Origin: a virus
DNA: 35,842 nt
IMG/VR virus record: IMGVR_UViG_3300007775_000018
Location: 1 to 35,842 of that record
Strand: one strand, 5' to 3'
The notes beneath the pieces are model-generated. The model ran no database searches. It saw nothing but the letters and a program-made list of their open reading frames with translations, and was not told the DNA's origin. The position numbers and the translations under genes are program-made. Positions within the stretch are counted from its first letter, which is position 1; each line of letters opens with the position of its first letter. Shown in pieces: positions 1 to 35,842 of the stretch.

Positions 1-21
1 AGATTACAGATGATCATCTGA

Positions 22-117
22 TACTCCATACTTCCGAAAGGTTCTCCCAACCCAGTGGACCCCGGAGCATATTGCGAATGTTACGATAAAGGGCGGTGCA
101 AATCTCGCACTGCTTAA
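22..117 (+). pseudogene. 3' remnant of a cassette gene related to the gene at 2040-2291
   Basis: The frame ending at the TAA at 115-117 encodes a C-terminus with the pattern DPGAYC-x3-YxKGRCK-x2-RTA, nearly the same as the end of the protein at 2040-2291. At DNA level 58-131 and 2231-2304 match at roughly 85 percent, counted by eye. The frame is closed upstream by a TGA at 19-21 and has no ribosome binding site. The part of the longer copy holding the GTTCAAGCGG arm is missing here, just after an AACCCA shared by both copies. It is probably a decayed or internally deleted relative; a GTG start at 55 cannot be excluded. Confidence 0.55.
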
Positions 118-130
118 CTCATTATTATGC
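46..130 (+). other. Degenerate attC-like site 0
   Basis: The right half keeps the classical attC-like GCTTAACTC (112-120) followed by the core ATTATGC (124-130). The left half keeps only AACCCA near 49-54. The crossover triplet is ATT instead of GTT, as at the related site ending at 2304. Bases 125-130 (TTATGC) match the reverse complement of GCATAAC at 351-357, which closes the next cassette. Confidence 0.5.
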
Positions 131-142
131 GAAAGGAGCCAA

Positions 143-356
143 ATGGAATACGTCATTTTTGATATGGATTGGCTTGATATCCCAATACAAGATTACCCTG
201 TCGGAAATCTTGCAATATGCCATGATCCGCAAAAGAGGCTCGGTGAAGTAACCTGGGGGTGTCGTGCGTGTTGACAGCGGAAATCCTCCGCCCCAAGCTC
301 TGGGCTTGTTTTGGGATAAAGAGGAAGCAATCAGATACGCGGAAAGCTACGCATAA
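143..356 (+). pseudogene. Cassette 1 gene, small hypothetical protein, frameshifted
   Basis: An AAGGAG site at 133-138 leads to the ATG at 143. The open frame runs 43 codons to a TGA at 272-274. A second frame, entered by one extra base at the GGGGG run (255-259), continues without a stop to the TAA at 354-356. It ends in a natural-looking C-terminus (LGLFWDKEEAIRYAESYA). Removing one G would give a single protein of about 70 residues whose stop codon lies inside the TAAC core of the next attC, as in several other cassettes here. The family is not recognised. The cause may be a sequencing error, a true mutation or slippage on the G run. Confidence 0.6.
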
Positions 357-411
357 CACCAAAATGAACGGCGAGCCCAAAAATCCGGGCCGCGTTATTT
401 AATCGTTATGC
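351..411 (+). other. attC-like site 1
   Basis: GCATAAC (351-357) and GTTATGC (405-411) are exact reverse complements and bound a 61 bp element. The inner arms ACGGCGAGCCC (368-378) and GGGCCGCGT (388-396) pair with extra bases on the left arm, around an A-rich loop. The left core also matches TTATGC at the start of its own cassette (125-130). Confidence 0.8.
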
Positions 412-425
412 CTAAAGGAGAAATT

Positions 426-641
426 ATGAGCCATCCAAACTATAAACATATTGGAACTCCTGAAGATCGCATGATTGAAGAAGTTGGTGAAATCCTTCAG
501 GCTATCGGAAAAGGCAAGCGTTTTGGCTGGAATCATCATCATCCAGACCGACCAGATGCGACAAATCTTTCCGAATTATCAAAGGAATTGGATGATCTTT
601 TTGAAGCGTTCAAGGATCTTAGGAACAGCATAACAAAATAA
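426..641 (+). CDS. MazG-like nucleotide pyrophosphohydrolase (cassette 2)
   Basis: This 71-residue protein resembles the short MazG-like proteins common in phages, which hydrolyse nucleoside triphosphates to monophosphates and pyrophosphate in the cytoplasm. The metal-binding pattern EExxE is present at residues 18-22 (EEVGE) and ExxD at 54-57 (ELDD). They are separated by a loop containing RFGW and HHPDRP, as in phage members of the family. It is shorter than the cellular two-domain MazG. The ATG at 426 follows AAAGGAG (414-420) at good spacing; an in-frame ATG at 408 lies before that site and is rejected. The stop codon lies inside the following attC. As a cassette cargo it could adjust nucleotide pools or alarmone signals during infection; that role is inferred. 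Confidence 0.75.
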   Translation: MSHPNYKHIGTPEDRMIEEVGEILQAIGKGKRFGWNHHHPDRPDATNLSELSKELDDLFEAFKDLRNSITK

Positions 642-676
642 TAGAGCAGACAAGCTGCTCATCATCATGGTTATAA
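628..676 (+). other. attC-like site 2
   Basis: This is the shortest site in the array at 49 bp. GCATAAC (628-634) pairs with the first bases of cassette 2 (GTTATGC at 405-411). The right core is GTTATAA (670-676). A perfect six-base stem GAGCAG/CTGCTC (644-649, 655-660) closes a five-base loop. Confidence 0.75.
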
Positions 677-693
677 TTTTAAGGAGGAATCGT

Positions 694-876
694 ATGGCAA
701 AATCACACATTGAAGTCCTGGAAATGATTTCAGAAGATATGAAAAATGACGCAAAGAATTTTGACGGCAAACCGTTTAATGGTCGCACGGTCGCAGAATA
801 TTTCGGCAATCAAGGTGCTGCAATATCAGCACTGGCTAGGATCTTAAAGGATGTCTTAAGGGAAGGTAAATTATAA
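694..876 (+). CDS. Small hypothetical protein (cassette 3)
   Basis: This 60-residue protein is soluble and mostly helical by composition, with no cysteine pairs or membrane segment. I do not recognise a family. The ATG at 694 follows AAGGAGG (681-687) with a seven-base gap; the longer frame from 667 would begin before this site and is rejected. The stop codon TAA is part of the TAAC core of the attC that follows (870-877), so the coding region fills the cassette completely. No function is assigned. Confidence 0.65.
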   Translation: MAKSHIEVLEMISEDMKNDAKNFDGKPFNGRTVAEYFGNQGAAISALARILKDVLREGKL

Positions 877-927
877 CAACGGCTTTGAGCCGATGCGTAC
901 CGCACAGGCTCAAGCCGGACGTTATCT
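870..927 (+). other. attC-like site 3
   Basis: ATTATAAC (870-877) is the reverse complement of GTTATAAT at the start of its own cassette (670-677), and the match extends a few bases further. The right core is GTTATCT (921-927). The arms CGGCTTTGAGCC (880-891) and GGCTCAAGCCG (907-917) pair perfectly apart from one extra T on the left arm. An extrahelical base of that kind sets strand choice in attC recombination. Confidence 0.85.
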
Positions 928-943
928 GTATGGAGAAAAATAA

Positions 944-1144
944 ATGAAACGCAAAGAAGATATACTTGATGAACAGCATTGGAAATTTGACGATTACCGC
1001 CAAAGAATAAAATCAAAGGACTGGAAACAACTTTTGTTAAATGACGATGATCGTATCATCTACCGGGGTAGGGTTATACCACTTGTCGGTAAAAGCCTTG
1101 GGTGTGGTGTCTATGAAATATCAAAACAGATAACCAACGGGTGA
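944..1144 (+). CDS. Small hypothetical protein (cassette 4)
   Basis: This 66-residue protein is charged and basic near the N-terminus (MKRKED) and has a short C-terminal part with GRVIPLVGKSLG that looks beta-rich. No known family is recognised and there is no signal peptide or membrane helix. GGAG near 932-935 precedes the ATG at 944. The last four codons and the stop run into the following attC, whose left core supplies part of the coding sequence. It is a stand-alone cassette with no partner gene, so context gives no functional clue. Confidence 0.6.
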   Translation: MKRKEDILDEQHWKFDDYRQRIKSKDWKQLLLNDDDRIIYRGRVIPLVGKSLGCGVYEISKQITNG

Positions 1145-1188
1145 ACTTGACGCCAAAAAGACGGCGCAAGTTACCCTTATCGTTATAA
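1128..1188 (+). other. attC-like site 4
   Basis: ACAGATAAC (1126-1134) is the exact reverse complement of GTTATCTGT at the start of its own cassette (921-929). The right core is GTTATAA (1182-1188). The long arms GGGTGAACTTGACGCC (1139-1154) and GGCGCAAGTTACCC (1163-1176) pair fully except for an extra G and an extra A on the left arm. Confidence 0.87.
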
Positions 1189-1207
1189 ATCGAAAGGAGT
1201 AATCAAC

Positions 1208-1447
1208 ATGATCCATGCAAGAGACGACTATAATCGTATTCAAGACCCTGCCGGTAAAATCGCATACGATGAACCTGTTTTCCTTATTCGGGCAAAGGAT
1301 AAGGTTTCGGCTGCTGCTGTCAGGGCCTGGGCGGAATTGCACAAGGCCGCTGGTGGCGATCCTGTGCTTTCGCAGATTGCGTATGACCATGCAGATCGGA
1401 TAGAAGATTGGCAATCGGAGCACGAAAGCAAATCAGCAGATTTATAA
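1208..1447 (+). CDS. Small phage-type hypothetical protein (cassette 5)
   Basis: This 79-residue acidic protein has the pattern DEPVFLIRAKD (about residues 21-31) followed by VRAWAELHKAAGG and HADRIEDW. From memory the same layout occurs in short hypothetical proteins of other phages; the family has no function known to me. The ATG at 1208 follows AAAGGAG (1193-1199) with an eight-base gap. The stop TAA (1445-1447) lies in the attC core. It looks like an intact, self-contained cassette gene whose sequence type belongs to phage genomes rather than to classical resistance integrons. Confidence 0.7.
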   Translation: MIHARDDYNRIQDPAGKIAYDEPVFLIRAKDKVSAAAVRAWAELHKAAGGDPVLSQIAYDHADRIEDWQSEHESKSADL

Positions 1448-1508
1448 CCAGCGGGTGAACAGCGACCGGGCCAAACTGCGGCCCGTCCCGTTACCCTATC
1501 CGTTATAT
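1442..1508 (+). other. attC-like site 5
   Basis: GATTTATAAC (1439-1448) is the reverse complement of GTTATAAATC at the start of its own cassette (1182-1191), ten of ten. The right core is GTTATAT (1502-1508). The arms begin GGGTGAAC and end GTTACCC, as in site 4, with an inner GGGCC/GGCCC pairing. Confidence 0.85.
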
Positions 1509-1523
1509 TTCTTGGAGGATATT

Positions 1524-1730
1524 ATGGACGAAGGTACAGTGATACAGGCCGCTAAAATGTGGGCACTGGTGGCAGAGATGGAAGAAGTCAAGGCGAATAT
1601 TGAGGCCATGAAGGCAGACAATCAGGAACGGGAGGCAAGAGGAGAAGCGTTAGCGTGGCCGTACTCAATGTTCCAAGACGCTTCGGAGGCGTTGTCAAAA
1701 GTGTCATGGAAATTGAGAAACGAAATATAA
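1524..1730 (+). CDS. Small helical hypothetical protein (cassette 6)
   Basis: This 68-residue protein is almost wholly predicted helix, with a charged stretch (MEEVKANIEAMKADNQERE, residues about 19-37) that could form a coiled coil. It is not recognised as any family. The ATG at 1524 follows TTGGAGG (1512-1518). An upstream in-frame ATG at 1455 lies within attC site 5 and is rejected. The TAA stop (1728-1730) is provided by the next attC core. A dimerising or regulatory helix is possible but unsupported. Confidence 0.6.
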   Translation: MDEGTVIQAAKMWALVAEMEEVKANIEAMKADNQEREARGEALAWPYSMFQDASEALSKVSWKLRNEI

Positions 1731-1785
1731 CCAGCGCATAGAGCGGACGGCAAAAAGCGCCGCCGCTCATGCTTAATCGTTAGAA
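1725..1785 (+). other. attC-like site 6
   Basis: GAAATATAAC (1722-1731) is the reverse complement of GTTATATTTC at the start of its own cassette (1502-1511). The right core is GTTAGAA (1779-1785). The arms GCATAGAGCGGACGGC (1736-1751) and GCCGCCGCTCATGC (1759-1772) pair with two extra A bases on the left arm. Confidence 0.87.
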
Positions 1786-1799
1786 GGAGGAGGAACTTG

Positions 1800-1964
1800 A
1801 TGGATCAGCCAATAAACATTATTTTTGACGGTCCTCCTGGACCGGAGGCTGGAAGATTTGTGGAGGTAGAAACGGATGAGGGAAAATCTATAAACATAGG
1901 TGGATGGGTTGAGCGCCCTGACGGTCTTTGGGCGCTCAGAATCACAAATCTGCCCAAGGTCTAA
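1800..1964 (+). CDS. Short phage protein of the GPPGPEAGRFVEVE type (cassette 7)
   Basis: The 54-residue product carries FDGPPGPEAGRFVEVE (residues 9-24), GKSINIGGWVERP (28-40) and GLWALRI (42-48). From memory, very similar short proteins occur in many phages, usually near replication or nucleotide genes; their function is unknown to me. It is predicted to be a small beta-rich domain. The ATG at 1800 lies after GGAGGAGGAAC (1786-1796), a strong ribosome binding site. The TAA stop at 1962-1964 lies in the core GTCTAAC. This is another cassette whose cargo is clearly of phage type. Confidence 0.75.
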   Translation: MDQPINIIFDGPPGPEAGRFVEVETDEGKSINIGGWVERPDGLWALRITNLPKV

Positions 1965-2033
1965 CCCAGCAATGAACCCGACTCCCAACCCACCGTTCAA
2001 GCGGATGCGGAGCCGGTGAGATAAATGTTAGGA
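1959..2033 (+). other. attC-like site 7
   Basis: GTCTAAC (1959-1965) matches GTTAGA at the start of its own cassette over six bases. The right core is GTTAGGA (2027-2033). The element is 75 bp and contains GTTCAAGCGG (1995-2004), a classical attC left-arm sequence, without the expected CCGCTTAAC partner. A CACCG/CGGTG stem (1991-1995, 2014-2018) is possible. It may be a hybrid of two sites. Confidence 0.65.
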
Positions 2034-2039
2034 GGCTTT

Positions 2040-2291
2040 ATGGAAATAGCAAATTGTCTTAACTGCGGAACACACAAGGGACCGGCATATATTTATTGTC
2101 AGCATCTCATGGACGCCATTCAGCTTGGTGGCTTCGACGAAACCGGCGAAACGAGAGCGTGCAGTCATTATACACACGCCACACAACCCACCGTTCAAGC
2201 GGATGAGGAATTGCGATGTGGATGTCACATGGACCCCGGCGCGTATTGCGATTTTTACGAAAAAGGACGGTGCAAGTGCCGCACCGCTTAA
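2040..2291 (+). CDS. Small cysteine-rich protein whose 3' half lies within attC-like sequence (cassette 8)
   Basis: The 83-residue product has C6xxC9, C20 and C41 in its first half and C60xC62, C70 and C78xC80 in its second half, so a zinc-binding or disulfide-rich fold is plausible. The first half (CLNCGTHKGPAYIYC) looks like a small phage zinc-ribbon protein. The second half is encoded by DNA that begins with an attC left arm (GTTCAAGCGG at 2193-2202) and ends with its partner CCGCTTAAC (2284-2292). The C-terminus is therefore read through a long attC loop. The ATG at 2040 follows TTAGGAGG (2029-2036). The related fragment at 22-117 shows the second half is a recurrent unit. Confidence 0.6.
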   Translation: MEIANCLNCGTHKGPAYIYCQHLMDAIQLGGFDETGETRACSHYTHATQPTVQADEELRCGCHMDPGAYCDFYEKGRCKCRTA

Positions 2292-2304
2292 CTCATTATT
2301 ATGT
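2181..2304 (+). other. attC-like site 8 with long coding loop
   Basis: The left arm GTTCAAGCGG (2193-2202) and right arm CCGCTTAAC (2284-2292) pair with one extra G, the canonical attC arrangement. The outer cores are ACACAAC (2181-2187) and ATTATGT (2298-2304), with ATT at the crossover. The left core does not match the start of cassette 8 (GTTAGGAGG), unlike neighbouring sites. The loop of about 80 bases encodes the protein C-terminus. Confidence 0.6.
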
Positions 2305-2315
2305 GGGAGGTGGAA

Positions 2316-2588
2316 ATGTCAACAACATGCACAAGGTGTGAAAATTCCGGGTTTTTAAATCTGCACAAAATAGACGATGGGATATTAAAAATTTTCGATG
2401 ATACAGGAGATCCGCAGGTCATTTTTGATTGGATAGAGTGGTACGATGATTACGATGTTCAGGTTTGTGATTGTTGTGGTGACGGCGAAATCTGGTATGG
2501 TGTGCCGGGAGAGCATTACAATTCAGACGATCCACCGGGGCATGATGGCCCATATGCCTATAATGGTGGCCTGTGTGAATGCCATTAA
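2316..2588 (+). CDS. Small zinc-ribbon-like protein (cassette 9)
   Basis: The 90-residue acidic protein has a first pair C5xxC8 (CTRCENSGF) and a second cluster C51-D-C53-C54-GDGE, then a C-terminal CxCH (GLCECH). The spacing suggests a treble-clef or DnaJ-like zinc knuckle, with an acidic middle region rich in D and W. The family is not recognised. The ATG at 2316 follows GGGAGG (2305-2310); the ATG at 2301 lies at the cassette boundary before that site and is rejected. The stop TAA (2586-2588) directly precedes the attC core. Confidence 0.6.
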   Translation: MSTTCTRCENSGFLNLHKIDDGILKIFDDTGDPQVIFDWIEWYDDYDVQVCDCCGDGEIWYGVPGEHYNSDDPPGHDGPYAYNGGLCECH

Positions 2589-2589
2589 C

Positions 2590-2647
2590 ACATAACAATT
2601 TTTTGGAGTGGACGCCAGGGCTCGCGCCACTCAAAACGACGTTAATC
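2590..2647 (+). other. attC-like site 9
   Basis: CACATAAC (2589-2596) matches the reverse complement of TTATGTG at the start of its own cassette (2299-2305). The right core is GTTAATC (2641-2647). The arms GAGTGGACGC and GCGCCACTC pair with one extra A on the left arm. Confidence 0.82.
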
Positions 2648-2663
2648 AGAGGAGAATCAAATA

Positions 2664-2864
2664 TTGGATTGCAAGACAATAGACAGTGGCATCTGCCCTG
2701 AATGCCAAGGGAGAATGAGAGCTTCAGACCACACGGAAAATAATGGTTTCAATCGATATTGTGACAACTGCTCGGTAAAATACCGATTTCATGACGATCT
2801 TGGCCCCGGAGCTTATACAAAAATAATGATTAACCAGTCAATTCAGCGGTCCGAAAGCCGCTGA
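2664..2864 (+). CDS. Small zinc-ribbon protein, TTG start (cassette 10)
   Basis: The 66-residue product has two CxxC knuckles, C11-PE-C14 and C33-DN-C36, the spacing of a classic zinc ribbon. Such small ribbons often bind nucleic acid or act as adaptors. No ATG is available; the TTG at 2664 sits about ten bases after AGAGGAG (2648-2654), so I choose it. The last codons overlap the left core and arm of the following site (TGATTAAC at 2827-2834). The protein tail (QSIQRSESR) is therefore attC-encoded and probably has no conserved role. Confidence 0.6.
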   Translation: MDCKTIDSGICPECQGRMRASDHTENNGFNRYCDNCSVKYRFHDDLGPGAYTKIMINQSIQRSESR

Positions 2865-2865
2865 G
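2827..2865 (+). other. Truncated attC-like site 10, right core missing
   Basis: TGATTAAC (2827-2834) is the exact reverse complement of GTTAATCA at the start of its own cassette (2641-2648). The stem CAGCGG/CCGCTG is intact. No GTT-type right core follows; the sequence goes straight into the ribosome binding site of the next gene. A short deletion seems to have removed the right core. Confidence 0.7.
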
Positions 2866-2882
2866 CAAGGAGGAGAGAGAAA

Positions 2883-3083
2883 ATGCCTGAATATGATTTG
2901 AATGTATGCGCCTGGCAAATTATAAAGGTGACTGCAAATAATGAAAAAGAAGCGGTCGAAGATGCGTTCTGTGAAGCATTCGGACGCAGCAGAAGCCATT
3001 TTGCTACAACCAAATATGAGCTTTGTGGAGTTAGTGACCGCCAACCAGAAGATTCACCTGACTCCGCTTCGCTCTGCGGGTGA
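2883..3083 (+). CDS. Small hypothetical protein (cassette 11)
   Basis: The 66-residue product begins with a compact alpha/beta-looking stretch (MPEYDLNVCAWQIIKVTANNEKEAVEDAF) and ends in a low-complexity tail read through the attC. It has no confident family assignment. The ATG at 2883 follows AAGGAGGAGAG (2867-2877). Because the upstream recombination site has lost its right core, this gene is now physically joined to cassette 10. The stop TGA (3081-3083) lies in the right arm of site 11. Confidence 0.6.
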   Translation: MPEYDLNVCAWQIIKVTANNEKEAVEDAFCEAFGRSRSHFATTKYELCGVSDRQPEDSPDSASLCG

Positions 3084-3097
3084 TCTTGGCGTTGGAA
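3039..3097 (+). other. attC-like site 11
   Basis: CGCCAAC (3039-3045) and GTTGGAA (3091-3097) bound the element. The arms AGATTCACC and GGTGATCT pair with one extra T on the left arm, and the inner part CCGC...GCGG continues the stem. The left core no longer has a matching cassette start because the upstream boundary is lost. Confidence 0.78.
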
Positions 3098-3107
3098 GGT
3101 TTTACAT

Positions 3108-3470
3108 ATGAAAATAGATAGGCAATTAATTTATCAGAAATTCGGTGGCAGATGTGCTTATTGTGGCCGTGAAATTACAGTCAAACAAATGCAAGTGGAT
3201 CATTACTGGCCCCAATTTCTGGCCCATTTCCAGCCCAATCTCGACAACAACAGAATTGAAAACCTTATGCCTTCATGTGCCAAATGCAACAATCATAAAC
3301 ACGGAATGCGACCGGAAATATGGCGTAAAGAATTGGAATTGCAAGTAACCCGACTTAGAAAAAATACTCAGTTTGATCGCGCTTTAAGATTTGGGCAACT
3401 CCAAATAACAGAAAAGCCGGTGGTTTTTTATTTTGAAACCTTCCAACCAGGCAATATAGCCGACACCTAA
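3108..3470 (+). CDS. HNH endonuclease (cassette 12)
   Basis: The 120-residue protein is a minimal HNH nuclease that should nick or cut DNA using one metal ion. It shows C16xxC19 (CAYCG), the catalytic-region DH at 31-32 (QVDHYWP), N52 in IENLMPSC, then C57xxC60 followed by NNHK (61-64). This matches the zinc-supported HNH fold of phage and homing endonucleases. The ATG at 3108 is served by GGAAGG (3094-3099), which is itself part of the attC right core. It is the largest gene in the array and the last intact cassette before the virion operon. Mobility, restriction or packaging roles cannot be distinguished here. Confidence 0.85.
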   Translation: MKIDRQLIYQKFGGRCAYCGREITVKQMQVDHYWPQFLAHFQPNLDNNRIENLMPSCAKCNNHKHGMRPEIWRKELELQVTRLRKNTQFDRALRFGQLQITEKPVVFYFETFQPGNIADT

Positions 3471-3566
3471 AAGCCGTGTCGGTGTGAGGAACTAAAAAAA
3501 TCATCTGCCGTTTGCCCTGCACATTGTCCTAATGTGCAATGGTGCGGCTAATTTTTAACGTTAAGG
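3441..3566 (+). other. attC-like site 12, long, last of the array
   Basis: AAACCTTCCAAC (3436-3447) is the reverse complement of GTTGGAAGGTTT at the start of its own cassette (3091-3102), twelve of twelve. The right core is GTTAAGG (3560-3566). The 126 bp interior holds two hairpins: CCGACAC/GTGTCGG (3460-3466, 3476-3482) and GCACATT/AATGTGC (3519-3525, 3531-3537). The latter is enclosed by GCCG/CGGC. Confidence 0.8.
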
Positions 3567-3591
3567 GAGGACAAGATGTTTGCACATCAGG

Positions 3592-3636
3592 CAAAAGAAA
3601 ACCCGGATGGTGCGGATCGTCGAGAGCCATCCGGGG
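3592..3636 (-). terminator. Rho-independent terminator ending the virion operon
   Basis: A perfect nine-base stem CCCGGATGG/CCATCCGGG (3602-3610, 3627-3635) is followed on the minus strand by TTTTCTTTT. It lies just beyond the stop of the last minus-strand gene and also faces the end of the plus-strand array, so it may separate the two convergent units. Confidence 0.85.
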
Positions 3637-3647
3637 TGTTGTTTATA

Positions 3648-3824
3648 TCAACTCTTGTTCGCCTTCGCAACCTTCACACGCGTCAACGCCGCACCGATAA
3701 TAATCCCCGCTGTTTCACCCCTTGAGTCAGGTGAAATCAGGGTGTAACACAAAACCCCGGCGATAACGACAAAAATAAGCGGTCCCAGGTTTGCGGATAT
3801 GATCTCTGTGAATGCTTCTTTCAT
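3648..3824 (-). CDS. Small single-span membrane protein
   Basis: The 58-residue product has one hydrophobic segment (about residues 13-30, LGPLIFVVIAGVLCYTLI) flanked by a short acidic N-terminus and a basic C-terminus (TRVKVAKANKS). Its start ATG overlaps the stop of the preceding gene by an ATGA junction, so the two are probably translationally coupled. It is the last gene before the operon terminator. A holin-like or other membrane-lesion role would fit size and position, but no endolysin is visible in the window, so this is only a possibility. Confidence 0.7.
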   Translation of the reverse strand: MKEAFTEIISANLGPLIFVVIAGVLCYTLISPDSRGETAGIIIGAALTRVKVAKANKS

Positions 3825-3979
3825 TTTTTATCCTGTGTGTGTCCGAAAATGAGGTCTGCCGTCCCCATCAGAATATCGTCCCAGTCCTCTTTTGGATCGT
3901 CAACGGCCTTTTTTAATACCGGCCTCATACCTGGATACATCGCTCTCAAAATTGACAAAATAATTACTGCTGATTCCAT
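3821..3979 (-). CDS. Small hypothetical protein
   Basis: The 52-residue product has a mildly hydrophobic first segment (MESAVIILSILRAMYP) and a charged second half (KKAVDDPKEDWDDILMG). It is too short for a family call. An AGGAGG site at 3986-3991 precedes the ATG at 3979. The stop codon overlaps the start of the next gene. The neighbours on both sides are tiny membrane proteins, so it may act with them at the membrane. Confidence 0.65.
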   Translation of the reverse strand: MESAVIILSILRAMYPGMRPVLKKAVDDPKEDWDDILMGTADLIFGHTQDKK

Positions 3980-3992
3980 AATAAACCTCCTG

Positions 3993-4076
3993 TCAAAAAT
4001 AAATCGTTACCAGCACAAGCGCCAACATCGCAAGGCCCATAGCGGCTACGATAATGAGCATGTCACGATTCATCAT
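3993..4076 (-). CDS. Tiny membrane protein of 27 residues
   Basis: The frame starts with ATGATG inside the end of the preceding gene. After MMNRD, it encodes an almost entirely hydrophobic segment (MLIIVAAMGLAMLALVLVTIYF) and a stop. This is one membrane helix and little else. AAAGGA lies upstream of the start on the minus strand. The overlap with the upstream gene and the close neighbours on both sides argue for a real, coupled small gene. A holin-like peptide is one option; no motif proves it. Confidence 0.6.
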   Translation of the reverse strand: MMNRDMLIIVAAMGLAMLALVLVTIYF

Positions 4077-4419
4077 CACGGTCCTTTAATGTGTGCTTAA
4101 TCACTTCAACGTCAATTTTTAAGTCCGTCAGTTGGCTTGATATGTCACACTGGTTTCTATTCAAAATCAACAGCATATCCCTCTGCCCGCTCCACATCGT
4201 ACCAACAATTATGCCGAGTACGATAATAATGGCCGATGAGATTGAGATCATCATTTTAACTGACATTTTTCTTTCGATGGCGGTCCATATCCTTTCGACC
4301 GTCGCGTCACGATCATGTTGATTTGTCCGAACCGTATTCATTTCAGCACGAAGTCCTGTATGCAACTTGCAACACGAATTGTCTTTTTGCACGTCCTTTT
4401 CAGCTTCAGCTCCGGCCAT
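4063..4419 (-). CDS. Membrane protein with helical flanks
   Basis: The 118-residue product has an acidic N-terminal domain with CCKLHTGLRAEM and a helical stretch. One membrane span (SISSAIIIVLGIIVGTMW, about residues 58-75) and a C-terminal helical region with heptad-like leucine/isoleucine spacing (LTDLKIDVEVIKHTLKDRD) follow. The ATG at 4419 is preceded by AGAGGAG with good spacing; a TTG one codon upstream is less likely. The arrangement helix-span-helix is seen in phage haemolysin-XhlA-like and spanin-like proteins, which act with holins in lysis. I cannot assign it to either family by motif. Confidence 0.65.
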   Translation of the reverse strand: MAGAEAEKDVQKDNSCCKLHTGLRAEMNTVRTNQHDRDATVERIWTAIERKMSVKMMISISSAIIIVLGIIVGTMWSGQRDMLLILNRNQCDISSQLTDLKIDVEVIKHTLKDRDDES

Positions 4420-4445
4420 CAAGTTCTCCTCTCACATAATTCCTT

Positions 4446-4748
4446 TCACGGTGTGCCGTCCTCAAACGCTATCCCCGCGCCGGGGAGGGAGGTGACGGGT
4501 TGCACTTTATTGTTCGCATCGCAGGTTTCAGTGCCGTCAGAAACAAAGTAATCTCCGATGATAAGTCCAGTGCCGAAATGGTCCGCTTCGGTTGCCGTGA
4601 TTTTGTACGGGGTGTCTTTGGTAAGGGTTCCGCTGTTTATCTCACTCCCCAACACCTCAGTCCCGCCGATGCCCTGGATGTCGGTTGCAAAAGCCACCCC
4701 CGGCACAAGCCACAACACAACCGCTATCGATATTAATAATTTTTTCAT
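4446..4748 (-). CDS. Small secreted phage protein
   Basis: The 100-residue product begins with a clear Sec signal peptide (MKKLLISIAVVLWLVPGVAFA) and a likely cleavage after AFA. The mature part contains LTKDTPYKITATEADHFG and GLIIGDYFVSDGTETC. That pattern recalls a short beta domain found in phage tail- or head-attached proteins, though I cannot name the family. It overlaps the gene upstream by four bases (ATGA). It is the last of a run of four small signal-peptide genes between the polyvalent protein and the membrane-protein cluster. Confidence 0.7.
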   Translation of the reverse strand: MKKLLISIAVVLWLVPGVAFATDIQGIGGTEVLGSEINSGTLTKDTPYKITATEADHFGTGLIIGDYFVSDGTETCDANNKVQPVTSLPGAGIAFEDGTP

Positions 4749-5116
4749 TCTGTAATCCTCACGCTGATATTTTTACTCGGACCGCTTTCTTCTTCACCCT
4801 TGTAAGCGGTCGCCCAGCATTTGTATTCCCCAACCGGCATTTCCACTTCGACCCATGTGTCTGTTGTCTCTGCTGTGATTTCCTGTGTTCCGGTGCATTT
4901 CAGTCTGTATCCGTCCACTTCATCAGTTGAAGGGTCCCACGCAAATGTCACCGGCCCTGCTTTTGTGACAGCTACTTCAACCCTACCAGCAGGGGCCAAG
5001 GTTATGGAGGTCACACCGTCTTTGGTGGTTAGCTGGACCATTTGGGGCCGCTGTAAATAGGTTGCCCAAGCGGTTGTCGCGAACAGCATCAAGGCTATTG
5101 TCAGAATCAACCTCAT
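4745..5116 (-). CDS. Secreted fibronectin type III-like protein
   Basis: The 123-residue product has a signal peptide (MRLILTIALMLFATTAWA) followed by a beta-sandwich with the fibronectin type III pattern: FAWDPSTDEVDGYRLKC, a tryptophan-containing middle strand and YKCWATAYKGEEESGPSKN near the end. Such domains bind carbohydrate or protein surfaces and are common on phage virions. I choose the ATG at 5116, whose start overlaps the upstream stop as TAATG; a longer frame from 5152 would put the signal peptide internally. A surface-adhesion or periplasmic role is inferred. Confidence 0.75.
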   Translation of the reverse strand: MRLILTIALMLFATTAWATYLQRPQMVQLTTKDGVTSITLAPAGRVEVAVTKAGPVTFAWDPSTDEVDGYRLKCTGTQEITAETTDTWVEVEMPVGEYKCWATAYKGEEESGPSKNISVRITE

Positions 5117-5880
5117 TACTTTACCCACCAGGTAGAATTCGTAGCATCCCACATATAATCCACGCTGTCACCGGCATCGGCCAATGTCTGATCTGACCCC
5201 GTTGAAACATCCAGCGTGACATCATCACCACCATCAGAAACCAATGTAAATGTATGAATCTCACCGTCAACTGACCCGGCCGTTATTGTCATGGTATCGT
5301 TGGCCGCGTCTGACCCGCTCGTTATTCGGTGCCATGTGGTGGTAGAGGTGTAAGCGCAGGTATCACCATCATCGTTGCATGCAACATCGACTGAAGACAT
5401 GACGTAAACTTGATCAACCTCAAGGTTTCCCTTTACATTCGTGTCCAGGGAGGTTGTCCCCAATTCAAGTGTCGCATTCCCACCATCAAATAACATCCAG
5501 GTTTCCAGGCTGCCACCAACATACCCACGTATCCACCCGCTGGCGTCCTGAGTGCCATCGCCTGTGTCGGTCAGGTTCCAGTAAAATTGTGCCGTATCAC
5601 CAGGGCTTGCCGCTTCGTCGTTGCTGTCTTTCCATGAAATACTGGGGAGTGCGCTGGCGGCTGTGGAGAGGGTGTCTATATAACCAACGCCATCAACATA
5701 CAGGTCTTTCCATGCCTTTGTACTTGACCCGATGTCGTAAGCGTCGTCAACCCCAGGGATCACATTTGTTAGAAGGCCCGACCAGTTGGGTCCACCCGAC
5801 TGTAAAATTATGGTTTTACCCTCGCCGTAAGCCAGGGAGGGCATGAGAATTATCAGCATCAGCAAGAGTAATTTCTTCAT
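5116..5880 (-). CDS. Secreted tail-fibre-like protein
   Basis: The 254-residue product starts with a signal peptide (MKKLLLLMLIILMPSLAYG). It then carries the fibre motif VDDAYDIGSSTKAWKDLYVDG, given in parts: DDAYDIGSS and AWKDLYVDG, the sequence type that marks trimeric phage tail fibres and spikes. The rest is beta-rich, with a C-terminal region (TFTLVSDGGDDVTLDVSTG, ending DATNSTWWVK) that could form a receptor-binding tip. The ATG at 5880 follows AAGGAG with an eight-base gap; a TTG two codons upstream is too close to it. A fibre with a Sec signal is unexpected because virions assemble in the cytoplasm. Confidence 0.7.
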   Translation of the reverse strand: MKKLLLLMLIILMPSLAYGEGKTIILQSGGPNWSGLLTNVIPGVDDAYDIGSSTKAWKDLYVDGVGYIDTLSTAASALPSISWKDSNDEAASPGDTAQFYWNLTDTGDGTQDASGWIRGYVGGSLETWMLFDGGNATLELGTTSLDTNVKGNLEVDQVYVMSSVDVACNDDGDTCAYTSTTTWHRITSGSDAANDTMTITAGSVDGEIHTFTLVSDGGDDVTLDVSTGSDQTLADAGDSVDYMWDATNSTWWVK

Positions 5881-5890
5881 TTTCAACTCC

Positions 5891-6325
5891 TTATCTCACA
5901 AAGTAAATTCGGATTGTTCCAGATTTGCTATTCCCAGCGTTTGTAACATCCATCGTAAGTGTGCCAGGAACCGGAAGCATCGTGTAGTTCCCGTTGAGTA
6001 ATGGCATGGTCAACTCGGTTGCTGTGGCAGACCTATCGCCTAACGCCCCACCCATCACATCAATTCCATTAGCGTCATTTAGAACAATGTCGTAATCAGC
6101 AGTAGGTGCAGTAGCACTCGGATCGGTCTCAACCAACATCAGATACCCCTCTATGGGGTAGGCAGTGTCAGTCGCGGTGAAATTACCGGAGCTGTCGGTT
6201 GTCCACACCATTTGAAGCACATTGATAGACCCTCCAGCCTGTAATGTCTGGACGCACGACTCCGCACCCCAACTCACGGACACCATGAATAAAACCATTA
6301 CCATTGCCAAAAATACCTTTTTCAT
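5891..6325 (-). CDS. Small secreted phage protein
   Basis: The 144-residue product has a signal peptide (MKKVFLAMVMVLFMVSVSWG) with a likely cleavage before AESC. The mature part is beta-rich and holds GYLMLVETDP, ADYDIVLNDANGIDVMGG and a C-terminal SGTIRIYFVR. I have seen similar hypothetical proteins near phage tail genes but know no function. The ATG at 6325 follows GGGAGGGAG; a longer frame from 6358 would begin inside a terminator hairpin and is rejected. It is the first gene after that terminator and opens the run of signal-peptide genes. Confidence 0.7.
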   Translation of the reverse strand: MKKVFLAMVMVLFMVSVSWGAESCVQTLQAGGSINVLQMVWTTDSSGNFTATDTAYPIEGYLMLVETDPSATAPTADYDIVLNDANGIDVMGGALGDRSATATELTMPLLNGNYTMLPVPGTLTMDVTNAGNSKSGTIRIYFVR

Positions 6326-6340
6326 AACTCCCTCCCTTAA

Positions 6341-6375
6341 AATAAAAAACCCATGCACCGTTTGTGGTACATGGG
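6341..6375 (-). terminator. Rho-independent terminator after the polyvalent protein gene
   Basis: On the minus strand CCCATGTACC (6375-6366) pairs with GGTGCATGGG (6359-6350), with one G-U pair, and is followed by a TTTTTTATT run. A second small hairpin (GCGGT...ACCGC) sits just upstream at about 6380-6400. The pair separates the giant gene from the small secreted proteins. Confidence 0.85.
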
Positions 6376-6421
6376 CCTTGCGGTGTCCCGTGGGACCGCT
6401 TGGTAACCTGGTTGTTTTGTG

Positions 6422-9400
6422 TTAGCTGTTTTTTAAGGCTCTCTGCACAGCGTCTTCAGCGTATCGCAGCTTCCTCTGACTGAGGTTGTTTATCTGGCTA
6501 CGCTTCTGCTCTGCTGTGAGCGTTGTGGATGCCAGTATCCTTTCGATACGCCTGTTGATCTTGGATATCTTCGTCTTAGTCCTGTTGAGGGCTTTCCTGA
6601 ATCTGAGTTTGCTTCTATTGTCTGCCAATAGCTCTCTTGCTTCTTCTCTCTTGCCTAGAACCCTGTAGTCATTGATAGTACTGTTGATCTGGTTTAAATC
6701 GCTGGTCAGGTTATACAGCTTGGTCAAGAACTTTGAGTGCTGCTGGCTTTTTGTATCCCTAAGAAAACGTCCCGCCAATGGATACTGGCTCAATGGTATT
6801 GTCGGCTTTGCAGGAAAGTCCCCAGCAGACCTGACAATCATATCTGATATCCCTAGCGCGAACATCCCCACTGTTGAAAAATAACCCCTGATAAGCGCCT
6901 CTGCCCTTACAGGGGATACCCCTAGTTTATCCGCAAGCTGGTTGTTCAGGATCGTATTCAATGTAATAGAGGTATAGGGGCTTTTCCGCTGTGACGGTAA
7001 GAGGTTTTGCATCCCCATGCCCTCGATAGGTCTTCCAGTGAAAAACGATTTGCCAGCCCACTGCTCAATGATCGGCCTCCCCACCTGTGGCATAGGGTTG
7101 AAAGCAAGGGTATTTAAAACTGAATTCCCGATAGCTTTAAATATATGGACAGGTTCATCGGTCCCCGTCATGGTATCCAGAGCAGCTTCTATAAGCGAAG
7201 GCAGTATCCCTAGCTCAAACGTCCTGGGAATCCTGAACTGGTAATCGCCAATCCAGAAATTGTGGTATGCCAGTTTCTCCCAATCCTCAAGCTGTCCGTA
7301 GTGTTCATCAAAGTCATCGTCATCCTGCGCCAACCCCCACAATGCTATGGAAGTCAAAGTCATGTACCCCAGTTTCAACCCCACACTCTTTGGATCAGCT
7401 TTCGCTGCCCGGCCCAATTTATACAACCCCTGCATTCGGGCATTGGCAAAGGGTAGCATGCGGATTAGCATCTGGACGGTTCTTGAATCCCCACGCATGG
7501 TGAAATCAAGTAGATCCCTGGCTTCAAACGCAGCGTCAAACCGTGACTTACCTTCCTTGATCTTCTTGGTGAATAACTGAACTCTGGCGGCATCTTCAGA
7601 CGCAGCACCGATTGCCTCCCACCAATCCAGGAAACTTTTCAGCTTCTTCGGTGAATCCAATATGCGTTTGCTGCTGCCATCTTTTTTGATTACCCGTTTA
7701 ACGTATTTAGCCATCGCCTGTGGGTCTTCAGAGTGGATATAGCTTGCCCCCTGGCCAGCGTTACTGCTCTGGAAGTTGATCCAATCCTGGTCTTCCCTGA
7801 GTGCCTTGCCGAACCCTATAGCGGTGTCCCAGAAGGGTATGAAACTCTTTGAGATAATGGACGTATGAACAGTATCCCTGATCATATTGGCTACCCTGAA
7901 CGCCGGACCGAATGTAGCACCGTAGGTGAGTATTTTCTTCGGGCCACCAAACATCACGCTCATCAGTTTGTTCATTCTGACGGCATTAACATTGGTCATG
8001 GCATTGAACAGTTCTGGGTCATTTATTTTTACATTGAGTTGTTTCCCCTTATTGTAGAAACTGATTACATTGTTGTCATTGGCGTTGGTCATCATAACCG
8101 ACTTTACGGTTCTGGGTTCTATCTCATACCCCTTGCCAAGACCTTTTATGTAATCCTGGGCGTCTTCCATTGTATCGAGGACTTTCTTGGCTCTCTGGCT
8201 ACCTCTCTTTATGACCGCAAACTTCTTCTCGGTTTTGGCTCCAAGGACCTTGATAAGGTCTTTCTTGGCCATCAGTTGCATGGCGGGAAGGGTCTCCCCT
8301 GACTCCACATCAACCATAGAACTCATCACCCCTTTAGACCCCGCATACGCTGCGTTGGTGGCCACATTACGGTTGGCTTCCTGTATCATGTGGGACCAGT
8401 TCTTCAGGGTGTTCTCAAACAAATCCCCTATCTGTGCTTCACGCCCTGTCAACCGTTTAATACCAGCAGATATGTGTTTTTTGCTCTGCATCGGTCCCTG
8501 AAGGAACGCCTGAGACCCGTCTTCGATCAACCGATAGAATGGCACATAAAAGTCCTGCTCCCATTCCTTACGGGCTTCACCGTCAATCAACCCTGACGCT
8601 TCAGCATAATCAAGGATATTTTTGTTGTACTCTTGAAATTTGCTGTTCAGTTCCTCCCATGTTCCACCGCTTGCGGGTTTGTCAGGGATCGTCTCCATGA
8701 TCTCTTTCCTGGCATTTTCTGTGAGCCAGTTTTCCCTGTCCTGGCTGTCCAGCACTTCGGCCCTTTTCACCGCTGCCCATGTCAGTAGGTCTTCAGCGTC
8801 ATTCCCTTTCAGTTCCTTGAACCATGACAAAACCCCCTTACCTTTGGTCTTGACAATGGGTAACCCCTCATCCGTCATTTCGATCTTGCCGTCAATCAGG
8901 AACCGCTTGAAGGTACTCATGGACCCCGTGGTGAGCCGAAAGAGCTTGTACGCTTCCATTCCCACAGATTTGATGGGGTTAAACCTGTCAAATATTCTGG
9001 TAGTAGCGTTCTTTTTGAAGGATGTAGAGACCTCCTCTTTTATCTTTTCAAACGTCTTCGGGGTTCTGCCAAAGTACTTACTCCGAATATCGTCTTCCCT
9101 TGTCACCCTGTCAAACCGCACATCGTCAGGATCATACGCCAGCGTGGATTTGTCCTTGGGGTGCCCCGGTTTGTCCACATTGTAGAGGTACATGGTTTTG
9201 TTGATCTCAGGGATGACCCACTTGTCCTTGAACTTGAGGGACGATTCAGGGACGTTGTGGCGTTGGGATATGTTGGCTCTGGCTTGTTGGTCGATGTTCT
9301 TCTCACCTGCGTAGGAAAACATCGGCATGCCCTCGCTGATTGCCTTGTTCCTCATTTCGGGGGTTATGGGAAGGGTCCAGACTTCAACCCCAGGAGGTTC

Positions 9401-12400
9401 ACCTATTTGAATCTTTTTGCGACCCCCTGTTACCCTACCTGTTGCAAGGCTGATACGGCGTCTTTGTTCTTTAAATTGTCCAGTTATCTCCCCCACCCCA
9501 ACCTTAGCTTTGCCCCAGGCTTTCTTGTTGAAGAATTTATTGACGGCTGCGGGAAGTATTTTATCATAGAAGCCTTTCATGCCTTCGCCGCCTACTTTGA
9601 GGTCTTCTCCTTCCAGCACATGCTCGACCCCTTCTCGCTGAGTCGGTCCGTACTTAAATTTGTTTGGCTTAGATGCTATTAGTTTTTCAGCAGCCTCTTT
9701 ACCTATTATATCTGGAAGTGTCTTTTCTGTTGCATAGGTGTCTATTACCTCGTCACCATTTTTACCATAGGCTTTTAATTTTGATGCGTGTTTAAGCCAT
9801 ACAACTTTAGAAACCTGCTTACTCAAATCATACCGATCCGCTTGGACCTCTCCGGGAGTCCAAGATATTGCATCAAACCCGTTGGATGCGGCGTATCGCA
9901 CCATTCTTTTGAAGGCCATGAGGGGCCAGGTCTTTTTGAAGGGGAAATTTGGAACGCCTTCAAAAGCTAGTTTCTCACCTAATTGTTTTGCTTCGACACG
10001 TTCCTTGCTTGGAAGAGCGTCTAACCCTATTTCATCAATTTTCCTTTGAAGTTCATCGGCCCTTTTTCGTTCCTTTGCTGATATTCTGTACCCTTTCTTT
10101 CTCCCCTCTTGATGAAGGTCACTCTGTATCTCTTCCACAAACAACACCCGGTTCCCGTCCGCGTCCGTGCGTTCGTTGAATCGGACGTGCGCCAGGACGT
10201 TGGGTTCATCCCAATGGGAGGATTTATATTGTTCTTTGCGCCTGATAGTCCCTTCGTCAACGCGCATCTGCTCTATGACTTTATCCTTCTGGTCTTCTCG
10301 CAATTCATTGAAAGGTTTTCCGAAAAGCATTTCAGCGTAGTCGCCTGTGGTTTCTGGAAGTTTCACGCCACGTTCCGGCAACGTCAGCAGCAGTTCCTTG
10401 TAATTTTCACCACCGGGGGTTTGGTATTCGGAGTATTCGGTAGAATCGTCGGCCTCAGGGTCTGTTAAATAGACTCTCGCCTCATCCCTTGTATATCCTT
10501 GCCCTAGTTCATCATCCAAAAATGTATCAATATCATCTTCAGTTGGGATATAATCACTTTTCACAACCTCCTGAATCTGAACATTGTTTTGTTTCAGGTA
10601 GTCAAGAACCTCCTGCTTGCTCACCTTCCCGTCTTTCCCATCCAGCCAATCCAGCACACCGCTCCACTCCAATTCTTCCGCTTTATATTCCCCCTTGTCT
10701 GCCCATGACTTGAGGGTTTGCGCTATCTGCTTCGGGGAGCCCGAACCGGGGAGCTTCTGTTTGAGAAAGTTCGTCATCTGGGAGTACCACTTGTCGCCCA
10801 TTTGTTGGTATTGACTCTGCCTATCCGCCTCAACCCGGCGCCCAATCGTCTCCTGATCCAGCAGGGGATATCCCTTCTTCCAGAGCTTGTTGAACACATC
10901 CTCAGCCGTCTTGAACCCCTGCCCCTGCAACCCATTTCGCACCCGCTTAAAGACCAACCGCAGCCTGCGGAATATCCTTAGAATCGTCGATGGTTGACGA
11001 TCACGCCCCTTCGCCCTTTTGACGAAATCCGCAAACGCTTCAGCGGCCTTTTCTTCGTTCCCGCCAAAGTGATCCATTACGGTTTTGTAATCCGCGTCAG
11101 GGAGCAGCCAGCGGGCTGCTACGTGGAATGATTCATGGTATGTGTTCTTCTGTATGGTGCCCTTGTCAAAGCCGTAAGATAGCTCGACAAAGGCGTTTAG
11201 TTTGTCAACCGTGGCCGCGCCCATGATAGTGCCGGGATTTTTAATCTCGGACCATTGGGCTTCCGACTTACTGACATCTTTCCCTTTGCGTTCGATCTTG
11301 GGAGTCAGTTCCACCGCGATACGGTTTTTAAGGACTGACCTCGGGAGCACGTCTTTCAGCCAGCCGTAGACGTCTTTTTGGAGCTGTTTAAGCGCCTTCG
11401 GGTCTGCACCGACAGGCTTGGGCGTGCCATTCTGATCACCCTGAACATAGTGCGTTTCGGCGGTGGTAGGGTCATACGCCAGCGTGCTTTTGTCCTTCGG
11501 GTTCCCCGGCGCATCCACATTGTAGAGGTGTAGGGTCTTCCCGTTAATATCCCATGGGGCGTAATACTCCAAGGATTCAGCCGGTACGTTGTGACGCTTG
11601 GCTATGTCGGCGCGGGCGGCGGTGTCTATTTCTGGGGATACCGCTTCGGACATGGAATATCTGGAAGGGCGAATGGGAAGAGGGACTTCCCCTGAAAAAA
11701 ATCTCTTTATGTCATTGATGACCCTGGTTGCGGGAATGCCTTTGTCATACTTTCTCGAGAAAGACCGCGCTGGGGACAAATAATATTGGTCTTTAAGTTC
11801 TCCAAGCCCATCTTCAAGGTCAACAACAACCTCTCCTTTGTGCCGGTCTATAATCTTTCGGATAACTCGGTATTGCTCAGGGGTAGGCTCTTTGGCGATA
11901 TCCATAGACCCGGAATTATCATCCATTCGGATATACCCATAAGCCATGAGCTCTTTCATTCCCCGCGCCCCCCCGGCCTCGCGGTGATCGTAGGAGCGGG
12001 TTCCAGGTTCCCCGCCCTCGCTCTTTCCTGACAGGTCTATCATGGAGCCATCTTTAGCAATATATCCAGCTTCCCTCAGATCGTTGGTCTTCCCAAGCTC
12101 TTTAATCCGCGCCCACTCAATATTCTTAAAATCCTTCTTAGATTTAAGGGTCGTTTTTCTTTTTTCTACCGTCGCCTTGGCTTTTCGATAGGCCTTAACC
12201 CAATCCTCATTGACCAACTTCCCGTTTCTTTTTTCAATTAATCCCTTTACGTCTTTACCGCCCCTGACATCGTACCCCATGGATTTCAAGGTTTTGTTCA
12301 TGTTCGCCAAAACCTCTTTGGTAAGCGTTTTCGTGTCTATAATCTTTATTGTGGCTTCGGACATCGTGTAGAGGGGCGTTGTCATTCCTCCGCCTATTGG

Positions 12401-15052
12401 GGGTTTTCCCCATTCCTTCCGGCTCATCTCCCAAGGTTCCTTCCCCTCCACCTTCCCGGCGTCGGGTGCTTCCCCCATCTTCGCCTTTGCGTTGTCAACT
12501 GACCGTTGGACCATATCAAGGTACGCCTGGTCACGTTTTTTCCCGTTGAACATCCCCGATTTCAGGATTTGTTCACCCTCTGCGATACTGTTCTTGATCT
12601 CTTGTATCTTAGCCGGGTCGGTTTCGACTTTATTCCCGGCGTCGGGTGTGGTGGGCTTTCCTTCAAGCGGTATCTCGGTCAACTTTCCGTCTTTGCCTGA
12701 GAAAGTGAGGGACTTGAAAACAACCTCTTTTCCTTCAAACGATTTATCCCCAATGTATTTCTTGCCTTCCCCTTTCTTGACATAGGCGATGGTAGCGTGT
12801 GGCTTATAATCAGGGTATGTGTCGGTGACCTTCAGGTTATCGGCAATCTTTTTATTGAGAGCATGGAGTTCAGAGCTTTCGATATCCACCTTGACAACAT
12901 CATAGGCATCGGATTCAAAAATAGACACCTTGCCCATTTTTGCGGTAATCGGCCCTTGGCCGGAAAGAAGTGGTTCAACCTCTTTAGGGTCCACGGTATC
13001 CAATCCGTATTTGACGGTTATGTGGGGTTCTTCTTCTCTTCCGTATGATGGGTCTTTCGGGTCTTCGTAAATTTCAGAATCAGGTATTTTCTTACCGAAG
13101 GATTGAAGGGCTTTAGATTCCTCTTTGGGGATGTCAACCTGTGTGCTGCTGAAGTCGTGAACCTGGCCCTCTGCCTTTTCCTTAACCTCTCCCCCCCATT
13201 CCCCGTTCTCGTCGATCCTCGCGCCCTTCGCTGCCTCTGGTGGGGGTTCTGGTGCCATGTTCTCGGGTGACGCGGCTGGTTGCTCGGGTTGCTCCCCTAA
13301 CTGCTCTGTATTGCCAATCGTAGATTCGCCTATATACGGTATTGCGTCTTCGATACGACCACCAGGGAATTCAGCATCAAATAGCTCTGGGTTGGTTACG
13401 AGTTCCGCAAGAACAGCAGGGTCGTACTCTGCCATGCGTTGGGCTTGGGTTTCTCTGGCTAATTTTGAAGCATCTTCAAGAGCTTTTGCTTGTTCCTTTT
13501 GCGCCTTTGATACCCTGTCTTGGATACGCTTCTGCTCATCAGGCGTAAGGAATTGCGATTTTAGCAGGGATTCGTATGTGGTTTCGGTTTCTGGGTTAAG
13601 GATGTCTTGTGTGTATTCATTGATGGTGGTATTGCGTTTCAGTTTGTTTAGAGCGTCAATAGTTCTGTCTGCCGCTTTTTGGTCTTCTGGTCGAATTCCG
13701 GTTGTATCAATTTCACCTGATGCTTTTGCGAGCAGGCGTTCCTTTTTTATAGCTTTGGGGTCGGCTGGTGGGGGTGGGGTTGTTGTGTCTTCTGTCCCTT
13801 GTGTAACGTTCGGGACGGCACCACCTAACCCAGCACCCATTAAGAAACCTTGAAGGCCACCTTCTATAGATGCTTCTTCTACTCCTTCCCAAATATCTTG
13901 TTCTGGATTAACAAACTTCTTGGTTTGAATATTCTTTTCAAGGGCCTCATATCCACTTTGGGGCGTTTCTTGTAGTAGCTCTGCTCCACCTGCTGTAGCC
14001 ATTTTCCTTGCGATTCCACCAGTGGCTTCACCGCCCATTATTTTTCCTATATAATGACCGGATACGCTACCAAGCAACCCCGTCATTCCAAAAACCATCG
14101 CGCCAGATTTAATGGCCGCATGGTCGGCTACAAGTTCACGGGATTTCTTTTCTCTTTCCTTGTCCGAAAGACCTTCGCCATCAAGTCCTGCCCATGCTGT
14201 TTGATATTCCTTTGTTTTAGACAGCACATCAATGGGTGCTTTCTCAACGAGGTCATAAACGTCTTTTCCAGCTTCAAAACCAGCTACAGACCCTTCACCT
14301 ATAAATCCTCCGATTACACCGGCTAAACCTTTAGATATAGTACCGCTATTTACCAAAGCAGATTTTAGCAAATTCCCTGTTATAGCGGCTCCGGTTCCCA
14401 TTCCTACCGCCGTGCTAGGTGCGGATTCTAAAAAGCTACCCGCTATTTTTGCTGGGCTTTTCCAGGCGTCACCTTGGAATAGGCTTTTAAACTTTTCAAT
14501 AGGTTCATCGGACCATGTTGCGCCAGTATCCTTGGTATATTTTAACTGCTCTGCTTTTCTCATAGCAGGGGATAATTCTGATCTTGTCTTTTTCCCTCTT
14601 TCCTTATAGTAATTTTCGGTCCATTGACCCAATGCGTCTAAGGCGCCTTCTCCGCTTTCTGTGAATAGCCGGGTAGGGTCATAATTCCCCGCAATATCAA
14701 TAGCCCTTCCAACACTTTCACCGAAAGCGTCTAAACCTAGAGCTAATTTTCTTGGGTAATCTCCGAATGTTGTTCCTGCATCATCAACAGGCGCAACAGG
14801 CTCAGTATCCACAGGAGCCGGGGCGTAATTCGGAGGGTCCTGTTCAAATTCACCGAACGCTGGCGCTTGCTCTGGTTCTGGATCAGGTTCTTCGTCGAAC
14901 AGGTAGTCGAAATCCCAACCATTGTACGCCCTGCCACCGTCAGTAGGGTCTTCGTTTTGAGAAGACTCTCCGCCAAAGAGGGAATCAAAATCATACCCGT
15001 TATATGAATCTTCCTGTGAGTTATCAAATAAATAGTCGAAATCGTATGCCAC
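6422..15052 (-). CDS. Giant polyvalent / internal virion protein with 2H phosphoesterase-like and zinc-peptidase-like domains
   Basis: The 2876-residue protein is a multi-domain phage protein probably carried in the particle and ejected with DNA. The N-terminus has three acidic-aromatic repeats (DFDYLF, DFDSLF, DFDYLF at about 4-52). Gly/Ala-rich helical segments follow (about 190-415). A 2H phosphoesterase-like domain is indicated by PHITVKYG (about 675) and PHATIAYV (about 750). A peptidase-like motif HESFH (HExxH, about 1306) is followed by EEKAAEAFADF. The region from LPERGVKLPETT (about 1555) to HWDEPNVLAHVRFNER and VEEIQSD resembles domains of large polyvalent phage proteins. A module with RHNVP...LYNVD.PG.PKDKSTLAYDP occurs twice (about 1145-1190, 1925-1975). 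The long C-terminus is helical with membrane-active-looking segments. The start is GTG at 15052, after GAGG. Confidence 0.8.
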   Translation of the reverse strand: MAYDFDYLFDNSQEDSYNGYDFDSLFGGESSQNEDPTDGGRAYNGWDFDYLFDEEPDPEPEQAPAFGEFEQDPPNYAPAPVDTEPVAPVDDAGTTFGDYPRKLALGLDAFGESVGRAIDIAGNYDPTRLFTESGEGALDALGQWTENYYKERGKKTRSELSPAMRKAEQLKYTKDTGATWSDEPIEKFKSLFQGDAWKSPAKIAGSFLESAPSTAVGMGTGAAITGNLLKSALVNSGTISKGLAGVIGGFIGEGSVAGFEAGKDVYDLVEKAPIDVLSKTKEYQTAWAGLDGEGLSDKEREKKSRELVADHAAIKSGAMVFGMTGLLGSVSGHYIGKIMGGEATGGIARKMATAGGAELLQETPQSGYEALEKNIQTKKFVNPEQDIWEGVEEASIEGGLQGFLMGAGLGGAVPNVTQGTEDTTTPPPPADPKAIKKERLLAKASGEIDTTGIRPEDQKAADRTIDALNKLKRNTTINEYTQDILNPETETTYESLLKSQFLTPDEQKRIQDRVSKAQKEQAKALEDASKLARETQAQRMAEYDPAVLAELVTNPELFDAEFPGGRIEDAIPYIGESTIGNTEQLGEQPEQPAASPENMAPEPPPEAAKGARIDENGEWGGEVKEKAEGQVHDFSSTQVDIPKEESKALQSFGKKIPDSEIYEDPKDPSYGREEEPHITVKYGLDTVDPKEVEPLLSGQGPITAKMGKVSIFESDAYDVVKVDIESSELHALNKKIADNLKVTDTYPDYKPHATIAYVKKGEGKKYIGDKSFEGKEVVFKSLTFSGKDGKLTEIPLEGKPTTPDAGNKVETDPAKIQEIKNSIAEGEQILKSGMFNGKKRDQAYLDMVQRSVDNAKAKMGEAPDAGKVEGKEPWEMSRKEWGKPPIGGGMTTPLYTMSEATIKIIDTKTLTKEVLANMNKTLKSMGYDVRGGKDVKGLIEKRNGKLVNEDWVKAYRKAKATVEKRKTTLKSKKDFKNIEWARIKELGKTNDLREAGYIAKDGSMIDLSGKSEGGEPGTRSYDHREAGGARGMKELMAYGYIRMDDNSGSMDIAKEPTPEQYRVIRKIIDRHKGEVVVDLEDGLGELKDQYYLSPARSFSRKYDKGIPATRVINDIKRFFSGEVPLPIRPSRYSMSEAVSPEIDTAARADIAKRHNVPAESLEYYAPWDINGKTLHLYNVDAPGNPKDKSTLAYDPTTAETHYVQGDQNGTPKPVGADPKALKQLQKDVYGWLKDVLPRSVLKNRIAVELTPKIERKGKDVSKSEAQWSEIKNPGTIMGAATVDKLNAFVELSYGFDKGTIQKNTYHESFHVAARWLLPDADYKTVMDHFGGNEEKAAEAFADFVKRAKGRDRQPSTILRIFRRLRLVFKRVRNGLQGQGFKTAEDVFNKLWKKGYPLLDQETIGRRVEADRQSQYQQMGDKWYSQMTNFLKQKLPGSGSPKQIAQTLKSWADKGEYKAEELEWSGVLDWLDGKDGKVSKQEVLDYLKQNNVQIQEVVKSDYIPTEDDIDTFLDDELGQGYTRDEARVYLTDPEADDSTEYSEYQTPGGENYKELLLTLPERGVKLPETTGDYAEMLFGKPFNELREDQKDKVIEQMRVDEGTIRRKEQYKSSHWDEPNVLAHVRFNERTDADGNRVLFVEEIQSDLHQEGRKKGYRISAKERKRADELQRKIDEIGLDALPSKERVEAKQLGEKLAFEGVPNFPFKKTWPLMAFKRMVRYAASNGFDAISWTPGEVQADRYDLSKQVSKVVWLKHASKLKAYGKNGDEVIDTYATEKTLPDIIGKEAAEKLIASKPNKFKYGPTQREGVEHVLEGEDLKVGGEGMKGFYDKILPAAVNKFFNKKAWGKAKVGVGEITGQFKEQRRRISLATGRVTGGRKKIQIGEPPGVEVWTLPITPEMRNKAISEGMPMFSYAGEKNIDQQARANISQRHNVPESSLKFKDKWVIPEINKTMYLYNVDKPGHPKDKSTLAYDPDDVRFDRVTREDDIRSKYFGRTPKTFEKIKEEVSTSFKKNATTRIFDRFNPIKSVGMEAYKLFRLTTGSMSTFKRFLIDGKIEMTDEGLPIVKTKGKGVLSWFKELKGNDAEDLLTWAAVKRAEVLDSQDRENWLTENARKEIMETIPDKPASGGTWEELNSKFQEYNKNILDYAEASGLIDGEARKEWEQDFYVPFYRLIEDGSQAFLQGPMQSKKHISAGIKRLTGREAQIGDLFENTLKNWSHMIQEANRNVATNAAYAGSKGVMSSMVDVESGETLPAMQLMAKKDLIKVLGAKTEKKFAVIKRGSQRAKKVLDTMEDAQDYIKGLGKGYEIEPRTVKSVMMTNANDNNVISFYNKGKQLNVKINDPELFNAMTNVNAVRMNKLMSVMFGGPKKILTYGATFGPAFRVANMIRDTVHTSIISKSFIPFWDTAIGFGKALREDQDWINFQSSNAGQGASYIHSEDPQAMAKYVKRVIKKDGSSKRILDSPKKLKSFLDWWEAIGAASEDAARVQLFTKKIKEGKSRFDAAFEARDLLDFTMRGDSRTVQMLIRMLPFANARMQGLYKLGRAAKADPKSVGLKLGYMTLTSIALWGLAQDDDDFDEHYGQLEDWEKLAYHNFWIGDYQFRIPRTFELGILPSLIEAALDTMTGTDEPVHIFKAIGNSVLNTLAFNPMPQVGRPIIEQWAGKSFFTGRPIEGMGMQNLLPSQRKSPYTSITLNTILNNQLADKLGVSPVRAEALIRGYFSTVGMFALGISDMIVRSAGDFPAKPTIPLSQYPLAGRFLRDTKSQQHSKFLTKLYNLTSDLNQINSTINDYRVLGKREEARELLADNRSKLRFRKALNRTKTKISKINRRIERILASTTLTAEQKRSQINNLSQRKLRYAEDAVQRALKNS

Positions 15053-15064
15053 TGAGCTACCTCA

Positions 15065-16522
15065 TCAATACCAGCCGTAGTCTCCGCCTTCATCCATATT
15101 GTAATTGTCTGGGGATAACCTTTTGTCCTGCCAACTTTGAGCCTCCGCCCATTTCATACGTTCTTCCATCATTCGCTCTTCTTCCATCTGCCGCATCAGT
15201 TCTTCGTCTTCTGAAGCCAGTTCGGGTTCGTAATCTGGCGCATCCGAAAAACCCTCTGGCGTCAACCCACGCCGTGCGCCCCAATCTGAATTCCAAGCGT
15301 CCTTTGCTGAGTTAAGCCCCTCGCTAGCACTTCCATACACATCCTGTGCCAACCTACCAACATCTCCGAAACCCTTTCCCTCGTACCCAGTGTAAGGTTC
15401 ACGAACGGGCTCTTGGGGCGTAGGAGCAAGCGTCTTTTCAGGGACATAACCCCCAACATCGTAATTTTCAGGGTACTGTATTTTGCCGGAAACGGGGCCG
15501 TACCCAGACGCCCCTGCTTCTTGCGGTTGGGGGTCTGGTTTTGTTTCGGTTGGTTGAGCATCAACGGTATCCATCCCGTCCATCATACCTGGGTCAGAAC
15601 TTCCGTAAGAAGGCCCTTTTTTACCAAACTCCCCTTTAGTCATATCGTACAGGTCGCCAGGAGAAACTACTTTACCCGTTTCCCATGTATTAAATTTTCC
15701 AGGTTTCGGTCGTTTCGCAATGTAATTTCCATCGTCAGTAGGTTCAAATATCCATTGTTTGGGGTTGTCAGGGTTTCCTCCGGTGATTGCGATGGTTCCT
15801 TTCTTAGCGTCCCCTGGTCTAGCTTCCCCAGTAACTTCTATGGTTCCACCACCGTATTTTTCAGTCTTCTTGCCTTTCTTATCATCCTTATTGAATTGTT
15901 TCAGGACTGATTCGGCAATGGCACGGCGAACTGACCCTGTTTGTGGTTGCCTACCTAGTTGGGCGTCAAACGCTGAAACCCGGCCAAGCGCCTGCTGTAC
16001 CACCCAATCGTTCTTTTCTTTGGCGGTCATCTTCTTTGCTTGTTCTGTGTCGGCGTCCCAATTATCAGGGGTTTCCGCTAACCCACTGTCAATCTGTTTC
16101 CTTATATCCTCAGCGTTGGCCATGACTTCTTTGCGGTAAGCGGCTTTAGATTTTTTGCCACTTTCATCTTCCGCAACGATAGAATCACGGTACTCTTTTT
16201 CAGCCGCGGCGCGGGCCTTGGCTTGCTCCCTCTGCAAACCCTCAATGTACTTGAAGTAGTCAGAAGCCCCACTACCATATATACCATATACCTTCGGGGC
16301 CATGGGGCTACTATCATAAGACGCGCTCATCATGGACATTGAGTTGGGTTGCACGGTGTATCCGCCCATCGTGTTGGCAGGTCCTACGCTCCCGGTTGTT
16401 GGGGTAGACTGAACGTATTTTCTGGCAAACGCCCCCCAACCCTGCCGCGTCGGTGGTACGCCCTTCTTTTTGGCGTACTTGATATATGCTTCCAGCATTT
16501 GTTGTTCTTGGGGTGTTGCCAT
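15065..16522 (-). CDS. Virion-associated hypothetical protein
   Basis: The 485-residue product is hydrophilic. It starts with a helical stretch (EQQMLEAYIKYAKKKG) and GWGAFARKYVQ, then has charged helices (about residues 85-200). A small beta segment (GTIAITGGNPDNPKQWIFEP) follows, and the tail is proline- and acid-rich, ending in YNMDEGGDYGWY. It has no recognised family. It lies directly upstream of the giant polyvalent gene, 12 bases apart, and downstream of the long tail protein, so a second ejected or tail-hub component is the most natural guess. The acidic-aromatic C-terminus is similar in character to the N-terminus of its neighbour. Confidence 0.65.
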   Translation of the reverse strand: MATPQEQQMLEAYIKYAKKKGVPPTRQGWGAFARKYVQSTPTTGSVGPANTMGGYTVQPNSMSMMSASYDSSPMAPKVYGIYGSGASDYFKYIEGLQREQAKARAAAEKEYRDSIVAEDESGKKSKAAYRKEVMANAEDIRKQIDSGLAETPDNWDADTEQAKKMTAKEKNDWVVQQALGRVSAFDAQLGRQPQTGSVRRAIAESVLKQFNKDDKKGKKTEKYGGGTIEVTGEARPGDAKKGTIAITGGNPDNPKQWIFEPTDDGNYIAKRPKPGKFNTWETGKVVSPGDLYDMTKGEFGKKGPSYGSSDPGMMDGMDTVDAQPTETKPDPQPQEAGASGYGPVSGKIQYPENYDVGGYVPEKTLAPTPQEPVREPYTGYEGKGFGDVGRLAQDVYGSASEGLNSAKDAWNSDWGARRGLTPEGFSDAPDYEPELASEDEELMRQMEEERMMEERMKWAEAQSWQDKRLSPDNYNMDEGGDYGWY

Positions 16523-16531
16523 GTTGGTCTC

Positions 16532-17371
16532 CTATACGATGTGCAATCTTCCAGATGCGTCTCGGTAATATCGTGACCCACCTATTGAGCTTTTTACAAC
16601 AGGTGCGCTAGTTGTCCCGCCGGAAGAATATGATGGCTGTTTGGCGTATCTCTGCTCAAGAATTAGACGTGTGCGCTCGGCCTTTGCCGCGTTAGACGCA
16701 TCAATCCTTGCTTGATTCTGTTGACTTAACGCGTCTTGCCGTGCTTGTGCTTGCGCTGCCAAATTCGCAGCGTCCTGCGCCTTGTTATAATCAAATTGAT
16801 TTTGGCTAAGTAAAAGCTGTGCGTCACGGTAGTCCGAATCCTCTTTTAACTTTGCTGCCGCCGCAACTTGTAAAGCCGTAAACTGTGACGAATTTTGATC
16901 CAAGTTCTGTTTAAATTGTGATCCAGATTGGTCCAATCCTCTATCAAATTGTGAACCAGATTGCGCCAACTGTTTTTCATTGAAAGCATTTGATATTTCA
17001 AGTTTCTTCTGCTCCAAAGCCCGGTCAAGGGCCGCTTGTTCTGAAGCATTCGTTACCCTCAATTTATCAAGCTCGTACTGCCGTTGAGCCATGTCCCATG
17101 CTTGGTCAGCTTGTGTTTTCGTTAATGCAAACTTTTCAGAGGTTAACCCGAAATCCCTGGCCGACTCAGCTTTTCTATTCTCTTCTGCGGTCTTAGTGAA
17201 ATCGAATTGCTCCTTGGCACTTTTAGCCTGTAACCCCGCTGCGTATTTCTGACGCATCATGTCAGACACGGTAGTAGGGCTATTTCCAACCGCACCGTAC
17301 TTCCCCCCCAATGACCGCGTGACGTTCTTTTCCATTGTTCCAGGGGTAAGCCCCCATCCAGATAGTGCCAT
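16532..17371 (-). CDS. Coiled-coil virion-associated protein
   Basis: The 279-residue product is Gln/Ala/Ser-rich and mainly helical. The central part has repeated units of the form QSGSQFDRGLD, QSGSQFKQNLD, QNSSQFTALQ (about residues 140-175), an 11-residue period that fits a long right-handed or mixed coiled coil. The ATG at 17371 follows AAGGAGG (17379-17373 region); the longer frame from 17476 overlaps the upstream gene and is rejected. Ejection proteins and tail needles of short-tailed phages often look like this. The role is inferred from position and composition. Confidence 0.65.
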   Translation of the reverse strand: MALSGWGLTPGTMEKNVTRSLGGKYGAVGNSPTTVSDMMRQKYAAGLQAKSAKEQFDFTKTAEENRKAESARDFGLTSEKFALTKTQADQAWDMAQRQYELDKLRVTNASEQAALDRALEQKKLEISNAFNEKQLAQSGSQFDRGLDQSGSQFKQNLDQNSSQFTALQVAAAAKLKEDSDYRDAQLLLSQNQFDYNKAQDAANLAAQAQARQDALSQQNQARIDASNAAKAERTRLILEQRYAKQPSYSSGGTTSAPVVKSSIGGSRYYRDASGRLHIV

Positions 17372-17381
17372 AATATCCTCC

Positions 17382-20300
17382 TTATTCCGGCCTCTGCGGC
17401 ATGAAGTCAATGGTGAAACCGTACAGTTCCATCTCGGCCCCCAGCAGATCCGAATCAAATTCAAATGCGAACTCATCCCCTGTTTGCGTTACGTTCAAAG
17501 CTCCTGACACCATGCCGTATCCAGTGTTCTCCAAGGATATGTCACCAGCGTCAACACCCGTTGTTATCCCATCAGGGTACACCGTCACCCCGGCTACAGC
17601 ACCGCTGGTCGTGTCGGCCTTGCCTTTTATTTTAATCCTTCTCAAAGTGCTTGAATAATTTAGCGCGTCAGAGATAGTACCTTGAAGTGGAGATAAGGGA
17701 GACGTTTTAAACTTATGGGTTATCTTCGTCCCCGAATCGTCCGTGCCGGTGTTCGTCCTATAAACGTACCCCAGAAAACCTCCTGCGTACGTTAGGGATT
17801 CATTGGAAGACCCGATCACGTCAAGCCCGCAATTAGCCGCAGCCCCCCTCTGATAAAGGCCGTACCATTCGTCCGTCAGGTAGCCATACACCAGTTCCCT
17901 GTTCAATACCGATTGTGTGCCGCTTCCGCTCATGTTCATAGGCACCGCGAAATGTACCGTCTTTTCTTCATGGTCCACCCACGCGTATGACGTGTCTATG
18001 TATTCAGGCTCTATATACGGGCCGGATGAGGCGTTGAAATAATCCGATATCGGGTCGCTGATGTTTAGAATCGTCGAACCGTCCGTCATATATATTCCGT
18101 CAGCCGCCATGAAAATGGCCGACCTCACACGAACCTGATCGTCGAATATCCTTACGCCACTGTCTATGGAAAGCAAAGCTTTTGGAGCAATCGCTCCAAC
18201 CTTGTCAGACACTAGAACTGCTGTAAACTCTGCCGGGTTAATCCCCTCAAGAAAGTACGTCTGGTAAGGGTTCTTGGTTGACACTATCGCTGAAGTACCC
18301 AGCATGGTAATGGCGTTAACCTCTCCGCCGCCGAATATCGGAAGTGTCGCCCCAGAATAAGGGCCGTTAAGAATATGCGCGTACCCCTGCTGAGAATAGT
18401 CCAGCGTTCCAGCGCCTTCCGTCCCAGGCCACCACAAGGCGTTATTGTTATAATTGATAACCCCGTCATACTTGGGAATCGGGTCCGGTTTAGAAGCGAA
18501 CGATACCTCCCAAACGTCCACGTCTGCGTCCAGCGCAACGCTCCATGACAACTGATACCAAAAATACGGGGTTCTAAGACCCCCAAGAACCGATTTAATT
18601 TCCCTGAACGAATCCCCGTCCCATTGAATCATGCCCGTTTGGGCTAGAGAATCCGTTCCGTTGCTGGTTCCATCGACAAGCTCCCCTACGGATACCCACG
18701 AATCCCCGTCCCAGTATTTTACCGTGACAACCGTTGCATCACTGTTTATGTGATCAGGGGCCATGCGGATAACAATCCCCTGCGCCCTTTCGTCGAAGCC
18801 GACATAAAGCTCTGAATCAGTAGCTAACGAATCCAGTGGCATGACGTTCGTATCGGTTCCGTCTGTCACCTCTGCGGTGTAATCTGCATATCCGGCACCC
18901 TGATCCAGAAGTACGCCAGAAGCCAGGACTTGATAGCCGGACCACAGGTTCGCTATTTCTCCCATGTCTTCGCTGACGGTCACTTGGTAAATGTTGACGC
19001 CACTTGAAAGATTCCCGCTAGGAGTTAGCTTGTACCAATAAAGATCGTCACTTGTGCCAGGAAGAACTCTTGGGGTTTCACCCGAAGGACCCTTGTCCCA
19101 TGACATTTCCCCGGATTGTGCCAAAGTCGCCGCGCTGATTATCGTACCGTCCACAAGGTTCCCAACAAGGTTCCAGGTGGAAGAACTACCCTGCCAGTAA
19201 TAAACGGCCATGGTTTCCGTTTCGGAATTAGGCGTTCCATCTATATAAAAGTGTATCGCATTAACGGGCCTTCTGAACCCGACATAAACAGGGTCAAAGG
19301 TGGATGCCGGGTACGGAATGTATCGTGTCGTAAGGCTATTCCTTACTTCCTCATACCCGTCCGTTACACTCAACCCAGACGGAGGAACGGCTACGATGCT
19401 GGTAAGAGCGTCGAACTGTACTGTTTCACCGAGAGGGGTAGAGTTGCACCCAAGGTACAGGCGAACATACGCAGTGGTCGCTGGCGATATGGCGGTTGCA
19501 GAATACTGTACCCACGTCCCCACTGTCGGTTCGTTGTTTTGCGTGGAAGCGGTTTCAAGAACAGTGCTACCAGCGTCCAAGAATTGCATTACGTGGGACG
19601 GGAACGGACCCCCAGAAGTGGTCGCAATCTGTACGTCGTCAAATTCAACTGGGTTTAGAAAGTCTGTAGAAGGAGCTTTCGCCCCCAGGTACAGGCGCAC
19701 ATAAGCACAAAGAACGGGAGTCGTTATGTTCTCTGAATACTGCGTCCATGTCGAATCCGCAGGGTTATTCTCCTGTGTGTCGAAGGTGGAAAGAACCGCT
19801 TTTGCAGCGTTAAGGTATTGTATCACATGGGACGGGTTGGTCTGGGGATACGCTTCGGATGTTGGGGCGATGGTTATGTCGTCGAATTCGACTTTTACAC
19901 CAATCGACGAAGAGTTTGACGCCAAATAAACCCGTATGTAACTAGTGGTTGCCGGAGTTGTAAATGTCTTCTGATATTGGGTCCATGTCGAGGCTGTTGG
20001 GCTGTATGTATCAGTTGCCGGTGTTGAAATTAACGCGTCACCTGAAGTATATGCTTCAACGGTTATTGCCGGTGTACCAGAGATGTACGTTACATGAAGC
20101 TCCGCTTTATCGCTTGGGCTATACCCAAAGTCATCGGCCCATCTAATTGCGCCTGTGTCGCTCGAATTATCCTTTGCAACCCAAGTTGCGGCATTGCCAG
20201 AAGACCATCCAGACCTTGATGTCACGGTCTGCAATATGGAGGAGATGTCATCAGTGTCATATTGGGTGTCCGCAGTTTGTGTTGGAACAGCGTCCTGGGC

Positions 20301-21854
20301 TACAGCAGACGTAAGACTAAGAGCTTCACACGCAGCATATGATGCGGGTTGGCTTCCAGAATCCGCATTTTCAAAATAATAGTTTAGGTTGCAGTCCGCG
20401 CCTGTTGAATCTATCTTAGCGGTATATTTAACATACGCATCAGTAATCTCAGACCCTTGCGGAACTGTTATATTCTTAAAAGAAACAAAACCGTTGTAAC
20501 TAACACCAGAACTGTATTTGCCAAAGCCAAAACTTTGTTCATCATTAACAAAGCCTGATGCGCTAGTCCAAGAACCATCGTCGGCATCCGCTGTCGGGTA
20601 GTAGGTTCCTGATCCAGCCGCGCCAGTGTATACCCAAAAAGTGACCGTGTATTCTGTATTCGGTTCGACAGTAATGTCTTGGTAGCCACCAGCGGTAGAA
20701 CTGCTTGCAGTTGTATTCTGAACCTCTAAATCCTTAGACCCCCCGTGAGGCGAAGTCGTACCGCTCGTCAGAGTAGCGTTGTTCTCCGTCCATCCCGTAG
20801 TCCCAGATTCAAAAGTTCCATTCGTAAAAGCATAGCTCTGATAAATACGATACGCCCAATAACTCAGGGTGTAGCCCGTAGAAGCACTTACAGCGATGTC
20901 CTGGTAAATCCCAGCACTCTCCGAAGACGCAGCCGTAGGCGTCACAACCGCATCGTAAGTACCTCCGTGCGGTGACGTACTCCCCGTGGTTGAAGTGGCG
21001 TTGCTGTTAGTCCATCCAGTAGGCGGTGTTCCCCCCGTCTCAAAACCGGAGTTGGTAATGGAAGACGTTACCAGTGAATCCCTTCTAGCCCAATAACTGA
21101 TGGTGTATTCCACACCGGGGGCCGCTGCTATGTCCTGGTAAATCCCAGCTGTCGGGTCCCCTGCTGCCGTGCTCGTTATTTCAACATCATACGTTCCTGC
21201 TTTGGGATCTGTTGATGCTGTTACAGCATCCGCATCGTTCTCCGTCCAGCCTGTAGGTGGGTCTCCGCCCGTTTCAAAACCGTCGTTCGTTATAGAAATG
21301 CTAGAAGGAGTGGCACCACCGATAACGATCTTAAACCCGTCAGGATAAGCCGTGCCGCCGGACCACGCTATGGGGTTCGTTCCGCTGGCGCTACCTACCC
21401 AGTCGTCTCCTATGGCGTCTGAGAACATGTCGCCTGAATCGGCCGTAAGGGTGGCTTTAACGGTCCCGAACGTGGTTCCGGTATCAGGGGGGTCGTTGGT
21501 GGCGAGGTACAGCTTATCGTTCGTCTGTGCCATAAAGCAACGTGTACCGAATGTCGGGTTCACGTACTGGTGTAAACTGTCGATAGCATACGCACCGATA
21601 GCGGTGGAATTGTTCTTCTCCATCCCACGCCTGGGGGACCAACCAGCGGATATTCCGGGGGCGGGTCTTCGCATGTTCGTAGCCGAAACGATAGATCCCG
21701 GCTCAAGAGCTATGAACGGAGCCACGCGGTTCAATTTTTTAGTGAACGCTACGCTTTTGGAAAGGATTGGAGAATTGTCAGGGAATCCGCCACTGTCTTG
21801 CGCCAAGGCAGGAACAGCCAGTATCAACGCTAATAAAATTAGTTTTTTTATCAT
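17382..21854 (-). CDS. Long tail protein with signal peptide and nested jelly-roll insertions
   Basis: The 1490-residue product begins with a signal peptide (MIKKLILLALILAVPALA). A conserved region (PFIALEPGSIVSATNMRRP, SPRRGMEKNN) follows, similar to tail-hub/stabilisation proteins of short-tailed phages as I remember them. Between about 186 and 405 there are three N-terminal halves of a carbohydrate-binding-type jelly roll (GFETGG..PTGWT, SPHGGTYD, GIYQDI, YTLSYWAYR). A different beta domain follows (about 414-598). Three C-terminal halves (STWTQY, TAYVRLYLG, VEFDDV) lie at about 602-818. The host domain then resumes (DGYEEVRNS). The C-terminal 600 residues are beta-rich with YWDGDSWVSVGELVDGT-like repeats. 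It probably forms a tail structure with glycan-binding parts. It overlaps the next upstream gene by ATGA. Confidence 0.7.
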   Translation of the reverse strand: MIKKLILLALILAVPALAQDSGGFPDNSPILSKSVAFTKKLNRVAPFIALEPGSIVSATNMRRPAPGISAGWSPRRGMEKNNSTAIGAYAIDSLHQYVNPTFGTRCFMAQTNDKLYLATNDPPDTGTTFGTVKATLTADSGDMFSDAIGDDWVGSASGTNPIAWSGGTAYPDGFKIVIGGATPSSISITNDGFETGGDPPTGWTENDADAVTASTDPKAGTYDVEITSTAAGDPTAGIYQDIAAAPGVEYTISYWARRDSLVTSSITNSGFETGGTPPTGWTNSNATSTTGSTSPHGGTYDAVVTPTAASSESAGIYQDIAVSASTGYTLSYWAYRIYQSYAFTNGTFESGTTGWTENNATLTSGTTSPHGGSKDLEVQNTTASSSTAGGYQDITVEPNTEYTVTFWVYTGAAGSGTYYPTADADDGSWTSASGFVNDEQSFGFGKYSSGVSYNGFVSFKNITVPQGSEITDAYVKYTAKIDSTGADCNLNYYFENADSGSQPASYAACEALSLTSAVAQDAVPTQTADTQYDTDDISSILQTVTSRSGWSSGNAATWVAKDNSSDTGAIRWADDFGYSPSDKAELHVTYISGTPAITVEAYTSGDALISTPATDTYSPTASTWTQYQKTFTTPATTSYIRVYLASNSSSIGVKVEFDDITIAPTSEAYPQTNPSHVIQYLNAAKAVLSTFDTQENNPADSTWTQYSENITTPVLCAYVRLYLGAKAPSTDFLNPVEFDDVQIATTSGGPFPSHVMQFLDAGSTVLETASTQNNEPTVGTWVQYSATAISPATTAYVRLYLGCNSTPLGETVQFDALTSIVAVPPSGLSVTDGYEEVRNSLTTRYIPYPASTFDPVYVGFRRPVNAIHFYIDGTPNSETETMAVYYWQGSSSTWNLVGNLVDGTIISAATLAQSGEMSWDKGPSGETPRVLPGTSDDLYWYKLTPSGNLSSGVNIYQVTVSEDMGEIANLWSGYQVLASGVLLDQGAGYADYTAEVTDGTDTNVMPLDSLATDSELYVGFDERAQGIVIRMAPDHINSDATVVTVKYWDGDSWVSVGELVDGTSNGTDSLAQTGMIQWDGDSFREIKSVLGGLRTPYFWYQLSWSVALDADVDVWEVSFASKPDPIPKYDGVINYNNNALWWPGTEGAGTLDYSQQGYAHILNGPYSGATLPIFGGGEVNAITMLGTSAIVSTKNPYQTYFLEGINPAEFTAVLVSDKVGAIAPKALLSIDSGVRIFDDQVRVRSAIFMAADGIYMTDGSTILNISDPISDYFNASSGPYIEPEYIDTSYAWVDHEEKTVHFAVPMNMSGSGTQSVLNRELVYGYLTDEWYGLYQRGAAANCGLDVIGSSNESLTYAGGFLGYVYRTNTGTDDSGTKITHKFKTSPLSPLQGTISDALNYSSTLRRIKIKGKADTTSGAVAGVTVYPDGITTGVDAGDISLENTGYGMVSGALNVTQTGDEFAFEFDSDLLGAEMELYGFTIDFMPQRPE

Positions 21855-22528
21855 TTGGGAGCTTGCTCAATCGGTACATTATATAGCTCTTGCTTTAGAG
21901 CGTTGAGTGCTTCCATATACATGGTGTAGAATTTGTCTGACTCTGCGTATCGGTGTTCTTTTTTGTAGGCCATGGCTGCGGCGTACCAGAATGTTAGCGG
22001 CTGATATTCGTTGGGGAGGTCCCCGATAGTCTGGGACTGTTTGGAGAAATAGACCTTTACGCTGTCCCCGTTTTCTGCCGAAGTGGGGAGCGGAAATATC
22101 CCGATTTTATCATCAAAATGATAATAGTAAATCGGAGGACCGGCTTTCATGTGGGGGAGATCTGATATCTGAAACGGTTCGACTCTTTTCAGACCGATAT
22201 ATTCACCGTCAGGGTTAAGGTAGATGGCACCCCATACCTTTACAATATCAGTCACACCGTCTGCACCGTTGGTTACCAGATCCGTGTACTCATATTGGCT
22301 TGTTACCAATAGAAACGTGTCTGTGTCCTGAATGCACAACGCCCGTGCTGAAATCGCTTCCGTCGCCTCTTTAATCCAGTTGCCAAGCTCCGTGTCGCTC
22401 CAGAAAGAAGCGGAGCTTTCGTTCAATAACGCCCGAACTTGAGTGATTGCCGTGGTACTGGTGTAATAATCCGCCCCGTACACAGTCGTTGAAAACAACA
22501 GAACTAATATAACAAGAAGTTTCTTCAT
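21851..22528 (-). CDS. Head-tail connector-like protein with signal peptide
   Basis: The 225-residue product resembles phage adaptor/connector proteins: a helical N-terminal part (TAITQVRALLNES, SFWSDTELGNWIKEATEAISARA), a beta middle with KRVEPFQISDLPHM and PPIYYYHFDDKIGIFPLP, and a helical C-terminus (AAAMAYKKEHRYAESDKFYTMY). Unusually it is preceded by a Sec-type signal peptide (MKKLLVILVLLFSTTVYG). The ATG at 22528 follows the stop of the previous gene directly. The pattern matches the next gene in general layout, suggesting a pair of connector-ring proteins. How a secreted form would join the virion is unclear. Confidence 0.6.
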   Translation of the reverse strand: MKKLLVILVLLFSTTVYGADYYTSTTAITQVRALLNESSASFWSDTELGNWIKEATEAISARALCIQDTDTFLLVTSQYEYTDLVTNGADGVTDIVKVWGAIYLNPDGEYIGLKRVEPFQISDLPHMKAGPPIYYYHFDDKIGIFPLPTSAENGDSVKVYFSKQSQTIGDLPNEYQPLTFWYAAAMAYKKEHRYAESDKFYTMYMEALNALKQELYNVPIEQAPK

Positions 22529-23416
22529 TCAATACACCTCGCTCATAAGCCTGACCGAACCGGGTACGTTTTCTATGGAGTTTTCCAGGTTAAGCATGGC
22601 GCTCATGAAAAGCCCCCTGTACCTTTGTTCCTGTGCTTCCATATTCACTTTCCGTTCAAACACCTTCCACGCCACGTAATTCTCAAGAAGGCTTTCCTGA
22701 AGGTGTTCTGGTATTCCGTGAGGTCGTGTCTTGGCTGTGAATTCGCTCCCTGCCGATTCGTCAGTGGGTGCGGGGGTTACGGTAATGTAGGAGTAATCCG
22801 TAGCGATTGCGGTAATGGTGAAGTCCGTATTGTTGCTGGTGGTCCCTGTAAAATCTATGGTTTGACCCACAGACATCAACCCGAAACCCACGGAAGCAGA
22901 AGAGGCGCTATCCGAAATCCTACTACCTGTTTCAGCGAATGATATGGTGGACGCGGCGTAGGAAGTCATATTGGTTGGTTTTCGGTAATAATAAGCCGTG
23001 AGAGTCTCAGCCGTGGACGGATACCCCTGGTAATAGAGCTTTGTCCCCCTTACCGCAGCCACAAGCACCCTGTTCGTGCTGTCAAGGTTGGAATACATCC
23101 TGAGTAATTCCGTGAACGAATTCAATATCTGAACTTCCAGTTCGGTTGTGCTGCTAACAATATAATACAGGTCCCTTCCAAAGTCCGAAGGCAAGTCAAT
23201 GTAAGGGTTCGCCACGCTGGTTTCCAGGTCGTAGTCGGTTGCAAGCTCAGATAGTGGTGACGAAAATACCTGAGTATTGTCGGGGAACGTAATAAACATT
23301 CCACCTGCAACGTGTCGTTGGCCTTGGTTCAAATAATCCAATAGTCTAGCGGATGAAAAAGCCGCGTCTTGGATTATTTCTTTAACTCCGGTAATTAGAT
23401 CGGTTTGTTTTGCCAT
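22529..23416 (-). CDS. Head-tail connector-like protein with an inserted beta domain
   Basis: The 295-residue product starts with a helical segment typical of connector proteins (GVKEIIQDAAFSSARLLDYLNQGQ). It contains YIDLPSDFGRDLYYI and YYYRKPTNM, and ends in helices (EHLQESLLENYVAWKVFERKV, shown in part as ESLLENYVAWKVFERK). Between about residues 150 and 220 lies a Ser/Thr-rich beta insertion (ISDSASSASVGFG, QTIDFTGTTSN, YSYITVTP) that looks like a surface-exposed Ig-like domain. It has no signal peptide, in contrast to its neighbour at 21851-22528. It likely joins portal to tail; the assignment rests on pattern and position. Confidence 0.6.
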   Translation of the reverse strand: MAKQTDLITGVKEIIQDAAFSSARLLDYLNQGQRHVAGGMFITFPDNTQVFSSPLSELATDYDLETSVANPYIDLPSDFGRDLYYIVSSTTELEVQILNSFTELLRMYSNLDSTNRVLVAAVRGTKLYYQGYPSTAETLTAYYYRKPTNMTSYAASTISFAETGSRISDSASSASVGFGLMSVGQTIDFTGTTSNNTDFTITAIATDYSYITVTPAPTDESAGSEFTAKTRPHGIPEHLQESLLENYVAWKVFERKVNMEAQEQRYRGLFMSAMLNLENSIENVPGSVRLMSEVY

Positions 23417-23427
23417 GTTTTATACCT

Positions 23428-25743
23428 TTATTTCGGAACTGCCGTCTTACTTTCAACCCATGTTTTCATCCAACCCGGCATCTCAGGTGCTTGCAAATTC
23501 ATGGCATCAACCTCTGCCTCGGTGCGGTTTCGCTTTTGAATGAATTTTCCGGTATCGGGATCAAACGAAATGTCCGCTTTCAATTGTTTTTTGAATTTCC
23601 CGGTCCCCTGTTTGATTGTAACAGGGGTCATTTTTACTGTAACTGAAACTTTCCCATCCTTGTCAACAGCATATTTGAATCCATCCGCCTTTGGCTCAAC
23701 TTGCACATCCTCAGTAATTTCCACAGGCCCAAAGGCATCCTGTGCCGCGATCTCTATTTCAACTGTTTCAGCTAATTTCGCTTCCCTGAGTTTAGCAAGC
23801 TGAACCGTATTCCAATCCTGCTTCACTAAATCGACATGTCCAGGTTCGTCTTTTCGTCTGAGATTGTAAGCATCAAATGTTTCCTCTGTGATTGTTCCGT
23901 CAAGCGTTTGCCAAAATATCACACCTAAATACGGTTGCACACGTTTTCCTATCCAGTCAAGTCCGGGGCCATTTTGATAAAGCTCCTGCGGTGCATCAAG
24001 CGGGTGAGATGAAATCTGTGTATCCGTTCCAGCATCGTCTGTGAAATAGAATTCATTAGGCGTTGCCGTTTTGACCCATGGTTGACCATAACCAGCGGTG
24101 TCCGCGTTAGCCGATGCCTGCTCTTTCAGACTCATTGTGCCTTCGATTGTTAGCTTTTGGTTTGGGTCTTCAAGCCCTATCCCGACATTGCCAGATTCAT
24201 CAATTCGCATGGCTTCCGCATTTTCAGTTTCAAAAGCCATCTCATTATCGTTTCCAGTTCTGATTGATGCAATCGAAACACTGTTTGATACTGAACTGGA
24301 ATCAGTAGAGTTAATGAACCTTAATCTTGATCCTGTTCCTGTATCTGTTGCATTGTTCCGTAATTGCAACCCATCATAGATAGAACCAGCAGATGTATCG
24401 ACAATCTCTAAGGTTGTATATGGACTCATTGTGCCGATGCCGACGCTGCCGTCGTTGTAATAAATATTGCTGCCCGTCTGGGTCCAAAGCCCTGCACCAC
24501 CGGTCTGATACCAATTGCTGCCATCGCATACTAAAATCCAACCACCGTAGGTCGATGATTTAGTTTCGTCTTCTGCGCTTTCCAGATAAATATCCTGGTT
24601 CCCGGTTGATTCAGCGTTTTCAATGATCGCGTCGTTTGTCGCGTCTACGATTACGACATAAAGAACCTGATCAGCTACCCCGCCCGTGAACCCGCCTATC
24701 GTTACGTTGTTGTCACCGGTATCTATTTTGACCACATTAGCCCCGGACACGTCCAGATTATCCGTAGGCCCGGTTGCGGCAACGGTCGTCGAACCGGTCG
24801 TAAGCACCCCTGAAAGATCCAAGCTCGTTCCCGTTGCCTCGCCGATGTCACCATTCTGAAATAGATCCGCACCGGTTCCGCTTTCGTCGGTTAATGCGCT
24901 TCGGAGATTCGCGCTTGAGGGGGTGGCGAGAAATGAAGCTACGTTTGCCCCCAACCCGCTTACTCCGCTTGATATTGGTAGCCCTGTGGCATTTGTAAGG
25001 GTCCCACCTGCAGGGGTTCCCAAAGCTCCGCCTACGAAATATGCTGCTCCAGTTCCCACTTCATCGCTAAGAACTCCGCGAAGTTGGGCACTGGCGGTTG
25101 GGGCGAAAAATGACAGATTATCTGTAGCGTTGGGCACTGCGTTGGATGATTCTGTAATAGCACCAGACGCTAGAGTCCCAGTGGTACTTAAGTTTTCGTT
25201 ATCAAAAGATATTGAACCCGATGAATCAGACACGCTTCCTGAATCAATCGTAATTGTTCCAGCATCCACTTGACCGGAAGAATCAATAGAAGTTACAGTG
25301 GTTGCACCAGCACCCAGCGTCCCAGTGGTTGAAAGATTCTCGTTACCGAAAGAAATAGCGCCACTGCTATCAGTTATGGACCCACTCCCAATAGTCATTG
25401 TTCCTGCGTCCACAGTAGCGCTTGCATCTAAAGAGGTGGAAGATATTGCGCCAGTTGATATCGACGCAGGTGCAAATGCACCAGATACATTCAAATCACC
25501 AGTTATAGCGAAAGTTGCCGTAGTTCCATCATCCGTGACAGTCAGAAACGTGTTTGTCCCATCCGATAATTCCAAACGGTTATCGGTGGTTTCGTCATAG
25601 GAGAGATAAAAATTGAGGTCGGTGCCAAAGATGAGAGAATAATCGTCAGGGATTAGTACCCCCTGGTCGTGGATTTCGTAATTGTCAGCACAAGCAACCG
25701 AAGCCCAAAACAGACTTACCATTATAATAAGGAATCTTTTCAT
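23428..25743 (-). CDS. Tail fibre / receptor-binding protein with signal peptide
   Basis: The 771-residue product has a signal peptide (MKRFLIIMVSLFWASVACA). A long repetitive beta region of fibre type follows, with repeats such as DAGTMTIGSGSITDSSG, STGTLGAGATT and NLSTTGTL (about residues 100-200). There are modules LRGVLSDEVGTGAA and LRSALTDESGTGAD, then DGSVGIGTMSPYTTLEI and ESGNVGIGLEDPNQKLTI, motifs common before the tip of trimeric phage fibres. The last 190 residues are different: WIGKRVQPYLGVIFWQT and charged helices with KRNRTEAEVDAM. They may act as an assembly or chaperone segment. It overlaps the next upstream gene by ATGA. Confidence 0.75.
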   Translation of the reverse strand: MKRFLIIMVSLFWASVACADNYEIHDQGVLIPDDYSLIFGTDLNFYLSYDETTDNRLELSDGTNTFLTVTDDGTTATFAITGDLNVSGAFAPASISTGAISSTSLDASATVDAGTMTIGSGSITDSSGAISFGNENLSTTGTLGAGATTVTSIDSSGQVDAGTITIDSGSVSDSSGSISFDNENLSTTGTLASGAITESSNAVPNATDNLSFFAPTASAQLRGVLSDEVGTGAAYFVGGALGTPAGGTLTNATGLPISSGVSGLGANVASFLATPSSANLRSALTDESGTGADLFQNGDIGEATGTSLDLSGVLTTGSTTVAATGPTDNLDVSGANVVKIDTGDNNVTIGGFTGGVADQVLYVVIVDATNDAIIENAESTGNQDIYLESAEDETKSSTYGGWILVCDGSNWYQTGGAGLWTQTGSNIYYNDGSVGIGTMSPYTTLEIVDTSAGSIYDGLQLRNNATDTGTGSRLRFINSTDSSSVSNSVSIASIRTGNDNEMAFETENAEAMRIDESGNVGIGLEDPNQKLTIEGTMSLKEQASANADTAGYGQPWVKTATPNEFYFTDDAGTDTQISSHPLDAPQELYQNGPGLDWIGKRVQPYLGVIFWQTLDGTITEETFDAYNLRRKDEPGHVDLVKQDWNTVQLAKLREAKLAETVEIEIAAQDAFGPVEITEDVQVEPKADGFKYAVDKDGKVSVTVKMTPVTIKQGTGKFKKQLKADISFDPDTGKFIQKRNRTEAEVDAMNLQAPEMPGWMKTWVESKTAVPK

Positions 25744-26060
25744 GGTTGCACCAAATGCCTCAATGCCTTAAAAGTCCAATCGTCAGTCGGAACAGCAACC
25801 CGTACCCTGATTGTATTGATGTTTTTGTCGATGGTGAGTAAAACGGTGGATGGAACAGTGCCTATATCTTTGATACGGCGAATAGCTTGTGACGGGGTTG
25901 AACTGGCGGTTTCGTCCCAATCGCCACGCAATTCCCCCGCCCGGCTATTGGTTCCATCGCTTATTCGGAAATCCCATACCGCTGAAACTCCGTTCGTGTC
26001 GGCAAAGCTGTCCACCGTTGAAGTTCCTGCGTCAATCGACTCGCTTATCGGTGTTGCCAT
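25740..26060 (-). CDS. Small virion-associated hypothetical protein
   Basis: The 106-residue product is soluble and beta-rich (SAVWDFRISDGTNSRAGELRG, seen in part as VWDFRISDGTN; VPSTVLLTIDKNINTIRVRV). No family is recognised. It lies immediately upstream of the tail-fibre gene with a four-base overlap and seven bases after the gene at 26068-26568, so the three are coupled. A small tail or fibre-attachment protein is the best guess from position; nothing in the sequence proves it. Confidence 0.6.
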   Translation of the reverse strand: MATPISESIDAGTSTVDSFADTNGVSAVWDFRISDGTNSRAGELRGDWDETASSTPSQAIRRIKDIGTVPSTVLLTIDKNINTIRVRVAVPTDDWTFKALRHLVQP

Positions 26061-26067
26061 TAATCAC

Positions 26068-26568
26068 CTAGTCTGTAGTAGTAAATTCAATTTCAGGACC
26101 GTAGCTCGTTCCTGCTGCATTTGTGGCATAAGCCCGCACAAAATAACGGGTAGAGGCTGAAAGGCCCGTCAGGTTGCTTGTGAAGGTCCTTGCGCCCGTA
26201 CCGTCAGAGGTTCTGTCATCATCCGTATCTGGGGCATGGTCGGTTGACCAGCAAACACCGTATTCCGTAACAGTCGCACCACCATCGTTCGTGATGTTCC
26301 CACCGCTTGCTGCTGTCGTAGCGTCAATCTCAGTAACCGCAACGGTCTCAAGCACGGTTGGGGTATAAGCACCTTCAGGTCTTGGGTCTCTTACCGTCTG
26401 GCGATCTGCTTTGGGGCGGACGCGATAATCTTGGACGGGACGGGGGCCATCAAAGCATGTACCCCTATGCACGATGAGATTGTCCCACGTCTTTACCATT
26501 TCGGTGTTGTAGCCTTTCATGCCACAAATATCGCAGCATTGAAAAAAACGTCCAGAATAGAATGTCAT
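26068..26568 (-). CDS. Zinc-knuckle plus fibronectin-like domain protein
   Basis: The 166-residue product joins two parts. Residues 11-38 hold C11-C12-x2-C15 (CCDICG) and H34-x3-C38 (HRGTC), a probable zinc site, followed by PRPVQDYRVRPKADR. Residues from about 75 form an Ig/fibronectin-like repeat (GGNITNDGGATVTEYGVCWS, FTSNLTGLSASTRYFVRAYA, with TSYGPEIEFTT at the end), a module frequent in surface-exposed proteins and phage tails. The start overlaps the gene upstream by ATGA. It is probably a virion accessory protein that displays an adhesive domain. Confidence 0.7.
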   Translation of the reverse strand: MTFYSGRFFQCCDICGMKGYNTEMVKTWDNLIVHRGTCFDGPRPVQDYRVRPKADRQTVRDPRPEGAYTPTVLETVAVTEIDATTAASGGNITNDGGATVTEYGVCWSTDHAPDTDDDRTSDGTGARTFTSNLTGLSASTRYFVRAYATNAAGTSYGPEIEFTTTD

Positions 26569-27308
26569 GCTGCCTCTTCAGACTGATAGGTCACGTATTT
26601 CGGGTATAACGGAAGCCCATCCGTGAATTCCAGGTACGTTTCATCGCCGCGCTCGTAAGCGAACTCGATCCATTTCATTTTGGTGTCTTCAACCACTAAG
26701 GGCGGCTGGTCCCTATCCTCATGACCGTCCACGACTATCGCGTCCATAATGGCTTTCTCGATCTCAAGAGCTTCCTGCGTGACCGTCCATTCATTGGAAT
26801 TGCCAAACTTATGCTCAAATTCAGTGCATCCTCTTTTCAGGAATACCTCAACGTCCCTTCCAACAAACTCGTCGCACAAAGTCCTGACATACTTGCGGCA
26901 TTCTTCCCCTTCTTCGATGGAATTGTTGTACCAGTAGGCCCCGTAATTACCGCCCACCGTGTCTCGTTTTTCAATACCGGCTTTTGAATCGCGGTCTGAC
27001 ATTTGTTGCAAATCTACTATCTTGAATAGCTGCTTGACAGTTTTAGGTCGTGCCACCACCTTCCAGCACTCCTGGCATCTGGACGGTATGAAATTGCAAT
27101 AGGGCAGCATTATGCTGTGAAACATCAGACAGTTTCTATCGTCGGGGCTGTCGCTTCCCGAATGAACCCATGGGGTATCCCATATCAAGGCAGTTCTCAT
27201 GCTTATTTTCTTATCTTCCGGCCTTATATACAACATACCGCTTTTGAACGCCGGTTTCAGAATTCTTAAAACATTGGTCGCTCTTGCTTTTGAGTAATTA
27301 AAGCTCAT
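26565..27308 (-). CDS. Hypothetical phage protein of 247 residues
   Basis: The product is soluble and mixed alpha/beta. Notable stretches are SRCQECWKVVARPKTVKQLF (about residues 76-95), GGNYGAYWYNNSIEEGEEC, and VFLKRGCTEFEHKFG. These have the look of a conserved enzyme-like or structural core, but I do not recognise the family. Cysteines at CQEC could bind zinc together with others. It overlaps both neighbours by four bases (ATGA), so it is in the middle of a tightly coupled set between the beta-structured virion protein and the tail fibre. Confidence 0.6.
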   Translation of the reverse strand: MSFNYSKARATNVLRILKPAFKSGMLYIRPEDKKISMRTALIWDTPWVHSGSDSPDDRNCLMFHSIMLPYCNFIPSRCQECWKVVARPKTVKQLFKIVDLQQMSDRDSKAGIEKRDTVGGNYGAYWYNNSIEEGEECRKYVRTLCDEFVGRDVEVFLKRGCTEFEHKFGNSNEWTVTQEALEIEKAIMDAIVVDGHEDRDQPPLVVEDTKMKWIEFAYERGDETYLEFTDGLPLYPKYVTYQSEEAA

Positions 27309-27496
27309 ACTCTATCTAACTCCCTCTCTGACCAAAATGCAGGTCCGTACTTTTTGTCCAGATATTTGCATTTGTCGAAATGCTCATCTGACATTCCTCT
27401 CAAGCCTTCCTTGCGGATATTCGCCTCTTGTTCGCTTCGGGTTTTTCCAAGGTTTTGTACCTTGTATTTCGTCTTGTCTATGATCTGAAATGTCAT
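27305..27496 (-). CDS. Small hypothetical protein
   Basis: The 63-residue product is basic and charged (RSEQEANIRKEGLRGMSDEHFDK), with no membrane span or signal peptide. Its start and stop both overlap neighbouring genes by four bases, which supports it being real and co-translated. No family is recognised. The C-terminal part (KCKYLDKKYGPAFWSEREL) might form a helix pair. Confidence 0.6.
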   Translation of the reverse strand: MTFQIIDKTKYKVQNLGKTRSEQEANIRKEGLRGMSDEHFDKCKYLDKKYGPAFWSERELDRV

Positions 27497-27843
27497 GCTA
27501 ACTCCTTCAGATTTTCAATCGTTTGTGATTCGGAGCCGAATACCCCTTCCATAACCGCCATGCCGTTTGAACCATCGCTCAGTTCTACAAACCCGGCAGA
27601 CAGTACGGCGCTTAAATCCCTCTGCTTTTGAGCAGACAGGCCGTTGTATTCGCTTATGTCCATAGCTTCAAACACAACGTGGGAAGGCGTTGCAGGGTAA
27701 ATCAGCATGGCGTGTTCAACAAATCCGTCACCACCACATGACCCGCATGTGGATGTAGATTCGTCGTCACCCACCTTGCTGGTTCGATCACCACTGCCGT
27801 TGCAAAACTGGCATTTATAATGGATGGGGTATTTGGCTCCCAT
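27493..27843 (-). CDS. Protein with DnaJ-type zinc knuckles
   Basis: The 116-residue product has two CxxCxGxG motifs, C11QFCNGSG and C33GSCGGDG, the arrangement of half of a DnaJ cysteine-rich domain, so it should bind one zinc ion. A C-terminal part (residues 45-116) is alpha/beta and not recognised. Single knuckle domains like this occur in small phage proteins, possibly as chaperone-like or protein-binding modules. It does not contain the J domain, so it is not a true DnaJ. It overlaps the next gene by four bases. Confidence 0.65.
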   Translation of the reverse strand: MGAKYPIHYKCQFCNGSGDRTSKVGDDESTSTCGSCGGDGFVEHAMLIYPATPSHVVFEAMDISEYNGLSAQKQRDLSAVLSAGFVELSDGSNGMAVMEGVFGSESQTIENLKELA

Positions 27844-27853
27844 GATTCACTCC

Positions 27854-28795
27854 TTACGACGGTACAACACCAATCCCACCGGCTTCGTTAACCGCTGGCA
27901 TGGTCCCGTACACATGGGTATTGGACGTATCAGACCAATCCGTAATGTTGTACGCAACACAGTCTTTCAGCAGAATAATGCCGTGAGTCGGTTCGGAAAT
28001 TGCAATCGTCAAGGTTTTGTCGTTGTCCATGTTGGCAAACGTACACCCGTCAAATGTCACCAGGGCCGCTTCACCGCCAAGGTTTACCGCTGCCGCAACA
28101 AGTACGTGGCTTGCAGACGACGCATACGTGAAAATTCGGCAATCCTTGAAAAAGCTCATAGAGTTATTACCCTTGAACTCTATTTCGTATCCGGTCGTTG
28201 ATGAGGCCACCGTTGTCCACTGACCGAAGGTACACCTTTCAAACATATTGTCCTGAGCGCCGGATGCCAGGGTCAACTCGTTGTAGGCGGCGGCCCCTAC
28301 TGTGGCATGGAGAGGGCCAGCAAAGCCTACATTGTAGAAATAATTTCGGTTTGAACTGACAATCGTGTTGTCAACGCTTGTTCCAGTAGAATTTTCATGC
28401 TGAATCTGGAAGTTGCTGAAAATATTTCCTTGCCCAGACACGGTAAGGATTGAGGTCATGGCGGCGCCCATTGTTAGCCTTGCCCGGTTTCCATAGGGAA
28501 TTGGAGCCGTCAGGCCCACCATATGGGTGAAGGTATTGGACCACGTAACAGCCGCAGCGATGGAGTACGCGGTTCCGTTCCCGACAACATAGATCACATC
28601 GTTGTTACCGCTAACGGTCTTGCTGTATGCGTACTCAATGGTCTTCAAAGGTTTGTCAATGCTTGTCCCCGCATATCCGTCAGACCCGTTTACAGAGTCC
28701 ACGAAATAAGCCGTACCGGGCATGGTCAGACCCTGCCCACCCATCATTGGAATGCCGAAAGATGAAACACCGTTTGGATAATTTGTTAAGCTCAT
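27854..28795 (-). CDS. Beta-helix-like virion protein
   Basis: The 313-residue product begins with a segment typical of phage head- or tail-attached beta-helix proteins (GQGLTMPGTAYFVDSVNGSD, then DKPLKTIEYAYS). Parallel beta-helix-like repeats follow: SNFQIQHENSTG, NYFYNVGFAGPL, NMFERCTFGQW, SFFKDCRIFTY, VTFDGCTFANM, LLKDCVAYN. Each has a small aromatic/cysteine core residue at regular spacing. The neighbouring capsid gene suggests a decoration or spike. AGAAGGA precedes the ATG at 28795. The leader of 109 bases upstream is noncoding. Confidence 0.7.
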   Translation of the reverse strand: MSLTNYPNGVSSFGIPMMGGQGLTMPGTAYFVDSVNGSDGYAGTSIDKPLKTIEYAYSKTVSGNNDVIYVVGNGTAYSIAAAVTWSNTFTHMVGLTAPIPYGNRARLTMGAAMTSILTVSGQGNIFSNFQIQHENSTGTSVDNTIVSSNRNYFYNVGFAGPLHATVGAAAYNELTLASGAQDNMFERCTFGQWTTVASSTTGYEIEFKGNNSMSFFKDCRIFTYASSASHVLVAAAVNLGGEAALVTFDGCTFANMDNDKTLTIAISEPTHGIILLKDCVAYNITDWSDTSNTHVYGTMPAVNEAGGIGVVPS

Positions 28796-28904
28796 AATTT
28801 TTTCCTTCTAGGAACACCCACAGGGCTAATAGTCAGTTTTCGTCAACTATCGCTTGTCTGAGACTGCTCGGATGATTTGCACACCCGCTTACCCATTTGA
28901 ATTG
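28796..28904 (-). other. Noncoding leader between endonuclease and beta-helix gene
   Basis: This stretch has no gene. On the minus strand it contains a short stem (ATAGT/ACTAT, 28829-28833 with 28846-28850) and a GTCT/AGAC pair. It could be a leader or the 3' part of an inserted element together with 29733-29847. I cannot identify conserved group I intron core elements with confidence. Confidence 0.4.
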
Positions 28905-29732
28905 TTAATCCCCGCTTGGGGCGTGTGCTTGTAAGTAGTTTATTGCGTTGGTTAATAAGTCGGTTGAGTCTTTAAAGTTGCCGATAGCATGATTACAATT
29001 CTGGCATAATAACGCCCGAACAGACCCAGTTTCATGACAATGGTCAACTGCCAAGTCGAATGGTTTGTTAGACCTGGGATTTATTGCTGTTTCTGGATGT
29101 CCACAAATGGCGCATTTAAAGTTTTGAGATTTAAGCATTCCGTTGTAATCATCCAATGTGATACCAAAGTTCCTTTTAAGGTCAGTATTTTTTACTTTAG
29201 CGGGGTTGCTCTTACGCCATTCCCTGCAATACGCGGTTCGTCTCTCTCTGTCAGCCCCACCATCTTCCCATTCTCTCCACTCATATTTATCTTTGTATAT
29301 TGGATTTGATGGGTCTATTACACAAAACCTATGTTTAGGGCTTGGGCGTTCTCCAACATCTTCAACGAATTGCCAGAATTCTTTCCATTCATCTGCAAAA
29401 ATGACCTTTGGTGCTTTACGTTTTTGCCATTGCCATGTTTTATATAAGGGGTGTTTTTCTTTAGACCCCCATCCTTTCGGCCTTGTCTGCTTTGTATCAC
29501 CATGTCTTTTCCATCGACGGTAATGCTTATCACACATATTCTGTGCTACGACAGGTCTATTGCAATAATCCAAAGAACACTTTTTTAAAAACTTTTCTGG
29601 GTTCTCTTTAGTTCCATTTCGCTTATAAACCCTATTGCACACATTGCATAATCCATCCTCTACAATCGGCTTCTCTTCACCACAAAACGCACATATCTGA
29701 ATTTTCGGGACACTTGTTTTTGGGATACTCAT
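28905..29732 (-). CDS. Endonuclease VII-type HNH nuclease, probable homing endonuclease
   Basis: The 275-residue product has two N-terminal zinc knuckles (CAFCGEEKPIVEDGLCNVC in 13-31; CNRPVVAQNMCDKHYRRW following). The C-terminal nuclease domain is of the recombination endonuclease VII family: CAICG, AVDHCHETGSVRALLCQNC, with NHAIGNFKDS after it. The DHCH...TG...LLCxxCN pattern is diagnostic. T4 endonuclease VII resolves DNA branches, but phage members with extra zinc knuckles inserted among head genes are usually free-standing or intron-borne homing enzymes. It separates the capsid gene from the beta-helix gene with noncoding flanks of about 110 bases on both sides. Its ribosome binding site is buried in a hairpin. 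Confidence 0.85.
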   Translation of the reverse strand: MSIPKTSVPKIQICAFCGEEKPIVEDGLCNVCNRVYKRNGTKENPEKFLKKCSLDYCNRPVVAQNMCDKHYRRWKRHGDTKQTRPKGWGSKEKHPLYKTWQWQKRKAPKVIFADEWKEFWQFVEDVGERPSPKHRFCVIDPSNPIYKDKYEWREWEDGGADRERRTAYCREWRKSNPAKVKNTDLKRNFGITLDDYNGMLKSQNFKCAICGHPETAINPRSNKPFDLAVDHCHETGSVRALLCQNCNHAIGNFKDSTDLLTNAINYLQAHAPSGD

Positions 29733-29739
29733 AATGCTA

Positions 29740-29792
29740 CTCCCTTCCGTAGCCCTTAAGATTTTTTAGGGAAGGGAGATAAGGGAATCTCC
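29740..29792 (-). promoter_or_regulatory. Alternative hairpins controlling the endonuclease ribosome binding site
   Basis: On the minus strand GGAAGGGAG (29748-29740), the ribosome binding site seven bases before the ATG at 29732, pairs perfectly with CTCCCTTCC (29778-29770). The latter overlaps ATCTCC (29780-29775), which can instead pair with GGAGAT (29792-29787). The two hairpins exclude each other, so the site may be opened or closed. A TATAAT sequence on the minus strand at 29845-29840 could be a weak promoter, but its -35 match is poor. Confidence 0.55.
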
Positions 29793-29847
29793 TTTTCGGC
29801 TGTACGGGCCTATCCCTAAATGTTTAGCAATTACAACTAATTATACG

Positions 29848-30759
29848 CTAAGCCGGACTCGACCCGAAAATGCCACGGGCGTCGCTCCAGCCGACTGCGT
29901 AACGGCTAGTCGCTTTAAACTTCGCGTTCTCCGTCTCCCAATCATTCTCAGTGCCGAAGGCGTCTTTACGCCTCTCAAACAATTTCATGCCGTGCATGGC
30001 ATCGGTCTTGATAAACCAATTATTTGAGTCAGTTAAGAAATGATTTACAACGTATCCTTGAGGTATTTTACCTAACACCCTGATAGCGTTGATGTCGTTG
30101 TTCGCATTTCCGGGCTGCTGGATGCTCTTCAGAATCCTGGCCGCGTCAAACTCAAGCGCGGGAGGAATGATGAGCTTTTTGGGCAGGACCTTGATGGTCT
30201 TGCCACGGTCATCGGTGAAGGCCGCAATATCAATGCAAGCCTGTTCCAATGCAGCGTCAGACAACTCAGCAGCGGTGGACAATTCGTTCCGCCACGTACC
30301 GCCCGATTTGTTTTTATGAGCCGTAGAACAAAGCTCCAAACCGTCACCGCCCTCGTAGGACGCATTAAACGCCCGGTTGAGGACGTTGGCACACACGATC
30401 TCCCGTGTTTGCCTGATTGAAAACGCCAAAGACTGCGCCCGGTTAAGGCCAATCTCGGAGTATTGGTTGTCATCGTACATATTGCGCGTGATGATAAAAC
30501 CTAACCCATAGGTCACATGGGTATATCTGGACACGAAGCCCTGTTCCATATCATCAAACGTAATCCCAGCGCCTTCAGGCACCACCGCAGCCAAGCCGAA
30601 GCCGGTTACGCCGATGTCCTCTTCAAAAGCCTTGGAACTGGTGTACTTGTCGAATATCTCAGGCCATTCCGGTGAGTATTCGTTGTACGCTTTCCCATAA
30701 ATCGCATTGATCCCCGGCCACAGCAGTTTTGCGAAGGAGCCAGTAGTAATCGTTCCCAT
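29848..30759 (-). CDS. Major capsid protein (HK97 fold, Mu gpT-like)
   Basis: The 303-residue product forms the capsid shell. It shows the layout of Mu gpT-like major head proteins: an N-terminal stretch (SFAKLLWPGINAIYGKAY, EWPEIFDKYTSS), then VTYGLGFIITRNMYDD, the spine-helix region SLAFSIRQTREIVCANVLNRA, LPKKLIIPPALEFDAARIL, and a C-terminal RYAVGWSDARGIFGSSPA that is typical of the family. Gene order (portal, scaffold, decoration, capsid) supports it. No separate protease is visible; it may not need cleavage. The C-terminus appears complete, so the downstream inserted nuclease gene does not interrupt it. Confidence 0.85.
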   Translation of the reverse strand: MGTITTGSFAKLLWPGINAIYGKAYNEYSPEWPEIFDKYTSSKAFEEDIGVTGFGLAAVVPEGAGITFDDMEQGFVSRYTHVTYGLGFIITRNMYDDNQYSEIGLNRAQSLAFSIRQTREIVCANVLNRAFNASYEGGDGLELCSTAHKNKSGGTWRNELSTAAELSDAALEQACIDIAAFTDDRGKTIKVLPKKLIIPPALEFDAARILKSIQQPGNANNDINAIRVLGKIPQGYVVNHFLTDSNNWFIKTDAMHGMKLFERRKDAFGTENDWETENAKFKATSRYAVGWSDARGIFGSSPA

Positions 30760-30774
30760 AGTCTGCCTCCTTTC

Positions 30775-31383
30775 TTAAATTGCCGCAGTATCGCGGTTAA
30801 ACGGGTGAGTTACCATCCTGACAAGCCACTTTGCGTGGGCTGCACTTGACGCAATCGTGTTATCAGGTCTGTCGGAAAGAGCCACAAGCTGGACCGCACC
30901 GTTAGCTGCGGATGACGTGCTGGCGGTATCGGAATCCAATTCAGCGGTTGAATACCCGGTTGTCGTGCTACCACCGCTATGGCTGGAAATAGCGAAGAAT
31001 TGACCCACCGCAGTAACGGCAAGGTCTGCGGAAGCGTTGTCTTCCTGGATTTCAAACAGGACGTTGGGATCGTCCACGACTGCCACATACCCGGTGGCAC
31101 TAGCCGCTGCATACGTTCTGTTGAGGTTGGTTACATCGACGGCCACATCTTTGCTGTTAGAGAAACCAACAGCAACACCGACCATCTGCCCTTTACCGGA
31201 CGCCAGGATCGCGCAAGCCGGGGTGGTTCCATCGGCTGATGCGGTTCCTGCGTGTTTTACGGGAGTACCCTTGTAAATCGCGGTAGTACCGGCGGTGTAA
31301 TACATCGTCACCTTTCCGTTCCACGGGGTCCCGTTGAGATACTTGACGGGTTTCAACCCGCAATCCCTATCTGCATTTGCCAT
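30775..31383 (-). CDS. Head decoration-like protein
   Basis: The 202-residue product starts with MANADRDCGLKPVKYLNG and has GNVTMYYTAGTTAIYKGTP-like beta strands (seen as KVTMYYTAG and AIYKGTPV). A conserved centre VGVAVGFSNSKD and VAVVDDPNVLFEIQED follows. Proteins with this opening are found right beside gpT-like capsid genes and are taken to be capsid decoration or stabilisation proteins. The beta-rich composition fits. It lies 15 bases before the capsid gene in the same unit, so the two are likely made in similar amounts. Confidence 0.75.
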   Translation of the reverse strand: MANADRDCGLKPVKYLNGTPWNGKVTMYYTAGTTAIYKGTPVKHAGTASADGTTPACAILASGKGQMVGVAVGFSNSKDVAVDVTNLNRTYAAASATGYVAVVDDPNVLFEIQEDNASADLAVTAVGQFFAISSHSGGSTTTGYSTAELDSDTASTSSAANGAVQLVALSDRPDNTIASSAAHAKWLVRMVTHPFNRDTAAI

Positions 31384-31397
31384 AATTTGCTCCTATT

Positions 31398-31919
31398 TTA
31401 CGCACTGACACTGATGTCCATACCTCCGTATGCCCCAGCGTCGTTTCTTGGTTGTTTCATCACATTTTCATCTTCCAGGATTTTGTCCTGGCGTTCCTTT
31501 TGGTCTTCCTCGTACCACTCAATGGGGATTTCCATTAAAATCCCCTTCACGCCGCCGCCCACGCTTTTGGACACCGGCATACCCATCTGTGTTGCATCCC
31601 CGGCTCTGGGGTCTCCTGAAGGCAGGTCTTTCTTTTGGACGATCTCGTACCCGGCCTGTTGCTTGATGAGAATATTGTCATCCACATCATTGAAAACGTG
31701 CCTGTGATAACCCGGCCTTTCGGGGTATCTGAGGACATTCCTGGTCCCCAGCTTGACACGCGGGGGTCTCTTTCTTGCAATCGTCTTTAAAGCCCACCCG
31801 TCTTCGTCTTTGACCACTTCGGTCTGCGTTCCCTGTTTGGCAAGTTGCCCCTGTCTCATGAGGGCTGCTTTTTCGGTCTCAAACGGTTTGTCGTCTTTGG
31901 TTCTGATTATTTCGCTCAT
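31398..31919 (-). CDS. Small structural hypothetical protein
   Basis: The 173-residue product is hydrophilic and charged, with LGTRNVLRYPERPGYHRHVFND (visible as RNVLRYPERPGYHRHVFND) in the middle and MEIPIEWYEEDQKERQDKI near the C-terminus. It has no recognised fold. From memory, short proteins with the RPGYHRRWVND-type motif appear between scaffold and capsid genes in related phages. The start overlaps the scaffold stop by ATGA. A minor head or assembly role is inferred from position. Confidence 0.65.
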   Translation of the reverse strand: MSEIIRTKDDKPFETEKAALMRQGQLAKQGTQTEVVKDEDGWALKTIARKRPPRVKLGTRNVLRYPERPGYHRHVFNDVDDNILIKQQAGYEIVQKKDLPSGDPRAGDATQMGMPVSKSVGGGVKGILMEIPIEWYEEDQKERQDKILEDENVMKQPRNDAGAYGGMDISVSA

Positions 31920-32821
31920 CCTATCTCTCCTATTTCTGCCAGTTGCTTGATGTAGTCCTTCATCTTCAACACCCCTAGCTTTTCAAAAGTCTTTGCTGTT
32001 TGAAGCTGTTCAGGGTTTAAATCTCTCTCCGTAAACTGGCGCTTTGCCCCGGTTCCCCGTGCGCCTTCGACGGGGTTTACTGTGGGGGTCTTCGGTTGTT
32101 GCTTCTGGAACTTTTCTGGGAAGGCTTTCTTCACCAGTTCCGTTACTGCCGTCAGCTTTCTTTCATACGGAAGGGCGTCATATTCGGGTAGATTGGCCAT
32201 CTTGTCTGCGTATGCGGTCATGTCAGGGTCTCCCCCGCTACCTTTTACGCCGTACCAATCATGCTGGGACCTCCATTTATCAAACGCCTCTACGTGAGAA
32301 GGGTCCGGTTGGGGTGCCGTTTGCCTCGGAGTGTCCATTTCCATGCTGTTGTATTTATCCAGCATTTCAGACTCGATCTCGTCCACACGGTCTGCGTCCC
32401 CTTCTTCAATGGCTTCCCTTTTCTCCTTCCGCAGTCTGTCGATTTCCTTCTGCTGTTTGGCAATCTGAGCTTTGGACACCTTTTCAAAGTGATTTCTAAG
32501 GTCGTCAAAGCCCTTCTCCATGCGCTCCATCTTGGTTCTGTTGTCTTTCAGGTGGCTCGACAAGGTTTCCTGGATGTCCTTTGAACGCTTGATAAATGTC
32601 GCTGCGTCCACGGTGTTCCCGAACTTGTCCGTCCCTCCATGGTGCCATCCTATTTCACGCGCTATATCCTCAATGGTCTCCTTCTTTGCCTCGGTTCCTC
32701 CCTCTCTTGGTTCTTCGTCTGTTTGATCGTCTTTTGGTTCTTCCGTTGTTTCTGGAAGTTCCGCTTCCGGCTCTGGGGTCGCTTCGACCTGTTCGTCTTC
32801 CATTACGGCTTCTATTGCCAT
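31916..32821 (-). CDS. Capsid scaffolding protein
   Basis: The 301-residue product has the composition of a phage scaffold: a very acidic N-terminal third (EATPEPEAELPETTEEPKDD), a long charged coiled coil (FEKVSKAQIAKQQKEIDRLR, about residues 113-150), and a basic, proline-containing C-terminal part that would bind the capsid protein (GARGTGAKRQFTERDLNPEQ). The ATG at 32821 is preceded by GAGGGAGAG. A longer frame to 32854 would begin in a terminator hairpin and is rejected. The position between portal and capsid fits the assignment. Confidence 0.8.
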   Translation of the reverse strand: MAIEAVMEDEQVEATPEPEAELPETTEEPKDDQTDEEPREGGTEAKKETIEDIAREIGWHHGGTDKFGNTVDAATFIKRSKDIQETLSSHLKDNRTKMERMEKGFDDLRNHFEKVSKAQIAKQQKEIDRLRKEKREAIEEGDADRVDEIESEMLDKYNSMEMDTPRQTAPQPDPSHVEAFDKWRSQHDWYGVKGSGGDPDMTAYADKMANLPEYDALPYERKLTAVTELVKKAFPEKFQKQQPKTPTVNPVEGARGTGAKRQFTERDLNPEQLQTAKTFEKLGVLKMKDYIKQLAEIGEIG

Positions 32822-32833
32822 GCTCTCTCCCTC

Positions 32834-32883
32834 AAATAAAAAGCCCGATCCCACACGCTTTTCTTACGCGCCGAACCGGGCTT
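32834..32883 (-). terminator. Terminator between GroES and scaffold genes
   Basis: On the minus strand AAGCCCG (32883-32877) pairs with CGGGCTT (32847-32841), followed by TTTTTATTTG. The loop of about 29 bases contains a further small stem. It splits the portal/GroES set from the scaffold/capsid set and may set their ratio. Confidence 0.75.
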
Positions 32884-32935
32884 CAAAATTCCCCGTTAGG
32901 GGGTTTATCCGTGACCGTTTATTTAGTTGTTGGGA

Positions 32936-33235
32936 TCATTTCACCCTTGCTACAACGTCCTCGTCATTCAGGATTCTCAGATTTCCGTCTTTCCGTTCCA
33001 CAAGGAACCCGCCGTACTTCGCAAAAACGATTGTATCCCCAACGGCCAAATCATCCCCATCAAACTGGATAGAACAGGAAGGGCCTATGGCCACCACCTC
33101 GCCCCTATTAACGGCGTTTTGTTCCTGGTCTCTGGTGCTATCGGGGAGGTATATCCCGCCTTCAGTTTTCTGTTTGATCTCTTCGGGTTTTACGATTAGC
33201 TTATACCCTTCTGGTTGCAACTCTATTTCACTCAT
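32936..33235 (-). CDS. groES: Phage co-chaperonin GroES (Cpn10 family)
   Basis: The 99-residue product matches the ten-kilodalton chaperonin family: LIVKPEEIKQKTEGGIYLPD (residues 13-32) with the mobile loop position, NRGEVVAIGP (43-52), LAVGDTIVFAKYGG (63-76) and the C-terminal LRILNDEDVVARVK. It should cap host GroEL rings and assist folding, most likely of the capsid protein, as T4 gp31 does. The gene is in the head operon just before scaffold and capsid. Length equals that of cellular GroES. No groEL is in the window, so the host's GroEL is the partner. Confidence 0.9.
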   Translation of the reverse strand: MSEIELQPEGYKLIVKPEEIKQKTEGGIYLPDSTRDQEQNAVNRGEVVAIGPSCSIQFDGDDLAVGDTIVFAKYGGFLVERKDGNLRILNDEDVVARVK

Positions 33236-33455
33236 TCTCTTCCTCCGTAATTATTCTCTTTAGAGTTTCAATTCCTTGCACTTCCCCGCAAAATTTCGCT
33301 GTGTTACCGAATGTTTCCTCCATGCTTTCAGGGTTGTAATAATGGCCCTGTGCCATTGCGTACAAAAGATTCTGCTTGTATTCCTCTATGGCTTCCATCA
33401 TCGCCATAGTGACGGGGTTGGCTTTCCATTCCTGTACCGCTTCGGGGTTAACCAT
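33228..33455 (-). CDS. Small hypothetical protein in the head operon
   Basis: The 75-residue product is helical and acidic, with VTMAMMEAIEEYKQNLLYAM and ETFGNTAKFCGEVQGIETLK. Small proteins with a FGNTAKFCGEVQGIE-type motif recur next to portal genes in podovirus-like genomes as I recall, without known function. The start overlaps the preceding stop (TGATG), and the stop lies inside the start of GroES. A minor assembly or packaging factor is possible. Confidence 0.65.
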   Translation of the reverse strand: MVNPEAVQEWKANPVTMAMMEAIEEYKQNLLYAMAQGHYYNPESMEETFGNTAKFCGEVQGIETLKRIITEEENE

Positions 33456-33691
33456 CAGGCACCACCGTACAGTCTGTTCTTTTGCGCCATGCGTTGTGCT
33501 AGAATCTGGTCATGTAATAGACCCAACCGCTTTTGCTCCATCTGCTTGTTGAATCTTCGGTTGCCGGGGTCAGGAGGGGTCATGCCGTATTTGTTCTTGA
33601 GCCATTCCAGGAACGCTTCTTCCATACCAACAGACGGTTTGCCTCTAACTTTGGTCCTGTCCATGCTGTTCTCATACGGGTTTAATGGCAT
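33455..33691 (-). CDS. Small hypothetical protein in the head operon
   Basis: The 78-residue product is basic and helical (EEAFLEWLKNKYGMTPPDPG, RFNKQMEQKRLGLLHDQILA). It has no recognised family. The ATG overlaps the portal stop as TAATG, which suggests translational coupling. Its position directly after portal suggests a portal-associated or minor head function, which is inference only. Confidence 0.6.
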   Translation of the reverse strand: MPLNPYENSMDRTKVRGKPSVGMEEAFLEWLKNKYGMTPPDPGNRRFNKQMEQKRLGLLHDQILAQRMAQKNRLYGGA

Positions 33692-35814
33692 TATTCAGCA
33701 CCCCCTAAAACGGTGTCGGTCAGTTTGCTAATCGCCTCTGATTGCATCTGTACCACTTTGGTCAGACTATCCAGCTTCTCCATGTGGTCGTCCTTCAGAG
33801 CTTGCGCCCGTGTGTTATCCGCTTGCGCTCTGGTGGAGTCCACACTGGCGTAGCTGCGCTCAGTATCAGACTTGATTTTCTCTATCTTGGCTTGCGTTAA
33901 TGCCCCCTCTATCTGCACCCGCTGCTGATCGTTCATGGCTTCCATGCGCTTGACTTCAAGCTCCCCTTCTTTCAGTGTTATCTCTGGGTCAGGGGGAGGT
34001 TCCACATTCTCAGGGGGTAGGATTTTGTCAATGTCCTCGATGTCAATGGCTTGCATGTACCGCTTTTGAATTTCACGATCATTCAGTCCAGACCCCAGCA
34101 TTTCCACCAGGGCTTGTGCTTTCACCATCTTTTGTGTGCTGGTAAGCTCCGTCTCGTCAGATACCGGCTCAACGTCCATGTCCTTCTCATAGAAGTCGCT
34201 CATCTTGGCTTCTAGGTCGTCCAGGACGCTCTGGTACGCTTCCAAGGAAAGATAAAGCCTGTCAAGCCTACGAACCTTCCGGTATTCGCTCTTGAGTGAA
34301 CGGTGTATCCTTTTATATATGGAACTGAAAACTTTCAGGCTTTGCTCAATGAGAGCCAGGATAGTGGTCGGACTTTCGTTTGCCCCTCTGGATTCGCCCG
34401 TTAGCACATCTGCTACAGAGCTTAAATCTTTGCTGGCTTCCATCATCAGATTCAGGAGGTTAAACAGCACACCAGACGGTTCCCTTACCGGAAGTGGGAC
34501 TATGCCTTTCCGTAAATCGTCCCCGGTGTTGACAACGTGCTTCCATTCTCCTGCCCTGAAAGTGGATTCATCACCTCTCCCAAGGTTAATCCCTTTTCCA
34601 AGGAACCCTGATTGTCTGTTTGACAGAGTACCAGCATCTAATAGTTGGTTAATAGTGGTGTTAATAGTGGCGTTCAAGTCACCTAGAAGCGCACCGTATC
34701 CCATGCCATAAAAATTACCGTCAAACGCTGGCATGAAGATAAATCTGGTGAAATACTGGACGGGTTCGATCTTTATAATCTCGCCTTTCTCGTTGGTGAT
34801 AATCCCGTCAGCATCGTACCGTGCGGTGATTCTGACCACCTGAGACGTGTCCTGGTGGACGGTAATGACATACGGCTCCTTGTACCCATCATTATCCAGG
34901 TCCCACCACCTGTGCTGCTCTAAGAAGGTGTGGGGGGCATCTTCATCGTTGGAGTCACGGGTCTCGTCCGTGGTCGGTTCCCCGAACTCTTTGTCGAGAA
35001 ATACGCCTGACCGTGTGCGCTCTACGATCTCGTTAGGGGTTAGCTCAAATACATGGGTTAGCCTTGAGGCGCTTTCGATATTCTTTGTGGTGTAATGGAC
35101 CACCAGATTGTCAGCGGTGATGAGGGGGGATTTGACCTGTCTACTGGCGATGTCGTAATAGGTCTTCTTGAAGCAGCACCCGGTAACGGGTAGCATGACC
35201 AGCAATTCATCAAGGCTTGTTTCCCAATCCTCCACCTCTTCAAGCATCTGGTAGCTCATGAACGCCGATAACCGTGCCGCCCTTGCGTCCTTCTTGGGGG
35301 GTTCCGGCTTAGGCGTACCGACCATCTCAGTAGGCATCCCCTCATCCATGGGGGATATTTCCATCACTTGCGGGGGCGCTTCCACCTTCCCGATAACCTT
35401 GGCTTTTACAACGTCCCGGCCTTTGATGATATTGCCGTATGCTCTGGCCGCAAACTGTATCGCTGCGGTAGCGATGGTGGGATAGTTGACATTCGCCGTG
35501 GTATCCCGCTGTTTGGAAGCAATCTGACGCGCTAACTCAAGCGCCCGTTCCTGTGTTCTTTCCCAATCTTTGCGGGAGTCCTTGTCAATGTCGTAATCTG
35601 AAACAACCCGAAAACCGATCTCCTTTAGAGTATCTTCGTCCAGGGTTTCAGCGATATTGTTCATCTCAAGGAAACCGTTGAGCATATCAATCATTTCCTC
35701 AGAAGCCGGTGGGTCCTCCACGATATTCGGGGAAGATAAAAGGACTTGCTCTTCCGGTAATGGCATCCCCGGTTGATTCTGAGGGGGTAGGATTGGTTCG
35801 ATCAAATCAGGCAT
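33691..35814 (-). CDS. Portal protein (P22 gp1-like)
   Basis: The 707-residue product forms the dodecameric portal ring through which DNA is packaged and ejected. The pattern matches P22-type portals: DSRKDWERTQERALELARQI near the N-terminus (about residues 78-97), a conserved core with FYGMGYGALLGDLNATINTT (about 375-394) and INQLLDAGTLSNRQSGFLG. The clip/stem region follows, then a C-terminal long helix rich in charged and Gln residues (from about residue 610). That helix could form a barrel-like extension. The ATG at 35814 follows AAGGTGGA. Terminase genes would be expected further right. Confidence 0.9.
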   Translation of the reverse strand: MPDLIEPILPPQNQPGMPLPEEQVLLSSPNIVEDPPASEEMIDMLNGFLEMNNIAETLDEDTLKEIGFRVVSDYDIDKDSRKDWERTQERALELARQIASKQRDTTANVNYPTIATAAIQFAARAYGNIIKGRDVVKAKVIGKVEAPPQVMEISPMDEGMPTEMVGTPKPEPPKKDARAARLSAFMSYQMLEEVEDWETSLDELLVMLPVTGCCFKKTYYDIASRQVKSPLITADNLVVHYTTKNIESASRLTHVFELTPNEIVERTRSGVFLDKEFGEPTTDETRDSNDEDAPHTFLEQHRWWDLDNDGYKEPYVITVHQDTSQVVRITARYDADGIITNEKGEIIKIEPVQYFTRFIFMPAFDGNFYGMGYGALLGDLNATINTTINQLLDAGTLSNRQSGFLGKGINLGRGDESTFRAGEWKHVVNTGDDLRKGIVPLPVREPSGVLFNLLNLMMEASKDLSSVADVLTGESRGANESPTTILALIEQSLKVFSSIYKRIHRSLKSEYRKVRRLDRLYLSLEAYQSVLDDLEAKMSDFYEKDMDVEPVSDETELTSTQKMVKAQALVEMLGSGLNDREIQKRYMQAIDIEDIDKILPPENVEPPPDPEITLKEGELEVKRMEAMNDQQRVQIEGALTQAKIEKIKSDTERSYASVDSTRAQADNTRAQALKDDHMEKLDSLTKVVQMQSEAISKLTDTVLGGAE

Positions 35815-35842
35815 CTATGAATTCCACCTTATGCTTTTTAAC

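Follow-up and report, generated by a model that had tools for sequence, protein, structure and literature searches.

A Cassette Array of the Integron Type in a Phage Genome, with attC Sites Matching Those of Desulfobacterales

Introduction

At the left end of a viral contig, a run of small genes is separated by palindromes resembling the attC sites of integrons. This locus raises the question of whether a phage can carry genes as true integron cassettes and, if so, whose integrase moves them. Mosaicism is familiar in phage genomes, and the site-specific exchange of single genes is rarely documented. If such exchange takes place, it would offer a defined route, through host integrases, by which unrelated phages become mosaic; host integrons would become part of phage evolution, and a source would be given for many of the small unknown genes of integron cassettes.

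In the screen of 10,705 phage genomes by Qi et al. 2023 (PMC9892861), three complete integrons, one lone integrase, and 17 attC clusters were detected, and IntI1 recombined five of the six phage attC sites tested. An earlier note on the present DNA, made from the sequence alone, suggested a new kind of module. This suggestion has to be dropped, since phage-borne integrons and attC clusters were published in 2023; a literature search excluding subscription papers and preprints found no further papers on them. What is added here to PMC9892861 is the size of the array, its host match, the phage-type cargo, the sharing of cassettes between phages, and the recurrent position of the arrays.

Genomic Context of the Array

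The whole stretch analysed (hereinafter, the window) is a linear IMG/VR record of 35,842 bases, IMGVR_UViG_3300007775_000018. Its main features are as follows:

1-3566, plus strand: cassette array at the left end of the contig, about a dozen small genes
3640..35814, minus strand: late (virion) operon converging on the array, encoding small proteins, a giant protein, tail, head, and portal
29848-30759, minus strand: major head protein, within the late operon
33691-35814, minus strand: portal, within the late operon

The array directly adjoins a minus-strand virion operon, as the earlier note had stated. The portal and the major head protein are encoded in the window, and a terminase-like gene, called by eye, is located in contig G001 (IMGVR_UViG_3300026196_000019), which encodes a capsid protein identical to that of the window, overlaps the window, and extends approximately 5.5 kb past the portal. 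These are the genes by which a virion-encoding phage was recognised. On the best reading, the array sits at the end of the early operon, where the early and late operons converge. The junction (~3566-3640) is covered by the window contig alone, with no second contig; an exact 24-mer beside it is absent from other viral contigs, and a search for relatives of the flanking protein (4063-4422) found none. A chimera is argued against by analogy with other phage arrays only: in the window and in the phages G152 and G138, described below, an array lies at the point where early and late genes converge.

Two other features of the late operon can be mentioned. A giant protein of 2876 aa (6422-15052, minus strand) has distant relatives with about 35% identity in isolate prophages. 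The Rfam search of the whole window gave a sole match, an int-alpA RNA (RF02996, 46.9 bits) at 29753-29820 on the minus strand, between the genes of the major head protein and endonuclease VII.

attC Sites

The sites were searched for in two ways. A structural detector required an R'' with an AAC core and an R' with a GTT core, separated by sequence that folds into a hairpin on the bottom strand. A covariance model, R1, was built from only seven attC sites, taken from class 1 integrons and the integron of Shewanella phage M16-3; the training sites were all aadA-like and were given the canonical attC structure. The first alignment, A1, which mixed attC types, was unsuitable as the basis of a model and gave way to the aadA-like sites. 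The following sites were found, all on the plus strand:

351-411: attC 1, R1 23.2 bits
628-676: attC 2, R1 17.0 bits
871-927: attC 3, R1 18.8 bits
1128-1188: attC 4, R1 28.7 bits
1442-1508: attC 5, R1 16.9 bits
1725-1785: attC 6, R1 31.4 bits
1959-2033: attC 7, found by the structural detector only and not by R1
2583-2647: attC 9, R1 19.7 bits (match 2590-2646)
3039-3097: attC 11, R1 27.8 bits
3441-3566: attC 12, the last of the array, R1 32.4 bits (default search)
~111-130: degenerate attC at the end of C0, from the sequence
2285-2304: degenerate attC at the end of C8, from the sequence
2828-2864: degenerate attC at the end of C10, R'' kept at 2828, R' lost

Thus, 13 sites lie within positions 1-3566, ten well-formed and three degenerate, and bound 12 one-gene units, all on the plus strand; the total agrees with the thirteen palindromes counted in the earlier note. 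The covariance-model check proposed there recovered nine sites of the array, eight with filters off and the one at 3441-3566 added by the default search. With filters off, the eight top matches of the window (31.4 to 16.9 bits) all fall on the plus strand of the array, and the best match in the remaining 32 kb reaches 10.9 bits. As positive controls, the published attC-carrying phages TJE1 and MW202573 were used, and the default R1 search recovered attC in both. The strict structural detector found five sites in positions 1-3600 (plus strand); in 200 dinucleotide shuffles, it found 0.155 on average and never more than 3. A CALIN takes at least two clustered attC sites; here, there are ten in 3.2 kb.

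Both the structural detector and R1 indicated R''/R' boxes, L''/L' arms, and extrahelical bases, so the core pairs described earlier are present. The extra bases are on the left arm, as in aadA attC, for example, GGTgAACTTGaCGCC / GGCGCAAGTTACC at 1128. Sites such as 1128 and 1725 share the plan of the class 1 integron attC of the aadA type: a 7-bp R box, an unpaired spacer, 3 bp, an extra base, 6 bp, an extra base, and the stem. However, outside the R boxes, the array sites show little sequence kinship with aadA-type attC and, unlike those of class 1 integrons, the cassettes are not resistance genes.

Cassette Boundaries

Along a linear integron array, each R' contributes its final six bases to the cassette that follows. 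Under the model of circles joined at G|TT, R'' should therefore pair with the first bases of its own cassette and not with the R' that follows it. This own-start pairing is perfect (7/7) in seven of the eight testable units of the window, a result reached by 9 of 200,000 permutations. When the window was taken together with phage G152, 13 of 15 units were perfect (0 of 100,000 permutations), whereas physically adjacent R''/R' pairs were perfect in only 2 of 18 cases. Units C8, C9, and C11 were left out of the test, as they adjoin a degenerate site; the R'' of C10 pairs 7/7 with the start of its own cassette. Own-cassette pairing is the strongest, internal proof of cassette units bounded at G|TT, and it confirms them. 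Hairpins acting as mere terminators are ruled out for the same reason, because R'' pairs with the start of its own cassette.

The R1 sites and own-start pairing bear out the identification of an integron-type cassette array. About a dozen single-gene plus-strand units with their own ribosome binding sites had also been claimed. There are indeed 12 units, and a Shine-Dalgarno-like motif precedes all twelve genes, with a cut-to-start distance of 16-25 nt in the eight units with an intact cut. Each unit carries one small gene in the same orientation, and the stop codons overlap R''. The description needs correction in that C1 is frameshifted, C0 is truncated by the contig end, and C8, C10, and the site before C1 have no intact attC. 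Since some sites are degenerate, part of the array may be frozen.

Cassette Genes

The genes of the array, all on the plus strand, are as follows:

1..130: C0, partial, 3' part of a C8-related gene truncated by the contig end
143..~360: C1, frameshifted, with its own RBS
426..641: C2, fragment of a MazG-like nucleotide pyrophosphohydrolase, phrog_4856, E 1.3e-7
694..876: C3, small protein with a relative in a phage region of a Desulfobacterales MAG
944..1144: C4, small protein, no family above the curated cut-off
1208..1447: C5, small protein, relatives in three other viral contigs (44-62% identity)
1524..1730: C6, small protein, no family above the curated cut-off
1800..1964: C7, phage accessory family phrog_28893 (Gordonia, Rhodococcus, and Pseudomonas phages)
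2040..2291: C8, mosaic Cys-rich small protein
2316..2588: C9, Cys-rich small protein, relatives in six other viral contigs (60-63% identity)
2664..2864: C10, Cys-rich small protein, TTG start
2883..3083: C11, small protein, no family found
3108..3470: C12, HNH endonuclease, PF01844, phrog_2118

Pfam matches of C3-C6 were below the cut-off and were disregarded. Judging by these families and relatives, the cassette genes look like phage-type genes, several of which have relatives in other phages. At the DNA level, a search of 50,697 phage records gave no match to the array. A 74-bp repeat (56-129 and 2230-2303, 86% identical), comprising a gene end and a degenerate attC in C0 and C8, is probably a duplicated or fused cassette. 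In contig L175, a C5 homologue lies between inverted repeats (~3980 and 4264-4301) ending with GTTAGGC and GTTAGCT; R1 gives them only 12.8 bits, and they were not counted as attC.

Relation to Desulfobacterales Integrons

A search of genome contigs with the 21-base core of attC 4 revealed matches in 12 contigs from 11 species genomes. Ten of these contigs, from nine genomes, belong to Desulfobacterota MAGs, and eight of the nine MAGs encode IntI above the curated cut-off; no such IntI was found in the other two genomes (alpha- and betaproteobacterial). A comparison with the host order was made using 85 genomes of one order, that of genome G043. The array DNA matches these genomes at attC sites only: attC 4 is 84-88% identical to attC sites in five of them, and the cassette genes have no DNA-level match in any of the 85. 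In the same set of genomes, attC 6 has a counterpart with 98% identity over 54 bp; it belongs to a bacterial cassette array (L178) whose genes are quite different from the window cassettes. Thus, the chromosomal integrons of Desulfobacterales have attC nearly identical to that of the window, and genomes of the host order encode IntI; unlike these integrons, the phage carries different cassette genes, and neither intI nor attI was seen in it. By sequence, the attC sites of the array match the integron type of Desulfobacterales, which are sulfate-reducing bacteria.

When eight cassette proteins of the window were joined as one query, the protein search of the host order gave a single match, that of C3 (61%), in a Desulfobacterales MAG contig. 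This contig encodes a DnaB helicase, a helicase loader, a tail-type peptidase, and a giant protein of 2,802 aa, and is, by its gene content, a phage region. The homology with the window C3 begins at the G|TT cut (5' end), and the C3 relative likewise sits where early genes meet the late operon.

Arrays in Other Phages and Cassette Sharing

The contigs G015 and G019, relatives of the window phage by capsid, contain attC sites. Of the 13 loci given by the first viral pattern scan, L131, a phage early region, was taken further as a true attC carrier, with a C9 homologue and a site 90% identical over 50 bp to attC 4; most of the others had no convincing site. A pattern derived from attC 6 matched 29 viral contigs, most with attC by R1; among them, virion genes were checked for G152, G138, and G159 only. 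The G152 genome (40.4 kb) encodes a terminase, portal, head protein, endolysin, RecT, exonuclease VIII, and an O-like initiator. It has two arrays, with ten attC sites in all, each flanked by phage genes. The G138 array is flanked by RecT on one side and by a lambda-J-type tail operon, encoded on the opposite strand, on the other.

Comparison of the viral contigs indicated that cassettes are shared singly. G138 and G159, two distinct phages found in the same sample, have one cassette in common (99% over 210 bp). The shared stretch starts at GTTAGTC, and the sequences preceding it are unrelated; towards the 3' end, the final bases ahead of GTT differ, so the cut is not clean. In the pairs L185/L204 and L188/L208, contigs of putative phages, homology of the shared cassette both begins and ends at GTT, and in L196/L198, the boundary is at G|TT at the 5' end. 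The earlier note named two results that would refute it, a lack of attC structure by covariance model and differences between relatives that miss the predicted G|TT positions. Both checks went the other way: R1 recovered attC sites, and homology between related contigs starts or stops at G|TT, at both ends in two pairs and at the 5' end in G138/G159, L196/L198, and the window C3 with the MAG. Movement of single units with G|TT ends is seen in the related viral contigs, and in the window itself for C3 only, at the 5' end. In addition, a DNA methyltransferase cassette gene (77%) is common to G019 and G152.

Several side observations were made on these contigs. In one array of G152, nearly the same attC occurs twice, behind different genes (L223 7045-7099 and 8227-8281). 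The cassette shared by G138 (L221 8656-8822) and G159 (~21940-22106) has an MFE z-score of -6.3 and no Rfam match; by this folding estimate, it appears to be a noncoding structured RNA. Many IMG/VR contigs of putative phages (L184-L212) have attC arrays with R1 scores of up to 44.6 bits, and a G+C-rich attC type with GTTCNNN R' boxes is found among them.

Source of the Integrase and Alternative Explanations

In an integron, intI is located on the 5' side of the array. In the window, this left side lies off the contig, and no intI was found in the window or in the contigs of 29 relatives, G001 included. IntI above the cut-off was found in none of the 30 viral contigs from the pattern scans, and no tyrosine recombinase was found in the window, G001, G015, G019, or L131. 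Both ends of the G152 and G138 arrays are visible, with no intI beside them. On the simplest account, the window array would have no integrase of its own and would be worked on in trans by host IntI on single-stranded attC, and an integrase would still be shuffling it.

The observed attC structures, cassette boundaries, attC match to the host, and single-cassette sharing between phages are probably explained by an array with no visible integrase, whose cassettes are moved singly by the IntI of the Desulfobacterales host and belong to a pool common to phages sharing hosts. Each unit comprises a single small gene of phage type that has a ribosome binding site of its own, and ends in an attC. When the phage infects a Desulfobacterales host bearing an integron, the host integrase would recognise phage attC sites folded from the bottom strand and cut at G|TT; cassettes would then be excised, reordered, or inserted one by one, and phages sharing hosts would draw on the common pool. 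We infer that host IntI did this work in trans and still does, and likewise what the cassettes do. Because host-type attC sites, phage-type genes, and single related cassettes in other phages occur together, phages appear to trade genes through the integron machinery of their hosts. There is about an even chance of the broader view being true, in which phages infecting hosts with integrons reserve a slot for cassettes where the early operon ends and, using host integrases, pass around a phage-specific accessory pool, including noncoding RNA; this would amount to a trans-acting phage integron swapping modules among otherwise unrelated phages.

Three other explanations were considered. The attC sites could be relics serving as terminators and short islands of homology, with genes shuffled by the ordinary homologous recombination of phages (RecT and others). 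The 80-98% similarity of attC between phages and hosts, the RecT genes near the arrays of G152 and G138, the degenerate sites, and the unclean 3' end of the G138/G159 cassette agree with it; however, random crossovers inside attC would not preserve own-start pairing, and homology sets in at G|TT next to unrelated sequence, which makes relics unlikely. Alternatively, a stretch of a host chromosomal integron might have been captured whole, as in Vibrio phage Va_90-11-286_p16, or misassembled onto the phage, and be passive cargo. The host type of the attC sites fits this, intact boundaries would also survive a single capture, and the junction has no independent covering contig. Nevertheless, the cassette genes are phage-type and absent at the DNA level from the 85 genomes, their sole protein match in the host order is in the phage region, arrays flanked by phage genes are also present in unrelated phages, on both sides, and single cassettes are shared rather than blocks, so that capture or misassembly seems rather improbable.

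Finally, the phage's own intI, with attI, could lie just to the left of position 1 and make a complete phage integron, like that of Shewanella phage M16-3; the missing side is exactly where the intI of an integron lies, and the attI site and Pc promoter would be expected there too. Against this stand the lack of IntI in the 30 and 29 contigs, the lack of tyrosine recombinases in the five contigs, and the G152 and G138 arrays bounded on both sides without intI, and we consider this very improbable. The movement of single cassettes by host IntI remains the preferred reading.

Comparison with Known Phage Arrays

The phage CALINs of PMC9892861, such as those of Tetrasphaera phage TJE1 and Pseudoalteromonas phage PH101, are attC clusters in one orientation with no intI in the phage genome; the window has the same kind of cluster and orientation, with no intI in the sequence visible. 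The TJE1 array has three attC sites and four ORFs, whereas the window has ten intact attC sites and twelve units. The complete integron of Shewanella phage M16-3 is also a cassette array in a phage genome; however, M16-3, an inactive prophage, carries an intI of its own, and no intI is visible in the window.

The C9 gene bears on how a gene becomes a cassette. None of its relatives in the six other viral contigs has an attC at the C9 stop codon, and in L158-L162, C9 is present with no attC; it is a plain gene in other phages and has an attC at its stop codon in the window.
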